The notes under the pieces: generated by a model
What the model was told of the DNA's origin: nothing
Database searches by the model: none
Seen by the model: the letters and a program-made list of their open reading frames with translations, nothing else
Program-made: the position numbers and the translations under genes
Part shown: positions 1 to 64,000 of the stretch, one piece after another
How positions within the stretch are numbered: the stretch's first letter is position 1
Layout of the letters: every line of letters begins with the position of its first letter
Assembly (NCBI GenBank): GCA_946186205.1
Contig: CAMHMH010000006.1
Span: 62,001 to 126,000 of the forward strand
DNA from: an uncultured Fretibacterium sp.
GTDB taxonomy: Bacteria; Synergistota; Synergistia; Synergistales; Aminobacteriaceae
Reading direction: 5' to 3'
DNA: 64,000 bases

Positions 1-2370
1 GATGTCGGTGAATTTCCCGGAAGCATCAGCCTTAAGTGAGTAAGTACCCTCAAGATCTTTAAGCTCAGGAATGAATCCCAGCTCCAGATCCTGAACATTT
101 GCATTTGCGCTCAATGTTGAGTTGTTGAGATTCACTTCTGCATTGAGAGCCGCCGAGCCTTTCGGGAGTTCTGCGTGAGCGTTGCTGACCGTCAAAATGT
201 TGTCGCGGAATGTTACAGGTACTTCAGCATTTCCGAGAGTGTAGCCCGCATAGCCCGCGTTTTGTGCAGTCAATACCGCGCCCGCCGTTATGGTTTTCGT
301 GTCGTAGAAATTCCCGGAAGCGTCAGCAATGAGTGAGTACTTTCCCTTGAGATCTTTCAGCTGAGGAATGAATCGCAGGTCTAAATTCTCAGCGTCAGCA
401 ACCGCCGCAAAATTCCCGCTGTTGATGTCCGCTTCTGCCCTGACATTCGCAGAACTGCCGGGGAAACGTATGCTCGCGTCTGAAACTCTCAAGACTCCTC
501 CCGAAAATGTTATGGGTATGTCCATGTTGCCTTTCGTGATTTTGTCATACCCTGCGTTGCGAGCCGTCAAAACCGCGTCTGCCGTTATCGTTTTGAGGTC
601 GCTGAAATTTCCTGATGAGTTAGCTTTGAGACTGTACGAGCCTGATACACCTTTGAGAATGGGAATGCCTCCGAGATTTATATTGTTCGCGTCAGCATTG
701 GCCGTGAAGACTCCCGTAACAAGATTCGCTCCTGCCTTTGCGGAAATTCTCCCTTTTCCTATGTTCGCAGAAAGATCTTCAAGCTCCGCCGTGCTGTTCG
801 CAGCGTCATAATTTCCCTCAGCGTTAAGCCCTGTGAGTGTTACTCCGTATGCGCTGAGTCTGTCTGAAGTAATCTTGCCTGTAACGTTGAGAGCCTCAGA
901 GATTCGCACGGTTGCTGTGATTTTGCCGGAAGTTTTGCCGATGGTCTTTGCGAGTTCGGGGAATGTCCCAATCACTGACGGAACATCAAGACCAACGATC
1001 GACATTACGACGCTGTGAGGGAGAATATTGCCCTGCGAGTCTTTCGTTGCTTCACCCCGCGCGAAAATTTTGCCGCCGAAAGCCTTTCCGCTCATTGAGA
1101 TTTTCGGGGGCTGATTGGGAGTCAGTTTCACGTTTGCTGAGAGATTCTCCGCTGTCTTTATTCCCATTGCTGAGACTGACGGGACATTAGCCGCGAGTGA
1201 TGCCCTTGTGCGCTGAAGAAGCATCTGCATAACGTCTTCTGTGTACTCTGTAGCAACGTCAAATTTCACATGGCCGTTTTCACCTTTGAGTCTCACGTCA
1301 GGAGCAAAGAGACTCCCGATTTCTGTCAGCGAAATATTTTTGCCCTCGCCTTTTGCCGCGAATCTCATCCGCTCAATGTCGCCCGATACGCTGAGAGTGA
1401 GTCCCGCTGCCTTTGTGCTGAATGAAGCGTCATCAAGCGTGAAAATGTTTGTGCCGTTCCACGTGAATGGGAGCCGGAAATTAAGCGGAATGTTCATGAC
1501 CTCAGCGCGGGGCATTGATACGACTCCTGAAGCTGATATTGCGCCGTCAATATCCTTTGCTGAAATTTTCGCGTCAATCCGTCCCGTTGCTTTCATATCG
1601 GGAGATATTAGCCTCGTGAAGTCTTCAAGCTGTATAGCCGAGAGGAATAATTTTGCGTCGACGGGCTGAAGTCTTCCTGCAATTTTCCCTGTGCCCTTTG
1701 TGCCTATGCGTATGTCGGAGTTCGTTACTTCAAGCCGTGAGAGATTGAGAGTCGCATTTGCCTTCAAGGGTAATACGTTGTCGCGTGATGACAGTTTTGC
1801 GTCAAGAACGAATCGCCCGGCCTCGTTGAGAGTCAGCGCGTCAAGTTTGAGGTTTGCGTACGGAGTCCCGAAGAACATATCTTTCACGGAAATATTTGCG
1901 GGGTTGAGTCTAAGCTCGAAAGGTTCGGCGATCGGTTCGGGCTTGTCTTCAGATGATGGGGGGAAAACTGAAGCTATCTTCATGACGCTGTCAAGGTCTG
2001 TGCTGACTCCGTGAACGTTAAGCGACTTGATGAAGGGGAGTCCGTCCATCCCGGCAAGCACTAGATCCCAGTCAGGACTCACGGAAAAATGATTCAGAGT
2101 CAATAGATCTTTGTCCCCTGAAATGAGCCGCAAATTTCCGACTGAGTAACCATTTCTCAATGAGCCTTCAACGTTTTGAATCTCAACTTTCATGGGAGAA
2201 AGAAAGAAGCTGCCAGCGCGTTCAGCAAGAGGACGAACGAGCCATGAGCCTGTATCGAACCAAAAGAGCGCAACTCCCGCCGCAATAATTATGACGGAGA
2301 TATACACGAGATATTTTACGAGTGAACCTAAAAAGCGCACGATAAAATTCACATCCTGAAAAAATTTCAT
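1..2370 (-). CDS. TamB/AsmA-like envelope protein, C-terminus cut by window edge
   Basis: The frame is open from an ATG at 2370 to base 1, giving about 790 residues of a longer protein. The N-terminus has a short cytoplasmic stretch and one hydrophobic segment (residues about 12-35), followed by a long soluble region rich in beta-strand-like alternation and phrases such as SLRNGYSVGNLRLIS. This is the N-terminal layout of TamB/AsmA proteins, anchored in the inner membrane and spanning the periplasm to move lipids or outer membrane proteins. That would imply a diderm cell. Near the window edge the protein carries about 98-residue repeats (separate entry). It is divergent from topA. The family assignment rests on architecture and remembered sequence style, not on an alignment; another long AsmA-superfamily protein is possible. 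Confidence 0.72.
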   Translation of the reverse strand, partial: MKFFQDVNFIVRFLGSLVKYLVYISVIIIAAGVALFWFDTGSWLVRPLAERAGSFFLSPMKVEIQNVEGSLRNGYSVGNLRLISGDKDLLTLNHFSVSPDWDLVLAGMDGLPFIKSLNVHGVSTDLDSVMKIASVFPPSSEDKPEPIAEPFELRLNPANISVKDMFFGTPYANLKLDALTLNEAGRFVLDAKLSSRDNVLPLKANATLNLSRLEVTNSDIRIGTKGTGKIAGRLQPVDAKLFLSAIQLEDFTRLISPDMKATGRIDAKISAKDIDGAISASGVVSMPRAEVMNIPLNFRLPFTWNGTNIFTLDDASFSTKAAGLTLSVSGDIERMRFAAKGEGKNISLTEIGSLFAPDVRLKGENGHVKFDVATEYTEDVMQMLLQRTRASLAANVPSVSAMGIKTAENLSANVKLTPNQPPKISMSGKAFGGKIFARGEATKDSQGNILPHSVVMSIVGLDVPSVIGTFPELAKTIGKTSGKITATVRISEALNVTGKITSDRLSAYGVTLTGLNAEGNYDAANSTAELEDLSANIGKGRISAKAGANLVTGVFTANADANNINLGGIPILKGVSGSYSLKANSSGNFSDLKTITADAVLTARNAGYDKITKGNMDIPITFSGGVLRVSDASIRFPGSSANVRAEADINSGNFAAVADAENLDLRFIPQLKDLKGKYSLIADASGNFYDTKTITAGAVLTAQNAGYAGYTLGNAEVPVTFRDNILTVSNAHAELPKGSAALNAEVNLNNSTLSANANVQDLELGFIPELKDLEGTYSLKADASGKFTDI
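10..690 (-). repeat. Three internal ~295-bp repeats in the TamB-like gene
   Basis: Read on the minus strand, the segments around 10-100, 305-395 and 600-690 encode the same phrase with small changes: IPxLKDLxGxYSLxADASGxF, followed by a D-x-KTIT block in the two complete copies. Spacing is about 295 bases, or about 98 residues. Repeated beta-strand modules are expected in bridge-like lipid-transfer proteins, so this may be internal duplication of a structural unit. A further degenerate unit may lie near 900-1000. Confidence 0.7.
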
Positions 2371-2390
2371 TAATTATATTCTAAAAATTG

Positions 2391-2399
2391 TGATATAAA
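2391..2399 (+). promoter_or_regulatory. Candidate extended -10 for topA
   Basis: TGA followed by TATAAA fits an extended -10 element. The expected -35 position (2371-2376) holds only a weak AT-rich hexamer. A start of transcription about 7 bases downstream would leave only a very short leader before the ATG at 2416. This is motif reading only. Confidence 0.3.
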
Positions 2400-2415
2400 T
2401 TACTCTGTTCAAAAA

Positions 2416-4830
2416 ATGCAAATGGGGGTAATTATCATACCTGTTAAAAAAGAATCCTCACCAAAAAAAGAGGATACTAAAAAGAAAGCATTAGCCAAAA
2501 AAATAAAGGCCGTCTTAGAATCAGAGTCGCAAGAATCAAAAACAGCCAGCAGTTTGTCAGAGTCAGAAACGAAAGCCCCCCCGCGAATCAAGAAGGCTGT
2601 AGCGTCATCGTCATCAAAAACTTCAAAGGCCGGCACAAAATCATCATCATCAAAATCAACCTCATCAAAGACTTCAAAGACTTCAGCACGCAAATCACCG
2701 TCAAAATCTTCAGCACTCAAAACTTCATCAAGCAACAAGACTCTAATCATCGTTGAGTCTCCGTCAAAAGCCGCGACGCTCTCGAACATGCTCGGCAAAG
2801 GCTACGTAGTGAAATCGAGCAAAGGACACATGAAGGACTTGCCCAAGAGTCGAATGGCCATTGACATTGAGCACGGCTTCACGCCCGAATATATTCTTGT
2901 GAAGGGAAAAGCCGCCCTCAAGAATGAGCTTCTGCAGCTAGCATCGACCGCAAAAAATGTATTGCTTGCCTCAGACCCTGACAGAGAGGGAGAAGCTATA
3001 GCGTGGCACTTGGCGGACATACTCGGAGTGAATCTGGCTGAGAAATGCCGCGTTAGATTCTACGAGATCACAGAGAACGCCGTGAAACTTGCGGTGCAGA
3101 ACCCGGACTATATCGACACGAATAAAGTTGACGCACAGCAGGCGCGGAGGATTCTTGACCGTCTTGTGGGCTATACGCTGAGTCCATTGCTCTGGAAGAA
3201 GATTCGTTACGGGTTATCGGCGGGGCGTGTTCAGTCCGTAGCATTAAATCTTATCTGCGAACGTGAGCGCGAAATTCTAGCGTTTGTCCCTGATCCATAT
3301 TTTGTGATTACGGCACTCGCTGAAAACGGCGGGAATCATTACGAGCTTAAACCGTATAAACTTGACGGAAAATCTTTGCTGAAAGGTTCACTGCCTCTTT
3401 TGATTGACACTGAAGAGAAAGCGCAGGAGATAATAGCGGAGATAAAAGCAAATAAGATTGTTGTTACTGACTTCAAATCGAAGAACAGCCCTCACGCAGC
3501 CCCGGCACCATTCAGGACAAGCACGTTACAGCAGGAAGCATCGAGGCGGCTCAGCTTTGTCCCGGCTCACACGATGAGAATCGCTCAGGCACTTTACGAG
3601 GGACTGAACATTCCCGGACGCGGCCATATAGGACTCATAACGTACATGCGAACGGACAGCCTGAGAATTTCTGACGAGGCTATAGCGTCATGCCGTGAAT
3701 ATATTTTCGCTCACTACAAGAAAGATTATCTCCCTAAGAACCCGAATGTTTACGGAGCGTCGAGCAAGACAAAAATTCAGGACGCACACGAGGCAATAAG
3801 ACCGACTGACATAATACTAACGCCCGAAGCACTCGCAGGGACTCTCACGCCTGAGCAGCTCAAACTTTACTCGTTAATATGGCGGCGATTCACAGCGAGT
3901 CAGATGACCCCGGCAATCACAGCAAAGTCGACTCTGAAAGCTGAAGCCGGGCGCGTAACATTAAAGCAGGAAGGCGAGACATTAATTTTTGACGGCTGGA
4001 GTCTTTTGTGGCCATTAGATCTCAAAGGGAGCGAGCTTGAGAAAATTTCAGCGGGAGAAGTTCTGACTCTCAATGACATTCAGAGCGAGAAGAAGTACAC
4101 GAAGCCGCCCGCAAGATATTCAGAGGCAGGACTAATCAAGACGCTTGAGGAAAACGGAGTCGGCCGTCCTTCAACGTATGCAACGATAGCCGGGACGTTA
4201 GAGTCTCGCGGGTATATTGAGAAGAACGAGGAGAAGAGATTTTATCCGACGGCATTGGGAATGACTGTTGACGAATTTCTAGCGCAGTACTTCAACCGCA
4301 AAGACTTGTCATCAATCGTTGACGCAGGATTCACGGCGCAAATGGAGAAGGAGCTTGACGAGGTGGAAGAAGCCTCGCGCAAATGGCTTGATGTAGTGAG
4401 TCAGTTCTGGAATGAATTTTCAGCGACTCTCAACGAGGCAGAAGACGCGCCGAAAGTCCCATTGCCTGAACCTGAACCGATCGGTGAATTATGCCCTGAC
4501 TGCGGCCATGACCTTGTGAAAAAGCGGGGGCGTTTCGGTGAGTTCATTGCTTGCTCGAATTATCCTGCGTGCAAATATACCCGTCCCATTCTCAGCAAGA
4601 TAGGCGTAACGTGTCCCAAGTGCGGAGAAGGCGAGATCGTGAAGCGCAAGAGCAAAAAGGGAAGGACATTTTACGGCTGCTCGCGTTATCCTGAATGCGA
4701 TTATGTTGCGTGGAATCGTCCTGCGGGTGAAAAGTGCCCGGAGTGCGGCGAGGATTTGTACGTGAAAGGGTCAACGATATTCTGCGCCAAGTGCAAATAC
4801 AAAGCAGAGGCTGAGTCGTCAGCTGAGTAA
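2416..4830 (+). CDS. topA: DNA topoisomerase I with a long basic N-terminal extension
   Basis: Type IA topoisomerase that relaxes negative supercoils. The Toprim domain starts near residue 108 (TLIIVESPSKAATL), with the DPDREGEAIAWHL acidic motif after it. The active-site tyrosine is residue 410 in GLITYMRTDS. The C-terminus carries three zinc ribbons (CPDCG, CPKCG and CPECG pairs from about residue 693 on). The first 107 residues are an unusual Lys/Ser-rich low-complexity tail absent from standard enzymes; such tails can bind DNA or RNA (inference). The ATG at 2416 has no clear ribosome-binding site. A G-run at 2424-2428 followed by ATT/ATC codons leaves the true start uncertain by a few codons. 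A terminator follows the stop closely. Confidence 0.97.
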   Translation: MQMGVIIIPVKKESSPKKEDTKKKALAKKIKAVLESESQESKTASSLSESETKAPPRIKKAVASSSSKTSKAGTKSSSSKSTSSKTSKTSARKSPSKSSALKTSSSNKTLIIVESPSKAATLSNMLGKGYVVKSSKGHMKDLPKSRMAIDIEHGFTPEYILVKGKAALKNELLQLASTAKNVLLASDPDREGEAIAWHLADILGVNLAEKCRVRFYEITENAVKLAVQNPDYIDTNKVDAQQARRILDRLVGYTLSPLLWKKIRYGLSAGRVQSVALNLICEREREILAFVPDPYFVITALAENGGNHYELKPYKLDGKSLLKGSLPLLIDTEEKAQEIIAEIKANKIVVTDFKSKNSPHAAPAPFRTSTLQQEASRRLSFVPAHTMRIAQALYEGLNIPGRGHIGLITYMRTDSLRISDEAIASCREYIFAHYKKDYLPKNPNVYGASSKTKIQDAHEAIRPTDIILTPEALAGTLTPEQLKLYSLIWRRFTASQMTPAITAKSTLKAEAGRVTLKQEGETLIFDGWSLLWPLDLKGSELEKISAGEVLTLNDIQSEKKYTKPPARYSEAGLIKTLEENGVGRPSTYATIAGTLESRGYIEKNEEKRFYPTALGMTVDEFLAQYFNRKDLSSIVDAGFTAQMEKELDEVEEASRKWLDVVSQFWNEFSATLNEAEDAPKVPLPEPEPIGELCPDCGHDLVKKRGRFGEFIACSNYPACKYTRPILSKIGVTCPKCGEGEIVKRKSKKGRTFYGCSRYPECDYVAWNRPAGEKCPECGEDLYVKGSTIFCAKCKYKAEAESSAE

Positions 4831-4836
4831 CAAAAT

Positions 4837-4866
4837 CCCCTCCCGTAAAAATTCTCAGGAGGGGTA
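4837..4866 (+). terminator. Rho-independent terminator after topA
   Basis: CCCCTCC (4837-4843) pairs with GGAGGGG (4858-4864) around a 14-base loop and is followed by an A/T-rich tail. It belongs to a family of near-identical terminators also at 5458, 8229 and 25052. Confidence 0.8.
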
Positions 4867-4946
4867 AAAATTTATTTTCCTTCACAAAGTTACTGATAAT
4901 AAATGAAATCATTCAGTCAATACTTGTTGCATAAATTACGTACTAC

Positions 4947-4976
4947 TTGACAAAGCCCCCCCCCCCCCCTTATAAG
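4947..4976 (+). promoter_or_regulatory. Sigma70-like promoter with a homopolymeric spacer
   Basis: A perfect TTGACA (-35) at 4947-4952 is followed after 18 bases by TATAAG (-10) at 4971-4976. Of the 18 spacer bases, 14 are an unbroken C run. Gain or loss of one or two C residues would change the -35/-10 distance, which is a known way to switch promoters on and off in phase-variable genes. The promoter faces the small membrane-protein gene starting at 5019. Confidence 0.7.
4956..4969 (+). repeat. C14 homopolymer tract
   Basis: Fourteen consecutive C residues lie inside the spacer of the promoter above. No comparable homopolymer was noticed elsewhere in the window. Runs of this length slip readily during replication; this sits exactly where length would affect transcription. 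Confidence 0.95.
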
Positions 4977-5018
4977 TTATCATTACAGCTAATTTTATCG
5001 TCAAGGGGGATTTATCGC

Positions 5019-5441
5019 ATGGATGATGATGCCAAATTAGGTTGCGGATGTGTTATTGTCGTTTTGGCCATGCTTGGTATTATTGGTGCTGTTGGCGGAT
5101 TATTCACGGGTGATTTTAAGGTTATGTCGGTCGGAATCGCTTTTTTGTTCCCATATCTTCTTTCAGTGTTAGGGAAGCGTCAAGAAGAAAAAGAAGAGAA
5201 AGAAAAACGCGAGCGCAACGAAAAACTTGCACAAGCTGCCCTCAATGGTGATACTGAAGCGCAATATGAACTCGGACGCAATCTCGTCAACAGAGGCTAC
5301 GAATCCGAGGGAGTGAGCTACCTTCAGAAAGCCGCCGACAAAGGACACGAAGAAGCCCGCAGATTCCTTGAGGATTACCGCGCAAAAATACAGCTTGAAG
5401 AAAAAACAAGGCGCGTTGACGACCTCGCAGGCAAACTGTAA
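5019..5441 (+). CDS. Small membrane protein with a Sel1-like repeat
   Basis: 140 residues from the ATG at 5019, which follows AAGGGGGA (5003-5010) at good distance. An upstream in-frame extension would read through the C14 tract as prolines and is rejected. Residues about 8-33 and 38-52 are hydrophobic and probably form a membrane hairpin. A highly charged E/K/R helix (about 53-70) follows. The C-terminal half (AQYELGRNLVNRGYESEGVSYL...GHEEARRFL) has the spacing of Sel1/TPR-type repeats that bind other proteins. No specific function is recognised. A bidirectional terminator follows. The promoter makes this a candidate phase-variable gene. Confidence 0.75.
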   Translation: MDDDAKLGCGCVIVVLAMLGIIGAVGGLFTGDFKVMSVGIAFLFPYLLSVLGKRQEEKEEKEKRERNEKLAQAALNGDTEAQYELGRNLVNRGYESEGVSYLQKAADKGHEEARRFLEDYRAKIQLEEKTRRVDDLAGKL

Positions 5442-5457
5442 GAGCGCAAAAAAAATT

Positions 5458-5484
5458 CCCCTCCCGATTCTGTGTCAGGAGGGG
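5458..5484. terminator. Bidirectional terminator between convergent genes
   Basis: CCCCTCC (5458-5464) pairs with GGAGGGG (5478-5484). An A-run on the left serves the minus-strand rsfS transcript and a T-rich stretch on the right serves the plus-strand transcript. Confidence 0.8.
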
Positions 5485-5489
5485 CAAAA

Positions 5490-5801
5490 TTATTCTTCCC
5501 AGAGTCTTTCGAGCCTGTAGAAATCTCTTCCCTTGTGGCTGAAAACGTGAACAACTACGTCCCCGCCGTCAAGCAATCGCCAGTTCAAACTATGCTCGCC
5601 CTCAATCCGGCACTTTCTCCCGGAGCGAGTCAGAATCTCCTCGGCCGTCTCAGAAAGAGTCCTCATGTGAGTCTCTGAGTTTCCCGTAACAAGAACAAAC
5701 GCATCTGCAAGCCCGCCTTTGTCCTTTAGGTCTAACGTGATTATGTTTTCTCCGCTCTTTGCGTCTAATGCTGTCGTGATTTCCTGAAGTATTCCGTTCA
5801 T
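5490..5801 (-). CDS. rsfS: Ribosome silencing factor RsfS
   Basis: 103 residues, the usual length for RsfS (Iojap). Members bind ribosomal protein uL14 and block subunit joining during starvation. Family features visible are the LDLKDKGGLADAFVLVTGNSETHMRTL block and the C-terminal DVVVHVFSHKGRDFYRLERLW. It starts at the base after the upstream kdgK stop region (one base between), so it is probably cotranscribed with the sugar-acid genes. That is an unusual partner, because rsfS normally sits with nadD. Confidence 0.95.
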   Translation of the reverse strand: MNGILQEITTALDAKSGENIITLDLKDKGGLADAFVLVTGNSETHMRTLSETAEEILTRSGRKCRIEGEHSLNWRLLDGGDVVVHVFSHKGRDFYRLERLWEE

Positions 5802-5802
5802 T

Positions 5803-6900
5803 TTATCGCTTTACTCTCGCTCCTGCTCCTCCCATTATCGCTTCGACTTCCTTAACGTTTGCCATTGACGTATCACCCGGAGTCGTCATCGCCAACGCGC
5901 CATGAGCCGCGCCGTAATTCACTGCCTTTTCAGGGTCGCCCGTTGTCATTAACCCGTATACGAGTCCTGAAGCAAACGAATCACCGCCGCCGACTCTGTC
6001 CATAATCTCGAGGCCGTCATAAGCCCGGGACATATAGATTTCACCGTCAGCCCAGCAAATTGCTTTCCAGTCGTTTACCGTCGCTGTTCGCACTGTGCGC
6101 AATGTCGTCGCTACTGCCTTAAAGTTAGGATATGCTTTCGCGGCCTCGCCTATCATTTTTTTGTAGCCGTCAAGATTGAGTTCCTTCAAATTCTCGTCGT
6201 TCCCCTCAATCTGAAAGCCTAAGCACGCCGTGAAGTCCTCTTCATTTCCTATCATGACATCAACATATTGTGCTACTTCCTTGTTGACCTCTTGAGCTTT
6301 TGACTGTCCCCCGATCGCGCTCCACATTGACGGGCGGTAATTGAGATCGTAAGAAATCAGAGTCCCATACTTTTTGGCCGTCCTGCAAGCAGCGATTACT
6401 GTATCACATGCCTGCTCGGACAATGCCGCGTAAATTCCGCCGGTGTGAAGCCATCTTACTCCGAGCTTGCCGAAAATATAATCAAAGTCGAAATCTTCCG
6501 GGGTCGCCTGAGATATAGCTGTGTTCGCCCGGTCTGAGCAGCCCACAGCACCGCGAATCCCGAAGCCCCTCTCGGTGAAGTTAAGACCGTTGCGGCAGAT
6601 GCGCCCGATTCCGTCTGTCTTCTTCCAGTGTATCAAGCTCGTATCGACTCCGCCCTGCTCGATAAGGTCAAGCATGAGCCTTCCGATTTCGTTATCCGCA
6701 AAAGCTGTGATTACCGCCGTGTGCATTCCGAAGCATTTGTGAAGGCCGCGAATCACGTTGTATTCTCCGCCGCCTTCCCACGCCCTGAATGAACGCGCCG
6801 TACGTATTCTCCCTTCGCCGGGGTCAAGCCTCAGCATTACCTCACCGAGACTCACTGCGTCAAACTTGCACTCATTCGCAGGTCTCAAATTAAGCTCCAT
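5803..6900 (-). CDS. kdgK: PfkB-family kinase, probable 2-keto-3-deoxygluconate kinase
   Basis: 365 residues. The N-terminal SLGEVMLRLDPGEGRI and the C-terminal DRVGGGDSFASGL (ATP/catalytic aspartate signature) mark the PfkB/ribokinase fold. The expected reaction is ATP-dependent phosphorylation of 2-keto-3-deoxygluconate (or the galacto epimer) to the 6-phosphate. This fits its place directly downstream of KDPG aldolase (3 bases apart) and near an IlvD/Edd dehydratase and GntP permease. Substrate is inferred from context; the fold is certain. The ATG at 6900 is preceded by a GGGGG-type ribosome site. Confidence 0.88.
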   Translation of the reverse strand: MELNLRPANECKFDAVSLGEVMLRLDPGEGRIRTARSFRAWEGGGEYNVIRGLHKCFGMHTAVITAFADNEIGRLMLDLIEQGGVDTSLIHWKKTDGIGRICRNGLNFTERGFGIRGAVGCSDRANTAISQATPEDFDFDYIFGKLGVRWLHTGGIYAALSEQACDTVIAACRTAKKYGTLISYDLNYRPSMWSAIGGQSKAQEVNKEVAQYVDVMIGNEEDFTACLGFQIEGNDENLKELNLDGYKKMIGEAAKAYPNFKAVATTLRTVRTATVNDWKAICWADGEIYMSRAYDGLEIMDRVGGGDSFASGLVYGLMTTGDPEKAVNYGAAHGALAMTTPGDTSMANVKEVEAIMGGAGARVKR

Positions 6901-6903
6901 GAT

Positions 6904-7539
6904 TTACCCCCTTATTTCTTTTACGATCTCTGATGCTTCTTTCACGAGGGCTGCTACTTTGTCCCATTCGCCAGCAGAAACAAGATCCTTCTTCACCATC
7001 CAGCTTCCGCCGCAAGCAATTATTCTGTTGTACGCAAGGTAATCACGCACATTTTTTGCGTTGATTCCGCCCGTCGGCATAAATTTCAAGTCAACATACG
7101 CCGCCGCGACAGCCTTAATCATTGCGAGTCCCCCGGCGTTTTCAGCGGGGAAAAACTTCACGACCTTCAGCCCTAACTCTAACGCCTGTTCCATCTCGCT
7201 GGGAGTCTGTGTGCCGGGTGTTACCGGGACGCTGTTGTCTATGCAGTACTGTACGATTTTGGGATTCAGCCCGGGCGAAACGATAAATTTTGCTCCGGCG
7301 TTCATGGCTCTGTCGGCTTGTTCCTTCGTCAAGACTGTACCGGCTCCAACGAGCATGTTGGGAAATTCGCGCGACATTATTCGGATTGACTCTTCTGCTG
7401 CTGATGTCCTGAATGTTACTTCAGCGCAGGGCAGTCCGTTTTCACACAAAACTTTTGCGAGCGATGCTGCGTCTTTGGGATCATCAAGAACTACTACGGG
7501 AATGATTCCTATCTTGCTGAACTGCTCAAATATCAACAT
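6904..7539 (-). CDS. eda: KDPG aldolase (Eda)
   Basis: 211 residues, typical Eda length. It cleaves 2-keto-3-deoxy-6-phosphogluconate to pyruvate and glyceraldehyde 3-phosphate. The Schiff-base lysine is in VVKFFPAE, the catalytic glutamate in AEVTFRT, and GAGTVL and PTGGI are the phosphate-binding loops. AGGAGATGAAAC precedes the ATG. It is followed 3 bases later by kdgK, so the pair forms the lower half of a semi-phosphorylative Entner-Doudoroff route. Confidence 0.95.
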   Translation of the reverse strand: MLIFEQFSKIGIIPVVVLDDPKDAASLAKVLCENGLPCAEVTFRTSAAEESIRIMSREFPNMLVGAGTVLTKEQADRAMNAGAKFIVSPGLNPKIVQYCIDNSVPVTPGTQTPSEMEQALELGLKVVKFFPAENAGGLAMIKAVAAAYVDLKFMPTGGINAKNVRDYLAYNRIIACGGSWMVKKDLVSAGEWDKVAALVKEASEIVKEIRG

Positions 7540-7577
7540 GTTTCATCTCCTAAATGTTAAAGGGTAGTGATAAGTTA

Positions 7578-8201
7578 TTATAGCTGTATTCTAAGATAAT
7601 TTCTCACTTGCTCACGGTCGCTGCCTGTCAGAATCGGAATGAGCCTGTTAATTTCGTCAATGCTCTTATCCCACCACCTGAAGCGAAGCAGCAAATCAAT
7701 CAATTCATCGTCAAAGCGTTTGCGGATGAGTCTTGCAGGATTTCCCGCGTAAACTCCATACGGCTCAAGGTCAGAAGCTACTGTGCTGTTCAGGCCGATA
7801 ATTACACCGTCGCCGACATTAACGCCCGGAAGTATCGTTACGTTCTGCCCTATCCATACATCATTGCCGACAACTGTATCACCCTTCAAAGGCAAATCCG
7901 ACATGGCCGGGGGATTCTGATTCCATCCGTCAAAGATATAAAACGGATATGCAGTAACCGCATTCATCTGGTGATTCGCGCCGTTCATGACAAATTCGAC
8001 TCCCGCTGCTATCTGGCAGAATTTCCCGATAATCAGTTTGTCGCCTATGAAGTCATAATGATGTGTAACGTGAGATTCAAAATCTTTGTCAGCGAAATAC
8101 GTGAAGTCCCCTACAATAATATTTGGGTTCGTGATTGTCGGCTTTATGTATGTGATATTCGCTCCGTTCACCGGGAATATTTCTGACGGGTCTGGTGTCA
8201 A
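7578..8201 (-). CDS. Vat-family hexapeptide acyltransferase
   Basis: About 207 residues from a TTG at 8201, chosen because GGAGG lies 8 bases upstream; a further in-frame TTG at 8225 would bury that site. Left-handed beta-helix hexapeptide repeats are visible (VGNDVWIGQNVTILPGVNVGDGVIIGLNSTVAS), with the loop histidine region NGANHQMNAVTAYPF and the DNxPxRxIRKRF-like C-terminus (YAGNPARLIRKRFDD). This is the layout of Vat/CatB xenobiotic acetyltransferases (streptogramin A, chloramphenicol). Related enzymes also acetylate sugars. It lies between eda and the dehydratase but behind the dehydratase terminator, so it may be transcribed separately. The substrate is unknown. Confidence 0.88.
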   Translation of the reverse strand: MTPDPSEIFPVNGANITYIKPTITNPNIIVGDFTYFADKDFESHVTHHYDFIGDKLIIGKFCQIAAGVEFVMNGANHQMNAVTAYPFYIFDGWNQNPPAMSDLPLKGDTVVGNDVWIGQNVTILPGVNVGDGVIIGLNSTVASDLEPYGVYAGNPARLIRKRFDDELIDLLLRFRWWDKSIDEINRLIPILTGSDREQVRNYLRIQL

Positions 8202-8228
8202 ATTTCTGACCTCCTGAAATAACAATAA

Positions 8229-8251
8229 CCCCTCCGAACATGTCAGAGGGG
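8229..8251 (-). terminator. Terminator after the dehydratase gene
   Basis: CCCCTC (8229-8234) pairs with GAGGGG (8246-8251) around an 11-base loop, followed on the minus strand by a T-rich stretch. It separates the dehydratase from the acyltransferase. Confidence 0.7.
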
Positions 8252-8262
8252 AAAAATTATTC

Positions 8263-10008
8263 TTACTCGTACTCCAAATACGCGCCCTTCATCGGACTCG
8301 CCGCAAGCTCGCTGAAGAGTCGCAACACTCCGCGCTGATATTTTTTCGCACGAGGCTTCCAGTTCTTTCTGCGCTCAGAAAGTATTGCGTCAATCTCTTC
8401 AGGACTCTTCCTTTCACCCTTAACGCCAACAATGTTTAGCTTCCTCGCAAAAACATCAAGCTCTATCATGTCGCCTTCCTCAACAAGTGCTATCGGTCCT
8501 CCCGCTGCTGCTTCGGGGCTGCAATGTCCTATCACCGGCCCAGTTGAAGCTCCCGAAAATCTTCCGTCAGTTATGAGAGCTATTGCCCTTCCCAGTTCCG
8601 CGTCTGAGCTTATAGCCTCGGAGGTGTAGAACATTTCCGGCATTCCTGAACCCTTGGGGCCTTCGTAGCGAATGAATACTGCGTCGCCCTTGCTGACTTT
8701 GTGATGTAGTACAGCGTCAAGGCATTCTTCCTCGCTGTCAAACGGTCTGGCGTTCAGCACAGCTTTGTACATTTCCGGCGGGCAGGCTGTATGCTTAATC
8801 ACAGCTCCTTCCGGGGCTAAGTTTCCTTTGAGCACCGCTATGCTTCCTTCAGTGCCGATCGCTTTGTCGTATGGCCGTATTATGTCCTCTTTCGTTATGC
8901 TGATGCCGTATTTCCTGTTGGCCTCGTCAAGCCATTTCTGACACCGTTCGTAGAAGCCTCCTGCTTTAAGCTCATCAAGATTTTCACCGAGCGTTTTTCC
9001 TGTTACTGTCATTGCGTCAAGATGAAGGACTGATTTTATCTCCTCCATGATAGCCGGGACTCCTCCTGCATAGTAGAAGAACTCAGCCGGCCATTTCCCA
9101 GCAGGACGCAAATCAAGAAGGTAATGCGCTCCCCTGTGAAGACGGTCAAAAGTATCACCCGTTATTGTTATGCCGTACTCGTGAGCGATTGCCGGAAGGT
9201 GAAGCAAACAGTTTGTGCTGCCTGAGATTGCAGCGTGAACCATGATTGCATTCTCAAAACTTTTCAGCGTTACTATGTCGCGGGGCTTTGTGCCTTCTCT
9301 CGCAAGCTCTACGATTCTTTTTCCGGCGTTATATGCGTAGTCTACAAGGTCAGGGCTTGTAGCAGGGAGCAAAGCACTTCCGGGCAGTGAGAGTCCTAAC
9401 GCTTCGGCCATGATCTGCATTGTTGAGGCCGTCCCAATGAACGAACAAGCTCCGCATGACGGGCAGGCGTTGTATTTAGCCCACGTTAATTTTTCCTCGC
9501 TGATTTCTCCGCGCTCGAATTTCGCCGAGTACATACCGAGCTGTTCAAGAGTCAATAATTCCGGGCCTGCGCTCATTGTTCCGCCGGTTACCATTATTGA
9601 CGGGATATTTACGCGCGCCATTCCTATTAAGTTGCCGGGCATTCCTTTGTCGCATGACGAGATGAAGACTCCGCCGTCAAAAGGTGTTGCGTTCGCGTGA
9701 ATCTCTATCATGTTCGCGATCATTTCACGGCTGGCGAGGCTGAAATTTATTCCGTCATGGCCCTGGCTTTCACCGTCGCAAATGTCAGTGCAGAAATATC
9801 TTGCTCCATATCCCCCGGCTTCAGAGACTCCCTTTCTCACAGCTTCAACAAGGCTGAACAAATGACCGCTTCCCGGGTGGCTGTCTCCTGCTGTGCTCTC
9901 GATGATGATTTGCACCTTGCCTAAGTCTTCAGGCTTCCACCCCGTGCCTATCCTCAAAGGGTCAAGCTCCGGGGCAAGTCTGCGTAATTTCTGGCTCGTA
10001 AGCTCCAT
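8263..10008 (-). CDS. IlvD/Edd-family sugar-acid dehydratase
   Basis: 581 residues. Iron-sulfur ligand cysteines of the family are visible: CTDICDG near residue 73, SSCDKGMPGNLIG near 118, and CPSCGACS near 185. The C-terminal LITDGRFSGASTGPVIGHCSPEA motif is typical of dihydroxy-acid dehydratase and 6-phosphogluconate dehydratase. Next to GntP, Eda and KdgK it more likely dehydrates an aldonic acid (gluconate, galactonate or similar) to a 2-keto-3-deoxy acid than makes branched-chain amino acids. The exact sugar acid cannot be read from sequence. GGGGGTAACATC precedes the ATG. Confidence 0.9.
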   Translation of the reverse strand: MELTSQKLRRLAPELDPLRIGTGWKPEDLGKVQIIIESTAGDSHPGSGHLFSLVEAVRKGVSEAGGYGARYFCTDICDGESQGHDGINFSLASREMIANMIEIHANATPFDGGVFISSCDKGMPGNLIGMARVNIPSIMVTGGTMSAGPELLTLEQLGMYSAKFERGEISEEKLTWAKYNACPSCGACSFIGTASTMQIMAEALGLSLPGSALLPATSPDLVDYAYNAGKRIVELAREGTKPRDIVTLKSFENAIMVHAAISGSTNCLLHLPAIAHEYGITITGDTFDRLHRGAHYLLDLRPAGKWPAEFFYYAGGVPAIMEEIKSVLHLDAMTVTGKTLGENLDELKAGGFYERCQKWLDEANRKYGISITKEDIIRPYDKAIGTEGSIAVLKGNLAPEGAVIKHTACPPEMYKAVLNARPFDSEEECLDAVLHHKVSKGDAVFIRYEGPKGSGMPEMFYTSEAISSDAELGRAIALITDGRFSGASTGPVIGHCSPEAAAGGPIALVEEGDMIELDVFARKLNIVGVKGERKSPEEIDAILSERRKNWKPRAKKYQRGVLRLFSELAASPMKGAYLEYE

Positions 10009-10034
10009 GATGTTACCCCCTCAGATTCTCACAG

Positions 10035-11387
10035 CTAGAACACGAGAGAAATTATCAGCGCGACAATAAACCCTGCGAGTCCCACAAGAGTCTCCATTAT
10101 TGTCCACGTCTTAAGCGTTGTAGTCTCATCGAGTCCGACAAGAGACTTCACAAGCCAGAAGCCAGAGTCGTTGAAGTGTGAGCAGACTGTTGACCCTCCA
10201 GCAACGGCAGCAACTACGCACGCTTTGTATAACGGTGTGAGGCTCTGCACTGCGGGCATAGCGGCGACGATTCCGGCGGCCATAGTCATCGCAACTGTAG
10301 CACTTCCCACGCATATACGAACGAGAGTCGCAACGAGGAACGCAACTACTACTATCGGCATGTTCACGGAGGCTACAGCATTCCCGATGAGATTGCCGAT
10401 CCCCGAATACTGAAGGACGTAACGCAGGACTCCGCCGCAAGCCGTAACAAGCAGTATCAGCCCGGTAGGCTCAAGGGATTTCGTCATGACCTTTTCGAGC
10501 TGCTCCATCGTGTAGCCGTGCTTGAGTCCAAGTCTGTACATCGCGAATATCGTAGCAATGAGAAGCGCGACAAACGGCTCTCCCAAGAAGTTGAACACGG
10601 GCATAACGTCAGACATTGCCGGAATGAGTCCAAATACTGACTTGAGTATGATTAATACGAGCGGTATCAGGATTATTCCCGCGATTGTTCCGAAGGGAGG
10701 AAGTTTCGACTCTTCAAAGTCTTCCTGATTGCGTACTGCTTCAGGGACCGGGACAAAATATTTCTTCCCGCAGTACGCGCCCCATATAGGCCCGGCGACA
10801 ATCATCGCAAATGTTCCGCAGAATATACCGATGAGAATCACGAACCCCAAATCAACGCCGATCATATTCGCGACAAGAACAGGGCCGGGAGTCGGAGGTA
10901 TAAACGCATGGCCGACAGCGAGTCCCGCAAGCAAAGGAATCGTGTAGAAGAGGGCTGAACGGTTCGTGCGTTTTGCCAGCGAGAACGCAAGAGGAATGAG
11001 AATGATTAACCCCGCGTCAAAGAAGACAGGAATCGCAACAACAAGCCCGGTGATTCCCAATGCCCAAGCCGCTTTCTCGTCCCCGAATTTCTTCACCATC
11101 GTAACCGCTAGAGTCTGCGCTCCGCCGGAAGCCTCAAGAATAGCTCCGAACATTGAGCCGAGCCCTACAAGCAGAGCTATTCCCCTCAGAGTATTTCCCA
11201 TGCCGTCATTCACAGACTTCACAATCTCCGTCAATGGCATCCCCGCAATGAGTCCGATTGCAATCGCGCCGACAAGTATTGAGATTATCGCGTGAACTTT
11301 GTACTTGATGATGAGAAGCAGAAGAATGATGAGACCGATTAACGCGCCCGCTATCAAACGGGTAGAATCCAACATTACGCCTTCCAT
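10035..11387 (-). CDS. GntP-family sugar-acid permease
   Basis: 450 residues from the ATG at 11387, selected because GGGAGG lies about 10 bases upstream; the longer frame to 11507 has no such site and adds a repeat-derived tail. The protein is almost wholly hydrophobic, with 12 or more segments. Family phrases include FIPPTPGPVLVANMIGVD and the C-terminal GGSTVCSHFNDSGFW. GntP proteins import gluconate and related hydroxy acids with protons. The gene lies 26 bases upstream of the dehydratase, so uptake and breakdown are probably one operon. Confidence 0.94.
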   Translation of the reverse strand: MEGVMLDSTRLIAGALIGLIILLLLIIKYKVHAIISILVGAIAIGLIAGMPLTEIVKSVNDGMGNTLRGIALLVGLGSMFGAILEASGGAQTLAVTMVKKFGDEKAAWALGITGLVVAIPVFFDAGLIILIPLAFSLAKRTNRSALFYTIPLLAGLAVGHAFIPPTPGPVLVANMIGVDLGFVILIGIFCGTFAMIVAGPIWGAYCGKKYFVPVPEAVRNQEDFEESKLPPFGTIAGIILIPLVLIILKSVFGLIPAMSDVMPVFNFLGEPFVALLIATIFAMYRLGLKHGYTMEQLEKVMTKSLEPTGLILLVTACGGVLRYVLQYSGIGNLIGNAVASVNMPIVVVAFLVATLVRICVGSATVAMTMAAGIVAAMPAVQSLTPLYKACVVAAVAGGSTVCSHFNDSGFWLVKSLVGLDETTTLKTWTIMETLVGLAGFIVALIISLVF

Positions 11388-11499
11388 TATGTGAAAGCCT
11401 CCCTTGTTGTTTTGATGGACATATATTTTTGTGGAAATTATGAAAATTATATCGGCTGATATTTTTGCGGTCAACATAGTATTATTGCTCATATCGAAT

Positions 11500-11760
11500 C
11501 GAATCACTCAGAAAAGAATCGCCGATTCGGTTTTGACTCATAGACTAGGTTTTGAGAGCTTCAATTTTTGATTATCGATTCGGTTTTGACTCGCCAAGTT
11601 TTGATTATCGATTCGGTTTTGACTCGTAGACTAGGTTTTGAGCGTTTCAAATTTTGATTGTCGATTCGGTTTTGACTCGCACAGTTTTGACTCATCGATT
11701 CGGTTTTGATTTGTACGTTCGGTTTTGAGCGTTTCAAGTTCAAATCGTTGATTCAATTCC
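11500..11760. repeat. T/G-rich intergenic repeat array A
   Basis: Short direct repeats built around the core TCGATTCGGTTTTGACTC. A 28-base unit occurs exactly at 11566-11593 and 11599-11626 and with one change at 11652-11679. A second phrase, TAGACTAGGTTTTGAG, occurs twice between them. Partial units continue to about 11760. On the minus strand the array reads through as a peptide rich in KTES/QNRID, but without a ribosome site. Related arrays occur at 31437-31750 and, as remnants, near 20775 and 51730. The rest of 11388-11974 shows no gene. Confidence 0.85.
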
Positions 11761-11974
11761 GGGAGACTCAGAAGCGAATCGCCCTCCGAATGTTGACATT
11801 TTCAGAAACCCGCGATATTATACGCAACCCAATCGATTGAAAAAATTCCACGTCTTTTGAAAAACAATGCTGAAGGGATTTTTGCGGACTCATTCAGTTT
11901 GCACCCGTCAGGATTCATATTCGGCACTCATAATTTTCCGCGCACTTTTTTTGACCTTTAACAGGAGGCACAAT

Positions 11975-12892
11975 ATGAGCTGGTTCAATGTTAATGCGTA
12001 TCGCAGGGAAATGGTGAAGGAACTTAGCGAAGCACTCGAAAAAGGTACAGCCCCTTGGCAGCAGCCTTGGAGCGAAATACGAAAGGGATGGCCGAGAAGC
12101 GCAGTAACAGGAAACATATACGGACGCACAAACGCAATGAGGCTTTACGCAAGAAGCAGGAAGAAGGGCTATACAGACCCGCGTTGGATGACATACAATC
12201 AGGCTTTAGACATGGGCTGCCACGTGAAAGCAGGCGAGGTAGGGACGAGAATAGCATTCATAATCGACAACCCGCAGGAGGCAAGGGACATTAACGGCAG
12301 AATTTTGCGCAAGCCAGACGGAACGCCAAAGATGACTCATGACTGGGTAACGATAATTCATTATGTCTTCAACGCAGAGCAGGTAATCGGAGCTGATACA
12401 CATTTGCCGGCACTCGAAATTCACGAACCCCCGGTAAAATGCGACAAGGCCGAACGTATAATCACCGAGTCTGGAGCGTCAATCATATTCGGAGGGGACG
12501 AGGCATTTTACGATTATCTTGCTGACCTGATAACACTTCCTGAGCGTGAGACATTCAAGACAAATGCTGACTATTACGCGACGGCACTTCATGAGCTTGT
12601 GCACTGGACGGGACACAAGAGCAGGCTTGACCGCGATATGAACAGCGATATACAGGCGTATTCATTTGAGGAGCTTGTAGCGGAAATCGGCTCAATGTTC
12701 GTATCAATGGAGACAGGGATCGATCAGACAAAGGAGCATTTCGACAATCACGCGGCGTATGTAGGCGAGTGGATAAGAAGAATAACGGACGACAAGAACG
12801 TGTTAATCAAGGCTATGCACCTTGCGAATGAGGCCGCCGAATATATTCTGAAGCACGAGAGAGAACGCGAAAAGCTAGAGAAAGCATCATGA
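11975..12892 (+). CDS. ArdC-like antirestriction protein with metallopeptidase domain
   Basis: 305 residues from the ATG at 11975, which follows AGGAGG (11963-11968) by 6 bases. The N-terminal domain (residues about 5-130, including APWQQPW and YGRTNAMRL) is the ArdC single-strand-DNA-binding type. The C-terminal domain has a zincin motif HELVHWTGH with a downstream glutamate in SFEELVAEIGSMF. Such proteins protect incoming plasmids or phage from restriction and are usually on mobile elements. Here no integrase or plasmid gene is next to it, so it may be a remnant of transfer or a domesticated gene. A terminator follows immediately. Confidence 0.9.
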   Translation: MSWFNVNAYRREMVKELSEALEKGTAPWQQPWSEIRKGWPRSAVTGNIYGRTNAMRLYARSRKKGYTDPRWMTYNQALDMGCHVKAGEVGTRIAFIIDNPQEARDINGRILRKPDGTPKMTHDWVTIIHYVFNAEQVIGADTHLPALEIHEPPVKCDKAERIITESGASIIFGGDEAFYDYLADLITLPERETFKTNADYYATALHELVHWTGHKSRLDRDMNSDIQAYSFEELVAEIGSMFVSMETGIDQTKEHFDNHAAYVGEWIRRITDDKNVLIKAMHLANEAAEYILKHEREREKLEKAS

Positions 12893-12902
12893 GAAAAATT
12901 TG

Positions 12903-12931
12903 CCCCCGGTGAGAGATTGCCGGGGGTATTT
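12903..12931. terminator. Terminator between ardC-like gene and galK
   Basis: CCCCCGG (12903-12909) pairs with CCGGGGG (12920-12926) around a 10-base loop and is followed by TATTTTGTT on the plus strand. It separates the two convergent genes. Confidence 0.8.
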
Positions 12932-12948
12932 TGTTGCCCTGTGAAAGT

Positions 12949-14133
12949 TTACGCATGTTCGATTCTTCCTGCACCGTCTGTGATTCCTGTCTCGTAGAAA
13001 CTTGCTTTGCGTCCTGTGAGCCTCTCATACTCTGAGCCTATATGATTCTTGAAGTCATTGACCTTCTCGCCCTCAACTATGCTCACTGTGCAGCCTCCGA
13101 ATCCCCCGCCCGTCATCCTTGAGCCTACAACGCCGGGAAATTCCCACGCAAGCGACGCTAATATGTCGAGCTCTGGAACTGTTACGGCGTAATTGTCCCG
13201 TAGCGATACGTGTGAAGCGTTCATTAATTTTCCGAATGTCATCAGATCCCCGGCCTTTAACGACTCAGCAGCTCTTTTAGCGCGTTCGTTCTCACTGACT
13301 GCATGAAAAGCCCGGCGCAAGTTCACGGGGTCTTTCACCGTGTAGGACAATTCGTCAAGCTCATTCATCGACAAATCACAGAGGCATGATATATCGCGGA
13401 CTCGTTTTATGTCAGCTAATGCCTGCTCGCACTGCTGGCGGCGCAAATTGTATTCGCTTCCTGCGAGGGAATGAGGCACATTTGAGTTTGTGATGATTAT
13501 TCTGTGAGCGCCAAGCTCAACGGGAGCGTATGAATATTCGAGTGTCGAGCAGTTGAGAAGTACAGCGTGATTCTTTCTGCCCATGCTTACGGCGAACTGA
13601 TCCATTATTCCGCATCGGACTCCGACGAAATTATTTTCCGCTTCCTGTGAGTATAACGCCGCTTTTACTCCGTCAATCCTGAACCCTAAAAGCTCGCTGA
13701 ATATTTTCACCGTCAAGACTTCGAGGGCTGCTGAAGATGAGAGTCCCGCCCCGTCAGGAAGATTGCCATAATACAGAATATCAACGCCGTATAAGAATGA
13801 GTTGCAATGACTCCTGATTGCGCTTACGACTCCAAGAGGATAATTTACCCAAGAGCGCGGGCCTTTGAGTTTCTCTGTGATTCTGTCGTACTCAATCTCG
13901 AACGGTGAGTCATAATCTGCGTCAAAGTTCATTGAGTAGAGCCGCAATTTTCCGAGTGAGTTTACCTGAGCGAGCGCGTAAATTCCGAAATCGATTGCGC
14001 AGGGGAATACGTATCCGCCTTCATGGTCTGTATGTTCGCCGATGAGATTGACTCTTCCGGGTGAAAAGAACGGTTCTGCAACTAAATCTGAGCCGAAAAT
14101 TTTTCCGTATGCTTCGTACATTTCTTCAAGCAT
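12949..14133 (-). CDS. galK: Galactokinase
   Basis: 394 residues, standard for GalK. It phosphorylates alpha-D-galactose to galactose 1-phosphate at the head of the Leloir pathway. The N-terminal PGRVNLIGEHTDHEGGYVF signature, the ATP-binding LPDGAGLSSSAALEV and the C-terminal GSRMTGGGFGGC motif are all intact. The ATG shares one base with the stop of the upstream RelE-type toxin gene (TAATG), so the two are translationally coupled. The Mgl galactose importer lies just upstream on the same strand. galT and galE are not in the window. Confidence 0.97.
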   Translation of the reverse strand: MLEEMYEAYGKIFGSDLVAEPFFSPGRVNLIGEHTDHEGGYVFPCAIDFGIYALAQVNSLGKLRLYSMNFDADYDSPFEIEYDRITEKLKGPRSWVNYPLGVVSAIRSHCNSFLYGVDILYYGNLPDGAGLSSSAALEVLTVKIFSELLGFRIDGVKAALYSQEAENNFVGVRCGIMDQFAVSMGRKNHAVLLNCSTLEYSYAPVELGAHRIIITNSNVPHSLAGSEYNLRRQQCEQALADIKRVRDISCLCDLSMNELDELSYTVKDPVNLRRAFHAVSENERAKRAAESLKAGDLMTFGKLMNASHVSLRDNYAVTVPELDILASLAWEFPGVVGSRMTGGGFGGCTVSIVEGEKVNDFKNHIGSEYERLTGRKASFYETGITDGAGRIEHA

Positions 14134-14408
14134 TATTGAACCTCCTTGTAGATTTCTCTGCGGTGTCCGACTTCAGTAACAAGGATTAAAACTTTATTGT
14201 CCTGAATGTCTGCAATGATTCTGTAATCACCTACACGGTAACGCCAATAGCCTTTGCGGTTTCCCTTCAGAGGTTTCCCGTAAGCGCGTGGATTTTCACA
14301 GCCTTCAAGATTTTCATCAATCCAGTCATATATCTTTTCGCTTTCGGAAGTGTCCATCTTTCTGAGCTGCTTATATGCTTTCTTGTCGTAATCAACTGTA
14401 TACTTCAC
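14133..14408 (-). CDS. RelE/ParE-type toxin
   Basis: 91 residues. The N-terminal YDKKAYKQLRKMD helix and the C-terminal RYRVGDYRIIADIQDNKVLILVTEVGHRREIY fold are typical of RelE mRNA interferases, with basic residues in the expected place. It overlaps the antitoxin gene by 4 bases (ATGA), the normal antitoxin-toxin coupling, and its stop overlaps the galK start. Confidence 0.93.
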   Translation of the reverse strand: MKYTVDYDKKAYKQLRKMDTSESEKIYDWIDENLEGCENPRAYGKPLKGNRKGYWRYRVGDYRIIADIQDNKVLILVTEVGHRREIYKEVQ

Positions 14409-14644
14409 TGAATAAGCCCCAGCCTTCTGCCGACTTCCTCATGAGTATACGTTACGGGGTTAGCCTGATATTCTTCCCATGCCTTATCCGCTGCTCTTGC
14501 GTCCATAAAGTCCTCCATGTATTCGAGTACAGCTTCTTTTGCGATCTCTCCTAAGGGGCAGCCGATTTCCTTTGCACAAGCCTCAGCGAATTTCGCGTCA
14601 ACATCATCAAGCTCAAATGTGTACGTATGAATCATCCTTATCAT
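14405..14644 (-). CDS. RelB/DinJ-like antitoxin
   Basis: 79 residues from the ATG at 14644, with AAAGG just upstream; a longer frame to 14707 is not supported. The short N-terminal strand and helix (TYTFELDDVDAKFAEACAKE) fit a ribbon-helix-helix DNA-binding region. The C-terminus (YQANPVTYTHEEVGRRLGL) is the likely toxin-binding tail. It probably represses its own promoter and neutralises the RelE-like toxin. Confidence 0.85.
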   Translation of the reverse strand: MIRMIHTYTFELDDVDAKFAEACAKEIGCPLGEIAKEAVLEYMEDFMDARAADKAWEEYQANPVTYTHEEVGRRLGLIQ

Positions 14645-14730
14645 TCTGCCTTTCTGTAAAAATTTTGGGGGTGATGTAATTATGACAGAGGGGAAAACTT
14701 TTTGCACTGAGGGAATTAATTTGACCTACA

Positions 14731-14762
14731 AAAAAGAGTCCCCCAATCTGATTAGGAGACTC
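14731..14762 (-). terminator. Terminator after mglC
   Basis: On the minus strand GAGTCTCC and GGGGGACTC form an imperfect hairpin followed by six T residues. It separates the mgl operon from the toxin-antitoxin/galK unit. Confidence 0.6.
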
Positions 14763-14788
14763 AATGTTTTTATCTCACCGAGAATTTT

Positions 14789-16012
14789 TTACTTCCTGCG
14801 GTATTTCGTCAAGTCAATCGCAACAGCTACCGCTATGATTACGCCCTTGATTACCTGCTGCCACATAGGCGACACGTTGATGAACTGCAAGCCGTACTGA
14901 ATGATCGTGAAGATTAACACGCCCATGATGATTCCGCCGACCTTGCCTATACCGCCGTTCAGTGAGACACCGCCGACAACGCATGCCGCAATAGCATCAA
15001 GCTCGTAGCCGTTCCCGTAGTTGTTCGTAGCTCCTGCTGTCCTCGCCGCCTCAAGTACTCCCGCGATACCGTAAAGGCACGACGCAAGAATGAAGATGCC
15101 CATGATGTTGCGGAAAACGTTAATTCCTGCCACAACTGCCGCTTCACGATTTCCGCCGATAGCGTAGACGTTCTTCCCGAACACTGTCTTGTTGAGAATG
15201 AACCAGATTATTACGCAAATCACTACAGCAATCGGAATCAATATGCTAATTCCGGGGAAGCCTTTGTAGATTCCGCTGAAGAGTCTCATCTGACCTAACT
15301 GCGCGAAGTCGGGTCTTATTCCTCCGATGGGCTGCGAGTTGTTCGGGGGCATGTCGAAATACAGAGAACACGCGCCGTAAATGATAACCTGAACAGCAAG
15401 AGTCGCAATGAACGGGTGCATGTCATATTTCGCGACTAAGAATCCATTCAGCGCGCCGAATACCATACAGGCAATAATAGCTATGATGATTGGCATCCAC
15501 ACAACGACCTGCGGAAGGTCAGGGAAGAATCTGTTTGCGTATGTTGCTGTCTGCATCATTGAGGCCGAAATTACAGCCGCGAGTCCAACCATTCGCCCCG
15601 CTGAAAGGTCTGTGCCCGCTATCAAAAGCGTGAAGCAAATACCAAGTGCCATGATTAATTTTGTGGACGACTGAGTGAGAATATCAAGCGCGACTCTTAT
15701 CTGCATGAATCTCGGCTGAAGGATACAAATCACAACAACAAGTACTAACATTGCGAGAAGTATTGCGTTGTTCGTCAAAAATTCTGTGAATGTTTTCCCC
15801 GCGAGTGCTGCTTCTTCTTCTGTCTTGTCCTTCGACATGTAACCTTTCAGCGCGGAGCATACGCCTATGATGATTAGGAATATGGGAAGGTCGTAAATCT
15901 TCCTGTTGAGTCCCATCGGTTCTTTCAGAAAGTAAAGCGCAACGCCCAGTACGAGGAATATTAATCCCCCGATTGTCATGAGACGCTTTGAACGTGATTT
16001 TGTTTCCGCCAT
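14789..16012 (-). CDS. mglC: Galactose/methylgalactoside ABC transporter permease
   Basis: 407 residues with about ten hydrophobic segments. Family phrases include LLIAGTDLSAGRMVGLAA and the C-terminal LDAIAACVVGGVSLNGGIGKVGG of the ribose/galactose permease family. It sits 18 bases downstream of the ATPase gene and completes the importer. Ahead of the usual permease core are about 80 extra N-terminal residues with two membrane segments, making it somewhat longer than the E. coli protein. AAGGAGGACAAATCATA precedes the ATG. Confidence 0.93.
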   Translation of the reverse strand: MAETKSRSKRLMTIGGLIFLVLGVALYFLKEPMGLNRKIYDLPIFLIIIGVCSALKGYMSKDKTEEEAALAGKTFTEFLTNNAILLAMLVLVVVICILQPRFMQIRVALDILTQSSTKLIMALGICFTLLIAGTDLSAGRMVGLAAVISASMMQTATYANRFFPDLPQVVVWMPIIIAIIACMVFGALNGFLVAKYDMHPFIATLAVQVIIYGACSLYFDMPPNNSQPIGGIRPDFAQLGQMRLFSGIYKGFPGISILIPIAVVICVIIWFILNKTVFGKNVYAIGGNREAAVVAGINVFRNIMGIFILASCLYGIAGVLEAARTAGATNNYGNGYELDAIAACVVGGVSLNGGIGKVGGIIMGVLIFTIIQYGLQFINVSPMWQQVIKGVIIAVAVAIDLTKYRRK

Positions 16013-16030
16013 TATGATTTGTCCTCCTTG

Positions 16031-17566
16031 TTATGCTGCTGTTGTGTCCTTGCGCCCGGCAAACTGAGTCGCAAGTGCCATGATTTTTTCCTGCGTGTAT
16101 TCTCCCTTGTTTAGGAAACCCGTAACGCGCCCCTCGCACATGACCATGATACGGTCAGACATTCCCATAAGTTCGGGCATTTCGGACGAGATCATGATGA
16201 TAGATTTTCCCTGCGCGATTTGCTCAAGCATTATGTTGTAGATCTCGTACTTTGCTCCTACGTCGATTCCTCGTGTAGGCTCGTCAAGAATCAGAATGTC
16301 CGAGTTCGTGAGAAGCCAGCGCGCAATCAAAACTTTCTGCTGGTTGCCTCCTGAAAGATTCTGTATCAGCGTGTTCAATGAGGGAGTCTTAACATTGAGC
16401 TTCTTGCATTCGGTGTCAGCGTCAATGCGTCTCCTGTGATCGTTCAGGACTCCGAAATGAGCGTAATGCTTCTGATGTGCGATGACTGTATTTTCGAGAA
16501 TGGGAAGGATTCCGAATATACCCGTTGCGCGTCTCTCTTCCGTAAGCAATGCAAGCCCGCGTGATTTTGCGAACCCCGGCGACTTGTTCACGTACGTTTT
16601 GCCGTTGAGGGTAATTGTTCCTGACGCAATGCCCCTGAGTCCGAACAACGCTTCAACAAATTCTGTCCTCTGCGCACCGACAAGACCGCCGATGCCAAGT
16701 ATCTCCTGCCTGTGCAATTCAAAGCTCACATTCTGGAATGACTTTCTTGCAGTGGAGCATACATTCTCAACTTTCAGCACAACTTCTTCTGACGGTCTGC
16801 CCTCTCTCGCCGGGAACTGATTAGTCATCTCGCGCCCTACCATCTGTTTTATGATGAAGTCAATCGTCAGCTTCTCACCGTTTGAGTCTGTTACCGGCCA
16901 TGTGCCTACGTATGTTCCGTCACGCATGACTGTAATCTCGTCGGAAATCTCTAGTATCTCCTTCATTTTGTGCGAGATATACACGAACGCCACGCCCTGA
17001 GCGCGCAAACGGTTAATGATCTTGAAGAGGTGATCTACTTCCCTGTCTGATAATGATGATGTAGGCTCGTCAAGAATTATTATCTTTGCTTTCATGTCGA
17101 CAGCCCGCGCAATTTCCATCATCTGAAGGATAGCCGCTGACTGTTCGCCCGCCATCGCTAAAGGATCAACATCAAGCTCCAAGTCCTCAAAGAGCGCTTT
17201 AGTCTTCTCGTACATTGCTTTGTGATCAACGACTCCGAAATGGCCGGGGAATCTTCCGAGATAAACATTCTCCATGACCGAACGGAAGCGAATCGGGTGA
17301 AGCTCCTGATGTACCATTGCGATTCCTTTGTCCATTGCCTGACGCGCTGAATGTATTTCTGCCTTCTTGCCCTCTAAGAAAATTTCTCCTCCGTCAGGCT
17401 CATATATCCCGAAAAGACACTTCATCAGCGTAGACTTGCCCGCTCCGTTTTCACCCATGAGAGCGTGTACCGTGCCTTTGCGGACATTGAGATTAACATT
17501 GTCGAGAGCCTTTACGCCGGGGAATGTCTTTGTGATGTTCTTCATCTCTAGCAAATATTCGCTCAC
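16031..17566 (-). CDS. mglA: Galactose/methylgalactoside ABC transporter ATPase
   Basis: 511 residues with two tandem ABC domains. The first has Walker A GENGAGKSTLMKC, and Walker B IIILDEPTSSL. The second has the signature LSGGNQQK and Walker B ILILDEPTRGID, with a degenerate Walker A, as in MglA/RbsA. It energises uptake from the cytoplasmic face. It starts with GTG, overlapping the TGA of the upstream binding-protein gene (GTGA), so it is translationally coupled to it. Confidence 0.95.
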   Translation of the reverse strand: MSEYLLEMKNITKTFPGVKALDNVNLNVRKGTVHALMGENGAGKSTLMKCLFGIYEPDGGEIFLEGKKAEIHSARQAMDKGIAMVHQELHPIRFRSVMENVYLGRFPGHFGVVDHKAMYEKTKALFEDLELDVDPLAMAGEQSAAILQMMEIARAVDMKAKIIILDEPTSSLSDREVDHLFKIINRLRAQGVAFVYISHKMKEILEISDEITVMRDGTYVGTWPVTDSNGEKLTIDFIIKQMVGREMTNQFPAREGRPSEEVVLKVENVCSTARKSFQNVSFELHRQEILGIGGLVGAQRTEFVEALFGLRGIASGTITLNGKTYVNKSPGFAKSRGLALLTEERRATGIFGILPILENTVIAHQKHYAHFGVLNDHRRRIDADTECKKLNVKTPSLNTLIQNLSGGNQQKVLIARWLLTNSDILILDEPTRGIDVGAKYEIYNIMLEQIAQGKSIIMISSEMPELMGMSDRIMVMCEGRVTGFLNKGEYTQEKIMALATQFAGRKDTTAA

Positions 17567-18546
17567 TTCTTCTCACCCCTTGCAATTTTCTGGTAAGGTA
17601 CCCAGATATATTTACCGTCAACAACTTCCTTGCTTACGTCCTGGCCTTTTGCGAGCATAACAGCAAGTTTCACCGCCGCAGATCCTTGGCCGTCAGCGTC
17701 ATTAAGAACAGTTCCGAGCATTTCTCCGCGATTCATAGCGTCAAGAGCCGAGGCGTTAGCGTCAACACCGACAACAGGAATATACATATCCGGGTCGCCC
17801 TTGTTGTAGTCATTCGCTTTCAGTGCCTCAACAGCTCCCAATGCCATCTCATCATTGTTAGCGATTACTGCCTCGATATTCTCCGGGCCTATCGACATGA
17901 TAAAAGCATTCATTATGTTCATGGCCTGAAGTTTGTCCCAGTTCGCTATAGCTCCGGCAATCTCTACAGGTTCAATGCCCGCGTTCCTGATGGCCTCGAC
18001 AGAATATTTTGACCTGAGAATCATATCTTGATGTCCGTTTTCACCGCGAAGCAAAACGAACTGTAATTTTCCGTCCTTGTTCTTGTCGGCTTTAGGGTTG
18101 CTCTTGAAATATGCCGCTATTAATTCGCCGGCTTCTGTCCCGGACTCCTCTGCTTTTGCTCCGATGTAATATGCTTTGTCGTATGTCGCTAACATTTCGG
18201 GAGTCGGTTCTCTGTTGATGAATACGACGGGGATATTTGCGGCCTTTGCTTTGTCGATTATGTTCTGTGATGACAATCTGTCGACGGGGTTAATGATTAA
18301 CACGTTCACGCCGTTTGCTATGAACTCGTCAACCTGCGAGTCCTGAATAGCCTGGTCATTCTGTGAATCCGCGAGCACTAACTCTGCTCCTTCTTTCGCA
18401 CTTTCAGCAGACATTGCGTTTCTGAATCTCAGCATGAAAGCATCACTGAAACGATAAATACATGAGCCGATTTTCACGCCGTCAGCAAATGAACAAGAAG
18501 CAAGAGCAAGCACGAGTATCAATGCTGCAACAAAAACTTTACGCAA
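17563..18546 (-). CDS. mglB: Periplasmic galactose-binding protein, second copy
   Basis: 327 residues from a TTG at 18546, chosen because GAGGTG lies just upstream; longer in-frame starts overlap this site. A signal peptide is clear (RKVFVAALILVLALASCSFA). The mature part matches type I sugar-binding proteins (YRFSDAFMLRFRNAM, NQNDQ-like and VNILIINPVD repeats). It is a close paralogue of the gene just upstream, sharing GQGSAAVKLAV/NQGFAAVKVAV-type blocks. Its stop overlaps mglA. It may differ in ligand from the first copy. Confidence 0.9.
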   Translation of the reverse strand: MRKVFVAALILVLALASCSFADGVKIGSCIYRFSDAFMLRFRNAMSAESAKEGAELVLADSQNDQAIQDSQVDEFIANGVNVLIINPVDRLSSQNIIDKAKAANIPVVFINREPTPEMLATYDKAYYIGAKAEESGTEAGELIAAYFKSNPKADKNKDGKLQFVLLRGENGHQDMILRSKYSVEAIRNAGIEPVEIAGAIANWDKLQAMNIMNAFIMSIGPENIEAVIANNDEMALGAVEALKANDYNKGDPDMYIPVVGVDANASALDAMNRGEMLGTVLNDADGQGSAAVKLAVMLAKGQDVSKEVVDGKYIWVPYQKIARGEKK

Positions 18547-18573
18547 AAAAATCACCTCTTCCATTAAAAGAAA

Positions 18574-18596
18574 CCCCCGCCGCAAAACAACGGGGG
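18574..18596 (-). terminator. Intercistronic hairpin between the two binding-protein genes
   Basis: CCCCCG (18574-18579) pairs with CGGGGG (18591-18596); on the minus strand a T-rich run follows. Such hairpins after a binding-protein gene often act as partial terminators or RNA stabilisers, giving more binding protein than transporter. Confidence 0.65.
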
Positions 18597-18615
18597 CAAC
18601 GGTTAATCCTTGTGC

Positions 18616-19632
18616 TTATTTCATGAACTCTTTGTAGTTTTCGACTGTAACGGGTCTGTAGGGTATCCAGATATATTTTCCGTCCGTGATCTTGTAGCCG
18701 ATTGACTCCTCTGTTACTGGCTTGTCATCCGCCGCGACGACTGCAACTTTCACAGCCGCGAAGCCCTGGTTGTCTGCGTCATTGAGGACTGTTCCGAGAA
18801 GCTCGCCTTTGCTCATGGCCTCAAGTGCGGGTGCTGTAGCGTCAACTCCTACAACAGGTACATACTTTGCGGGGTCGCCCATGTTGTAGCCTTCAGCCTT
18901 AAGTGCCTCAATTGCTCCGAGTGCCATATCGTCATTGTTAGCGAGCACTGCCTCGATGTTATCGACACCAACAGCCGAGATAAAGCCCTTCATTTTGTCG
19001 GTTGCCTGAACCTTGTCCCAGTTCGCTGTGTCATTGCCGAGCTCTACAACCTCAAATCCGCCGTCCTTTATCGCTTTGAGTGAGTACTCTGTGCGGAGTG
19101 TTGCGTCCTGATGTCCCTGCTCGCCGCGAATCATGATGTACTGAATCTTTCCGTCGCCGTTCTTGTCAGCTTTGGGATTCTTCTTGAAGTAGTCTACGAT
19201 GATCTGCCCTGACTGCGTGCCGGACTCCTCAGCCTTTGCGCCTACGTACCATATTTTGTCATAAGCCTTCATTACTTCCTCGTAGGGTTCGCGGTTCACG
19301 AACACGATCGGGAGTCCCTCAGCTTTTGCTTTCTCCATGAGGGGCTGAGCTGCTGTGCGGTCTACGGGGTTTACGATGAGAGCATTCGCGCCCTTTGAGA
19401 TGTAAGCGTCAACCTGGTCGTTCTGAGTGGGCTGGCGGTTCTGTGAGTCGACGATCTCAAGCTCTCCGCCTTCTTTGTCCATTTGGGTTTTCATTGCGTT
19501 GCGGACTCCTGTCATGAACGTGTCATCAAATTTGTAGATGCACGCCCCCACAAGCGCGTCCGTTGCGGCAAATGCTGCGAGTGCCGACAATGCTAATACT
19601 GCTGCTGCGAGTAATACAACATGTTTCTTCAT
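18616..19632 (-). CDS. mglB: Periplasmic galactose-binding protein, first copy
   Basis: 338 residues with a signal peptide (KKHVVLLAAAVLALSALAAFA). YKFDDTFMTGVRNAMK, the VDAYISKGANALIVNPVDR block and the C-terminal GKYIWIPY match MglB-type galactose/glucose receptors. It is the first gene of the mgl operon, with AGGAGG 11 bases before the ATG. Next to mglA, mglC and galK, galactose is the likely ligand. A weak GCGCG hairpin at 19663-19680 lies between it and the upstream gene. Confidence 0.93.
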   Translation of the reverse strand: MKKHVVLLAAAVLALSALAAFAATDALVGACIYKFDDTFMTGVRNAMKTQMDKEGGELEIVDSQNRQPTQNDQVDAYISKGANALIVNPVDRTAAQPLMEKAKAEGLPIVFVNREPYEEVMKAYDKIWYVGAKAEESGTQSGQIIVDYFKKNPKADKNGDGKIQYIMIRGEQGHQDATLRTEYSLKAIKDGGFEVVELGNDTANWDKVQATDKMKGFISAVGVDNIEAVLANNDDMALGAIEALKAEGYNMGDPAKYVPVVGVDATAPALEAMSKGELLGTVLNDADNQGFAAVKVAVVAADDKPVTEESIGYKITDGKYIWIPYRPVTVENYKEFMK

Positions 19633-19692
19633 GGAAAAACTTACCTCCTAATATATTTTCCAGCGCGTGAATATTTGCGCGGGATTCCTGAT

Positions 19693-20682
19693 TCATTTTG
19701 TGAAGCTGACTATGTACGAAAATTTCCCCGGCCTTCCGTCCCTGCGTTTGAGTCCGTCAACTTCAACGCGCCACATCTCACCGGGTGAATATCTCGCTAT
19801 ATCATCGGGACAAAAGATAATGCACTCGTCATACGCTACGTTATCCGGGGCAATCTCAAAGTAACCGTCATTGCCAGCCGCGCCGAAGCTCCAGACTCTG
19901 CCGTCGTCAAGCCGAATCATTTTCACGCTCACTGACTCAGGTCTGCACTTGTCAAAAACATTCCTGTTGAGAGTTACAGACCACGCAGTTTTTGACTCGA
20001 ACCAGCTTAACGGATGAGGGTGCTTGCTTGAAGGCCACGTGATGAACTCGTCAGCTATCGGCCACTTCAGCCAGTCTAAATATTTTTGGTACTCAGCCCG
20101 TGAAAGTTTCTGCTTCCTTATCGGGAACTCCTCAATCACATACGTTACTGAATATCCGAGCCGCGTGCTTATTCCGAATCCTACTTGCTTGAGTCTGGGA
20201 TTCATTATCCATCTTCTATGACCCAATGCGCCGACATTCTTACCGTCTGTATCTTCCATGTACATTTTTGTTGTGTCTTTGAGCTTCAGATTGCCCCAAG
20301 TCTTTGAGCCTTGAGTAATTTTTGAGTAAGCAATATTGCCGTGAGTCGTCGAGTCGAAGCCGAGAGCGTAAAACTCTTTGGGCATATCGTCAGGCTTTTC
20401 GGGAGTGTGAGTCAGTGTGTCATTGGCATCAAGCAAAACCGCTCCCATTTGCGCGCGCCGTGTATACTCCTCGTTGAGTGTTACGTTGTTCGGGACTCCT
20501 GAAAGCCATCGTGCATAGTTGAGTTCCGCTAATGCCTCGTCAAGAACTTCACGCTTAACCGATCCCGCGCTGTAGGGAGAAAATGACGGCGAATGAATGT
20601 AGATCTCCGAAGCAAATGCGAGACCCGAAAATCTGAACATGAAGACGGTGAAGAGGATTGCAGAAAATTTACTCAGCCTCAA
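19693..20682 (-). CDS. Exported CAP-domain protein
   Basis: About 329 residues from a TTG at 20682, supported by GGAGG 8 bases upstream. An N-terminal signal segment (SKFSAILFTVFMFRFSGLAFA) predicts export. Residues about 40-190 have the CAP/SCP layout: ALAELNYARWLSGVP, RRAQMGAVLLDAND and the signature LGHRRWIMNPRLKQVGFG. The C-terminal half looks like an added beta-rich domain. Bacterial CAP proteins are extracellular and mostly of unknown role. It is upstream of mglB on the same strand, but no functional link is evident. Confidence 0.82.
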   Translation of the reverse strand: MRLSKFSAILFTVFMFRFSGLAFASEIYIHSPSFSPYSAGSVKREVLDEALAELNYARWLSGVPNNVTLNEEYTRRAQMGAVLLDANDTLTHTPEKPDDMPKEFYALGFDSTTHGNIAYSKITQGSKTWGNLKLKDTTKMYMEDTDGKNVGALGHRRWIMNPRLKQVGFGISTRLGYSVTYVIEEFPIRKQKLSRAEYQKYLDWLKWPIADEFITWPSSKHPHPLSWFESKTAWSVTLNRNVFDKCRPESVSVKMIRLDDGRVWSFGAAGNDGYFEIAPDNVAYDECIIFCPDDIARYSPGEMWRVEVDGLKRRDGRPGKFSYIVSFTK

Positions 20683-20807
20683 AAATACAGCCTCCAAAAA
20701 ATTTTTGTTGTGTGAAATTGAGCAATATTATAATTAATAAGCCGTGAAAAAAATTACGTAATTATTTCGGATTTTGTCGACTCGGTTTCACACCATGCCT
20801 AAGCAAT

Positions 20808-20836
20808 TTGCCCATAAATATTTCAGGGGCTATAAT
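20808..20836 (+). promoter_or_regulatory. Sigma70-like promoter for the zinc-ribbon gene
   Basis: TTGCCC (20808-20813), a 17-base spacer and a perfect TATAAT (20831-20836) lie 44 bases upstream of the start codon at 20880. Confidence 0.65.
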
Positions 20837-20879
20837 GCAACCGTTCACACGCAAATTAACTTTCAAGGAGGATTTCAGC

Positions 20880-21041
20880 ATGGCAAAATTCAAGTGCCTT
20901 GTGTGCAAAAAGGAGTTTGAGAATGACTCGCCTGCTTCAGACCGAAAATGCCCGGAATGTATGAGCCGTTATCTTGAGCTAGTATCAGGAGAGATTCCGC
21001 GCGGCAAATCCTGGAGCGCAAAGAGCTATTCAGCAAGGTAG
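20880..21041 (+). CDS. Small zinc-ribbon protein
   Basis: 53 residues from the ATG at 20880, preceded by AAGGAGG at good spacing. Two CxxC pairs (CLVC near residue 6 and CPEC near 25) fit a rubredoxin-like zinc ribbon. The rest is short and basic. Seven bases later comes the 346-residue protein, so the two are probably an operon. Function unknown; it could be a regulator or a zinc-binding partner of its neighbour. Confidence 0.8.
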   Translation: MAKFKCLVCKKEFENDSPASDRKCPECMSRYLELVSGEIPRGKSWSAKSYSAR

Positions 21042-21048
21042 AAACAAA

Positions 21049-22089
21049 ATGCCGGACGAAATTTTCACAGTGCAAGACGTAAAGAGCATGACAGAATCGG
21101 CATCAAGGAAAGATGATTTGTCCCCTTCTGCTGAACCTGCCAGGAAAAATTCAGACCCCGAATTTCTCGGACTCAAATCAGTTTTCACACCCTCGCGCGG
21201 TGATATGGGCGGAGGCTTCTGCACTATCTTTGAGGGCAAGACGGGCAAGACAGTGTTTCAGATCTTCTGGCTCGCAAAACCCTACGCGAACGGACAAATA
21301 CCCGAACCCGGAAAAGACTGGCGCAATTTTGTGAAGAGTCTTCCTTCAATGGGTCCGCTTGATAAAGAGTGGGCAGAAAAGTTACAGGCAAACCTCAAAG
21401 AGATTCTCACGATTGACGAGAAGAAAAAACTTTTTGAGAACTACACGAAAGTAAAGATACGGCAGCTTGAGAGCATAATACGCCGGAGCTTTGAGGCAAC
21501 ATCGCAGTGTGTATTCAGCGCACAGACTGACGCAGAACCTATCGCACGCCCTGAGCTTGAACGCGCAAAAGTAATCAAGCCCCTTCCGCCGTCGCCTGCT
21601 GAACTCGAAAGGATGAAACGCGAGCAGGAAGAGAAAGAGAAAGCCGAGAAGGAAGCCAAAGAAAAAGAAGAAGCCAAAAAGGAAGGCAACTTTGAGGGGA
21701 CAATCATAAAGTGCAATCCTCAAGTTGACCCCGTGAAGGGCAAAGCGTCATCAGAGATCGTGCCGGGTGATATTGTCGGAGTAACGATTGAGGGAGATGG
21801 CACAAGCGCGGTCGTGAATAAATACCTTCAGGAGAATAACATTGAGCCTTTGTTCCCGGTTGACGAAATACGAGAGACTCAAGGGAAGAAGTTTATCTAC
21901 GTAAAAATAAGCGATGAGATTCGCGGGTATGTTCCGATAACGAAGGACATAAAGATTCGCGTGAAGGAGCAGCCGCAACCCGAACAGCCGAAACAGGGAC
22001 TTTCATTCATGGGAGATTTATTCTTTTTCGGGTTACTCGGAGGCGCGTTAATCATTCTGCTTTTCGTGATACGCTACTTCTTCCTGTAA
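21049..22089 (+). CDS. Unknown protein with charged coiled coil and C-terminal membrane anchor
   Basis: 346 residues. Residues about 30-180 form a possibly globular region (SRGDMGGGFCTIFEGKTGKTVFQIFWLAKPY) that I cannot assign. Residues about 190-215 are almost purely E/K/A and should form a helix or coiled coil. A beta-rich stretch follows, and the last about 25 residues (FFFGLLGGALIILLFVIRYFFL) are a single membrane segment. This is the shape of a tail-anchored or inner-membrane protein with a cytoplasmic head. It follows the zinc-ribbon gene by 7 bases. No family recognised. Confidence 0.75.
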   Translation: MPDEIFTVQDVKSMTESASRKDDLSPSAEPARKNSDPEFLGLKSVFTPSRGDMGGGFCTIFEGKTGKTVFQIFWLAKPYANGQIPEPGKDWRNFVKSLPSMGPLDKEWAEKLQANLKEILTIDEKKKLFENYTKVKIRQLESIIRRSFEATSQCVFSAQTDAEPIARPELERAKVIKPLPPSPAELERMKREQEEKEKAEKEAKEKEEAKKEGNFEGTIIKCNPQVDPVKGKASSEIVPGDIVGVTIEGDGTSAVVNKYLQENNIEPLFPVDEIRETQGKKFIYVKISDEIRGYVPITKDIKIRVKEQPQPEQPKQGLSFMGDLFFFGLLGGALIILLFVIRYFFL

Positions 22090-22104
22090 GAGGCCATAAA
22101 GAAA

Positions 22105-22134
22105 CCCTCCCCGCTTCATGAGGAGGGCTTTTTT
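22105..22134. terminator. Bidirectional terminator
   Basis: CCCTCC (22105-22110) pairs with GGAGGG (22122-22127), followed by CTTTTTT on the plus strand. It separates the unknown two-gene unit from the convergent glycosyltransferase operon. Confidence 0.75.
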
Positions 22135-22143
22135 GTCGCAACG

Positions 22144-23082
22144 CTATTTGAAGGCAGATTTATACCATTCGTTTACCTGATGGAGTCTGAACTCAAATTC
22201 ACGTCTTTCATTGTTCTTGATGGTCTGGAGTATAAGCCCGGAGAAAAACGAAATTATAGCCGCAACCGCTCCGAACCCGCAGACAATAAGCGTAGGGAAT
22301 CTCGCGACGAGTCCTGTGGCAAAATAATCATTAAGCACAGGAACAAACATTACCCCCGAAAGAATTAGCAGAAATGTTGCTAAAAGGCTGAAGAAAAACA
22401 TAGGTCTGTAGTCGCAGAACAGATGAAATATTGTCCTTATGACTTTTAAACCGTCTGGTATCGTTCTGAGCTTAGACGTACTTCCATCCGGCCTTTCACG
22501 GTAATTAACAGCACGATTCATGATTTTCATGTTCTTGTCGACCGCATGAATAGTCATCTCCGTCTCAATCTCGAAACCCTGTGACAATACAGGGAACGAC
22601 TTCACAAAACGATAGCTCAACGCTCTGTAGCCAGTCATAACATCATGAATATCAGAGCTGAAAATTCGGTTGATCAACGTTTTTACAAGGGAATTGCCGA
22701 AATTGTGAAATGGTCTTTTGTTCTGTTGTGAATATGTTGACGATAATCGGTCGCCAATTACCATATCTACACCATCGTCAAGAACCATTGATGACATCTC
22801 TATGCCGTCTTTTGCTGGGAATGCATCATCTCCGTCGACCATGATATAGCATTTCGCGTCTATGTCCTGAAACATGCTGCGGATTACGTTGCCTTTTCCC
22901 TGCCTGTATTCATGTCTTACAATTGCTCCGGCCTCACGCGCCGCATCTGCTGTCCCGTCTGTCGAATTGTTATCGTAGACATAAATTTTTGCTTTGGGCA
23001 GCTCTCTCCGCCAGTCATCGATTACTTTCTTTACGGACAATACTTCATTGAAGCACGGTATGAGAACAGCTATATCGTCCAT
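22144..23082 (-). CDS. GT2 glycosyltransferase with two C-terminal membrane segments
   Basis: 312 residues. The N-terminal GT-A fold shows AVLIPCFNEVLSVKKV, the YDNNSTDGTADAAREAG block and the metal-binding MVDGDDAFP. Two hydrophobic segments (about 228-250 and 265-290) follow. This is the GtrB/dolichol-phosphate-mannose-synthase-like layout, which loads a sugar from a nucleotide donor onto undecaprenyl phosphate. It lies 5 bases downstream of a GT-C-like membrane protein, which could use the lipid-linked sugar. Confidence 0.88.
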   Translation of the reverse strand: MDDIAVLIPCFNEVLSVKKVIDDWRRELPKAKIYVYDNNSTDGTADAAREAGAIVRHEYRQGKGNVIRSMFQDIDAKCYIMVDGDDAFPAKDGIEMSSMVLDDGVDMVIGDRLSSTYSQQNKRPFHNFGNSLVKTLINRIFSSDIHDVMTGYRALSYRFVKSFPVLSQGFEIETEMTIHAVDKNMKIMNRAVNYRERPDGSTSKLRTIPDGLKVIRTIFHLFCDYRPMFFFSLLATFLLILSGVMFVPVLNDYFATGLVARFPTLIVCGFGAVAAIISFFSGLILQTIKNNERREFEFRLHQVNEWYKSAFK

Positions 23083-23087
23083 ATCTC

Positions 23088-24836
23088 TCAGCTTCTTTCT
23101 TCTCCGCTCATAAGCACAAGAATTATCAGCGGCAAAACAAGGTATGAGACATAGAAATACCTGAACACTGAAGTGGGAAGCAATAACATAGTACCGAAAT
23201 TATGCGCCAGCAGGGGGAGCGCGAGACACAATCTCTTCCAGTCATACACGCGGTTAAATTTCAGCCTCGCGAGAATGAATACTATTACTGCGAGGTTTAT
23301 CACTCCTATCATGCCGAAAATATGCTTGAAAAGGATGGTTACTCCTATTGCCGCAACTACTAGAAGCGACTGAAGGGTCACATCTCCGTCTCTGATGTTC
23401 TGAAGACTGTTCGCGTTTTCAGGGATAATTTTTCTGACAAAACCGGGCAGAAAACCCAAGCGCAAAGAAATATTTTTAGGCAGCTCAAACGGAAGCCCGG
23501 TGCTATTTTCAGCTATGAACGGCTGAATAGGATTGCTCATGCTGCCTGCTATTCCGTAATTCACAGCTGTAACTCCAAGCAGCCCCCTCAGCGCCTCATA
23601 CGGAGCTTCCCTGAAACAGCGCAGTGTCATCATAAGAACCTTTTTCCACCCGGTGCGTTCGATAACTTGATTGTCTATTTTCATGACCGCTTTGATGTCA
23701 TCCTCAGACAATTTCAATTCGGCAACATTATTGAGCCTGACATTTAAAGGCAGAAATCTTATGTAATCCCATCCGAGAAACACGTCAAAATATTTTTCCC
23801 ATATTTCTTTCGGAGCATTGGTGTACGCAAAATCAAGTATCTCGCTGTCAAGGCGTTCGGGAGCTTCTTTTACCGCGTTGCCTATTATCGTCATGCAAAG
23901 CCCGCAACTCAATATTTGTTTGTTATTTTGCAGTCTCTGAGCGTTCAGTTTGTCATAAAGCGGATATTTCACAGCCCATATCAGAGCGGCAAAACATACC
24001 AAGATTGCAAGTGCCTTTTTCTTGCTGATGTAAAGCGAGACGGCGAAAAACAACGGCAGCGTGAAAAGAACTGCATTATGCCGGAAGAGAGTCCCTGCTG
24101 TCATGACAAGCACGAAAATTACTGTGTTACGTATGCTCTTCAGCCATTCGCCCCCGGTGAAGTGAACACGGACAGCAAATGTCATCATCAACATCGATGC
24201 TAACGAAAACGCAACATCTTTCAGCGGAACTATTGATATAAACAGCGTTACGGGATTCAGCATCACGAAAAGAAGAAAACGTTTCGCAAAAAGATAATTC
24301 CCGTACTCGTACAGAGTATAGGCCATATATGACAGAGACAAAGAGAATATTATTATCTGGAACAGGTTTATTGACCCGAACCACCCTCCTGTCAGCCTGA
24401 GAGGAAGCTCAATCGAAAACAGAGTATGAAACACAGGGTGAGGATCATTGTAACGTCTCATGCCTATAGCTTGTGAATACTGGTCTACGTTGTCTGGAGA
24501 AAAGCCGCCGGGATAAAAGATAATGTACATTGCGAGGAATGCCAGAAAGACATAAAACCATGTACGCAGGAAAAATTTTCTCCTCTCCTGAACAGACAGC
24601 GCATCAAAATCCGGCTTCATGCTCAGACCCTCAGCCCATCTCAAAAGACGCGGGCATATCAGCAGCGAAATTATCAACACAATCTCGGCAACCGAAACAG
24701 CATACATTCTCTTCTTCATTATAGGATTGGACATGTCTACATACATTACAGCCCAGCCCATAAGAATCAGCCACATATACGCCGTAAGAGCAACTCCCCT
24801 CCAGCCGTGAAGGTACGCAAGAAATTTCTTCACCAT
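23088..24836 (-). CDS. Multi-spanning DUF6020-like membrane protein, probable GT-C glycosyltransferase
   Basis: 582 residues with ten or more hydrophobic segments. After the second or third segment comes YPGGFSPDNVDQYSQAIG followed by NDPHPVFHTLF, the acidic and histidine loop signature I associate with the DUF6020 group of GT-C-like enzymes. These are thought to transfer sugars from polyprenyl-phosphate donors to cell-surface polymers outside the membrane. The downstream GT2 gene could make that donor. The leader carries a pentanucleotide repeat and a hairpin (separate entries), so expression may vary. Confidence 0.8.
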   Translation of the reverse strand: MVKKFLAYLHGWRGVALTAYMWLILMGWAVMYVDMSNPIMKKRMYAVSVAEIVLIISLLICPRLLRWAEGLSMKPDFDALSVQERRKFFLRTWFYVFLAFLAMYIIFYPGGFSPDNVDQYSQAIGMRRYNDPHPVFHTLFSIELPLRLTGGWFGSINLFQIIIFSLSLSYMAYTLYEYGNYLFAKRFLLFVMLNPVTLFISIVPLKDVAFSLASMLMMTFAVRVHFTGGEWLKSIRNTVIFVLVMTAGTLFRHNAVLFTLPLFFAVSLYISKKKALAILVCFAALIWAVKYPLYDKLNAQRLQNNKQILSCGLCMTIIGNAVKEAPERLDSEILDFAYTNAPKEIWEKYFDVFLGWDYIRFLPLNVRLNNVAELKLSEDDIKAVMKIDNQVIERTGWKKVLMMTLRCFREAPYEALRGLLGVTAVNYGIAGSMSNPIQPFIAENSTGLPFELPKNISLRLGFLPGFVRKIIPENANSLQNIRDGDVTLQSLLVVAAIGVTILFKHIFGMIGVINLAVIVFILARLKFNRVYDWKRLCLALPLLAHNFGTMLLLPTSVFRYFYVSYLVLPLIILVLMSGEERS

Positions 24837-24871
24837 TTCCGCGCCCCCTCAAAAGGACAGAAAAATACCCC

Positions 24872-24908
24872 GCCTGATTCGCGCTTTGATGACGCAAAAC
24901 AAACGGGG
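24872..24908 (-). terminator. Terminator-like hairpin in the leader of the glycosyltransferase operon
   Basis: On the minus strand GCCCCG and CGGGGT form a short stem separated by about 27 bases and followed by ATTTTT, all before the start codon at 24836. It could be the terminator of an upstream transcript or an attenuator. The long loop lowers certainty. Confidence 0.4.
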
Positions 24909-24955
24909 CAGATATTCTTCCTGCTCGCGTGATGACCCGTTAAAAGACAATAGGA

Positions 24956-24984
24956 TGACTTGACTTGACTTGACTTGACTTGAC
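24956..24984 (-). repeat. TGACT pentanucleotide tandem repeat
   Basis: Five full TGACT units plus TGAC (24956-24984, plus-strand reading). On the minus strand this is a run of AGTCA units starting directly after the -10 element of the glycosyltransferase operon promoter, so it covers the predicted transcription start and first transcribed bases. Repeats of this kind change copy number easily. Confidence 0.95.
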
Positions 24985-24985
24985 G

Positions 24986-25013
24986 ATTATAGTCGCCATC
25001 GAGATTTTGTCAA
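24986..25013 (-). promoter_or_regulatory. Sigma70-like promoter for the glycosyltransferase operon
   Basis: On the minus strand a perfect TTGACA (25013-25008) and a perfect TATAAT (24991-24986) are separated by 16 bases. The promoter points at the membrane protein gene starting at 24836 and runs straight into the pentanucleotide repeat. Confidence 0.7.
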
Positions 25014-25044
25014 CACCTTTCATAAAATATTTTCACTGTTTACA

Positions 25045-25078
25045 GAAAAACCCCCTCCCGAATCTGAGTCAGGAGGGG
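25045..25078 (-). terminator. Terminator after the EF-G-like gene
   Basis: CCCCTCC (25052-25058) pairs with GGAGGGG (25072-25078); on the minus strand GTTTTTCTG follows. It is the same sequence family as the terminators at 4837, 5458 and 8229. Confidence 0.8.
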
Positions 25079-25086
25079 AAAATCTT

Positions 25087-27165
25087 TTACTCTTCTTCGT
25101 CGTCTTCTTTCTTGTGAGCGGCAATAACTTTCTTTGCGATGTCGCCGGGGACTTCCTCATAGTGCGAGTACTCCATCGAGAATGACCCCTCGCCTGAAGT
25201 CATCGAGCGCAAGTCCGTAGCGTACCTGAACATTTCCGACAAAGGCACCTGAGCTTTCACGACCTGCAATTTTCCGTGAGCCTCCATGCCCATGACACGA
25301 CCGCGCCGTGAGTTGAAGTCGCCCATTACGTCACCCATAAACTGATCGGGCACTGTTACTTCAACGTCCATAACAGGCTCAAGCAATACGGGGTTCGCGT
25401 CCATTATGCCTTTGCGGAACGAGAGACGAGTCGCGAGCTTGAACGACATTTCGGAGCTGTCGACATCGTGATACGATCCGTAATACAACTCTGCGCTGAA
25501 GTCCACAACAGGGAAGCCAGCAAGAGGCCCGGAGGTCATGTACTCCCTGAGTCCTTTCTCGACTGCCGGAATGAAGTTGCGAGGAACTGCACCGCCCACA
25601 ACGCTGTCAATGAACTTGAAGCCCTCGCCGCGCTCCAAAGGCCTGTAGCGTATGTATACATCTCCGTACTGACCATGACCGCCCGACTGCTTCTTGTGTT
25701 TTCCCTGAGCCTCTGACATCTTGCGGATTGTTTCACGGTAAGGCACCTGAGGAGTCTTTGTGTCAAGGTCAACGTTGTAGCGTTCCTTCAGCTTTGAAAG
25801 CACGATGTTGATGTGCATATCTCCCATTCCTGACAAAACATTGTCGCGAGTCTCTGCGTTCTTCTCAAACGTGAGCGAGCAATCCTCTTCAAGTATTCGT
25901 GAGATCGCCGTGCCGAGTTTGTCCTCATCCGCTCGGGTCTTGGCGATGACTGCGACGCTGTAGACGGGTTTCGGGAACTCAATCGGAGGGAATTTCGCTG
26001 AGAATCCTCCCTTTGTCGCGAGAGTATGTCCGACTCTCGCGCTCTGCAATTTCGGAATCGCTACGATGTCGCCGGCTATTACTTCCTTAACGTCTTTTCC
26101 GTCTTTGCCCGTCATGAGCTTGAATGATGATATGCGTTCGTCCTCGTCCTTGTCGACGTTGTATATGTTGCTGCCTTCTGACGAGAGAGAACCCGAATAC
26201 ACGCGGATAAATGAGAGCTTGCCCACGAAAGCGTCGGCCATGACCTTGAAGCACAATGCGGAGAAAGGCGCGTCAACTTTCGGCTCTGCTTTTGCTCCGT
26301 CAGCGTCAATCGCTCCGATGTCGACGGGTGAAGGGAAGTAATCCGCTACAAAGTCCATAAACTGAGGGACACCGATATTTGCGGTTGCTGAGAGTGCGAA
26401 CACGGGCATGATTCTTTTTGCGGCGATTGCTTTCTTGAGTGTGCGCTCAAAATCTGCCTGTGATACTTCTTCGCCCTCAAGATATTTTTCCATCAATGCG
26501 TCGTCCATCTCAACGGCTGCTTCAACGAGAGCTTCACGCGCTGAGGCTGACTCGTCCGCAAGGTCTGAAGGAATTTCGCCCTCCGTGAATTTCCCGGTGC
26601 CATCAGGTTTGTACGTGTATGATTTCCCTTTGAGAACGTCAACGATGCCCGAAAATTTTTCCCCGGCTCCTATCGGCAAGAACACGGGCAGTGCATTCTG
26701 TGAGAACTGAGACTTAATGTCAGCAAGTACTTTCTCAAAGTCAGCATTTTCACGATCCATCTTTGAGACAACGAACGACACAGGCGCGTTATGATGCTCT
26801 GCGTACTCCCATGCTTTTGATGTCTGAACCTCTATTCCTCCGACTGAACTTACGAGTATCACCGCAGTGTCAGCGACTCTGATTGCCGCGCTCATTTCTC
26901 CGGTGAAGTCTGCATAGCCGGGAGCGTCGAGGACGTAGAATGTTTTTCCTTTGCGTTCAAGTGTGAGGAGTGATGTTGATATTGAGATGTTGCGCTTCTG
27001 TTCTTCTGACTGGAAATCGCTTACCGTGTTTCCGTTCTGAACGTTGCCCATGCGGGTAATATTTCCGTTGTCGAAAAGCATTGCTTCAGCGAGAGAGGTC
27101 TTGCCTGCTCCGCCGTGGGCGCATAGTGCGAAGCTCCGAGTGTCTTCGGGTTTTCGTACCCCCAT
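25087..27165 (-). CDS. Elongation factor G-like GTPase (paralogue)
   Basis: About 692 residues from the ATG at 27165; an in-frame GTG at 27177 is the alternative. GTPase motifs are G1 AHGGAGKTSL, G3 DAPGYADF and G4 SKMD. These differ from the canonical EF-G forms (AHIDAGKTT, NKMD), which marks the EF-G-like paralogue group seen in several anaerobic phyla. All later EF-G domains are present, including KKQSGGHGQYGDVYIRYRPL. Such paralogues have roles in translocation or recycling that are less well defined. The gene stands alone, so it is not the str-operon fusA. Confidence 0.9.
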   Translation of the reverse strand: MGVRKPEDTRSFALCAHGGAGKTSLAEAMLFDNGNITRMGNVQNGNTVSDFQSEEQKRNISISTSLLTLERKGKTFYVLDAPGYADFTGEMSAAIRVADTAVILVSSVGGIEVQTSKAWEYAEHHNAPVSFVVSKMDRENADFEKVLADIKSQFSQNALPVFLPIGAGEKFSGIVDVLKGKSYTYKPDGTGKFTEGEIPSDLADESASAREALVEAAVEMDDALMEKYLEGEEVSQADFERTLKKAIAAKRIMPVFALSATANIGVPQFMDFVADYFPSPVDIGAIDADGAKAEPKVDAPFSALCFKVMADAFVGKLSFIRVYSGSLSSEGSNIYNVDKDEDERISSFKLMTGKDGKDVKEVIAGDIVAIPKLQSARVGHTLATKGGFSAKFPPIEFPKPVYSVAVIAKTRADEDKLGTAISRILEEDCSLTFEKNAETRDNVLSGMGDMHINIVLSKLKERYNVDLDTKTPQVPYRETIRKMSEAQGKHKKQSGGHGQYGDVYIRYRPLERGEGFKFIDSVVGGAVPRNFIPAVEKGLREYMTSGPLAGFPVVDFSAELYYGSYHDVDSSEMSFKLATRLSFRKGIMDANPVLLEPVMDVEVTVPDQFMGDVMGDFNSRRGRVMGMEAHGKLQVVKAQVPLSEMFRYATDLRSMTSGEGSFSMEYSHYEEVPGDIAKKVIAAHKKEDDEEE

Positions 27166-27283
27166 AGTGATAAACACCTTCCCTAAATTTTGATGTGTGA
27201 ATTGTGAATGAACGTATTATATTACAATCCGCAGAAATTTTTTCACGCCTCAAATTTTAAGCAGCAAGATAAGAATGAAAGAC

Positions 27284-27318
27284 AAAAAATACAGGGAGCA
27301 AATCCGATTCGCCCCCTG
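27284..27318 (-). terminator. Terminator of the grd minus-strand operon
   Basis: CAGGG (27292-27296) pairs with CCCTG (27314-27318), with further partial pairing inside; on the minus strand TATTTTTTG follows. It lies just after the DUF3343 stop. Confidence 0.65.
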
Positions 27319-27323
27319 CGTTT

Positions 27324-27548
27324 TTATTCGTCAATTATTTCGTGATACCCTGCAACGTTAATCTTCTTTTCACTCGCAACACCTTCAACATTTTCTCTCA
27401 TGTCACAGGGAAATTCACACGCTAATCCGCACGATGATGATAATTTTCTTGGGACTGGCGCAATGCGCGCGGGGATTCCTGATTTGCGGCAGCTTCTCTC
27501 GAACAATAAAGCCGCGCTTGTTGTCTTGAATGTGGCAAGGCAGAACAT
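27324..27548 (-). CDS. DUF3343 protein (putative Se/S carrier-like)
   Basis: 74 residues. FKTTSAALLFERSCRKSG, PVPRKLSSSCGLACEF and the cysteines in the middle match the DUF3343 family, small proteins that often occur with selenium genes and have been suggested as selenium or sulfur carriers. The ATG follows the grdD stop by two bases, so it is the last gene of the trxA-grdA-grdC-grdD operon. The function is a family-based suggestion only. Confidence 0.85.
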   Translation of the reverse strand: MFCLATFKTTSAALLFERSCRKSGIPARIAPVPRKLSSSCGLACEFPCDMRENVEGVASEKKINVAGYHEIIDE

Positions 27549-27550
27549 GT

Positions 27551-28699
27551 TTACAGATAGCCGTTAACCTTGAGTATCTCCGCTGCTTTCTCCATGTGTC
27601 GACGGGGCATCTTGATTACCGGCCCTGTGCAGCCCATTGCGGACTCGGCGTAAATTCCTTCCTTCCACAAAACTTTAACCGCGTTGTCGATCTCAAGAAC
27701 ATCAATTCCGTGAAGCTCATCATCTGTAGGCTCTGCGGGAGGTGCTTTCACTTCCTCTTCAGCCTGAGCTGCTTTCGGCGTGAGTCCGTCAATCTCATCA
27801 TCAAGCCCGGCATTTCTCGCGGCTTTGAGTTCGTCAGCAACTTTTTCCGGCAGTCCTCCCTGAATCACTGCCGCTGTGAACGCAAGAGCATTAGCGATTA
27901 CTGGCGCGCCTGATGCCCTCGATACGATAGAGACAACATGCTTCCATCCTTCACCGCATGAAGGCCCGTAGCCCCAGCCTGTAGCCTCGTAGCTTCCTCC
28001 TGTCGTGAATGACGAGAACATTTTTACGAGAACATTCCCCGTAAGAGTGTCAGTAACGCAAACGTCAACCGCTCCCGTTAAGATGTCATTTCCGCGCAGA
28101 ACAGATCCGCCGTCAGCGCGAGTCGACTCTCCGAATGTTATCGCGTAGCCTTTCTCCTTCATTCGTGATAATGCCCTGAATACGGGCTGTGCTGTGTCAA
28201 CGTTGAGAATGCCGACAGTAGGATTTGCGATTCCGAGAGATTTTGCGACCGCGATTCCGTAGACTGCGTTGCGCAACATTGCCTCGCCCCGAACGGTTGA
28301 TGATGTTCCTGTTGTTGACGCAAGAATCATAGGCCGTCCTCTTCCGGGCGTGAAGACTCTTCCGATTGTCGTAACACCGAGCGGGAACGGGAAATGCATT
28401 GCGACAGCTCCGGCAACTTCACCATTCTTCACAGCCTCTTCAAGCCTCGCGGGAATGTCGCACTCCGCGCAGTCAATGTACTCTAAATCCTCGTAGCCTT
28501 CAACTTTCGGGCCAATCATGACGGGGATAACGCTTGCTGATGTCTGAAGGGCTAACCTTGCGCCTTTTGCGATTTCCTTTGCGCCGTGTTCGCTTCCTGA
28601 GGCCATGAGTCCGACTCTGACCTTGGGGCCTCCTGTCTTTGCGCTCTCTATAATTTCGGTCAGTGCCTCGCCAACCAATTTTTTGATAGCGTCTGACAT
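27551..28699 (-). CDS. grdD: Glycine reductase complex component C, subunit beta/D
   Basis: 382 residues from the ATG at 28699, one base after the grdC stop. With GrdC it accepts the carboxymethyl group from selenoprotein A and releases acetyl phosphate. The protein resembles PlsX/phosphotransacetylase-like enzymes (PKVRVGLMASGSEHGAKEIAKGARLAL; GTSSTVRGEAMLRNAVYGIAVAKSLGI). An acidic, alanine-rich linker near residue 310-345 precedes a short C-terminal segment (CTGPVIKMPRRHMEKA). Acetyl phosphate then yields ATP via acetate kinase, which is not in the window. Confidence 0.93.
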   Translation of the reverse strand: MSDAIKKLVGEALTEIIESAKTGGPKVRVGLMASGSEHGAKEIAKGARLALQTSASVIPVMIGPKVEGYEDLEYIDCAECDIPARLEEAVKNGEVAGAVAMHFPFPLGVTTIGRVFTPGRGRPMILASTTGTSSTVRGEAMLRNAVYGIAVAKSLGIANPTVGILNVDTAQPVFRALSRMKEKGYAITFGESTRADGGSVLRGNDILTGAVDVCVTDTLTGNVLVKMFSSFTTGGSYEATGWGYGPSCGEGWKHVVSIVSRASGAPVIANALAFTAAVIQGGLPEKVADELKAARNAGLDDEIDGLTPKAAQAEEEVKAPPAEPTDDELHGIDVLEIDNAVKVLWKEGIYAESAMGCTGPVIKMPRRHMEKAAEILKVNGYL

Positions 28700-28700
28700 G

Positions 28701-30245
28701 TTAGGCCAGCTTTCCGGCAATCTCGCCTAACGCTTCAAGTATCATTGCTTTGATGTCGTCTTTGCTGACTGCTGATGTAGGCGCGACGGGTTCGGGCTTC
28801 TCAATGAGGAATGACGCACCGTCAGCAAGGTTAGTGAGTCTCGCGAGGAACAATGAGCCTTTGCCGATGATCATAGCGCGCTTGATTTTGCCCTCGTTAA
28901 TCATTTCACAGGCCGGGCCGATGAAGGGAACGCCAGCGGGAATATGACCCTGCGTGTGCGCGTAGCCTATTGTGCCGTGCTGCTTGATGAAGTCCATCAT
29001 GGCCGGTTTCTCGATTGCCTTCTTCATTACAGCGAGTGCCGCAATCATTTTGATGTTCGCTAAAGGTACGTTACCAGCTCCGGCGGGTTCTGTGATTTCG
29101 TGGTTCTGGAGTTCCGGTGCAAATCTGTCAACATCTGCAAACGTGAGTCCGGCTTTCTGCAAAGGCTCAAACGTCAATGCACTTGTTACGGCCTGAGGAG
29201 CACCGCCCGCGCCTACCGTGTGTTTCCCGAGAACGTCAAGACGCATTACGGGCATTGTCCCGTCATCAGGCACAAGCAACACCGCGAAACTTCCGACACA
29301 GTCCTCAAGCGCAAGAAGTCCTTTCTTCACGTGGTCGCGTGAGTTCATGTAGAGCTTGGGAATTGATCCGCCCGCAACGACAGCGATATTTTTCCTCGCG
29401 CCTGAAGCAACCTGAGCCGCAGCGTTAATCATGGCGTTGACAGGCCCGGCGCAGAATCCCCGGACATCACAGCCAGAAGCGTTTGTGCATCCGGCAACTT
29501 CAGCGATTGCCTTTGCGAAATTTCCGCCTGCCCTCTGTCCTACGTCCCCGGCTCCTTCCTCTGAACACTCAATCACAAAATCAAGGTCAAGGGGATTCAT
29601 TCCGCTGTTCTTGAGGAGGTGAAGAAGTGCGAGGACTCCTGACGCTTTGCCCGCAAGATTTTCCATAAGCACATGAGCCGTCAAGCACTGGTCTGTAGGA
29701 TGTCCGCTCCTGATACAGCCGACAACCTTCCCGCCGAAATACAGAGGAAGCCCGGCGCGTTCTTTGTACTCCGTCTCAATCTCTGAAAGCTCGTGCATGT
29801 TCTTGGGACGTACGACTCTTTTCACAATCGCTTCTGTGATTACGGGGTCTTCCGCCAATTTCTTGCTGACTTCCTCCGCAAATGATTTCTCAAGCCACAC
29901 AAGCTCGAACTCATCACACGCGCTTATTAATCCGAGAAACTCATCTTCCGGCATAAGCTCGCCGAATTTCCCGTAGCGTTTTGCTTTCTCGTCAGGAAGA
30001 AGGTTATCAACCCACGGAGTTTTGAGTCCCTCGAACTCTTCATAGGAGATTCCGCCGATGTATGTCTGATTCGGCGCATAGTGCAAAGCGTGATCGTAGC
30101 TCTGCAAATGTTTCGGGAGCGCGTCTAAATACTCCTGCTCTTTTCCGCTGTGGAATGCCTCATAAGGTGTCCCGCCGTAGTGGCTTCCTGTTTCGGGTGC
30201 GTGGTTGAGGCAGTATGAATAGCTTTTGATTCCGACTTTTGACAT
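28701..30245 (-). CDS. grdC: Glycine reductase complex component C, subunit alpha/C
   Basis: 514 residues, full length for GrdC. The N-terminus (SYSYCLNHAPETGSHYGGTPYE) and the thiolase/KAS-like core (GASGCDVRGFCAGPVNAMINAAAQVASG) are typical. Together with GrdD it forms protein C, which turns the selenium-bound carboxymethyl group into acetyl phosphate. It follows grdA after an 85-base gap that holds a strong hairpin, and it ends one base before grdD. Confidence 0.95.
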   Translation of the reverse strand: MSKVGIKSYSYCLNHAPETGSHYGGTPYEAFHSGKEQEYLDALPKHLQSYDHALHYAPNQTYIGGISYEEFEGLKTPWVDNLLPDEKAKRYGKFGELMPEDEFLGLISACDEFELVWLEKSFAEEVSKKLAEDPVITEAIVKRVVRPKNMHELSEIETEYKERAGLPLYFGGKVVGCIRSGHPTDQCLTAHVLMENLAGKASGVLALLHLLKNSGMNPLDLDFVIECSEEGAGDVGQRAGGNFAKAIAEVAGCTNASGCDVRGFCAGPVNAMINAAAQVASGARKNIAVVAGGSIPKLYMNSRDHVKKGLLALEDCVGSFAVLLVPDDGTMPVMRLDVLGKHTVGAGGAPQAVTSALTFEPLQKAGLTFADVDRFAPELQNHEITEPAGAGNVPLANIKMIAALAVMKKAIEKPAMMDFIKQHGTIGYAHTQGHIPAGVPFIGPACEMINEGKIKRAMIIGKGSLFLARLTNLADGASFLIEKPEPVAPTSAVSKDDIKAMILEALGEIAGKLA

Positions 30246-30275
30246 GATATTTTCTCTGCTTTCTGTAAAATTAAC

Positions 30276-30308
30276 GCCCGGAGGATTCTTTCACGGATTC
30301 CCCCGGGC
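30276..30308 (-). terminator. Hairpin between grdA and grdC
   Basis: GCCCGG (30276-30281) pairs with CCGGGC (30303-30308), with partial pairing further in. On the minus strand it is followed by GTTAATTTTA, not a strong T-run. It probably limits read-through or protects the grdA message, favouring high selenoprotein A levels. Confidence 0.6.
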
Positions 30309-30329
30309 TGTTTGTGTCATGGATGTTAC

Positions 30330-30806
30330 TTATTCAATAGCGTTCTTGCTGTACTGGTCGCGCATACCTTTGACTGCCGCGGTTAATGCTTCAGGATCAA
30401 GCACCATTTCCATCATGCTTATCTGCTCTTCCCATGCTGCGGGGTCGCATTCAGCTCTGATTATCGGGTCAAATACGTGATATACAGGGAGTTCCAACGA
30501 AACTCCGGCGAGGGGTCCTGCGTAGGTCGGGTCGCCTGCTGTAACTGTCTCGGCGTAAATCTCTGCGCCCTCTGCGTCAGATGATCCGAGAATTACAACG
30601 CAATCCGTACCGTATTTCTCTCCAGCGTCCTTTACACGCTGCTGATTCTGCAGGTCCATCGCTCCTGCGGCCGTTCAGACAAAGCACTCGGTAGCTGAGA
30701 ATATTATCTCCGCTCCGCTGTCTTTGAGACATGCTTCCATTGCAGGCCCGGGAACACCATCGCGCTCGCCGAGAAGCAATAATTTCTTACCTGCAAGTTT
30801 CCCCAT
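30330..30806 (-). CDS. grdA: Glycine reductase selenoprotein A, in-frame UGA at codon 44
   Basis: 158 residues when the TGA at 30677-30675 is read as selenocysteine. The ATG at 30806 opens with [24 protein letters not shown], the classic GrdA N-terminus, and the recoded residue sits in a CFVU motif (CxxU) at codon 44. The remainder ([16 protein letters not shown] onward) is collinear with GrdA to the stop. GrdA carries the carboxymethyl group from protein B to protein C through its selenol and is reduced again by thioredoxin. An annotation pipeline that reads UGA as stop would split this gene. AAGGGATGG lies upstream. Confidence 0.96.
30650..30677 (-). promoter_or_regulatory. Candidate bacterial SECIS of grdA
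   Basis: Directly after the UGA, GCAGG and CCTGC form a 5-bp stem with a 9-base loop containing GG at 18-19 bases past the UGA. This is near the position of the SelB-contacting GGU loop in E. coli fdhF (about 19-21). The coding frame continues through it. Confidence 0.6.
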
Positions 30807-30884
30807 GTCTAGACACCATCCCTTCTTGAAATTTTTTTGTTTGCTGACTGATTTTTATTCCTTGCTGATTTTTACACTTCCACT

Positions 30885-31223
30885 TTACGCCATAAGCTCG
30901 TCAACCTTAGCGGTGATTGCCTCGATTGTAAGGTCATCGCCTCCGAGCCGCGCCACTTCCGCGCCGTCCTTGTAGAACAAAAACGTGGGCTGTGCCATTA
31001 CTGCCGGGCGTACCATCATTGCGACTCTCCTGTTCTTTGATGTGTCGACTGAGCAGAATTTGAACTTGCCTTCATACTTGGGATTGTCGGCTAACTCGTG
31101 GTACTTGGGCATTAACGCCATGCAAGGCCCGCACTTAGGCCCCCAGAAGTCTAACACTGCGGGTACGGGGCTGTTCTTGAACTCGGCCTCGAAGTTTTCC
31201 TTTGTGATTTCGGTGATTGCCAT
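30885..31223 (-). CDS. trxA: Thioredoxin of the glycine reductase operon
   Basis: 112 residues from the ATG at 31223, preceded by GAGGTG; the longer frame to 31352 lacks a ribosome site. The redox motif is WGPKCGPCMALM, with lysine in the place of the usual alanine before CGPC, as in glycine-reductase-linked thioredoxins. It supplies electrons to regenerate the selenol of GrdA. It is the first gene of the minus-strand grd operon; its reductase (trxB) is at the far end of the divergent operon. Confidence 0.95.
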   Translation of the reverse strand: MAITEITKENFEAEFKNSPVPAVLDFWGPKCGPCMALMPKYHELADNPKYEGKFKFCSVDTSKNRRVAMMVRPAVMAQPTFLFYKDGAEVARLGGDDLTIEAITAKVDELMA

Positions 31224-31436
31224 CTTTTGATTTTCACCTCGCTTAATGTGTGGAATGATTGTATTTTCGTTATTCGCTTTGATTCCGTCAATACGTGATT
31301 CACAAGATTGCAAGTTAATGAATTTTGTTATGGCTGAAAGATTTTCATGCACTTAAAATTTGACATGCTGATAACATTTTTATTCCAATAAAAACTTTTT
31401 ACACATTTCATTTTGAGACGGCAGATTTATTCCGGG

Positions 31437-31750
31437 GCTTTCGGTTTGGTTTTGAGTCGTTGACTTGATTTTGAGAAGATCGATTCCGAGTTGCTGATTT
31501 GGTTTTGACTCAGCTGGTTTACTTTTGACTCATTCAGTTTTGAGTCGGCGTTTTGGTTTTGATAAGGCTGACTCCGATTCGTCGATTTGATTCTGAGTCG
31601 CTGGTTTGGTTTTAACTCATTCAGTTTTGAGTCGGCGTTTTGGTTTTGAAAATGTAAACTCTGATTAGTCGATTTGATTCTGATTTGGCGATTCGGTTTT
31701 GAGTGATTCTATTCGTAACTGCAAGTTTGCTTCCGGGTAAGTCAATTCGG
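31437..31750. repeat. T/G-rich intergenic repeat array B, between the divergent grd operons
   Basis: Degenerate direct repeats with the same core as array A (GATTTGGTTTTGA and relatives). A 32-base unit, CATTCAGTTTTGAGTCGGCG plus 12 more bases, occurs exactly twice, at 31531-31562 and 31618-31649 (87 bases apart); a second phrase GTCGATTTGATTCTGA is also repeated. The whole gap 31224-31811 has no convincing gene. It should also hold the two divergent promoters; a TTGACA at about 31362 was seen without a good partner. Confidence 0.8.
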
Positions 31751-31811
31751 TTTTGTGCGCGTGAAATTTTGCGTGCATGTTTCAACAATAATAAGGATGT
31801 GAAATTCAATA

Positions 31812-33122
31812 ATGAGACTTGAAATAGGAGCGTTTCACGTCAAGGATATAAAATTCGGCGACAAGACAGCATACAGTGCCGGAGTCCTTACGGTGAACAA
31901 AGAAGAACTGCTCAAGGTCGTAAAAGAAGACGAGCATATAACGACAGCGGATTTCAGAATCGTGCATCCGGGCGACAACGTGATACTCTGCCCCGTGAAG
32001 GAAGCCGTAGAGATGCGGTGCAAAGTTTCAGGCGGACACGGAATTTTCCCCGGCGTTCTGTCTGAGATGGAAGTAGCGGGTTCAGGCCGTACACATTGCC
32101 TTCAGGACTGCTCACTTATCGTAGTTGGCGAACACGCAGGCGGATTCCAGGACGGCGTTATCGCTATGGGCGGGAAATATCAGCACCATACGATTTTCGG
32201 CGACATGGTGAATCTTGTGCTTGTTGCTGACACTGACGAAGATTTTGAGCGGCACGAACAGCAGAAGAAGAATCACGCTCTCAGATGGGCGGGAATGAGA
32301 CTCGCGGAATATATCGGCCAGTGCGTAAAGGACTTAGAGCCGGAAAATATCGAGGTCTACGATCTTCCGTCAATCTACGAGAGAAGCGAAGAAGTCAACA
32401 AACTTCCGAGAGTAGTATACGTATTACAGCCTCAGACTCAGATGGAAGCAATGGGCTACAACACATTGATTTACGGCTGGGACGGGAATCACATTCTGCC
32501 CACGTTCATGCACCCGAACGAACTCCTTGACGGCTGCATGGTATCAGGCTCATTCATGCCCACGTCATCAAAGATTTCAACCTACGAGTTTGCGACAAAT
32601 CCGATGATTAAGCGTCTCTACGCACAGCACGGAAAAACGATAAACTTCATCGGCGTAATCATGTCAACGCTTAACGTCAAAATGGATGAGAAAGTCCGCT
32701 GTGTGAAAATGGCCGGGCAGATCGCAACAGCACTCGGCGTTCAGGCGGCAGTTGTCGCTGAAGAGGGTTACGGCAACCCCGATGTTGATTACACGGCAAT
32801 GCTTGTTGAGCTTGAGAGGCTTGGCATTAAGACGGTAGGACTCTCGGACGAATGCACAGGGCGCGACGGTGCATCACAGCCCCTTGTGTCAATGAACCCC
32901 GCAACTAACGCGCTTGTTACGACCGGCAACGTTTCGCAGATGTACGAGTTCCCCGCAGGAATGGAAGTTATCGGAGAGCTTGAAGCACTTGCGAGGGACG
33001 GCAATTCGGGCGGCTGGGAAGGCTGCATAAAGCCGGACGGGTCATTTGTCATGGAGAACAACGGAATGTTCTGCGCGAATCACATCAGCGGTTACTCCAT
33101 GAGGACATGCGCGGATTTCTAG
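31812..33122 (+). CDS. grdE: Glycine/betaine reductase protein B, alpha-beta proprotein
   Basis: 436 residues. GrdE is made as a proprotein that cleaves itself at a cysteine to form a pyruvoyl group, which binds the amino substrate as a Schiff base. Cys242 lies here in LLDGCMVSGSFMP; residue 242 is the cleavage cysteine reported for Clostridium sticklandii GrdE. The DECTGRDGASQPLVSMNPATNA block is also typical. It heads the plus-strand operon, divergent from trxA-grdACD, with AAGGATGTG before the ATG. Glycine (GrdE), sarcosine (GrdG) and betaine (GrdI) forms are homologous and not separable by eye; the neighbouring BCCT transporter favours betaine or a related compound. Confidence 0.92.
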   Translation: MRLEIGAFHVKDIKFGDKTAYSAGVLTVNKEELLKVVKEDEHITTADFRIVHPGDNVILCPVKEAVEMRCKVSGGHGIFPGVLSEMEVAGSGRTHCLQDCSLIVVGEHAGGFQDGVIAMGGKYQHHTIFGDMVNLVLVADTDEDFERHEQQKKNHALRWAGMRLAEYIGQCVKDLEPENIEVYDLPSIYERSEEVNKLPRVVYVLQPQTQMEAMGYNTLIYGWDGNHILPTFMHPNELLDGCMVSGSFMPTSSKISTYEFATNPMIKRLYAQHGKTINFIGVIMSTLNVKMDEKVRCVKMAGQIATALGVQAAVVAEEGYGNPDVDYTAMLVELERLGIKTVGLSDECTGRDGASQPLVSMNPATNALVTTGNVSQMYEFPAGMEVIGELEALARDGNSGGWEGCIKPDGSFVMENNGMFCANHISGYSMRTCADF

Positions 33123-33145
33123 TATAAAGGGGGGAAATCAGAATC

Positions 33146-34459
33146 ATGAAAGCTATACATTACATCAACCAGTTTTTCGCGGGAATCGGCGGAGAAGAGA
33201 AAGCAGATCAGACTCCAGTCTTCCACGACAAATTAATCGGCTGCTCAATGATGCTCAATGCCATGTGCAAGCCTGACATCGAAGTAACAAACACGATCGT
33301 CTGCGGAGACAACTACATCACGAACCACACGGAGGAAGCACTCAAGGAAATTTTTGCGTTCCTCGACACAAAGGAGTTCGGGATATTCTTCGCGGGGCCT
33401 GCATTCATGGCCGGGCGTTACGGAGTCGGCTGCGGAATCATCTGCAAGGCCGTAGCAGAACGCTATCACGTGCCTGTAATCACCTCAATGAACGAGGAGA
33501 ACCCCGGCGTTGAGGAGTACAAAGCATCGGCGTATATCTTCAAGGGCGGCCGCAAGGCTACGTTCATGAAGGCAGACGTTACACCGATGGCGGCATTCGC
33601 GAAAAAGATCGCAAAGGGTGAAGAGCTGCTCCCGGCGGCACAGGAAGGTTATTTCCCGCGCGGAATCCGTATGGAAATTCCTGAGCCTAACGGAGTCATG
33701 GCGGCTGACAGAGTTATTGATATGCTCCTCAAGAAGATTAACGGCGAACCGTTCCAGACAGAGTTAATCATTCCGAGCATGGAGAAGATTCCGCCCGCAG
33801 CACCGCTGAAGGATCTCAGCAAGGCAACAATCGCTCTTGTTTCATCAAGCGGAGTCGTTCCCGTCGACAACCCCGACAGGATTCAGAGTGCTTCCGCTCA
33901 GAAATGGGGCAAGTACAACATCGCAGACAGGGACAATCTTCCTGAGGGTGTGTACAAGACGATTCACGCAGGATTTGACCCCGCGGCAATGTGCGCAGTG
34001 CCTGACAGAGGAATCCCGCTTGATGCTATGCGTTACTTTGAGAAGCAGGGCAAAATCGGCAAGGTCTACGATTGGTTCTATGTTACAGTCGGAACAGGAA
34101 CGACACAGGCATTTGCGGCGAAATTCGGCCGTGAGATAGCAAAGGAGCTTCACGAGGCGGGAGTTGACGCGGTAATTCTCACATCGACCTGAGGAACTTG
34201 TACGCGTTGCGGTGCAACGATGGGAAAAGAAATAGAGCGTACAGGAATCCCCGTAACAGTAATGTGCAACCTTATCGATGTTGCGAAAACAGTCGGGTCA
34301 AACAGAATGGTGCAGACAGTATCAGTGCCTTACCCGCTCGGAGACCCCGAACTCAGCAAAGAGGCAGAATGGCAGCTCAGAACTTCACGTGTTGAAGCAG
34401 CCCTTAACGCCCTTGCTACCCCGGTTGAAGAGCCGACAGTCTTCCCGTCAAAATTCTAA
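33146..34459 (+). CDS. grdB: Glycine/betaine reductase selenoprotein B, in-frame UGA at codon 349
   Basis: 437 residues when the TGA at 34190-34192 is read as selenocysteine. The downstream part stays in frame and is coding-like (GTCTRCGATMGKEIERTGIPVTVMC), giving the UxxCxxC motif expected of GrdB. The subunit forms the substrate-specific protein B with cleaved GrdE, labilising the C-N bond. The N-terminus (IHYINQFFAGIGGEEKADQ) is characteristic. It lies 23 bases after grdE. Betaine-specific GrdH is a close homologue. Conceptual translation that stops at UGA would lose the last 89 residues. Confidence 0.95.
34190..34219 (+). promoter_or_regulatory. Candidate bacterial SECIS of grdB
   Basis: Twelve bases after the UGA, CGTTGC (34205-34210) and GCAACG (34214-34219) form a perfect 6-bp stem with loop GGT. 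The GGT falls 19-21 bases past the UGA, the same place as the SelB-binding GGU in E. coli fdhF. Confidence 0.8.
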
Positions 34460-34469
34460 GCGAAAAATC

Positions 34470-34508
34470 ATGCTGGGAGTTGTGAGAATCAGCCCCCGGC
34501 ATTTTTTT
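34470..34508 (+). terminator. Terminator-like hairpin between grdB and the BCCT gene
   Basis: ATGCTGGG (34470-34477) pairs with CCCGGCAT (34495-34502, one G-T pair) and is followed by seven T residues. It could reduce transcription of the transporter and sel genes relative to grdEB. Confidence 0.8.
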
Positions 34509-34543
34509 ACGTGCAAAAAATCACAAAAGGAGCTGAAAATTAC

Positions 34544-36115
34544 ATGTCTGACAAAAAGAAAGACGAAGGCCGCGACTTTCTCGTTACTGGTTCGGTGAGC
34601 GGCGTGGAAAACTCAGCAGCAAAAACAAATTCCGTCTACATAATCTCAATCGCAATCACATTCGCAATCGTAGCATGGGGATATATAGCTCCCGAAAATT
34701 TCGGAGGGTTCGCAAACGCGCTTTTCGGAGGACTCACAAAATATTTCGGCTGGGGCTATCTCCTCACAATGAATGCGTTTGTCATCTTCTGTCTCGTAAT
34801 GGCGTTCAGCAGATTCAGGAACGTGAGACTCGGAAATCCTGAAGACCGCCCGGAGCACAGCAATATTTCGTGGTTCGCGATGCTCTTCTCTGCAGGAATG
34901 GGAGTCGGACTCGTCTTCTACGGAGCAGGAGAGCCGTTAATACACTTCCAGAATACGCCGTTCGGAGCAGAGCCGGGGTCAATTCAGGCAGCAAGAGACG
35001 CAATGCAGATTTCATTCTTCCACTGGGGGCTTCACCCTTGGGCGGGCTATGCAGTAATCGCTATGCCTATGGCCTATTACCAGTTCAGGAGAAATTCTCC
35101 GGGACTCATAAGCTCATTGTTCATTCCGATTTTCGGGCAGAAGGCCGTTGATGGTTGGTTCGGGAAATTTATTGACGTTCTCGCAATCTTCGCAACCCTC
35201 GCAGGAATCACAACGTCATTAGGACTCGGAACGTTACAGCTTAACAGCGGCTTGAATGAAATCGGCGGTATCGACAAAACAACGATGATACAGATTACGA
35301 TCATCGTCATACTTGCGGTGCTTTATACGGGATCTGCTGTATTGGGAATCGACAAGGGCATAAAGTTTGTGGCGAATCTTAACCTCGTAATATGCCTCGC
35401 GTTAATGGTGCTGTTATTCTTCGTAGGGCCGTCGCTCCCGATTCTTGAGTCATTGATGACTGGCATCGGCGATTTCGTAAGCGGACTCGTAAAAGAGAGC
35501 TTCATGATGGCACCTTACGGAGGAAAATACGCGGATCATCTCAAGAACTGGACGCTCTACTATTGGGCGTGGTGGATTGCCTGGGCACCTTTTGTCGGCT
35601 CATTCGTCGCGAGAATTTCACGCGGACGCACAATCGGCGAGTTTGTAGCAGGAGTGTTAATCGTCCCGGCATTAGGGAGCTTCACATGGTTTGCGATTTT
35701 CGGAACGTCTGCGCTTCATTTGCAGCTCGTTAAAGGAATCGACATCGCGACTCAGGTAACGAAAGATATATCTGTGGGAGTCTTTGCGCTCTACAAGTAT
35801 TACCCGATGGGCTTCATCATGTCCGTAACAATGCTCGTCTTAATCACAACATTTTTCGTTACGTCTGCTAACTCTGCAACGTTCGTCCTGTCAATGTACT
35901 CGAATCACGGCGACTTGAATCCCTCAAAGTCAAAGATGGGCGTATGGGGAGTCCTCATGGCCGCGCTTGCTATAGTGCTGTTGATGACGGGAGGACTTCA
36001 GAACTTGCAGACAATATCATTAACGGCTGCTCCTCCTTTCGCGATCATAATGGTGTGCGCCTGCTGGTCATTGTGGCACTCGCTTTGCAAAGACGAAAAG
36101 GAAGGCAAATTGTAG
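34544..36115 (+). CDS. BCCT-family betaine/carnitine/choline transporter
   Basis: 523 residues from the ATG at 34544, with AAGGAG upstream. About twelve membrane segments; family phrases are ISWFAMLFSAGMGVGLVFYGAGEP and the tryptophan-rich WTLYYWAWWIAWAPFVGSFVARISRGRTI. The tryptophans form the aromatic box for quaternary ammonium groups. It imports glycine betaine, carnitine or choline. In the middle of the grd/sel operon it probably supplies the reductase substrate. Confidence 0.96.
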   Translation: MSDKKKDEGRDFLVTGSVSGVENSAAKTNSVYIISIAITFAIVAWGYIAPENFGGFANALFGGLTKYFGWGYLLTMNAFVIFCLVMAFSRFRNVRLGNPEDRPEHSNISWFAMLFSAGMGVGLVFYGAGEPLIHFQNTPFGAEPGSIQAARDAMQISFFHWGLHPWAGYAVIAMPMAYYQFRRNSPGLISSLFIPIFGQKAVDGWFGKFIDVLAIFATLAGITTSLGLGTLQLNSGLNEIGGIDKTTMIQITIIVILAVLYTGSAVLGIDKGIKFVANLNLVICLALMVLLFFVGPSLPILESLMTGIGDFVSGLVKESFMMAPYGGKYADHLKNWTLYYWAWWIAWAPFVGSFVARISRGRTIGEFVAGVLIVPALGSFTWFAIFGTSALHLQLVKGIDIATQVTKDISVGVFALYKYYPMGFIMSVTMLVLITTFFVTSANSATFVLSMYSNHGDLNPSKSKMGVWGVLMAALAIVLLMTGGLQNLQTISLTAAPPFAIIMVCACWSLWHSLCKDEKEGKL

Positions 36116-36163
36116 CGCGTGATATGATAGGGTCATCGCAAAAATTTTTGAGGAGTGTTTGAC

Positions 36164-37552
36164 ATGGACAAAGGGCAGAAGCTCCGGGCTATTCCCGCAA
36201 TGGATATAGTTCTCGGACTCGAATGGGTGCAATCGTGGCTGGAGTCTCTCGGACGAATGAGAGTGAAGCGGATAATCACACGTGAGCTTTCAGAGATTCG
36301 GCGGTCTATTCTTGAGGATGACGGGGAATTTTCGCCTGATGATTTCCGTGACTCATGCCTGAATGCGTTTGCTTCTGCCTCACGTCCCCTTCTCCGGCGC
36401 GTCGTGAATGCTACGGGAGTTGTAATTCACACGAACTTGGGACGCTCATTAATCGCAGGTGAAGCTGTCTCGGCCATGTCGGAAATTGCCGGGCATTATT
36501 CAAACCTCGAATATGATTTGAAGGCTGGCGCAAGAGGCCAGAGAAATTCGCACGTTGAGGATTTATTGTGCGCGCTGACGGGTGCGGAGTCCTCGTTCGT
36601 CGTCAACAATAATGCCGGGGCTGTCATGCTCGCATTGTCGGCACTCGCAAAAGACTCGGAGGTCATTGTCTCACGCGGTGAGCTTGTAGAGATTGGCGGG
36701 TCATTCCGAATCCCTGACATAATGGAGTTATCCGGCGCGGCTCTTCACGAAGTCGGCACAACAAACAGGACTCACCTTTACGATTACGAGCGAGCAATCA
36801 ATGAGTCAACAAAAATGCTCATGAAGATTCACCCGTCAAATTTCAGGATTGAAGGCTTCACATCATCACCCGAACGCAAAGAATTATCACGCCTCGCAAA
36901 AGAACACGGACTAATATTCATGGAAGATGCTGGAAGCGGATTGATTGTTGACGGTGAAATAATCGGCCTGTCGGCAAACAGCGGGGAAATCAGCATACGC
37001 GAATGTATAGAGTCAGGCGCGGACATCGTAACATTTTCGGGCGATAAGATACTCGGCGGGCCTCAGATAGGCGGGATTGCAGGAAAGAAGAAATACATTG
37101 ACCGCCTGAAGAAATATCCCCTTGCGCGTGCGTTGAGGTGCGACAAAGTTACACTTGCGGGATTCGAGGCTACATTGAGGCTTTACGCTCAGGGAAAATA
37201 TGATGACATTCCGACTCTCAGAATGATACGGCGCGACATTGACGGAATGAAATCACAGGCTGAGTCGCTCGCTGAAAGTTTGCGGCAAAAAGTGAAAGCT
37301 GAGATTCGAGTCATTGAGACTGAAGACGCAACCGGGGGAGGCTCCTGCCCTGAAATAAAACTGCGGGGATATGGAGTCGCCGTCAAGCATGAGACATACG
37401 GAGCGGGATATATTCAGAAGCTATTGCGCGGACTCGATGTTCCGATTCTTTGCGGGGCGCGTGAAAATGAGATTGTGATTCATGTTCGGACGCTGCAAGA
37501 TTGCGACATTGATATTATTCCGGCGAGTCTGGCAGGTGTCCTCAATGCGTGA
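36164..37552 (+). CDS. selA: L-seryl-tRNA(Sec) selenium transferase
   Basis: 462 residues from the ATG at 36164, with GAGGAG 9 bases upstream; an in-frame GTG at 36155 is less likely. SelA is a PLP enzyme that converts Ser-tRNA(Sec) to Sec-tRNA(Sec) with selenophosphate. The PLP lysine is in TFSGDKILGGPQIGG. VVNATGVVIHTNLGRS and EYDLKAGARGQRN are typical. It overlaps selB by 8 bases. The tRNA(Sec) gene itself was not found in the window. Confidence 0.97.
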   Translation: MDKGQKLRAIPAMDIVLGLEWVQSWLESLGRMRVKRIITRELSEIRRSILEDDGEFSPDDFRDSCLNAFASASRPLLRRVVNATGVVIHTNLGRSLIAGEAVSAMSEIAGHYSNLEYDLKAGARGQRNSHVEDLLCALTGAESSFVVNNNAGAVMLALSALAKDSEVIVSRGELVEIGGSFRIPDIMELSGAALHEVGTTNRTHLYDYERAINESTKMLMKIHPSNFRIEGFTSSPERKELSRLAKEHGLIFMEDAGSGLIVDGEIIGLSANSGEISIRECIESGADIVTFSGDKILGGPQIGGIAGKKKYIDRLKKYPLARALRCDKVTLAGFEATLRLYAQGKYDDIPTLRMIRRDIDGMKSQAESLAESLRQKVKAEIRVIETEDATGGGSCPEIKLRGYGVAVKHETYGAGYIQKLLRGLDVPILCGARENEIVIHVRTLQDCDIDIIPASLAGVLNA

Positions 37553-39416
37553 AATATCGTTAGTCTTAGGCACAGCAGGCCACATAGATCACGGAAAAAC
37601 AGCACTCATCAACGCCCTAACGGGAATAAACTGCGACCGCCTAATAGAGGAACGCAAGCGCGGAATCACAATAGAGTTAGGGTTCGCGCCTCTGAAACTT
37701 GAAGACGGAAGAGTCGTAAGCGTTATTGATGTTCCCGGCCATGAGAGATTCATTCGCCAGATGGTAGCGGGGGCTTCAGGGATTGACGCGGCGTTATTGG
37801 TGATTGCGGCTGATGAGTCCGTAATGCCTCAGACACGCGAGCATTTAGCGATTATGGAATTGCTTGGCGTTCATGACGGGCTAATAGCTGTAACAAAAAT
37901 CGACCGCGTTAAAGATGATGAAGGAATGCTTGAGCTTGTTGTTGATGACGTGAAAGAATTTGTGCAAGGGACATTCTTAGAGGAAAAATCCGTTGTGCCT
38001 GTGTCGAGTGTTACGGGTGAAGGGCTTGACGATTTGCGCCGGGAAATCACAGCACTGATTGACCGCGTTAAAGTGAGACCGAGAAGCGGGGCTTTCTTTT
38101 TGCCTGTTGACCGTGCGTTTACGGTTTCAGGATTCGGGACTGTCATAACCGGGACTGCGTATCATGGCACGGCTCATCCCTCAGACCGAATAGAAGTATT
38201 ACCGTCCGGGCGTGAGGGGCGAATACGGACTCTTCAGGTTCACGGGCAGAATGTAGAGAGCGCATACGCAGGACAGAGAGTTGCGGCGAATCTCGCGGGG
38301 ATTGATATTGATGATATTTCACGCGGTGATGTCGTCTGCCACAAGGGAATATTCAGACCAACGAAATGTTTTGAGGCCGTCATAAAAATTCTCCCGAACG
38401 TCAAAGAACCCGTAAAGCATTGGCAACGGGTACACGTCTGCACAGGAACATCGGAAGCATTAGCGCGAGTCTCACTCCTCACAACAAAGCAGATTGAGCC
38501 GGGAGAATCTCAGCCCGCACAGCTCGTACTTGAAGAGCCTGTAGTTTGCACATACGGACAAAGATTCATTCTCCGATTCTACAGCCCGCTGATCACAGTC
38601 GGAGGCGGGGAAATAATTTATCCGTATTCCTACAAGCCAAGAGGAGCGGCCATGCGTACACGAATCCTACAGCGGATAGACAGCCTAAAGTCAGCAAAAA
38701 ATCCCGCAGAACGATTCGCATACCTCATCAATGAAGCCGGAGTCATGCCAAAGTCTGAAGCCCTTCAAGTGTTGCAGGACACGCAGGAGAATTTAGACTC
38801 ATTAACGGAAAAATTATCGTCGGCCGGAAAAATAGTTATTGCGGACAATAACATCATGTCGGAAAATTACTGCGGTGAAATCATGAACTCCCTTAAAGAA
38901 TCCGTGAAACAATATCAATCTCATTATCCCGCAGAAAAAGGAATGCCCCTTGAGGACGCTAACGTTTCACGCTCGGTCATAAATCTTGCTGTCGAACGAG
39001 GAATTATAGCGATGACTGACAGCAAACTTCACACACCTGATTTTGTCCCTGAGAATGACGAGGCATTCACCGCTAATATTGAGGCGGTCAGAAATTTTTG
39101 CATGTCCCGCAAATGGCAGCTTCCTACGCTTGACGAACTGAGGAAAGAATTATCACTCCCGGAGAAAATCTTCACGAAAATTATTCAGGCAATGAGGAAT
39201 GACTCATCACTCGCATTAATCCCGGAAGGCTACGTGTTAATACGCGAGCTTGAAGACGAAATGCGGAGTCTTTTGCGCGGACTCGGAAGCCAAGTAACAT
39301 TAGCGCAGGTGAGAGACGCAACAGGCAGCACACGCAAATACATTCTCCCAATCCTCGAATATTTCGACTCAAAGGGATTCACAAGAAGGGCGGGTGATGT
39401 TCGTGTCGTGCTGTGA
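37545..39416 (+). CDS. selB: Selenocysteine-specific elongation factor
   Basis: 623 residues from the ATG at 37545, inside the end of selA. G1 is GTAGHIDHGKTALI, G3 DVPGHERF and G4 TKID. After the GTPase and beta-barrel domains come C-terminal winged-helix repeats (about residues 390-620, ending EYFDSKGFTRRAGD) that bind the SECIS hairpin. SelB brings Sec-tRNA to UGA codons and would act on grdA, grdB and selD here. Its end overlaps the selD start by 20 bases. Confidence 0.97.
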   Translation: MREISLVLGTAGHIDHGKTALINALTGINCDRLIEERKRGITIELGFAPLKLEDGRVVSVIDVPGHERFIRQMVAGASGIDAALLVIAADESVMPQTREHLAIMELLGVHDGLIAVTKIDRVKDDEGMLELVVDDVKEFVQGTFLEEKSVVPVSSVTGEGLDDLRREITALIDRVKVRPRSGAFFLPVDRAFTVSGFGTVITGTAYHGTAHPSDRIEVLPSGREGRIRTLQVHGQNVESAYAGQRVAANLAGIDIDDISRGDVVCHKGIFRPTKCFEAVIKILPNVKEPVKHWQRVHVCTGTSEALARVSLLTTKQIEPGESQPAQLVLEEPVVCTYGQRFILRFYSPLITVGGGEIIYPYSYKPRGAAMRTRILQRIDSLKSAKNPAERFAYLINEAGVMPKSEALQVLQDTQENLDSLTEKLSSAGKIVIADNNIMSENYCGEIMNSLKESVKQYQSHYPAEKGMPLEDANVSRSVINLAVERGIIAMTDSKLHTPDFVPENDEAFTANIEAVRNFCMSRKWQLPTLDELRKELSLPEKIFTKIIQAMRNDSSLALIPEGYVLIRELEDEMRSLLRGLGSQVTLAQVRDATGSTRKYILPILEYFDSKGFTRRAGDVRVVL

Positions 39417-40476
39417 TGATTCGCAATTCGGCAAAAAGAGACTCACTGAGCTTTCACACTCCAGCGGGTGAGCGGCAAAAATAGGTCCGGCGGATCTAAA
39501 AGAAGTATTGTCAGGCATTCCCCAAATTTACGGCGACAGGATTCTAGCTTCATGGAACGGCAACGAGGATGCGGCTGTTTTTGAGCTTGATGAGAATCGT
39601 TACGGCATATTGACGGTAGACTTCATAACGCCCGTAGTTGATGACGCATTCACGTGGGGGCAAATTGCGGCGGCTAATTCGCTTAGTGATGTTTTTGCGA
39701 TGGGAGGCCGTCCGATTGTCGCGCTTAATGTCGTATGCTTCCCGACAAAATATCTTTCGCTTGACGTTCTGAAATCGATTCTTGAGGGAGGATTCGAGCG
39801 TGTGAGGAGTTCGGGCGCGTTTCTTGTGGGAGGACACAGCGTGCAGGATGATGAGCCTAAATACGGACTTGTTGTTTACGGTGAGGCGGAGAAGTCAAAA
39901 CTTTGGCGCACAACGGGAGCGCGTGAAGGTGATAAACTCATTCTCACAAAGCCGCTCGGAACAGGAATAGCGGTAACAGCCATCAAAGCCGGAATGATTG
40001 AGGATGAGTCAACAGTAACAGAAGCTACAAACAGCATGAAGGCATTGAACATTGTGAATCTCCCGGAAGATTTGCACATGGCCGTTAATGCCGGGACTGA
40101 TGTTACAGGATTCGGACTCGCGGGTCATTTGTCGGACATGCTCGGCGAAAATCTTGACTGCGTAATCAACCCGAAAATTTTGCCAACAATCGCGGGCGTT
40201 AAGAAACTTGCTGACATGGGATTAGTCCCTGAAGGCGCGTACAGGAACATGGCAATGTATCAAGACAATGTTGACGCTGACGGGGAATTTCAGCAGGCGG
40301 ATATTGATATGATATATGACGCTCAGACATCGGGCGGCTTATTGCTTGCTGTGAGTCCCGGAAAATCTCAGGCACTCTTGAATCACATTAGGAAGGAGGG
40401 ATTCAGCAGGGCAGAAATAATCGGCGTGTTCACGAAAGGGAATGGCAGAATTATTGTTAGTGAAAGAAGGCTTTAA
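39397..40476 (+). CDS. selD: Selenophosphate synthetase, itself a selenoprotein (UGA at codon 25)
   Basis: 359 residues when the TGA at 39469-39471 is read as selenocysteine. The ATG at 39397 lies in the selB tail with AAGG upstream. The peptide LTELSHSSG-U-AAKIGPADL places U at the catalytic position that is Cys or Sec in SelD, followed by the conserved lysine. The rest (DAAVFELDENRYGILTVDFITPVVDD; VGGHSVQDDEPKYGLVV) is a standard SelD. It makes selenophosphate from selenide and ATP. Calling the gene from a later start at 39508 would remove the active site. Confidence 0.95.
39469..39496 (+). promoter_or_regulatory. Candidate bacterial SECIS of selD
   Basis: Twelve bases after the UGA, GGTCC (39484-39488) and GGATC (39492-39496) form a 5-bp stem with one G-U pair and loop GGC, 18-20 bases past the UGA. 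Distance and loop match the grdB hairpin closely. Confidence 0.65.
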
Positions 40477-40477
40477 C

Positions 40478-41251
40478 ATGAGGAAATTTTTGGCGGTTCT
40501 GGTTGTTGTGTTGTCAGTGAGTTCGGCTTTTGCGGCGGGCGATGAGCTGTTTCAGACGGCGTTGCTTCAGTCACTAATGCAGGGAGAATATGACGGCGTT
40601 ATTACCGTTAAGGAGCTGAAGACTTACGGCGATACGGGAATCGGAACATTTCAGGGCGTGAACGGCGAGCTTGTTATGTCAGGCGGAAAAGTCTATCAGG
40701 CTTTGTGGGATGGCAGCGTTAAGATTGCTTCAGATGATGAGACAGTCCCATTTGCGAACGTTACATTTTTTGACGCGGACATAAAGAAAGACGGCGTAAC
40801 AGCAGAAAATTTCGGTGCGCTTACGGAAATTATGACCTCGATAATCCGCGAGCATGGCAGGAATCAATTCTACATGGCAAAAGTCAGCGGATTAATGTCT
40901 CATATCCTCGTCCGCAGTGAGCTTAAGCAGGAAGAACCCTACAAGCCATTGAATGACGCTCTCAAGACTGACCAGCGGGAATTTGAGTACAAAGACATTC
41001 GCGGGACAATCGTAGCTCTTTACTGCCCGAATTACATGAGCGGACTCAATTCAGCCGGGTGGCATCTTCATTTTGTCTCTGAAGACGGGACAAAGGGCGG
41101 CCATGTCTTGAACGTCTCAACAAAAGATTGCCTTCTCGAAATGGACTCAATAAGCGAGTTTGTCATGATTGTTCCCAACAGAAAGACTTTCAACGAAAAA
41201 GATTTATCCGTCAACATGCAGAAAGAAATACAGCAGGTAGAAGGAAACTAA
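40478..41251 (+). CDS. Alpha-acetolactate decarboxylase with signal peptide
   Basis: 257 residues from the ATG at 40478, one base after the selD stop. After a signal-like N-terminus (RKFLAVLVVVLSVSSAFA) the family core is clear: ELFQTALLQSLMQGEYDG, GIGTFQGVNGELVM, and the zinc-binding GWHLHFVSEDGTKGGHVL. It converts acetolactate to acetoin. Secreted forms occur in some bacteria. Its place between selD and trxB has no obvious metabolic reason. Confidence 0.9.
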   Translation: MRKFLAVLVVVLSVSSAFAAGDELFQTALLQSLMQGEYDGVITVKELKTYGDTGIGTFQGVNGELVMSGGKVYQALWDGSVKIASDDETVPFANVTFFDADIKKDGVTAENFGALTEIMTSIIREHGRNQFYMAKVSGLMSHILVRSELKQEEPYKPLNDALKTDQREFEYKDIRGTIVALYCPNYMSGLNSAGWHLHFVSEDGTKGGHVLNVSTKDCLLEMDSISEFVMIVPNRKTFNEKDLSVNMQKEIQQVEGN

Positions 41252-41270
41252 TAAGGAGGAAATTACCACA

Positions 41271-42473
41271 ATGGAAAAGCATGAACTTGTCATCATCGGA
41301 GCAGGCCCCGCAGGAATGTCGGCGGCAATTTACGGAAGGCGCGCGGGTCTTGACGTTCTCGTTCTTGAGAGAGCGGCAACAGGCGGACAGATCAACATCA
41401 CGGACGAGATCGAGAATTACCCCGGAGTCGCTCACGCAACAGGCCCGGAGATCGGAGACTTGCTGAAGAATCACGCGCTCAAATTCGGGACTGAGTTCCG
41501 CATGGTAGACAACAGCAGAGTAGAATTACGCGGCGACAAAAAGATAGTCATCACCAAAAAGGGCGGAGAAGAGAACGAAATCGAAGCCGAAGCTATAATC
41601 GTTGCAACGGGAGCGCATTTCCGCAGACTCGGCTGTGAAGGTGAAGCGGAGCATATCGGGCAGGGCGTAAGTTTCTGTGCTGTGTGTGATGGTGCTTTCT
41701 TTGAAGATCTTGAAGTCGCTGTTGTTGGCGGAGGAAATACAGCGGTTGAAGAGGGCGGCTACCTCACAAAGTTTGCGTCAAAAGTCTATATCATTCACCG
41801 CCGTGATGAGTTCCGCGCTGACCGTGCCGCAATCGCTCAGGCTCTCGCAAATCCTAAAATTGAACCCGTCTACAATACCGTTGTTGAGAAAATCGAGGGC
41901 GACGGAATGGTCGAAAATCTTGTGCTGAAGAACGTGCGCACCGGGGAAATCTCAAACCTTCCTGTTTCGGGCGTGTTCATGTTCGTAGGTCAGGAGCCGG
42001 ATGTTGACTGCGTGAAAGGTCTCGTGAAGTCCGAGAAGGGCGGATGGATCATCACGAATGACCACATGGAGACATCAGTCGAGGGAATTTTCGCGGCGGG
42101 CGATGTCAGAAGCAAATATCTCCGTCAGGTAATCACGGCAGCTGCTGACGGTGCAGTCGCGGCTATGGCGGCAAGCTCATACATCAATGAACAGCTTCAC
42201 TTGCGCTCAACACTCTTAGAGCCTGAAGAGGTCAAAGCATTCTTCTACTCAAGCATTGACGAAGCACAGGTGAAACTCTCAAACGCTGTCGAAACTTGCG
42301 CGAAAGCTAAAGGCGTGAAAGTCCCGGTGATTGACGGCTACAGGAACGCGAGAATGATCGACAAGCTCGGACTCGCTGACAAAATGCCCGCAGTCGCAGT
42401 GATAAAGAAGGGCATCGTCGACAAAGTAACAACCCTCAAGAGTGAGTCAGAAGTCGAAAGCGCATTAGCCTAA
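41271..42473 (+). CDS. trxB: Thioredoxin reductase with a thioredoxin-like C-terminal extension
   Basis: 400 residues, about 90 more than a usual TrxB. The FAD motif IIGAGPAGMSAAIY, redox disulfide CAVCDG and NAD(P)H motif VVGGGNTAVEEGGYL are intact up to residue about 305. The extra part (EEVKAFFYSSIDEAQ...PVIDGYRNARMIDKLGLADKMPAVAVIKKG) looks like a thioredoxin fold but has no CxxC. It should reduce TrxA for the reductase complex. AAGGAGG precedes the ATG, and a terminator follows, ending the operon. Confidence 0.94.
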   Translation: MEKHELVIIGAGPAGMSAAIYGRRAGLDVLVLERAATGGQINITDEIENYPGVAHATGPEIGDLLKNHALKFGTEFRMVDNSRVELRGDKKIVITKKGGEENEIEAEAIIVATGAHFRRLGCEGEAEHIGQGVSFCAVCDGAFFEDLEVAVVGGGNTAVEEGGYLTKFASKVYIIHRRDEFRADRAAIAQALANPKIEPVYNTVVEKIEGDGMVENLVLKNVRTGEISNLPVSGVFMFVGQEPDVDCVKGLVKSEKGGWIITNDHMETSVEGIFAAGDVRSKYLRQVITAAADGAVAAMAASSYINEQLHLRSTLLEPEEVKAFFYSSIDEAQVKLSNAVETCAKAKGVKVPVIDGYRNARMIDKLGLADKMPAVAVIKKGIVDKVTTLKSESEVESALA

Positions 42474-42497
42474 AATTTTTTGTGAACATTGAACGGT

Positions 42498-42531
42498 GGA
42501 AGCTGTGAATAAAATCCGGCTTCCATTTTTT
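42498..42531 (+). terminator. Terminator after trxB
   Basis: GGAAGC (42498-42503) pairs with GCTTCC (42519-42524), followed by ATTTTTTAT. It ends the grdE-to-trxB operon. Confidence 0.8.
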
Positions 42532-42558
42532 ATAACGTTTTGTTAGGAGGTTTATTGC

Positions 42559-43548
42559 ATGGAAAGTTTGTTGCTGCTCTTCACTGAGTCATTGCCTTGC
42601 TGGGACGAAGAGACCGTGAAAATTTCAGGCGAAAATCCTGACGGCCTCAAGGCACTTTCAGAGTCAGGGGACTTGCTGCCCGTTGCAGGAGGTTACGTGC
42701 TCACACAGAAAGGACTCATTACCCGCGAGAATGCCGCAAAAGATTTATGCCTTCCCGTAACACACGCTGAAATAATTTCGGACGAGTCAGAAGCTCGCAG
42801 ACTTCTCGAAATCAACCGCATGACTCAGTTCTTAGACCGCGCATTTGTTACCGACTGGGGCATTAAGGAAGTTACGACTCGCGAGTCATTTTCCCTTTCG
42901 CCGCGCCTCAATGATGATGAGTATTTCGCGTTCGATGGTGAAAGAGTCATTGCGACATGGCCGGAACATGACACAGTGAAGAGATTTCTTTCTGACTTCC
43001 CGAATGTAGGAGTCGCCGCAAGGAAATATCCTGCCCCCGGTCAAAAGGGACTCGATGAATGGACGCTGAAAAATAATCTTGCGTATGAGAATTTCACGGT
43101 TGATTTTGTTCTGAGAAGCCGCGCCGATTTCAACCACTACAAGAATTACCCGCAGTTAGAGTCCGACAGGTATAAATTCCTCGACTCGGATCAGCTTTTC
43201 GCGCATAAGGTTACCGGGTCGCCTGAAGACTTGCTGCCCTTCATCGGAAAATTGCACATACTCTTGACGCTTCAGAGACGAATATATTTGCCGGGATGGT
43301 TCGACATTGATCATGATGAGAATGAAGACTGGCATTTGCTCGCGCTCGTTACGGACTCTGAATCACAGCTTGAGACTCTGACCCGGACTCTGCGTTCGTT
43401 CGGCCATGAGCTTATTAACCCCGTCAACCCTCTTTTCATCATCGGCACAAGCATTGAGCGACTCAGAAATCAGACGGAGCAGAAGCGCACGATATACGAT
43501 TGGTTTGACGAGGAAACAATAAGAATATTGAGGCCGGATTACGAATGA
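42559..43548 (+). CDS. Unknown protein, first of a tandem paralogue pair
   Basis: 329 residues, no signal peptide or membrane segment. I do not recognise the family. It shares long conserved blocks with the next gene: LLLLFTESLPCWDEETV, RLLEINRMTQFLDRAF, LNDDEYFAFDG, APGQKGLDEW, NFTVDFVLRSR, LLPFIGKLHILLTLQRRIYLPGWFD and EETIRILRPD. Many fixed aromatic and acidic residues suggest an enzyme or an intracellular binding protein. AGGAGG precedes the ATG, and its stop overlaps the next start by 4 bases. Confidence 0.85.
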   Translation: MESLLLLFTESLPCWDEETVKISGENPDGLKALSESGDLLPVAGGYVLTQKGLITRENAAKDLCLPVTHAEIISDESEARRLLEINRMTQFLDRAFVTDWGIKEVTTRESFSLSPRLNDDEYFAFDGERVIATWPEHDTVKRFLSDFPNVGVAARKYPAPGQKGLDEWTLKNNLAYENFTVDFVLRSRADFNHYKNYPQLESDRYKFLDSDQLFAHKVTGSPEDLLPFIGKLHILLTLQRRIYLPGWFDIDHDENEDWHLLALVTDSESQLETLTRTLRSFGHELINPVNPLFIIGTSIERLRNQTEQKRTIYDWFDEETIRILRPDYE

Positions 43549-44543
43549 CGGAGAATAATATTCTGCTGCTGTTCTCTGATGATTACCCCTGCTGGGACTC
43601 TGAGACTGTGAGTCTTGTCGGCGAAAATCCCGGCTCACTCGCAGGGCTTGAGTCTTCCGGCAGAATTTCGCAGCTCGGCAACGGCTATGTCATAACGCAG
43701 TCGGGCATTCATGAACGGGACAATATATCGCGTGAAAACTTTGTGCCAGTCAGCAGAATCACACGTAATATCACTGACATCGACACGGCGAACCGTCAGC
43801 TTGAAATCAACCGAATGAGTCAGCTTCTTGACCGTGCATTCATGACTCAGTGGGGCATAAAGGAGTTTACAATTCATGAAACGTTCCCGCTTGCGCCGAT
43901 GCTGAATGATGATGAGTATTTCGCGGTTAATGGACGTGCCAAAGCGTTGTGGCCTGATAATGATTATGTGCGTTCGTTCATGGCCGAATTTCCCGATAAA
44001 AGCTACGAGGCGAGGAAGCTACCTGCTCCGGGGAAAACTGCTCTTGATTCGTGGGTCAGCAAGAATCATATACCCTGCGGAAATTTCACAGTAGATTTTG
44101 TGTTGAGGCATCATCATGACTTCGAGCATTACAGGCAGCTATTCACACCTGAAGGTGATATATTCGGGTTCGTCAACGCGAGTCTCATTTTCGCTCACAA
44201 GGTCAGAAGCAAGCCTCAAGATTTATTGCCGTTAATCGGGAAGATTCACATTCTCTTTACCCTTCAGAGACGCATATATATTCCGGGATGGTTCGACATG
44301 GACTCGGAGGAGCAAGAGCCTATGAAGTTATTGACGCTCGTAACAGATACTGCCTCAGAACTGCGCGAGCTGACTCAGACTCTAAGGTCATGGGGTAATT
44401 CTCTCGTTGACCCTGCCCGGCCAATGTACATTATCGGGACAAGCGTTGAGCATTTGCGGACTCAGGAAGTCAAGACGATGTTTTACGACTGGTTTGCAGA
44501 AGAGACCGTGAAAATTTTGCGCCCTGATATTCAGGATTATTGA
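43545..44543 (+). CDS. Unknown protein, second of the tandem paralogue pair
   Basis: 332 residues. Clearly homologous along its whole length to the preceding gene (same blocks, for example LEINRMSQLLDRAFMTQWGIKE and LQRRIYIPGWFDMD), so the pair arose by duplication or works as a heteromer. It overlaps the upstream stop (ATGA) and its own stop overlaps the lipoate-ligase-like gene. The three genes therefore form a translationally coupled unit. Function unknown. Confidence 0.85.
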   Translation: MTENNILLLFSDDYPCWDSETVSLVGENPGSLAGLESSGRISQLGNGYVITQSGIHERDNISRENFVPVSRITRNITDIDTANRQLEINRMSQLLDRAFMTQWGIKEFTIHETFPLAPMLNDDEYFAVNGRAKALWPDNDYVRSFMAEFPDKSYEARKLPAPGKTALDSWVSKNHIPCGNFTVDFVLRHHHDFEHYRQLFTPEGDIFGFVNASLIFAHKVRSKPQDLLPLIGKIHILFTLQRRIYIPGWFDMDSEEQEPMKLLTLVTDTASELRELTQTLRSWGNSLVDPARPMYIIGTSVEHLRTQEVKTMFYDWFAEETVKILRPDIQDY

Positions 44544-45223
44544 TGATGCTTTACGTTGAGAACGACAACACATCACCCGCGTACAATCTTGCGTTCGAGG
44601 AATATATTTGCGGGCTGAAAATTGATGCCTTCATGCTGTGGCGTAATTCCCCGTCAGTAATCATAGGACGCTTTCAGGATGTCGACTCGGAAGTTTTCAC
44701 GGACTTTGCGAGGGACAACGGGATTCAGATCATACGGCGTAATTCCGGGGGCGGCGCGGTCTATCATGACTTGGGCAACGTGAATTACAGCTTTGTTCTT
44801 GAGGATGACAGGCGGCTGACTCTTGAGCATTTCTCGCGCATAATCATGGGTATTCTTTCGGGAATGGGCGTTAAGGGACTCGATTTCCGGCATAATGATA
44901 TTCTTGCTGGCGGTCTGAAGATTTCCGGCGGCGCGCAGTATCATCATGACGGTAGAATACTTCATCACGGAACACTGTTATTTGACTCAAATCTTGATGT
45001 TATCCCAAAGGTTTTGAGACGCTGCGGACAAGTCACCAACATCAAGCCGCTGCTGAGGGATAATATTTCGGTCAATGACTTCATTACGGCAATACGCAAA
45101 GGGATGGGCATATCCGACAAACTGACGCTGACCCAGAATAATTATGACAATGTGAACGAGATAATGAGGAAAAAATATCTCAGTCCCCAATGGAACGCGG
45201 GCAAATTGCCGGGCATCCTTTGA
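44543..45223 (+). CDS. Lipoate-protein ligase A-like protein, short form
   Basis: About 226 residues from the ATG at 44543 (44546 is the alternative). The BPL/LplA catalytic fold is clear: IIRRNSGGGAVYHDLGNVNYSF and HNDILAGGLKISGGAQ. The separate C-terminal domain of E. coli-type LplA is missing, as in the small LplA forms that need a partner or act on special substrates. It attaches lipoyl or octanoyl groups to carrier proteins. It is coupled to the two unknown paralogues. Its end overlaps the convergent minus-strand gene by 44 bases. Confidence 0.88.
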   Translation: MMLYVENDNTSPAYNLAFEEYICGLKIDAFMLWRNSPSVIIGRFQDVDSEVFTDFARDNGIQIIRRNSGGGAVYHDLGNVNYSFVLEDDRRLTLEHFSRIIMGILSGMGVKGLDFRHNDILAGGLKISGGAQYHHDGRILHHGTLLFDSNLDVIPKVLRRCGQVTNIKPLLRDNISVNDFITAIRKGMGISDKLTLTQNNYDNVNEIMRKKYLSPQWNAGKLPGIL

Positions 45224-45866
45224 GATATTTGTACGCGCTTCTGTCTGAGTTCCTTTTGTCTGACGTGAAGAGTGAAATATCTTCGGGGGTATCTATATCC
45301 TGCAAAGTTTCCGCGAGGCTGTATGATATGTTTGAGGCTGTGAGATTTTCTGACGTTGAAGAAAGAACGCTCGAATTTCCCCATGATGATACATTGAAAG
45401 CGTCAGGGACAAATTTATTCATTCCTATTAGCCAGTATCCGCCATCTTCCGACGGGCCAATCACAATATCAGAGTCATTCAGCAGGTCAAAAGCTCTCAC
45501 AATATTTCCCGCCCTCACTGAAGGAATGTCCGCGCCGATTATCGCAGCCCGTTTATATCCGTCAGCAAAAATTTCACGCAAGGCATTCTTCATTCTTTCA
45601 CCGAGATTATTCCCCTCCTGCTTTCTGAGAATGAATGAAGGCGGTATGTACTCTTGATAGTCTTCAGCGTCCTCGCTTCCTGTCCAGTATAAATATATGT
45701 CGGTGCTGCGGAGCTTCAATGCCTCTGTGAAAATGTCATGCCACATAGCAAGGTGTAATTCTGCCCGCTGAGTCTCATTGAGTAATCCTGCGAGTCTCGT
45801 CTTTGTCTCATGGCCGACCGGAAGCCGCGAAAATATTATCAGTGCCGTATCATTTCCCGCCGTCAT
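45180..45866 (-). CDS. TIGR04282-like (DUF2064) glycosyltransferase, rSAM/selenodomain-associated
   Basis: 228 residues with a CofC/nucleotidyltransferase-like fold: ALIIFSRLPVGHETKTRLAG at the N-terminus, GADIPSV and GPSEDGGYWLIGM in the middle. This is the DUF2064 group named transferase 1, rSAM/selenodomain-associated, also annotated as arsenosugar biosynthesis. It is the last gene of an eight-gene operon and overlaps the previous gene by 17 bases. The true substrate is not established from sequence. Confidence 0.87.
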   Translation of the reverse strand: MTAGNDTALIIFSRLPVGHETKTRLAGLLNETQRAELHLAMWHDIFTEALKLRSTDIYLYWTGSEDAEDYQEYIPPSFILRKQEGNNLGERMKNALREIFADGYKRAAIIGADIPSVRAGNIVRAFDLLNDSDIVIGPSEDGGYWLIGMNKFVPDAFNVSSWGNSSVLSSTSENLTASNISYSLAETLQDIDTPEDISLFTSDKRNSDRSAYKYLKGCPAICPRSIGD

Positions 45867-46539
45867 AAATCCTCCTCAATGTCTCAGTGTCAGCACCAAG
45901 AATATACAGTGCCTTCACAAAATTCATTGTAAACCAAGTTTTGAGTCTTCCGTTTACAATGTATCGTCTTGCCGATGTCCCTATCAGAGTATCAAGAGCG
46001 TGAATGAGTCCGAGCTTGTGAAAACGTTTCAGCCTCCTCGAAATCTCCCAGTCCTCCATCAACGAAACGTCCGCGAACCCTCCGAGCTTGTCAAAAATAT
46101 CCCGCCTGATGAATAACCCCTGATCCCCGAAAATGAGTCCGAATCTCTTTGCCCTCGTGTGTGAAGTCCTCTCAATGAATCTCATGAACAAGTCGCCAGC
46201 GTCATAAAATTTCAGCCGGAAGAATCCCCCTATAGCACCGTCAGAAATTGCCCGCTCAATGTCATTCAGGCTTGAAGGTGATACGATCGAGTCAGCGTGA
46301 ACGAACCATAAAATATTTCCTGATGATATTTCTGCTCCTGCGTTCATCTGTCTTGCGCGTCCTGATGGTGAATCGATGAGCATGATATTTCGCAGGGCTG
46401 AAAGTTTTTGCTGAGTTCCGTCCGTGCTTCCTCCGTCAGAGATTATTATCTCCTTTTCGCCGTCAAGACTCTTCAGAGATGATATTAGCCCCGTGATTCT
46501 TTCGGACTCGTTAAGCACCGGGACAATCACCGAGATCAT
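45850..46539 (-). CDS. TIGR04283-like GT2 glycosyltransferase, rSAM/selenodomain-associated
   Basis: 229 residues. The GT-A signatures are SVIVPVLNESERITGLI, IISDGGSTDGTQQ and the metal site FVHADSIVSP. GGFFRLKFYDAGDLFMRFIE and FGDQGLFIRRDIFDKLGGF are typical of transferase 2 of the rSAM/selenodomain set. It starts directly at the end of the radical SAM gene. It probably adds a sugar to the product of that enzyme. Confidence 0.9.
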   Translation of the reverse strand: MISVIVPVLNESERITGLISSLKSLDGEKEIIISDGGSTDGTQQKLSALRNIMLIDSPSGRARQMNAGAEISSGNILWFVHADSIVSPSSLNDIERAISDGAIGGFFRLKFYDAGDLFMRFIERTSHTRAKRFGLIFGDQGLFIRRDIFDKLGGFADVSLMEDWEISRRLKRFHKLGLIHALDTLIGTSARRYIVNGRLKTWFTMNFVKALYILGADTETLRRIYDGGK

Positions 46540-47472
46540 TTATACGGTTGTTCCTCCGCAGCTTGAACCGCTTCCGGCTGTGCATGCGTAACAGTGATTC
46601 CCGAATCTGATTCGCCTCTTGTGAATCTCGTGAAGGTCTCTGATATTTTCCGGGCCGTTTATCGTGAGTCCTAATGGCTGATTGAAATCGCAGTCGTATA
46701 ATCTTCCGTCCCAGCCCACAGACAATTGGAATCTGCACATCATGTTTTCTACGGCTGAAGGGTTGAACGAGTCAAAAAGGAGCTTCATATAGCTGTCGTA
46801 ACTTCCTGACTTCCTCAGAGACTCACCGAAACGCCCGATCGGATTATTTGTGATTGTGAACAGGCGGGTGAAAGTGATTCCGTGCTCGGACATGAGTCGC
46901 GATTTGTATTCCTCTTCAAGCTCGGACTGACTCGGAGGGAGAAAATCACCGTTAGGATTGTAGACCAAATCAAGAATGTGTTTCTCATCATGGCCGTAAC
47001 CTAATGAGTTAAGAGTCTTCAGCACAGATATAGCGGCGGCGAATGTTCCTTTACCCCTCATTGAGTCGCAGTTCTCCTCAGTGTAGCAGGGAAGGGACGC
47101 GGCAATCTCTATGTTTCTGTCAGCAAGAAAGGAGGGTATATCCTCGCAGCCTTTTTGCGTCATGATAACAAGATTGCTTCTCACGATGATATGAGCTCCG
47201 AGCTTTGCGGCCTCGTCAACAAGAAAGCGGAAATCAGGATTCATTTCAGGTGCGCCCCCTGTGATGTCGAGAGTCTCAAACTCAGGAAGGATTCGCAGTA
47301 TGTGAGTCATAGTCTCTCGTGTCATTATTTCTTTTCGCCCCGGCCCGGCGTTAATGTGGCAGTGAGTACAGGAAAGATTGCAGAGGCTTCCTATGTTGAC
47401 CTGAAGCACCCGTAACTTTTCAGCCGTTAATTTCAGCGCGGGATTATCAATCATATCTTCAAACGGTATCAT
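46540..47472 (-). CDS. ArsS-type radical SAM/Cys-rich protein
   Basis: 310 residues. The radical SAM cluster motif CNLSCTHC lies near residue 32 (CxxxCxxC). DITGGAPEMNP and the C-terminal Cys-rich DUF3641-like domain follow, ending CYACTAGSGSSCGGTTV. In many relatives the penultimate Cys in the GSSCGG motif is selenocysteine; here it is cysteine (no in-frame TGA). Family members are annotated as arsenosugar biosynthesis enzymes that join a 5-deoxyadenosyl group to a methylated arsenical. No arsenite methyltransferase (ArsM) is seen nearby, so the substrate here is open. Confidence 0.9.
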   Translation of the reverse strand: MIPFEDMIDNPALKLTAEKLRVLQVNIGSLCNLSCTHCHINAGPGRKEIMTRETMTHILRILPEFETLDITGGAPEMNPDFRFLVDEAAKLGAHIIVRSNLVIMTQKGCEDIPSFLADRNIEIAASLPCYTEENCDSMRGKGTFAAAISVLKTLNSLGYGHDEKHILDLVYNPNGDFLPPSQSELEEEYKSRLMSEHGITFTRLFTITNNPIGRFGESLRKSGSYDSYMKLLFDSFNPSAVENMMCRFQLSVGWDGRLYDCDFNQPLGLTINGPENIRDLHEIHKRRIRFGNHCYACTAGSGSSCGGTTV

Positions 47473-48259
47473 GTTTAACTCTCCTTGCTGTGATGTATCT
47501 GTTGTAAAGGTTAGAATTTTTTGCTGACGGGTCGCCCTCCCCGAATATCATATCAAGTATGTGAATGCTGTTATGACCTCCGAGACTCATTGCTGACCTG
47601 CAAGCGGCGCAGTAAGAGATAATATTCTCGCAGGGTGATTCGTTAGCGCGCTCAATCTTGCATTTTCTTCCGTAACGTGAGTCGCATGCCGAGAGAGTCT
47701 GAATGCCTCCGCAGCATTTCTTTAACGGGAACTCAATAACATTAACGCCGAGAAACTCAAGAATCTTTCTGACGCTTGATGAGACTTCCGGGAGGCTCGT
47801 GCATGAGTCCTGAATGCTTGCGTCGAGTCCTGAGAATTTATTGCGGAGTCTTTCGGGGAGTCCGTGTGTCTCTATCAATGGCCACAAGGATAATATTTCC
47901 CGTTCCGTGTCGTATTGCCTGAGAATGTTGTTGCAGGTCTGGCACGCTGTTATTACTGTTCGTGCGTTCATGCCGTCAAGTTTTCGCCTTACGCTGTCGA
48001 TTCGTTTCGTGAACAGTTTTGACTCTCCCATGAGCTTTAAGGGTTTTGCGCAGCAGGCTGTGAATATTCCGCAGGAGTCAAAATTCCCGATGATGTAATC
48101 CCGGACCGCGAAGACATATTCAGGGTTATAGCCCGTGAGACTGCATCCGGGGAAAAATACGGTCTCACAATTTCCCGATGACTGTTGAAGAATTGACGAG
48201 GCAGCGAGAAACATATCAGCATTAATCGCCGAACGGAACAAGAATTTTCTGATGCTCAC
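47459..48259 (-). CDS. Heterodisulfide-reductase-like CCG-domain Fe-S protein
   Basis: 266 residues starting with GTG. Two CCG-type cysteine clusters are visible: FFPGCSLTGYNPEYVF with FTACCAKPLKL, and FPLKKCCGGIQTL with YCAACRSAM. These modules bind 4Fe-4S clusters in HdrB-type electron-transfer and redox enzymes. It overlaps the radical SAM gene by 14 bases and the upstream membrane gene by the GTGA arrangement. It may feed electrons to the radical SAM step. Confidence 0.87.
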   Translation of the reverse strand: MSIRKFLFRSAINADMFLAASSILQQSSGNCETVFFPGCSLTGYNPEYVFAVRDYIIGNFDSCGIFTACCAKPLKLMGESKLFTKRIDSVRRKLDGMNARTVITACQTCNNILRQYDTEREILSLWPLIETHGLPERLRNKFSGLDASIQDSCTSLPEVSSSVRKILEFLGVNVIEFPLKKCCGGIQTLSACDSRYGRKCKIERANESPCENIISYCAACRSAMSLGGHNSIHILDMIFGEGDPSAKNSNLYNRYITARRVKHDTV

Positions 48260-48636
48260 TTTCTATCCCTCGTTACGTATATCAATATCAGACCGATAAC
48301 CGCAAGTGCAATCATGGCCGTGTTGATTGCAGCAAAAGGGACTCGGTTAATCATCAGTCCTTCACGGATTATTGACGCAGGAATGATCTTCACGCTCTCA
48401 GAGTCAAGAAGCAGGAATATTCCCGAACACGAAATCACTAGGCTTAACGCTGAGGCTTTGAACGTTGCGCAAAATTTTTTCAGCGGATGAATGACAGTCT
48501 GCAAAAGAAAGAGGAGTCCGGATAAAGCAAAGAATACCCAGCCGATATTAACGCGCATTTCGAGCCATTCATTGAGGAACAAGCACACGCTGATTAACAT
48601 GCTCAGTGTTACGGAGTTGTAGAGGATAGCAATCAT
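48256..48636 (-). CDS. Small four-helix membrane protein
   Basis: 126 residues with about four hydrophobic segments (about 5-22, 30-50, 63-80, 100-120). No family recognised. It is translationally coupled on both sides: its start overlaps the YdjY-like stop (TAATG), and its stop overlaps the Fe-S gene start. It may serve as a membrane anchor or electron-transfer subunit for its neighbours. Confidence 0.8.
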   Translation of the reverse strand: MIAILYNSVTLSMLISVCLFLNEWLEMRVNIGWVFFALSGLLFLLQTVIHPLKKFCATFKASALSLVISCSGIFLLLDSESVKIIPASIIREGLMINRVPFAAINTAMIALAVIGLILIYVTRDRK

Positions 48637-49271
48637 TATTTCACGAGCCTTACGATTACGTTTACTCTTGTTCCGTCAGGCGGGAGGACTTTTGCATTCC
48701 CCTTGAAGCTGACCTCTTTATTGTTCATTGCTCCTGTAGGCCACGCGGCATTAGTGCTTATTCCTGCGGCGCATGAGTCCAAGCATATGAAGCAGCCCGG
48801 ATGACTCCTCATAGCGAAATCGAGATTACCCGTAAATCTCAGGTCTATAGGTCTCACTTCACCATTTGCGGACGTGGTTATTACAGCGTTATCAAGGGGG
48901 ATTTCACCGTTTGAGCCTTCCCACGTTATGAACGCCGCGAGCTTTGAGCCTTCTGTTGATTTGCCCTCTGAGCTGCTGCGTGCTTTCATGTCTTCGGGCT
49001 TGATGTTGTTACCGGGAATCGCTCCGAGTTCGGTCAAGGCGTTGTAGTAATCTATCTCGCTGACTAATGCGCGCATGATTGACTTTTCGCCGTTGCCCCC
49101 TTTGTAGTAAGAGAGTGCGTGCTTTGTGGGACTCACTAAATATTTTCCGTTTACTTCCGCCGGGATTATGATTTCTCCCTTCTCTTTGTCGACGGTTAAC
49201 GAAAGCTCCTCAGCAAATGAAGCTGAAACTATCACACACAATACGGCCATGACGAGCAGAAATTTTTTCAT
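48636..49271 (-). CDS. YdjY-domain exported protein
   Basis: 211 residues with a signal peptide (KKFLLVMAVLCVIVSASFA). ELSLTVDKEKGEIIIPAEVNGKY followed by SPTKHALSYYKGG fits the YdjY-like domain, found near electron-transfer and metal-related genes. Cysteines in HPGCFICLDSCAAG near residue 160-170 could bind a cofactor or form a disulfide. It lies 6 bases after the second TVP38 gene. Confidence 0.78.
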   Translation of the reverse strand: MKKFLLVMAVLCVIVSASFAEELSLTVDKEKGEIIIPAEVNGKYLVSPTKHALSYYKGGNGEKSIMRALVSEIDYYNALTELGAIPGNNIKPEDMKARSSSEGKSTEGSKLAAFITWEGSNGEIPLDNAVITTSANGEVRPIDLRFTGNLDFAMRSHPGCFICLDSCAAGISTNAAWPTGAMNNKEVSFKGNAKVLPPDGTRVNVIVRLVK

Positions 49272-49277
49272 GACAAC

Positions 49278-49940
49278 TTACCTCCTAATGAATTTTTTGT
49301 GCAGAATGACTCCTGCGATTGTTACGATTATTGCAACTGATACGGCCATGAGCAAATATAGACTCCTCCGCTCAGAGTCCCCGATGCCAGCCGCGCCCAA
49401 TGTGAACACCGCAGAACCCGGAGCAATGAATACGAACGTGTACAGCGTGTAAGGCAGCAGCTTTATGTCGGTGAGTCCGTAAGCGAAATTCTGAAGGTTA
49501 TACGGGAATAACGGAACAAGCCGCGTTACCATCAGCAAAATCACTCCGCTGTGCTGAACGTCATCAATCAGAAATTTTTTGAGCAGGGAATTTTTCTCAA
49601 TCATCGGACGTACTGAGTCGCGAAGGAAATATCTTCCCGCAAGAAACGCAAGAACAGCACCGAGAGTCGCAGCGATAACACACAGCACAGTACCCGTGAA
49701 AGGCTCAAAGAGAATCCCCGCGATAACCGCAAAGAACGCCCCCGGCATAGCAAGAACGACACAGCAAAATGATGTAGCGAGAATGTATATCATCATGGCC
49801 GTTAATGGGTAATCGTCAGCAAGAGACCGAAAATTTTTAGCGGCCTCAATGAATTTCTCAGTGCCTCCGACATAATGAGCCAGCAAGATTATCACCGTCA
49901 GCAAAATCACAAAGGCTATCGGTTTCGTGTAACGTCTCAA
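49278..49940 (-). CDS. TVP38/TMEM64 family membrane protein, second copy
   Basis: 220 residues starting at a TTG that overlaps the upstream stop. Several hydrophobic segments surround the family block AMPGAFFAVIAGILFEPFTGTVLCVIAATLGAVLAFLAGRYFLRD, followed by LLMVTRLVPLFPYNLQNFAYGLTDI. TVP38/DedA-like proteins are thought to move lipids or lipid carriers across the membrane. Confidence 0.92.
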   Translation of the reverse strand: MRRYTKPIAFVILLTVIILLAHYVGGTEKFIEAAKNFRSLADDYPLTAMMIYILATSFCCVVLAMPGAFFAVIAGILFEPFTGTVLCVIAATLGAVLAFLAGRYFLRDSVRPMIEKNSLLKKFLIDDVQHSGVILLMVTRLVPLFPYNLQNFAYGLTDIKLLPYTLYTFVFIAPGSAVFTLGAAGIGDSERRSLYLLMAVSVAIIVTIAGVILHKKFIRR

Positions 49941-50620
49941 CTTTTGTGCTTCTCCCTGTAAATCTGTCTCATCATCACAACGATAGCAGACAGCGCAAAC
50001 AGAACAAGCAATCCCGTCATGAGCATTTGCGCCCCGCCCGTGAGCATTCCGCCGACATATGAATATACGATTGTTGCGGGCAGTTGTCCGACTCCAGTTG
50101 CAACGAAGAAAGGAAAGAATCGCATTGACGTTAATCCCGCCGCATAGCTCACAAGGTCAAACGATATGAACGGGAGCAGCCTCGCAATGAGTATGCTGTG
50201 AGTCCCGTAACGCTCGAAAAATTTATCGACAGACTGAAGCCCCGCACGGCTTGTGAGTCTCTCTGCTGCATTCCGTCCGAGCACACGCGAAATGTAGAAG
50301 CATAACGCAGCCCCGGCCATCGCGCTTGACCATGAGAGGACAGCACCCTTCACCCAGCCGAAAAGATTCGCATTCGCAAGAGTGATTATGAACGCAGGAA
50401 GAGGAGCCACCACCGACTGAAATATCATCAGGAAGAACGAAACCGCTGCGGCATATGCTCCGTAGTCAGCAATAAACTCGCGCATGACCCCGAAATCACC
50501 CGACGCAAACGCAGAGAGAGTCATATCGATAAAGTTCTTGTATGACGGGAAAATGAAATACGAAACGACAGCGATAACGAGTGCTGAGAGGATTAAAATT
50601 TTTGCAGAAAGATTTTTCAT
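49937..50620 (-). CDS. TVP38/TMEM64 family membrane protein, first copy
   Basis: 227 residues. QSVVAPLPAFIITLANANLFGWVKGAVLSW and LIARLLPFISFDLVSYAAGLTSM are the two conserved blocks of the family. It heads the eight-gene operon and is paralogous to the next gene. Two such proteins side by side may form a heteromer. Confidence 0.92.
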   Translation of the reverse strand: MKNLSAKILILSALVIAVVSYFIFPSYKNFIDMTLSAFASGDFGVMREFIADYGAYAAAVSFFLMIFQSVVAPLPAFIITLANANLFGWVKGAVLSWSSAMAGAALCFYISRVLGRNAAERLTSRAGLQSVDKFFERYGTHSILIARLLPFISFDLVSYAAGLTSMRFFPFFVATGVGQLPATIVYSYVGGMLTGGAQMLMTGLLVLFALSAIVVMMRQIYREKHKS

Positions 50621-50636
50621 CGCGGTAAAAAAATAA

Positions 50637-50663
50637 TGCCCCGTCTTTTTTGGAGGCAGGGCA
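50637..50663 (-). terminator. Terminator after the transglutaminase-like gene
   Basis: TGCCC (50637-50641) pairs with GGGCA (50659-50663); on the minus strand TTATTTTTTT follows. It separates this gene from the downstream TVP38 operon. Confidence 0.7.
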
Positions 50664-50675
50664 AATGTTAGAGGA

Positions 50676-51701
50676 CTAATCTAACGCAAGATTAACCTTG
50701 AACTCAAACGTTTTCGGGCTGAACCAGTCAACAGCTTTTCCGTCAATCTCAGCATAAGGATACATGAAGTACGTTAACGGAGTCTTTTCTGTTGATTCGC
50801 TGAGAACGGTCTCTCTTGTGTCGCGGTTGAGTGCGATTCTCAGAAGGTCATCACCGGCCCAGAAGAAATCAACCCACTTCTTTGCGTCTTCTACCTTCTC
50901 GATTTTCTCATTCAGCATCTTCTTGCGAACGTCAGCAGGGTCGGCCATCACCCAGCCTGTTCCGGGGACGTAAAACTCTGTCCAGCAATGATAGTTCCCG
51001 GTGATCTCGCCTGATTTGGCCGGGTCGACTCTCAAGCCGTAAACATCCCTTGTCGGAATCCCTGAAGCCCTCGCGAGTGCAACGAACACCGAGCTGATGT
51101 CCGCGCATTTTCCGCCGCCGCTCTTCTCAGAGATTGTGCGCTCAGGAAGTCCGAGTCCGCAGCCCTCTTTCACGCTCTCGTCCCTGAATGTATGCTCAAG
51201 AACCCACATGTATATACTCTGAGCCTTTTCGAGAATCGTATCTTTCTTGAGGAACTCCATGCTTGCCTCGGCGCAGAAGCCTTTATCGATTGGCAGTGAG
51301 GGAGTCGCCTCAAGATATTTCCTGACTTCGGGCGGGAATGCGTCCTTTGTCTCTTTGAGTGCCGCCGCGGGTTTCTTTGCGTAATGCGAGTCGACCTTGA
51401 ACGACATCGTGAGGCTCGGAACTTCTGCGGGCTTTGTCCATGTTGCATGGAGGTAAACTGCTCCGCCTTTGGGGTCATTCTCGACTCCGACTTTCGCGCC
51501 GTTGCTCTTCACATCAACAAGCGTTACTGTCTGGTTAGCGTCCGACATCGGGTAGGGCAGCCACAGTTCAGCCTTGTCAGCTTTAGCCGCGTCCTTGAGA
51601 TTAACGTCAAATGTTACTGTGCCTTTGTACTCTGCGAATGATACAGCAGCGAATGAACACACTACTGCAACAGCGAGGAGTACGCCAAAAAATTTGCGCA
51701 T
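50676..51701 (-). CDS. Exported transglutaminase-like cysteine protease-fold protein
   Basis: 341 residues with a signal peptide (RKFFGVLLAVAVVCSFAAVSFA). The catalytic triad of the transglutaminase-like fold is visible: Cys in SGGGKCADISSVFVALARASGIP, His in GNYHCWTEFY and Asp in GWVMADPAD. The N-terminal domain (about 25-130) is beta-rich. Bacterial members are periplasmic peptidases or cross-linkers of unknown substrate. It is a single-gene unit with its own terminator. Confidence 0.9.
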   Translation of the reverse strand: MRKFFGVLLAVAVVCSFAAVSFAEYKGTVTFDVNLKDAAKADKAELWLPYPMSDANQTVTLVDVKSNGAKVGVENDPKGGAVYLHATWTKPAEVPSLTMSFKVDSHYAKKPAAALKETKDAFPPEVRKYLEATPSLPIDKGFCAEASMEFLKKDTILEKAQSIYMWVLEHTFRDESVKEGCGLGLPERTISEKSGGGKCADISSVFVALARASGIPTRDVYGLRVDPAKSGEITGNYHCWTEFYVPGTGWVMADPADVRKKMLNEKIEKVEDAKKWVDFFWAGDDLLRIALNRDTRETVLSESTEKTPLTYFMYPYAEIDGKAVDWFSPKTFEFKVNLALD

Positions 51702-52010
51702 AAAGAATCACTCCTTTATAAATTAATCCGAGGGAGTCGATTCGGTTTCATCGATTCGAATCCTCAGACTTCAAAACTGAATCAGCGAATTAAAATTGAG
51801 TCAGCAAGTTAATATCTAACGGATTGAAATTAAGACTGCCGGGAATTTCTGAAAGGATCAGGAACAAACTTAACGCCTAAAATCGAAACGCGGCAATCTG
51901 CATCACGTGCATTAATTCTTTCTGCTCACGTTGATTTTGACGGCATAGAAAATTCCTCCTGTTGTGGGATTGATTGTGCTATTCTAAGTCATACTCATCA
52001 TCAAAAACAA
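51702..52010. other. Intergenic region with repeat remnants and weak promoter motifs
   Basis: No gene seen. 51730-51815 holds degenerate copies of the GATTCGGTTT/GAGTCAGC repeat family. TGCTATTCT at 51977-51985 resembles an extended -10 for mobB, but the -35 position is weak. Confidence 0.5.
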
Positions 52011-52514
52011 TTGGAGGTTTTCATTATTCAAAGCATACCTGTTTACGCGGTCAGCGGGTGGTCAGGTTCAGGCAAGACGACATTCATTGAGGGACTCATT
52101 CACGAACTGAGGAAGCGCGGACTAAGGGTCGCTGTTGTGAAACATGATGCGCATGATTTTATGATTGACCGTGAAGGCAAAGACACATTCAGATTCACAG
52201 AGGCAGGCGCGGAGATCGTAGCAATAACTTCGGGGACTCACTCGGCAATAATGGAGAACAGATTCACACCGCTTGAGGAAATTTTGACTCGCATTCATGA
52301 TGTCGATGTGATTATCGCTGAGGGCTTCAAGAGTCATGAAGGCTTGAAGCGAATCGGAATCCGGCGCGGGGATTATGGCCTTCCTGACGGTGAATATATC
52401 GCGGTGATTAGTGATGTCCCTTTTGAGTGTGAAGTGCCTGTGTTTGATGTGAATGATTACTGCGCGTTTGCTGAATGGCTTGTTAATGATATTGGATTAT
52501 TGCGCATGAATTGA
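52011..52514 (+). CDS. mobB: Molybdopterin-guanine dinucleotide biosynthesis protein B
   Basis: Up to 167 residues. The P-loop GWSGSGKTTFIEGL and FRFTEAGAEIVAI and DVIIAEGFKSHEGLKRIG blocks identify MobB, a GTP-binding helper of MobA. The start is unusual: the only standard start codon is the TTG at 52011, but that TTG is part of the TTGGAGG ribosome site. The codons at the right distance are ATT (52023 and 52026). Use of ATT is therefore likely; outer coordinates are given. It opens the molybdenum region. Confidence 0.93.
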   Translation: MEVFIIQSIPVYAVSGWSGSGKTTFIEGLIHELRKRGLRVAVVKHDAHDFMIDREGKDTFRFTEAGAEIVAITSGTHSAIMENRFTPLEEILTRIHDVDVIIAEGFKSHEGLKRIGIRRGDYGLPDGEYIAVISDVPFECEVPVFDVNDYCAFAEWLVNDIGLLRMN

Positions 52515-52728
52515 GTCGGCCTTAGAATTTCACTATTCACTTATCACAAACGAGGAGGGGAATTTCATTGCGTCTGACAGTAACATGAACGGCCTGCAAG
52601 TTTGCACGTGCTGCATTATGTTATCGCCGGCGTGAGAAATTGTAGCCTCTGCACATTCTCCCTGAAAATTTTGCGTTCAGAGTCCCGGCGGTTAATGGGT
52701 CATTAATATTCTGAGGGTGAAATTAATC
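52515..52728 (+). promoter_or_regulatory. Candidate structured leader before the molybdoenzyme genes
   Basis: About 210 bases without a convincing gene. AGGAGGGG (52552-52559) is followed by a TTG that opens only a 6-codon frame, like a leader peptide. Several short inverted repeats follow, for example CTCTG/CAGAG flanking the stretch near 52650-52680. The phrase TAGCCTCTGCAC resembles what I remember of the E. coli moaA Moco riboswitch start, but the rest does not clearly fit. Regulation by molybdenum cofactor is a possibility only. Confidence 0.35.
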
Positions 52729-53373
52729 ATGGGGGAAAAACTTAACAGCGACGATCTTAAAATCATTATGGAGATGAGGCAATACGGCTATGACGTTCTG
52801 AAGAAAGTATTTTACGTTGAGCCGTCAAAGGAACTTCTTCAGACAATGAGGGACAATGAAATTTTCGAGGGCTTTCCGTTCCGAGAAGAAGGCAATCTCA
52901 TCGACACGGGAATAAATTTCATCACAAAATTTTTCGCAGACAAGAAAGACAATGACGACGAAATGACATCGGAAGTCCGCTGGGATTTCACGCAGTTATT
53001 CGTAGGGCCGTATGCGCTCCCTGCTCCGCCTTGGGAGTCGGTTTACCGTAGCAACGAGCATTTGTTGTATCAGGATACAGCGTTCGAGGTTCGCAAGGAG
53101 TATCTCAAATATAACTTTATCCCGAAAAATTATCCTCATGAGGCAGACGATCATATAGGCTTCGAGCTTGACTTTTTGTTACAGCTTGCGGGGAATGAAG
53201 GAGCATTGAAGGACAGCAGGAAGTTTCTTAACGATCATTTGTCGCAATGGGTCTCGGAATTTTCGCGGGACATACAGAAGTACGCGCTTACAGAATTTTA
53301 CAGAGGGGCAGGAATCATTCTCAAAGGCTTTGTGCTTGAGGATATGAATCTTCTCGGTGAAATTCTCGGCTGA
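52729..53373 (+). CDS. TorD/DmsD-family chaperone
   Basis: 214 residues from the ATG at 52729, with GAGGGTG upstream. The all-helical family pattern and the conserved FVGPYALPAPPWESVY with DHIGFELDFLLQLA mark TorD-type chaperones. These hold the Tat signal of a molybdoenzyme until its cofactor is inserted. The substrate is presumably the Tat-signal molybdoprotein encoded just downstream. Confidence 0.92.
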   Translation: MGEKLNSDDLKIIMEMRQYGYDVLKKVFYVEPSKELLQTMRDNEIFEGFPFREEGNLIDTGINFITKFFADKKDNDDEMTSEVRWDFTQLFVGPYALPAPPWESVYRSNEHLLYQDTAFEVRKEYLKYNFIPKNYPHEADDHIGFELDFLLQLAGNEGALKDSRKFLNDHLSQWVSEFSRDIQKYALTEFYRGAGIILKGFVLEDMNLLGEILG

Positions 53374-53410
53374 CATACAAAAATTTTCACGAAAGGAGTC
53401 ATTTTGCACA

Positions 53411-55990
53411 ATGGGATTAATTGACACGATCTCAAAATTCAAGCTGGGACGGCGTGCCTTCCTCAAATGGAGCGCGGCTGTTTCGGCATTAACAGCTTTA
53501 ACGGGCTATGAGAACGAACTCAAGAAGATAACGCCCGCTGAGGCTCAGGAAATTTCACAGGAGAAAGGCGAATGGAAAAACGCACCGTGCTGGCATAACT
53601 GCGGAGGACGCTGCCACATCAAAGCACTTGTAAGCGGAGGAAAAATCGTACGACTCAAAACCGATGACACTCACCCCGACTCAATCGATTACCCGCAGTT
53701 GAGAGCGTGCGCGAGGGGACATGCACAGCGTCAGCAGGTTGCCGGGCCTGACAGATTGAAGTACCCTATGAAGCGGACTCACTGGACACACGGAGGCGGC
53801 GACAAATCATTACGCGGGCGCGACACGTGGGAGAGAATCTCATGGGACGAGGCACTAGACATCGTAGCGTCAGAGATCCGAGAGTCAAAAGAGAAGTACG
53901 GCCCCAAGTCAATATTCCTGATGGATGAGAACTTCAACAATCAGGGCGGAGAAATCTTCAGGGTATTGGGACTCTACGGCGGGTACATGTCAAAGTATGG
54001 CAGCAGATCTCGCGGCGCATGGCGGCAGGCAATGAGGCCGATTTTCGGTTACGACAGGAAATTTCACAACCAGAACGACCGACTCGACCTCGTGAAAGCA
54101 AAGCTGATACTGTTATGGGGAAGCAATCCTGCGTGGAACAGTTACCCGTCAGCAATGAACAACTTGATTCGCGCAAAGGAAGCCGGAGCTAAAATCATCG
54201 CGATAGATCCCATGTACACAACAACAGCTTCTGTTATCGCCGATGAGTATATCCCGATAAGACCAGCGACCGACACGCCGTTAATTCTCGCGATGGCCTA
54301 CGTTATGTTGAAGGAAGACAGCCCCGAAAAGCCCATGATTGATTGGGACTTCCTCAACCGCTGTACAGTAGGATTCGACTCTGAGCATATGCCTGAAGGA
54401 GCAGATCCCAAGCTCAACTTCAAAGATTACGTGTTAGGGAATCTTGACGGACTTCCCAAGACTCCCGAATGGGCATCGAAAATCTGCGGGACTCCTGTCG
54501 ATACGATTTACCGTCTTGCGCGTGAAGTCGGACTCACGAAGCCCGTTACAGCTCTCTTTGCGTGGAACTCTGCAAGGGCGGACAAAGCGACTCATGTCTG
54601 CCTCGCTCAAACAACACTTGCGGCCATGACGGGCAATGTAGGCATAGCGGGCGGAGCTTTCTCGTGCAGTTGTCAGGAACGTTCAACGGAAGGCGGCCCG
54701 GCTCTTGTAGCTCCCGGCTCAACAGGCGTTAAGGCAATCAAGAATCCCATTCCCAACAGCGAGAGAATGTGCGCTAATGAACATTGGCGGGCAATCCTCA
54801 CAGGGAAATACACAGCGGGCCAGGGCGACAAAAAAGATTTGGACGTTCACGTGATATATCATGCTCACAGCAACATAGTCTCACAGACAGCCAACACGAT
54901 GGAAAGCATCGAGGCTCACAAAAAGGTTGACTTCATTGTTACTCATCAATTCCTCCTCAACAGCAACGCGATGTTCTCAGATGTCGTACTCCCAATCACA
55001 ACACCGTGGGAGCGGGACGGAATGGTTTTAGGCGGAGCGCGTGAGGTAATCATATGGACGCAGAAAGTTATTGATCCGTTGTTTGAGGCAAAAGATGACG
55101 GCTGGATAGCGTTAGAGTTAGGCAAGAGACTCGGACTTGACCCGAAAGAAGTCGAACCCGTTTCACTGAAGCAGCAGAACTTCAACATGTTAGCGGGGGC
55201 GAAAGTCGCAAAGCCTGACAATTCCGGTATGGAGACTCTGCTCACGATTACCGCTGATGACATTAAAGCGATGGGCGTTGAAGGACAGCCTCAGCAGGGA
55301 CGAATCACACTCAGCGAATTACGCGAGGCAGGAAGCTATCAAGTTCCCAGAAAAATGGATGACGCTTTCTACTACATCAACAATAAATCATTCCGCGATG
55401 ACCCGGAGAAAAATCCTCTCAAGACACGCGACGGAAAAATTCAGATTTACTGCGGTGAATTGGCCGAAATGGTAACAAAAGCAGGATGGAACGAGGGACA
55501 CCCGATAGCAATCTATGAGCCGTCAACAGAAGGCTACGAGGCTACATTCTCAGACTTTGAGAAGGGCATAAAGGGGAAATACCCGCTTCAGGTTTGCAGT
55601 GTTCACGTCCCAAGAGGAGCGCACGGAAATGTCAGCAATTCATTGTGGCTTCGTGAGGCTTTCCCGATTCCGCTGCTGATGAATCCCGCTGACGCAAATT
55701 CACGCGGACTCAAGGAAGATGATACCGTCAAAATCTTCAACGATCACGGGACTGTAGTACGCAGGCTCCACATCACAGAAAGAGTCATGCCCGGAGTCGT
55801 AATGCTCGGCGAGGGTTCATGGGTACAGCTCAATGAAGACGGCTATGACATAGGAGGATGCCCGAACGTTTTGACAGGCACATTCCCTTCAGGGCCGGAC
55901 ATTGAGTCTTTCGTGAGCATTGCGGAAGTCGCGAAATATGACAAGCCTTCACTGCCCGATGCTTTGTGGCCTCAGAGAATAATATTCTAA
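53411..55990 (+). CDS. Tat-exported DMSO-reductase-family molybdopterin oxidoreductase
   Basis: 859 residues from the ATG at 53411. The Tat motif GRRAFLKWSAA is at residues about 13-25. The 4Fe-4S site is CWHNCGGRCHIKALVSG with a fourth Cys in RACARGHAQ, the DmsA spacing. KYGSRSRGAWR near residue 200 offers a serine as probable molybdenum ligand. The cofactor-binding C-terminal domain (about 740-859) is complete. It probably reduces a sulfoxide, N-oxide or similar acceptor outside the cytoplasm. The exact substrate is unknown. Confidence 0.92.
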   Translation: MGLIDTISKFKLGRRAFLKWSAAVSALTALTGYENELKKITPAEAQEISQEKGEWKNAPCWHNCGGRCHIKALVSGGKIVRLKTDDTHPDSIDYPQLRACARGHAQRQQVAGPDRLKYPMKRTHWTHGGGDKSLRGRDTWERISWDEALDIVASEIRESKEKYGPKSIFLMDENFNNQGGEIFRVLGLYGGYMSKYGSRSRGAWRQAMRPIFGYDRKFHNQNDRLDLVKAKLILLWGSNPAWNSYPSAMNNLIRAKEAGAKIIAIDPMYTTTASVIADEYIPIRPATDTPLILAMAYVMLKEDSPEKPMIDWDFLNRCTVGFDSEHMPEGADPKLNFKDYVLGNLDGLPKTPEWASKICGTPVDTIYRLAREVGLTKPVTALFAWNSARADKATHVCLAQTTLAAMTGNVGIAGGAFSCSCQERSTEGGPALVAPGSTGVKAIKNPIPNSERMCANEHWRAILTGKYTAGQGDKKDLDVHVIYHAHSNIVSQTANTMESIEAHKKVDFIVTHQFLLNSNAMFSDVVLPITTPWERDGMVLGGAREVIIWTQKVIDPLFEAKDDGWIALELGKRLGLDPKEVEPVSLKQQNFNMLAGAKVAKPDNSGMETLLTITADDIKAMGVEGQPQQGRITLSELREAGSYQVPRKMDDAFYYINNKSFRDDPEKNPLKTRDGKIQIYCGELAEMVTKAGWNEGHPIAIYEPSTEGYEATFSDFEKGIKGKYPLQVCSVHVPRGAHGNVSNSLWLREAFPIPLLMNPADANSRGLKEDDTVKIFNDHGTVVRRLHITERVMPGVVMLGEGSWVQLNEDGYDIGGCPNVLTGTFPSGPDIESFVSIAEVAKYDKPSLPDALWPQRIIF

Positions 55991-56010
55991 CGTTAGAGGG
56001 GGAATAAACT

Positions 56011-56562
56011 ATGAGCCAGAAAGGTTTTCGCCACGATATGAACAAGTGCCTCGAATGCCGTGCGTGTGTTGTCTCATGCAAGGACAAAAACGATTTGCCC
56101 GTCGGTGTGAACTTCAACGCGATTGAGGAGAGGGAGCGCGGGAAATTCCCGGACGTTTACGTTTGGTTCACGCTGAAAATGTGCCGGCACTGCTCAAACC
56201 CTGCGTGTGTTGCGGCATGTCCCACAAGTGCGATGACGAAAGACGACGACACCGGGATGGTTTACGTTAAGGAAGATGTCTGCATAGGGTGCGGGGCTTG
56301 CGCTAAGTCGTGCCCTTACGGAGCTGTTCAGGTTCGCGAGGACACAAAGAAGGCCGCAAAGTGCAACGGCTGTATTGACATGCTGAAGAGAGGCGAGCTT
56401 CCTGTGTGTGTCGCTTCATGCACGAGTCGCTGTCTCACTCTCGCGGACATTGACGAACTGCGCAAAGAGTCGGGACTCGTCCGGGCGGTCAATGATGACG
56501 TATCACCCGAAAAGACAGAACCGAATCTCTACTACAAGCCCAAAAAGGGAATGAGAGCATAA
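56011..56562 (+). CDS. DmsB-like four-cluster ferredoxin subunit
   Basis: 183 residues with four cysteine groups for 4Fe-4S clusters: CLECRACVVSC, CRHCSNPACVAAC, CIGCGACAKSC and CNGCIDMLKRG...CVASC. This is the electron-transfer subunit of DMSO-reductase-type enzymes. It follows the catalytic gene by 20 bases. No DmsC/NrfD membrane anchor gene is present after it. Confidence 0.93.
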   Translation: MSQKGFRHDMNKCLECRACVVSCKDKNDLPVGVNFNAIEERERGKFPDVYVWFTLKMCRHCSNPACVAACPTSAMTKDDDTGMVYVKEDVCIGCGACAKSCPYGAVQVREDTKKAAKCNGCIDMLKRGELPVCVASCTSRCLTLADIDELRKESGLVRAVNDDVSPEKTEPNLYYKPKKGMRA

Positions 56563-57561
56563 ATGTTACTCGGCGGATTATCGCAGATACTTTTCACGGA
56601 CAATGTACCGTTCCTGAATGAGTCAATGTGCCTTAACCGCCGGAATCGTTTTGAGCCTTGCGGACTTTGTGAGAGTGCCTGCGCTTTTGACGCTCTCAAA
56701 ATTTCTGCGGGGCTTCCTTTTGTTGACGAGGGGAAATGCACAGGCTGCGGATTGTGTGCTTCCGTTTGTCCGTCTGAAGCATTAAGACTGAGAGACTACA
56801 AAATTTTCCGGGACTTGACCGCAAACGACACCGTGAAATGTCTGAAGGCTGGCGGAAATTATTGCGTTAAATCTTTGAGTCCCGCTTTGATTTCAGCAAT
56901 AGTAATCGTGAATAAAGGAAGCAATTTCGTGATGCCCTGTCAAAATTGTAAACTCTCAGCAAACGTTTCAGGTGCGATTCGATACTTTAATTTTGATACG
57001 GCCTTCAGGTTTCTTGACTCTCTGAAGGTGAGTCATGATGTGAGAATCATACGTGATGAAAGTTTTGAGAGCGAGTGCTCGCGTCGTGATATGCTTGCGA
57101 TGATGTTCGCGAGGGGAAAAAGAAAGGGCAGCAATGTTCTTGAGGATGTAATATTTCATGACAAGAATAATATCTTTCTTGCGCGTGAATTTCTTTCTGA
57201 CAGACTCAAAGACTCACATGCTGAAATTTCGCCTGGAGTGTTCTATGATTTCTCCGTGTCTGAGTCCTGCGATTCGTGCGGAATGTGCGAGGCGTTATGC
57301 CCGTCGGGAGCGTGGAGTCTCAAAAAGTCAGAGTCAAAAGCGGAATTAACGTTCAATGCCGTATCATGTTCGGGCTGTATGCTGTGCGTGAAGAAATGCC
57401 CGGTTAAAGCGATAAAGTTACGGGAAAAATTTTCATGGCCGATTGAGTCGAAAGTCAAAAAAGAGTTTCAGAGAGTCCGCTGCCGTCATTGCGGGAAATG
57501 GTTTACAGTGAATGAGCCTGAGCAGGAATTATGCGCTTCATGTTCAGGGAAAAAATTATAG
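56563..57561 (+). CDS. Polyferredoxin with C-terminal zinc ribbon
   Basis: 332 residues starting directly after the previous stop. Two ferredoxin pairs are separated by about 180 residues: CGLCESAC and CTGCGLCASVC at the N-terminus, CDSCGMCEALC and CSGCMLCVKKC near residues 230-275. The last 30 residues have a zinc ribbon (CRHCGKWF...CASC). The middle has a MPCQNCKLSAN stretch. It may replace a membrane anchor by passing electrons from a soluble donor. I do not know this exact architecture. Confidence 0.85.
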   Translation: MLLGGLSQILFTDNVPFLNESMCLNRRNRFEPCGLCESACAFDALKISAGLPFVDEGKCTGCGLCASVCPSEALRLRDYKIFRDLTANDTVKCLKAGGNYCVKSLSPALISAIVIVNKGSNFVMPCQNCKLSANVSGAIRYFNFDTAFRFLDSLKVSHDVRIIRDESFESECSRRDMLAMMFARGKRKGSNVLEDVIFHDKNNIFLAREFLSDRLKDSHAEISPGVFYDFSVSESCDSCGMCEALCPSGAWSLKKSESKAELTFNAVSCSGCMLCVKKCPVKAIKLREKFSWPIESKVKKEFQRVRCRHCGKWFTVNEPEQELCASCSGKKL

Positions 57562-57573
57562 GGGTGATGTGAA

Positions 57574-57768
57574 ATGTTCGGGCTTGGAATGTCTGAATTA
57601 ATCGTAATAATGATAATCGCGCTGATAATCTTCGGGCCTAACAAGCTGCCGGAAATAGGCAAGGCATTCGGGAAAGCAATCGCAGAATTTCGCGGATATG
57701 CCCGGGATCCGTCAAGCAGCACCGAGAAGACCGACTCGCAGGAAAAATCCGACAAACCGCAGGCGTAA
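57574..57768 (+). CDS. tatA: Twin-arginine translocase subunit TatA
   Basis: 64 residues. [35 protein letters not shown] is the membrane segment plus amphipathic helix of TatA/E, with the conserved FGP hinge. A short polar tail follows. It forms the pore part of Tat export with TatC, 3 bases downstream, and is placed next to a Tat substrate. Confidence 0.96.
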
Positions 57769-57771
57769 ATC

Positions 57772-58497
57772 ATGAGCAAACCTGAAGGGGGCATGATGAC
57801 AATCACGGGTCATTTGTCCGAACTCCGAACGAGAATCATACGGAGCGTTCTTTCGCTGTGTGTCGCGTTTGGAGTCTGTTACTTCTTTCAGGAGGATATA
57901 TTCTCGCTGCTGCTTGTTCACGCTGAGGGATTGCAGTTAATCACGGTGAGTCCTGCTGAGTTGTTCATGGAAGGATTGAAGACGGCATTTTTTGCGGGGT
58001 TATTTGCGTCGTCGCCTGTGATACTGTACCAGCTCTGCGCGTTCTTGTGGCCGGGACTGAGGGACAATGAGCGGAGATATTTATTCATCGGACTCATAAT
58101 CGGAGCAGGGTTATTCATGCTTGGGACTCTCTTTGCGTATTTCGCGGTGATACCGGGCGCGCTGAGTTTCTTGACGGGATTGAACATCAGCGGAGTAAAG
58201 CCAATGTTCACACTGAATAATTATATGTCGTTCGTCTGGACGTTCATTATGCTGTTCGGTCTTGCGTTTCAAGTTCCTGTGCTTTTGTCGCTGTTCGCAC
58301 TAATCGGACTCGTTCGTCCTGAGTCGCTGAGGTCAAAGCGTAAATTCTGCGTGCTGATAATCTTTATCGTTTCGGCGATTCTGACTCCTCCCGATGTCGT
58401 CTCACAAATATTAATGGCCGTTCCTCTTCTTGTGCTTTATGAGATCGGCATATGGGGCGCGCAAATCTCATCGCGTTACAGGCAGAAAAATGACTAA
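57772..58497 (+). CDS. tatC: Twin-arginine translocase subunit TatC
   Basis: 241 residues with six membrane segments. HLSELRTRIIRSVL at the N-terminus and SPAELFMEGLKTAFFAGLFASSPVILYQLCAFLWPGL are standard TatC motifs that form the signal-peptide receptor. It ends overlapping mobA by 8 bases. Confidence 0.97.
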   Translation: MSKPEGGMMTITGHLSELRTRIIRSVLSLCVAFGVCYFFQEDIFSLLLVHAEGLQLITVSPAELFMEGLKTAFFAGLFASSPVILYQLCAFLWPGLRDNERRYLFIGLIIGAGLFMLGTLFAYFAVIPGALSFLTGLNISGVKPMFTLNNYMSFVWTFIMLFGLAFQVPVLLSLFALIGLVRPESLRSKRKFCVLIIFIVSAILTPPDVVSQILMAVPLLVLYEIGIWGAQISSRYRQKND

Positions 58498-59062
58498 GCG
58501 AGGATCAACAGCCGTAATTTTATGCGGGGGACTCTCGTCAAGAATGGGAACTCCCAAGCACAAATTATTTCTTGACCGCATAGTCTCTCAGCTTGAGGGA
58601 TTCGGAGTCATCGCGTTATCAGTGAGAGATGAGACTCAAATTTGCGGATATGATTTGCAGACATGGCCGGATATTGTGAAGGGCTGCGGGCCTCTCGGAG
58701 GAATCTATACGGCTCTCACTATGTCTGAGACTCGATTCGTTTTCACGACTCCTTGTGATGTTCCTGATGTTACAGCAGATTTTGTTGACGGTCTTTTCTC
58801 ACAGCTCCGTGAAAATGATTCGTGCCTTGTGCCTGTTGTCGGTGCGAACGTTCAGCCTTTGACGGGAATCTATAGCGTGTCATGCGCGGGAATGATTGAT
58901 GAGGCATTAAGGGCGAGAGATTTCAGCGTGAAGAAATTTCTGAGTCGCATTGACGCTCATTATGTTGACATTGACGAAAGGGGGCGGGAGTTTTTACGGA
59001 ACATTAACACGCCGGAAGAGTATAGATTCTGGCTCAATAACAATCCGAGTCATTCAGCCTAA
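58490..59062 (+). CDS. mobA: Molybdenum cofactor guanylyltransferase
   Basis: 190 residues from the ATG at 58490. The nucleotide-binding AVILCGGLSSRMGTPKHKLFL and FVFTTPCDVPDVT are the MobA signatures. It attaches GMP to molybdopterin, giving the bis-MGD form used by DMSO-reductase-family enzymes such as the one upstream. Overlaps tatC. Confidence 0.95.
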   Translation: MTKRGSTAVILCGGLSSRMGTPKHKLFLDRIVSQLEGFGVIALSVRDETQICGYDLQTWPDIVKGCGPLGGIYTALTMSETRFVFTTPCDVPDVTADFVDGLFSQLRENDSCLVPVVGANVQPLTGIYSVSCAGMIDEALRARDFSVKKFLSRIDAHYVDIDERGREFLRNINTPEEYRFWLNNNPSHSA

Positions 59063-59157
59063 AGATAATTCTATGGCAGTCTGGCCGACGGTCATTAACG
59101 GCCTCAGAGTATAACGGGAAACGGTTATGCTTTCCATTAAGAGAAGGAGAGAATATC
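59063..59157 (+). promoter_or_regulatory. Structured leader before modA
   Basis: TCTGGCCG (59080-59087) pairs with CGGCC(TC)AGA (59099-59108, two-base bulge), an 8-bp-like hairpin. ATAAC/GTTAT with a GGGAAACG loop follows. The ribosome site GAAGGAGAG lies after them. The loop holds GGTCATTAA, also found in the leader at about 52697. A regulatory role in molybdate uptake is plausible. Confidence 0.45.
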
Positions 59158-59919
59158 ATGAAAAAATTTGCGTCATTAATCGCGTCATTAATAGTGCTTG
59201 CGTTTTCACAGGCAGCATTTTCCGAATCACTCACAGTATTTGCGGCGGCCTCGCTTCAGTCAGCAGTAGAACAAATTACAACACTATACACGACTCACAA
59301 CCCTGATACACAAATCACGTGCAACTTTGACTCATCCGGCACTCTCAAGACTCAAATTATGGAGGGGGCAGAGTGCGACATATTCATATCGGCGGCTCAA
59401 AAGCAAATGAACGCGCTGGAAGCTGAGAGCCTCATAGACTCGTCAGCAAGAGTCAATCTTCTTGAGAACAAAATCGTATTGGCCTCGTCAAAAAGCAATC
59501 CCGCAAAAATAGAATCGTTCGCTGACTTAGGGACGGACAAACTGACTCTAATCGCGCTGGGAAATTCTGACGTTCCCGCAGGAATGTACGCGCAAGAAAT
59601 TCTTACGGCCATGAATCTGTGGGACAAACTGAATCGTGAAGGCAGAATCTCTTTTGCCGGGAATGTTACTGAAGTTGCGTTACAGGTTCGCGAGGGTGCT
59701 GCGGATTGCGGAATAGTCTACGCGACAGACGCAATGACTCACGGCCTGAAAGTTATTGCCTTCCCTCCTTCAGGGACTCTCAAGACTCCCGTGATTTATC
59801 CTGCCGCTGTGATTTCAACGTCATCACACAAGGACGAGGCTGTAAAGTTCCTCAAGTACCTTCAAGACTCAGAGTCGCAAAAAGTTTTTGAGTCATTCGG
59901 CTTCACACTGGCAAAATAA
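59158..59919 (+). CDS. modA: Molybdate-binding periplasmic protein
   Basis: 253 residues with a signal peptide (KKFASLIASLIVLAFSQAAFS). SLTVFAAASLQSAVEQI, NFDSSGTLKTQI and the VREGAADCGIVYATDA block are ModA features. It captures molybdate (or tungstate) for the ModBC importer. It begins the mod operon after a structured leader. Confidence 0.96.
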   Translation: MKKFASLIASLIVLAFSQAAFSESLTVFAAASLQSAVEQITTLYTTHNPDTQITCNFDSSGTLKTQIMEGAECDIFISAAQKQMNALEAESLIDSSARVNLLENKIVLASSKSNPAKIESFADLGTDKLTLIALGNSDVPAGMYAQEILTAMNLWDKLNREGRISFAGNVTEVALQVREGAADCGIVYATDAMTHGLKVIAFPPSGTLKTPVIYPAAVISTSSHKDEAVKFLKYLQDSESQKVFESFGFTLAK

Positions 59920-59922
59920 ATC

Positions 59923-60579
59923 ATGGACTTCTACCCGCTGTATAACTCGCTGAGAGTCGCGCTTGTCTCGTGCGTTGTTGTGTTCTTCACGGGGATAATT
60001 GCGGCCTGGCACGTGTCAAAACTTCCGGCCATGATTCGCGGAGTCGTTGATGTGATTCTGACTCTTCCTCTTGTGCTTCCTCCGACTGTTACGGGATATT
60101 TCCTGCTGAGACTCTTAGGGCCGAGGCGACTCATTGGCGCGTGGGTTATGTCTCATTTCGGCGTGAGGCTGTCTATGTCGTGGCACTCGGCTATATTCGC
60201 GTCCGTTGTCGTTTCGTTCCCGTTAATGTACAGGACATCGCGAGGGGCATTCGAGTCCGTCAGCAAAAATATCATTCACTCCGCAAAGATTCTCGGACTG
60301 TCTGACTCGTTCACGTTCTGGCGGATTGTCGTACCCTGCTGCAAGAAAGGCATAACGGCGGGGGCTGTTCTGTCATTCGCGAGGGCATTGGGTGAATACG
60401 GAGCTACGAGCATGATAGCCGGATATATTCCCGGCAAGACCGCGATAATCTCAACGACTGTATATCATCTCTGGCGGACGGGTAATGATGAGCTTGCTAT
60501 GAAATGGGTACTCGTAAACGTCGCAATATCATTCGCTGTATTGATTGCTCTGAATGTTATTGAGCGGGGGAAATCATGA
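59923..60579 (+). CDS. modB: Molybdate ABC transporter permease
   Basis: 218 residues with about five membrane segments and the EAA-type loop (KNIIHSAKILGLSDSFTFWRIVVP) followed by SFARALGEYGATSMIAG, typical of ModB. It lies 3 bases after modA and overlaps modC by 4 bases. Confidence 0.96.
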   Translation: MDFYPLYNSLRVALVSCVVVFFTGIIAAWHVSKLPAMIRGVVDVILTLPLVLPPTVTGYFLLRLLGPRRLIGAWVMSHFGVRLSMSWHSAIFASVVVSFPLMYRTSRGAFESVSKNIIHSAKILGLSDSFTFWRIVVPCCKKGITAGAVLSFARALGEYGATSMIAGYIPGKTAIISTTVYHLWRTGNDELAMKWVLVNVAISFAVLIALNVIERGKS

Positions 60580-61595
60580 GCCTTTGTCTTGACATTCGCA
60601 AAAAATTTCCGGGCTTCAGTCTCAATGTCTCGTTTGATGTCGGTGATGAGAGTCTCGCGGTTCTCGGCGCGTCAGGCTCAGGGAAGAGTCTGACTCTCTC
60701 ATGCATCGCGGGTATCGTTAAGCCTGACGAGGGAAGAATCATCATTGACGGCGTTACAGTTTTTGACAGCGTGAAGGGCATCAACATTCCTCCGCAGAGA
60801 AGGCGCACGGGCTTGATGTTTCAGGATTACGCGTTGTTCCCAAATATGACAGTCGAGGAGAATATACGAGTCTCACGGAGGCATTGCGGGAATGAAACGG
60901 ACGAATTAATACGGCGGTTCGGTCTTGAGAGCGTGAGGAATTTATTGCCGTCTCAAATTTCAGGAGGCCAGAAGCAGCGCACAGCATTAGCACGGACTCT
61001 CTTGTCGTGTCCCAAAATCTTAATGCTTGATGAGCCTTTCTCAGCTTTGGACAGCCATTTGCGTTTTCAGACGGAGCGCGAACTCTCAGAAGTCTTCCGG
61101 GAGTTTCACGGGACTGTCATTCTTGTGTCTCACAGCATGGAGGAGTCGTACAGGCTCTGCGGAAAAACAGCGGTGCTTCACGGCGGGCATGTCGAAATTT
61201 CCGGCGCAACGGATGACGTTTTCAGAAGTCCCAAAACAAAACAAGCCGCAATCCTCACAGGCTGCAAGAATATATCACGCTCATTGGGGACTCATGACGG
61301 AAAAATTCACGCTTCCGACTGGGACATAGAGCTTCAATGCCCGGACTATCACGTTGACGCAAAATATATCGGAATAAGATCGCACAAGATTATTCACGGA
61401 GGCGGAGTCAACTCGTTCATGTTCAGAGTCATTCAGGCCGTCGAGAATCCGTTCTCATTCACCGTAATGCTGCTCGCAAAAGAAAACGCAAGCCCGGTAT
61501 TTTGGGAAGCGGATAAAACTTTGTGGCGTGAAATTGAGTCTGACACCGTGAAAATTTCATTTCCGCCCGAAAATTTATTGATGCTGAAGGAGTGA
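60576..61595 (+). CDS. modC: Molybdate ABC transporter ATPase
   Basis: 339 residues. Walker A LGASGSGKSLTLSCIAG, Q-loop MFQDYALFPNM, signature ISGGQKQRTALART and Walker B ILMLDEPFSALD. The last about 110 residues form a MOP-like oxyanion-binding domain (YIGIRSHKIIH). It powers molybdate uptake with ModB. Confidence 0.95.
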   Translation: MSLCLDIRKKFPGFSLNVSFDVGDESLAVLGASGSGKSLTLSCIAGIVKPDEGRIIIDGVTVFDSVKGINIPPQRRRTGLMFQDYALFPNMTVEENIRVSRRHCGNETDELIRRFGLESVRNLLPSQISGGQKQRTALARTLLSCPKILMLDEPFSALDSHLRFQTERELSEVFREFHGTVILVSHSMEESYRLCGKTAVLHGGHVEISGATDDVFRSPKTKQAAILTGCKNISRSLGTHDGKIHASDWDIELQCPDYHVDAKYIGIRSHKIIHGGGVNSFMFRVIQAVENPFSFTVMLLAKENASPVFWEADKTLWREIESDTVKISFPPENLLMLKE

Positions 61596-61601
61596 GAGAT
61601 T

Positions 61602-62783
61602 TTGACTTACGATGAAGCAAGAAATATTGTCGCTGAACATGCAGTCCCCGTATCATCAGAAAAAATATCATTGTCCGAATCAGCCGGGAGAGTCTCAGCA
61701 GAAGACATCACCGCAAGAATCAATGTGCCATCATTTGACCGTTCACCCTATGACGGATTCGCATTCATGGCCGGAGATGTACCAGCAACGTTGCGAGTCA
61801 CGCAGGAGGTTCGAGCAGGAGACGTGCCGCATATGCCGGTTGAGTCAGGAACAGCCGCAAAGATTCTCACGGGCGCAATGATCCCTGAAGGCGCAGACGC
61901 TGTAACGAAATACGAGGACACAGAATACACTGACAGCGAGGTGATAATCACAAAAACTTTCAGGAGTGGTGAAAACATCATCAAAGCTGGCGAGGACGTT
62001 AAAGCCGGAAATGTTTTAGTGAGGAACGGAGATATTATTGACGCAGGCAGGGCAGGACTCATAGCGTCGCAGGGAATCGCAGAAATTAGCGCGTACCGTC
62101 AGCCCGTAATCGGAATATTGTCAACCGGAAATGAAATAATAAGTTTACAATCGGAATTAACAGCGGGGAAAATTTACAACACAAGCCGCTATACATTTGA
62201 GACAGCATTGACTCTCGCAGGGTTTATCCTGGAATTTGTCGGCGTTTCAAGAGATGATGAGAACGAAATAGCCCGAATGATGTCGGAGGCTCTCTCATCG
62301 TGTGATGCCCTTGTTGTTACCGGGGGAGTCTCGGCGGGGGATTATGACCGAATGCCGGAAGCCCTGAAGATTCTTTGCGCTGAAATTCTCGTGCGTGATG
62401 TAGAACTCAAGCCGGGCGGGAAATGCATATATGCCGTGAAAGATAGTAAGCTCATCTGCTGTTTGTCGGGCAATCCTGCTTCAGCACTCACGAATTATTA
62501 CGCGGTCGCATTGCCTGCGCTCAAAAAGTTATCCGGCCTCAAAGACTTTATGCCGCACGAAATTGATATAGCACTCGCGGATTCATTCGGCAAAAAGAGT
62601 CCAATCACACGAATCATTCGCGGGACTCTCGCATTCATTGACGGGAAAATATTTATGCGCGTTCCTTCAGAGCAGGGCAACGGGATTTTGCGTACGATGT
62701 CAGGAGCTAACGTAATGGCAGTGATTCCGGCGGGGAGCGGAAAACTTCAGGCGGGCGAAAAACTGAAAGGATTTCTGATATGA
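61602..62783 (+). CDS. moeA: Molybdopterin molybdenumtransferase
   Basis: 393 residues from a TTG at 61602, with AAGGAG 9 bases upstream. VPSFDRSPYDGFAFMAGD, AKILTGAMIPEGADAVTKYED and VVTGGVSAGDYD are MoeA motifs. It inserts molybdate into adenylated molybdopterin. Its stop overlaps the next gene by 4 bases. Confidence 0.95.
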   Translation: MTYDEARNIVAEHAVPVSSEKISLSESAGRVSAEDITARINVPSFDRSPYDGFAFMAGDVPATLRVTQEVRAGDVPHMPVESGTAAKILTGAMIPEGADAVTKYEDTEYTDSEVIITKTFRSGENIIKAGEDVKAGNVLVRNGDIIDAGRAGLIASQGIAEISAYRQPVIGILSTGNEIISLQSELTAGKIYNTSRYTFETALTLAGFILEFVGVSRDDENEIARMMSEALSSCDALVVTGGVSAGDYDRMPEALKILCAEILVRDVELKPGGKCIYAVKDSKLICCLSGNPASALTNYYAVALPALKKLSGLKDFMPHEIDIALADSFGKKSPITRIIRGTLAFIDGKIFMRVPSEQGNGILRTMSGANVMAVIPAGSGKLQAGEKLKGFLI

Positions 62784-63796
62784 GGAAAGTAAAAACTGAA
62801 AACGCATTAGGACTCGAATTGTGCCACGATGTTACGGCCATGCGCGACGGCTTCAAGGGTGCTGCATTCAAACGCGGCCATGTCATAACGGCGGATGATA
62901 TTCCCGAACTCTTGCGGCTCGGAAAAAAGCACGTGTTCATTTGGGAGTCAGAGTCAGGAGAAATTCACGAGGATGACGCAGCATTGAGACTCGCGGCCAT
63001 GTGCAAAACGGAAGGGACTCACTTCACAGGGCCTTCTGAGGGAAAAATAGTAATGACTGCTGACACTAGCGGATTGTTCACGGTTGACACGGAATTATTG
63101 AGGGCGGTTAATTCTGTTGATGACGTAACAATATCGACACTGCCGAATCATTACCCCGTCAGCAAAAATACACGCCTCGCCTCAATGCGAATCATTCCGC
63201 TTGTTACTCATGAGTCGAATATCATCATGGCCGAAAGACTCTGCGAGGGGAAAAAGCTAATCTCCCTCCATCCCTACAAGCCAATGAAGGCCGGAATAAT
63301 CATAACAGGCTCAGAGATCTATCACGGACTCATTCGCGACAAGTTCGAGGCAGTAGCGCGCAGGAAGCTGGCGAATTATCCGTGCGAAATTCTGGGCGTT
63401 ACTCTCTGCGATGATGACCCCGGAATGCTGAACGATGCAATAACATCATTCATGACTCGAAACGCGGATATTATCATCATGTCCGGCGGAATGTCCGTAG
63501 ACCCTGACGACCTGACACCATCGGCGATCGCTCACACAGGCGCGGAGATTGTCTCATACGGAGTCCCCTCTCAGCCCGGCAACATGACGATGTTAGCATA
63601 CTTGAATGACACGGCGATAATCGGAGTCCCGGGAGCTGCAATAATGATGCCCGTAACGGTGTTTGATGTATTGCTGCCTCAGATTTTCACGGGGATAAAG
63701 TTTACGCGGGATGATTTGATTCGACTCGGCGACGGCGGATTGTGCCAGCTCTGCGCGGAATGCCGTTACCCTGTCTGCACGTTCGGAAGGTATTAG
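62780..63796 (+). CDS. MoeA-like molybdopterin-binding protein with Cys-rich tail
   Basis: 338 residues. The MoaB/Mog domain is visible in [30 protein letters not shown] and [20 protein letters not shown]. The N-terminal part (about 1-150) resembles MoeA domains, and the C-terminus ends with [16 protein letters not shown], likely binding a metal. Proteins of this kind sit near molybdoenzymes in anaerobes; their exact step is unclear. It follows moeA with a 4-base overlap. Confidence 0.85.
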
Positions 63797-63797
63797 C

Positions 63798-64000
63798 ATG
63801 AGGGATTCTTACGGGCGCGAGATAACGTATATGCGTGTGTCTGTTACGGACTTGTGCAACTTGCGGTGTCGTTACTGTATGCCGGCTGAAGGTGTCATGA
63901 AGAAGAGTCATGACGACATTATGAGCGGGGAAGAAATTATAGCGGTGATTGAGTCAGCTTCCGAACTCGGTATCAGAAAGATTCGCTTCACGGGGGGAGA
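63798..64000 (+). CDS. moaA: GTP 3',8-cyclase, C-terminus beyond window
   Basis: The first 67 codons are present from the ATG at 63798, which overlaps the preceding gene's end closely (one base gap). The radical SAM motif CNLRCRYC (CxxxCxxC) and the start of KIRFTGG are visible, identifying MoaA, which makes the first molybdopterin intermediate from GTP. Confidence 0.95.

Follow-up and report, generated by a model that had tools for sequence, protein, structure and literature searches.

The C14 tract in front of a small gene in the window (the whole stretch of 64,000 nucleotides that was analysed) is probably the spacer of a phase-variable promoter, one member of a genus-wide poly-C/poly-G contingency set with two output modes. 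For the class, the switch reading has good support; at the window locus itself it is likely, though unproven. In the proposed mechanism, DNA polymerase slippage on the poly-C spacer would alter the distance between the -35 and -10 hexamers, and the altered distance would change the transcription of a single-gene, Sel1-like unit. Across the set, one mode would be frameshift switching within genes, mostly those for surface glycans, other surface features and restriction, and the other would be a change of spacer length in promoters. The features of the locus, in window positions, are as follows.

2416-4830, plus strand: topA (DNA topoisomerase I), upstream neighbour; open reading frame, family recognised from sequence
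4837-4864, no strand assigned: inverted repeat CCCCTCCCG...GGAGGGG in the gap between topA and the promoter, read from sequence; likely the topA terminator
4947-4952, plus strand: -35 hexamer TTGACA, read from sequence
4953-4955: AAG between the -35 hexamer and the tract, read from sequence
4956-4969, plus strand: C14 tract, predicted slippage-prone promoter spacer, from sequence and run-length statistics
4970: T between C14 and TATAAG, read from sequence
4971-4976, plus strand: -10 candidate TATAAG, spacer 18, read from sequence
4973-4988, plus strand: weak palindrome copy (TAAGTTATCATTACAG), PWM score 7.0 against a 99% background quantile of 7.3
4978-4983, plus strand: alternative -10 candidate TATCAT, spacer 25, from sequence and motif alignment
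5003-5009, plus strand: Shine-Dalgarno-like AAGGGGG, read from sequence
5019-5441, plus strand: gene for a 140-aa protein, ATG at 5019; open reading frame
5458-5484, no strand assigned: terminator stem in the gap between the gene and rsfS, a near copy of the 4837-4864 repeat
5490-5801, minus strand: rsfS-like gene (ribosomal silencing factor), downstream neighbour; open reading frame, family recognised from sequence

The promoter anatomy can be read directly from the window. The homopolymer lies between the -35 and -10 hexamers of the gene's own promoter (4947-4976), and the spacer from TTGACA to TATAAG amounts to 3+14+1 = 18 bp. The initial annotation, which had placed the two hexamers 18 bases apart with 14 Cs between them, was exact on this point. 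In the window genome the TTGACA is perfect, the tract is pure and long, and TATAAG matches the consensus at five of six positions. A simple sigma-70 scan did not list the window promoter because TATAAG lacks the final T. In the motif alignment, the alternative TATCAT (4978-4983) sits where the genus motif has TAWAAT.

The 140-aa gene forms a single-gene unit, with topA on one side, the opposite-strand rsfS-like gene on the other, and inverted-repeat terminators flanking it. Its product is a small, probably membrane-anchored, Sel1-like protein. The AlphaFold2 model, built from two sequences (mean pLDDT 77), showed a helical hairpin at the N terminus, a long helix and a helical hairpin of the repeat type; the first hairpin is hydrophobic and the last is Sel1/TPR-like. 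The modelled repeat hairpin superposed on the solved Sel1 protein 3rjv at 1.1 Å over 47 columns. Foldseek with the modelled protein gave no significant E-value, the 3rjv superposition included. The earlier description of a small Sel1-like membrane protein holds, though the Pfam Sel1 match was below the cut-off (E=0.14).

The window C14 tract is not a chance run. The 2.75-Mb genome contains 14 C-runs of at least 12 (lengths 12-19) against 0.03 expected, a number computed from the C-to-C transition rate, P(C|C)=0.205. In the window, the run of 14 is the sole C-run of at least 8, and the next longest has 7. Among the 24 C-runs of at least 8 in the genome, six begin 2-3 nt after TTGACA. Of 116 tracts in five genus genomes, 11 have TTGACA on their upstream side at a distance of no more than 12 nt, about 40-fold above the 0.26 expected. 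Individual genomes of the genus carry from 0 (G020) to 55 (G027) C-runs of at least 10. Elsewhere in the family and order, genera mostly have 0-8, a few exceptions being G088 (25), G108 (18) and G112 (10). All of these are draft assemblies, in which homopolymer lengths can be wrong; one contig of the window genome ends in a C18 tract (G000:C5:187361-187378), and draft tract lengths and counts are therefore lower bounds.

Other poly-C repeats were seen outside the genus. G088, which represents another genus in the family, contains the dispersed repeat GACCGAATTGGTCTTTTTCG-Cn-GCACTATGACAG..GTCGAGAG with C-tracts of 13-18 (L228, L229, L233, L235, L236), which belongs to a different repeat family. 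Locus L232 contains a C55 run. In G057, from another family of the order, the repeat CATGCAGGAAAGGCAGAACGTTCCCATCACCA is followed by C9 and C15, about 450 bp apart (L193).

An unbiased search of 43 genus genomes with the pattern TTGACN{1,6}C6N{1,22}TATAAT yielded 32 sites, and the reversed control pattern yielded one. The promoter-class tracts recur before the same gene families in different species. These families include pilin-like proteins with an N-methylation motif (four species), the HKIIHTA family (at least six), glycine-rich membrane-like proteins, the MDAQVGNEIK family, IIGP/dynamin-like GTPases and Sel1-like proteins. The type IV pilin-like N-terminal methylation motif was seen in genes behind poly-C at L177, L186, L134 and L089, in four species. 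GTPase genes of the IIGP/dynamin-like type stand behind poly-C tracts in two species (L107, L082). One tract-linked GTPase resembles the PADLOC LeoA/LeoBC models, and the L107 and L082 GTPases are possible phase-variable defence genes. Promoter-type tracts precede Sel1-like genes in the window genome (G000), G032 (L091/L226) and G012 (L223); in the latter two species the tracts have TATAAT at 20 bp. The gene type had been described as one not known to be phase-variable. Its occurrence behind the same promoter type in two more species makes it a recurring poly-C promoter target here.

Tract length differs among related genomes, at many loci between species. Orthologous tracts compared as C13/C11, C19/C9, C18/C12, C12/C9 and C12/CCCCTCTGCCC, and in three species the promoter TTGACAAAG-Cn-TATAAT has C10, C11 and C11. 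The genus very likely does have a class of switches based on homopolymer slippage in promoter spacers, and we infer that such slippage proceeds in living populations.

Of the 31 distinct sites in the class, 18 have a spacer of 20 bp and 26 have one of 19-21 bp, compared with 16.8 at 19-21 in permutations. Ordinary TTGACA/TATAAT pairs in the window genome peak at 16-18, a difference with a Mann-Whitney p = 3e-6; spacing p-values are guides only, because related gene families are not fully independent. Elsewhere in the phylum, other genera have TTGAC-C7-TATAAT sites with spacers mostly of 16-17. Tract and flank lengths trade off against each other (Spearman -0.76, two sites with spacers under 15 dropped), and sites with interrupted tracts mostly keep a spacer of 20 (C6TC3, C6AC3). 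Substitutions at the tract edges could give part of this trade-off, the total still being conserved. Ascertainment was rejected as the source of the 20-bp peak, since the search pattern admitted spacers of 7-33 bp.

The simplest reading of these sequences is that promoters with about ten C in the spacer may function at a distance of about 20 bp. G-tracts have a shorter helix rise, which could be the physical reason for the 20-bp spacing. Alternatively, the assemblies might show OFF states, with ON near 17. The initial annotation had proposed a slippage switch ranging over 16-20 bp around 18. The switch class is supported, but the range as given is not: the class clusters at 20, and ordinary promoters are at 16-18. 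Relative to the normal optimum of about 16-18 bp, the window promoter lies at 18 with TATAAG. With a spacing of 18 (TATAAG) or 25 (TATCAT) against the class mode of 20, the window locus is off the mode, and its ON length is therefore not readable from sequence. Transcription would start from this promoter, and certain tract lengths would turn it ON.

About one-third of the genus tracts lie within genes, as poly-G. With at least 80 open codons required on both sides on the G strand, 18 were in frame and 36 out of frame. This 1:2 split is as expected for freely slipping tracts, that is, for frameshift contingency loci. From their sequences, we take the affected genes to encode family-2 glycosyltransferases and fucosyltransferase-like, LicD-like, polysaccharide pyruvyl transferase-like and flippase-like proteins. 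Dozens of unstable runs in the genus probably serve as random on-off switches for surface genes.

Five genic tracts are on the C strand. Three of them, C9-C19 in length, lie in genes that resemble restriction-modification specificity subunits (L009 in G000, C3:83594-83612; L055 in G010; L173 in G005), and these are candidates for phase-variable specificity and possibly form a phasevarion. Poly-C was also observed 108-142 nt upstream of LicD-like (L170, L054) and alanine racemase-like (L045, L126) genes, which have long leaders.

A 16-bp palindrome, TAnGTAwwwwTACnnA, lies 0-6 nt downstream of the C-tracts, both of those within genes and of those in promoters. With 118 training tracts, expectation maximisation gave the motif Ta.GtA.aaTTAC..A, a few nucleotides downstream of the C-run. 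The correlation of its matrix with its own reverse complement was 0.82, a value reached by none of 2000 shuffles. Among 39 held-out tracts from four other genomes, 28% scored above the 99% background (AUC 0.71, p = 4e-6), and a fixed test demanding 8 of 10 matches to GTATAATTAC was passed by 9 of the 39 versus 0.9%. The palindrome keeps to a constant side of the tract in genes and promoters, independent of gene strand, reading frame or promoter presence. By eye, it also stands beside the C-strand gene tracts L009 and L173. In the promoter class, it contains the -10.

Several alternatives for the tracts and this motif were considered and rejected. Protein-level selection as the source of the motif is at odds with its distribution over the three gene frames (19/13/14). 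General word abundance fails, as TTACGTA, AATTACG and GTAAATTAC occur in the window about as often as expected. The motif is not a feature of any C-tract either, since among 21 C-tracts of other genera in the family none scored above the 99% background for the palindrome. An inserted mobile element bearing tract and motif was set aside because alignments of orthologous loci across the tract reveal substitutions and changes of length where an element would have left empty sites around a fixed insert; in an alcohol-dehydrogenase-like gene (L119), the tract sits at what we take to be its native glycine motif with little insertion, which also counts against such an element. Viral carriage was likewise dismissed. 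In IMG/VR, the two locus-specific strings had no match, and the general pattern matched a single contig that gave no indication of kinship. Tentatively, the C-tract and palindrome may constitute a composite hypermutable element, with a dedicated DNA-binding protein that would recognise the palindrome and either govern slippage, making mutability locus-specific, or couple all tracts, genic and promoter ones, as one regulated set. A trans-acting factor for the palindrome is possible, and a purely mutational origin is conceivable.

Among the 43 genus genomes, the 140-aa gene is present in only two, and its sole full-length ortholog (89% protein identity) is in G010, an uncultured Fretibacterium sp. 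MAG (Synergistota) and the closest relative with the gene (L015). At the same place this sister species has TTG-C7TC7-TTATAAG, with TTGCCC where the window genome has TTGACA; the tract is interrupted, TTGACA is lost and the gene is intact. The tract differs between the two genomes, C14 versus C7TC7, and with C7TC7 and no TTGACA in the sister the switch is not conserved at that locus. The promoter tract in G010 is probably locked.

Between the window genome and G010, the synonymous distance was 0.76 for topA and 0.49 for rsfS, and 0.07 for the 140-aa gene. Because this value is far below that of the flanks, a recent exchange between species is probable for the gene and its promoter. The cassette at 4837-5484 (L015 in G010), with a synonymous distance about ten-fold below its flanks, has the terminator-like repeat duplicated. 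In G065 (L144), topA is joined directly to the rsfS-side terminator and the 140-aa gene is absent. The N-terminal half of the gene showed dN 0.12 and dS 0.03, both from small counts.

These observations at the sister locus bear on whether the window tract might mutate with no functional switch here, as a decaying or phase-locked class member with a fixed or weak promoter. The C7TC7 tract and TTGCCC beside an intact gene would fit this account, as would the sporadic, accessory nature of the gene and the weakness of the window palindrome copy. It fits poorly with the pure, long tract, the perfect TTGACA and the 5/6 TATAAG of the window, and with the similar genes of two other species, whose tracts have TATAAT at 20 bp. 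We consider it quite unlikely. An artefact of assembly or sequencing (poly-G error) is largely refuted and highly improbable. Some tracts do lie at contig ends, as with the C18 mentioned above, and the assemblies are drafts. However, the majority of tracts are internal to long contigs and occupy matching orthologous positions in independent genomes; their flanks are conserved and carry a genus-specific motif, and some have interruptions of a kind that no artefact would introduce.

The tract might instead set the distance from an operator or activator to the core promoter, as in Neisseria nadA or Bordetella fim, with the palindrome as the operator. NadR/nadA is a known case in which a repeat determines operator spacing (PMC2791445). 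At 20 bp, the class spacing is 2-4 bp above the ordinary 16-18 bp, which is consistent with this account, and so is the 16-bp palindrome beside the tracts, which in promoter-class sites overlaps the -10. The flanks show a clear palindrome on one side and only a weak TA-rich signal on the other. The same motif stands beside tracts within genes, where there is no promoter to regulate, and an operator-spacing role seems unlikely to us. A phase-variable promoter spacer remains the reading that we favour.

MerR-type promoters have 19-20 bp spacers, and the class resembles them in combining an over-long spacer with good -35 and -10 hexamers. It differs in that the centre of the spacer is a homopolymer, not an operator; the palindrome lies 0-6 nt downstream of the poly-C, over the -10. 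Campylobacter and Helicobacter carry poly-G contingency loci, with many tracts of at least 9 in surface glycan genes, as in this genus, where two-thirds of the genic tracts are out of frame. This genus, in contrast, belongs to the Synergistota, and its tracts come with a DNA motif whatever the reading frame. The Campylobacter loci have been described (PMC8437040). In Neisseria, homopolymer spacers controlling transcription are established for porA, opc and fetA (PMC2791445), where, as here, a long G or C homopolymer forms the spacer of a sigma-70-like promoter and its length is expected to set transcription. The genus differs in phylum, in having many genes rather than few, in the 20-bp class spacing and in the flanking palindrome. 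Its targets are small hydrophobic, Sel1-like, GTPase and pilin genes, whereas porA, opc and fetA encode outer-membrane porins and receptors. The nadA/NadR system, in which repeats space operators, is similar in its repeat tract flanked by a regulator-like palindrome (PMC2791445). However, the nadA repeat is far upstream of the promoter, while the genus has a mononucleotide run in the core promoter and the motif also within genes.

Runs inside promoters are known from meningitis bacteria; what sets this little-studied genus apart is their use throughout the genome, the unusual 20-bp spacing of the promoter class and the shared palindrome. A literature search of incomplete coverage found no paper on phase variation in the genus or on a homopolymer switch in Synergistota. 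If the favoured reading is right, an uncultured gut lineage would possess a large repertoire of homopolymer switches, with a standardised promoter architecture serving many gene families. The 20-bp preference asks whether poly(dG).poly(dC) spacers, which are A-like with a shorter helix rise, shift the optimum of RNA polymerase, and the shared palindrome raises the question of whether a trans-acting factor can be dedicated to hypermutable tracts.

Follow-up and report, generated by a model that had tools for sequence, protein, structure and literature searches.

The window, a 64,000-nucleotide stretch of DNA from an uncultured Fretibacterium sp., contains an operon of at least nine genes on the minus strand in which a radical SAM/selenodomain (arsenosugar-type) gene set adjoins a group of membrane and redox genes. 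We tentatively favor reading it as a variant arsenosugar-type operon of two units that uses imported methylated arsenic, although both the substrate and the product are inferred here. A lipid- or sugar-linked arsenic compound may be the product, with selenium or another element as the alternative.

Eight of these genes had been listed at 45180–50620 in a preliminary description, and all are present with the ends and order given there. TVPa (49937–50620; PF09335, 89.2 bits) and TVPb (49278–49940; PF09335, 71.7 bits) encode TVP38/DedA membrane proteins of the YdjZ and YdjX types, respectively. Next is a YdjY-domain protein (48636–49271) with a signal-like N-terminus and a GCxxCLDSC motif (NF040466, 115.4 bits; cut-off 50), followed by a small hydrophobic membrane protein, MEM (48256–48636), and an HdrB-like cysteine-rich redox protein, CCG (47459–48259; PF02754). 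ArsS (46540–47472) is a radical SAM protein with a DUF3641 domain, in its Cys form (TIGR04167, 421.6 bits; cut-off 300). The last two genes encode a glycosyltransferase, GT2 (45850–46539; TIGR04283, 225.9 bits; cut-off 182), and DUF2064 (45180–45866; TIGR04282, 185.8 bits; cut-off 134), a CofC-like nucleotidyl or glycosyl transferase. Pfam matches across the operon proteins are PF09335 (twice), PF02754, PF12345, and PF09837. From TVPa to DUF2064 the junctions measure −4, +6, −1, −4, −14, 0, and −17 nt, so five of the seven overlap. The tight packing of the eight stands, but the count does not, as TGc (50676–51701, minus strand) had been overlooked. This ninth gene lies 55 nt upstream of TVPa, adjoins the operon in relatives too, and is probably its first gene. 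It encodes a secreted transglutaminase-like protein (PF01841, 74.8 bits) with a signal-like N-terminal stretch as judged by sequence. All of the operon genes are open. Counts of promoter and terminator patterns were close to those in shuffled sequence (14 versus a mean of 8.7, and 9 versus 6.9) and were left unused.

We compared the window with 12 other loci from this Fretibacterium-like genus of the Synergistales. Many of the genomes compared are metagenome bins, and some loci end at contig boundaries. The complete nine-gene order recurs in six of the 12 (L039, L043, L046, L048, L083, and L087), which indicates that the grouping is not due to chance. Five more are interrupted by contig ends (L038, L040, L042, L047, and L049), and L041 has a doubled CCG gene and a GT2 gene broken at its contig end. 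Gene order and near-invariant residues are preserved throughout the genus, with ArsS found in 13 species. The preliminary description had named lack of conservation as grounds for abandoning its reading; this neighborhood comparison finds the gene set kept in other genomes.

As first proposed, the operon contains the rSAM/selenodomain gene set, with ArsS, GT2, and DUF2064 all exceeding their curated cut-offs. In an alignment of 120 sequences, the window ArsS retains the radical SAM cysteines and the other near-invariant residues, and its Cys305 occupies the column that holds selenocysteine in 27 sequences. A search of solved structures with ArsS returned only weak radical SAM matches. Weighing against an arsenosugar role, the operon shows no arsenic gene besides the ArsS set, and, as detailed below, ArsM does not follow ArsS across the Synergistota and the TIGR04169 gene common beside ArsS is missing.

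The absence of arsM near the operon, noted earlier, is correct, and our genome-wide search extends it to the whole genome (best match 46.4 bits, against a cut-off of 263). In the phylum-wide ArsM search, the sole row for the genus (g1) among the matches listed was G024, at 58 bits. Since our searches turned up no arsM in this genome or its genus, methylated arsenic is probably taken up from other gut organisms. The absence is not special to this operon, however. When ArsM was scored at 100 bits or more, 20 of the 27 Synergistota ArsS carriers lacked it, which rules out an oddity of this one genome. Fretibacterium fastidiosum, for its part, has both a sister locus and ArsM. ArsM shows no association with ArsS in the Synergistota, being present in 7/27 genomes with ArsS versus 43/158 without. 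In the phylum of genome G189, where a loose threshold of E ≤ 1e-28 was used, the association is weak (52/87 versus 91/210); the ArsS-negative genomes there comprise 20 counted by handle and 190 from a tally, and the tally was used. Fisher tests on these genome counts ignore kinship. As most Synergistota carriers are without ArsM, care would be needed in naming TIGR04167 proteins arsenosugar enzymes automatically.

On a quick FastTree tree of ArsS, one clade of 26 rows (support 99) has almost no ArsM, with 3 of its 23 rows of known state having the gene versus 58 of 94 outside, and ArsM changes state 27 times on the tree versus 31–46 times in 200 label shuffles. This distribution could reflect an ArsS in the ArsM-poor clade that acts on a target other than methylated arsenic, such as a selenium, antimony, or sulfur compound, in which case the name "arsenosugar biosynthesis" would be over-extended. 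Consistent with this, 25 of the 27 ArsS-carrying Synergistota genomes have a SelD that exceeds its cut-off, which means that they have selenium at their disposal, and rhodanese domains are fused to YdjY at locus L062. We consider such a different target somewhat unlikely, as the near-invariant ArsS residues are the same in rows inside and outside the clade, and clade members G129 and G130 carry ArsM along with most of the gene set. Fusions of CCG to TVP38 in ArsM-containing clusters also argue against it. In the L232 operon, genes for a methyltransferase, GT2, a rhodanese, and DUF2064 accompany both an ArsM::ArsS fusion and a CCG::TVP38 fusion, and the proximity of these two fusions leads us to favor arsenic as the element. 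Related arrangements include L210, where a PiT permease and a flavoprotein neighbor an ArsS::ArsM fusion, and a Geobacter argillaceus locus (L185) with ArsM, PiT, TVP38, DUF547, a flavoprotein, and ArsS. CCG, TVP38, and YdjY occur together at L180 and L182, in another phylum.

Two further sets of genes were considered and set aside. Genes for selA, selB, selD, and betaine reductase lie approximately 5–13 kb from the operon in the window, but in relatives selD is far from ArsS or on another contig (1.2 Mb away in G085; on C10 versus C11 in G010), so they were rejected as part of the system. The ArsP_1 permease (PF03773) is found in 22 of the 27 genomes, but the family is too broad to serve as evidence.

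An unrecognized methyltransferase elsewhere in the genome might substitute for ArsM, which we regard as rather improbable. Other methyltransferases of this genome do match the ArsM model weakly, at 46 bits for the best, and L232 has its additional methyltransferase gene beside the ArsM::ArsS fusion. However, the best candidate (L005), judged by eye from its sequence, looks like a common UbiE-like methyltransferase of class I and is encoded at a distance from the operon, and there is no methyltransferase among the operon genes. It is also improbable that ArsS adenosylates inorganic, thiol-bound arsenite directly to yield a non-methylated arsenic nucleoside or sugar. The frequent absence of ArsM from Synergistota ArsS genomes would fit this scheme, and redox proteins (CCG, and the TIGR04169 protein in relatives) could hold arsenic in the trivalent state, but the known ArsS substrate is dimethylated arsenic and the near-invariant ArsS columns are unchanged.

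The TIGR04169 gene, which encodes an AhpD-like (peroxidase-like) protein, usually though not universally precedes ArsS in relatives (23 of 26 other Synergistota loci). It is missing beside the window ArsS, where its absence had passed unremarked, and the best match genome-wide reaches 41.5 bits on another contig. The gene is also absent in the two nearest relatives of the window. Such shared absence might be expected of an operon decaying after the loss of arsM and the TIGR04169 gene, but decay is very unlikely given that every gene is open and that gene order and ArsS residues are kept across the genus.

The preliminary description also proposed a wider pathway involving the membrane and Fe-S genes. 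These do belong to the operon, but the membrane part is a separable unit that is shared with E. coli ydjXYZ. Within the Synergistota, YdjY is found in 17 of 185 genomes and ArsS in all 17 (Fisher p = 2e-17, ignoring kinship). In the phylum of G189, 6 of 14 YdjY genomes are without ArsS, and together with the ArsS-free E. coli ydjXYZ this implies a role for the membrane unit independent of arsenosugar synthesis. Residues C160, C163, and C167 of YdjY are invariant in 10 sequences. A structure prediction for YdjY from seven sequences was too poor for a fold search (mean pLDDT 43.6), and solved-structure searches with YdjY and CCG gave no useful match. At E 0.01, neither NCBIfam nor Pfam has a family that matches MEM; among the 26 other Synergistota loci, 15 have it. 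In Mogibacterium (L063), the neighbor of ArsS is a fusion of the transglutaminase-like domain with rhodanese domains.

Under our preferred reading, imported methylated arsenic would enter a biosynthesis unit of ArsS, GT2, and DUF2064. ArsS would transfer a 5'-deoxyadenosyl group to trivalent arsenic, and adenine would then be removed by a nucleosidase encoded elsewhere. The resulting arsenoribose would be activated by the CofC-like DUF2064 protein, and GT2 would pass it on, with a membrane lipid as a possible acceptor. The TVP38 pair, YdjY, MEM, CCG, and probably TGc would form a second unit, for membrane and redox steps, which may move and reduce the arsenical or translocate a lipid-linked product. 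If this is true, gut anaerobes use arsenic that other organisms have methylated to build organo-arsenic compounds (or similar ones), and arsenic cycling in animals would have one more step.

Like arsenosugar clusters, which comprise ArsM, ArsS, and the TIGR04282/TIGR04283 transferases, the window has ArsS, GT2, and DUF2064 adjacent in one operon. It differs in having no ArsM in the genome and no TIGR04169 gene, and in adding the TVP38 pair, YdjY, MEM, CCG, and TGc.

HdrB-like proteins carry the CCG motif, of the form C-X~30-CC-X~35-CXXC, twice. The window CCG resembles such heterodisulfide-reductase-type proteins in having two five-Cys motifs, CX29CCX35CX2C (Cys 39, 69–70, 106, and 109) and CX28CCX33CX2C (Cys 153, 182–183, 217, and 220). 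It matches part of the NF045663 model (pyridine nucleotide-disulfide oxidoreductase/dicluster-binding protein) at 159.5 bits, below the cut-off of 530, and lacks the flavin and dicluster parts, whereas L044 encodes a full 870-amino-acid form over the cut-off beside ArsS.

The E. coli ydjXYZ-ynjABCD/ynjE region has two TVP38 proteins and a YdjY that are homologous one to one with those encoded together in the window. TVPa is 55% identical to YdjZ over 219 amino acids (244 bits, versus 67 bits to YdjX), TVPb is 35% identical to YdjX over 141 amino acids (95 bits, versus 40 bits to YdjZ), and the YdjY proteins are 34% identical over 188 amino acids. The E. coli operon is annotated without ArsS, GT2, DUF2064, CCG, or MEM; conversely, the window operon has no ABC transporter or rhodanese genes. 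It also encodes no AhpD-like protein, for which the genome-wide search covered TIGR04169, while E. coli has the AhpD-like YnjA, a weak match to the TIGR04169 protein of a relative (E 0.001). It is possible, though we hold this with less confidence than the two-unit reading, that the YdjZ/YdjX/YdjY, MEM, and HdrB-like CCG genes mark an ArsM-independent branch of ArsS chemistry, and that E. coli ydjXYZ-ynjA is a reduced version of this membrane unit, which would handle metalloids or thiols in both. The literature passages searched assign no function to E. coli ydjXYZ, and ydjXYZ-ynjABCD is listed as FNR-activated (PMC3688515); homology to the window genes offers a first testable hint on what this operon does.

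The operon on the minus strand at 45180-50620 contains exactly the eight genes named in the preliminary description. They encode two TVP38/DedA membrane proteins (TVPa and TVPb), YdjY, a small membrane protein (MEM), an HdrB-like redox protein (CCG), ArsS, GT2 and DUF2064, with junctions of -4, +6, -1, -4, -14, 0 and -17 nt. ArsS (TIGR04167), GT2 (TIGR04283), DUF2064 (TIGR04282) and YdjY (NF040466) scored above curated cut-offs. CCG, which carries two complete five-Cys motifs, and both TVP38 proteins passed Pfam cut-offs, and profile searches of NCBIfam and Pfam at E 0.01 returned no family for MEM. A transglutaminase-like gene lies 55 nt upstream (50676-51701, minus strand), and we count it as an operon member because it is conserved with the set in relatives. 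Downstream, a convergent lipoate ligase gene (44540-45223, plus strand) overlaps the operon end. Between it and a thioredoxin reductase gene, two overlapping, similar genes (42559-43548 and 43545-44543) form a tandem pair whose products, of 329 and 332 aa, matched nothing in NCBIfam at E 1e-20. Genes for betaine or sarcosine reductase and for a BCCT transporter share the region 31812-40476 with selA, selB and selD; selD has an in-frame TGA (G000:C6:101439-102362, in the window's own genome), and a GrdH-like ORF covers its model only to about position 346 of 435, the truncation that a Sec codon would give.

The closest named record to the window ArsS comes from an uncultured Fretibacterium metagenome bin (94% identical), followed by rumen Synergistaceae bins and Fretibacterium fastidiosum. 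From these matches the host is probably a Fretibacterium-like member of Synergistales. Of 185 Synergistota genomes, 27 have an ArsS over the cut-off; the window's genus accounts for 13 of the 27, own genome included. Comparison of neighborhoods showed all nine genes in unchanged order in six of the 12 other genus loci (L039, L043, L046, L048, L083 and L087), upholding the proposed gene set. Contig ends interrupt five of the 12; in L041, CCG is doubled and GT2 is broken at a contig end. Across the 26 Synergistota loci besides the window, in a tally lowered by contig ends, we counted GT2 in 24, the AhpD-like TIGR04169 gene in 23, DUF2064 in 22, CCG in 21, TVP38 in 19, MEM in 15, YdjY in 14 and the transglutaminase-like gene in 10. 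A literature search, mostly of titles and with few subscription journals, returned no paper describing the nine-gene set and no link between ydjXYZ and ArsS.

In most relatives the TIGR04169 gene precedes ArsS. The window, L046 and L087, which are nearest neighbors on the ArsS tree, have no such gene at that position; it is missing from L047 as well, though the contig of that locus stops there. The best TIGR04169 match across the window's own genome was 41.5 bits, on another contig. Likewise, no arsenic methyltransferase (ArsM) was found genome-wide: the best match reached 46.4 bits, where the cut-off is 263. Divergent ArsM forms from other genomes reach 165-193 bits with this model, and such an ArsM would therefore have shown up in this genome. 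In a phylum search at E <= 1e-15, the sole genus row among the listed ArsM matches was genome G024, at 58 bits.

The presence of ArsM and that of ArsS are not coupled. ArsM occurs in 7 of 27 Synergistota genomes with ArsS and 43 of 158 without (odds ratio 0.94, p = 1). For the 297 genomes from the phylum of Geobacter argillaceus (G189), the corresponding numbers at E <= 1e-28 are 52/87 and 91/210 (odds ratio 1.94, p = 0.011), and near the cut-off 26/87 and 57/210 (p = 0.67). On a quick ArsS tree of 121 rows, which are not independent and to which some genomes contribute two, the ArsM label changes 27 times, versus 31-46 in 200 shuffles. The window falls in a clade of 26 rows (support 99) together with most Synergistota and three Clostridiales loci; in this clade ArsM is present in 3 of 23 rows of known state, versus 58 of 94 outside.

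Arsenic is still favored, since other genomes join parts of the operon to ArsM and the window ArsS has kept the residues that hardly vary in the family. Locus L210 encodes a single 668-aa protein, ArsS followed by an ArsM-like domain, adjoining a PiT permease and a flavoprotein. L232 has a row of methyltransferase, GT2, rhodanese, a 692-aa ArsM::ArsS, a 585-aa ferredoxin-CCG::TVP38 and DUF2064; L233 resembles it, except that ArsM and ArsS occupy separate frames. In Geobacter argillaceus (L185), ArsM, PiT, TVP38, DUF547, a flavoprotein and ArsS lie together, PiT and DUF547 being named by eye. ArsM and ArsS share a single protein (L210, L232) or occupy adjacent frames (L233), and either can lead: ArsS comes first in L210, ArsM in L232. 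The near-invariant residues of ArsS are retained in the window, including a Cys aligned with Sec in 27 of 120 homologues, and published lists include TIGR04167 among the known radical SAM selenoprotein families (PMC13188914, PMC9312934). Several Synergistota ArsM homologues (in G085, G129, G130 and other genomes) read with an in-frame TGA and are probably selenoprotein forms.

In the simplest chain, for which the data show gene content and conservation while each chemical step is inferred, methylated arsenic would be taken from outside, reduced, adenosylated by ArsS, and stripped of adenine. It would then be activated by a CofC-like enzyme, moved onto an acceptor by the glycosyltransferase, and the product moved across the membrane. 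Hdr-type CCG proteins reduce disulfides. ArsS is described as an arsenic adenosylating enzyme (PMC12159101). Eukaryotic DedA/TVP38 relatives are reported to be phospholipid scramblases, and some bacterial ones undecaprenyl-phosphate flippases (PMC10127716).

The second unit of the operon is a portable redox and membrane module that often accompanies ArsS, as follows from its fusions, the distribution of YdjY and homology to E. coli proteins. TVP38 fusions of CCG occur in L180, L182, L232 and L233, flavoprotein fusions in L044, L045 and L184, and rhodaneses are fused to YdjY or a transglutaminase domain in Clostridiales loci. In rumen and gut Clostridiales, ArsS adjoins large proteins that combine fibronectin III, several rhodanese domains and a transglutaminase or YdjY domain (L063, 9519-12839; L062, 2673-5537). 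YdjY occurs in 17 of 185 Synergistota genomes, all 17 with ArsS, and lies a few kb away on the ArsS contig in 15 and on separate contigs in two (G018, G099). Within the phylum of G189, 14 of 297 genomes have YdjY and eight of these also carry ArsS (odds ratio 3.4, p = 0.03), and at several YdjY loci TVP38, CCG or MEM-like genes adjoin YdjY with ArsS absent. Incomplete versions of the unit, drawn from TVP38 or CCG::TVP38, YdjY and MEM-like genes, stand at four loci of that phylum (L255, L256, L258 and L265) that are separate from its ArsS loci.

In E. coli, TVPa corresponds to YdjZ (55% identical over 219 aa), TVPb to YdjX (35% over 141 aa) and the window YdjY to its namesake (34% over 188 aa). 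Crossing the pairs, TVPa with YdjX and TVPb with YdjZ, gave much lower scores. The E. coli ydjXYZ-ynjABCD genes are listed as FNR-activated (PMC3688515). There, ydjX, ydjY, ydjZ and the AhpD-like ynjA are consecutive, followed by ynjBCD and ynjE.
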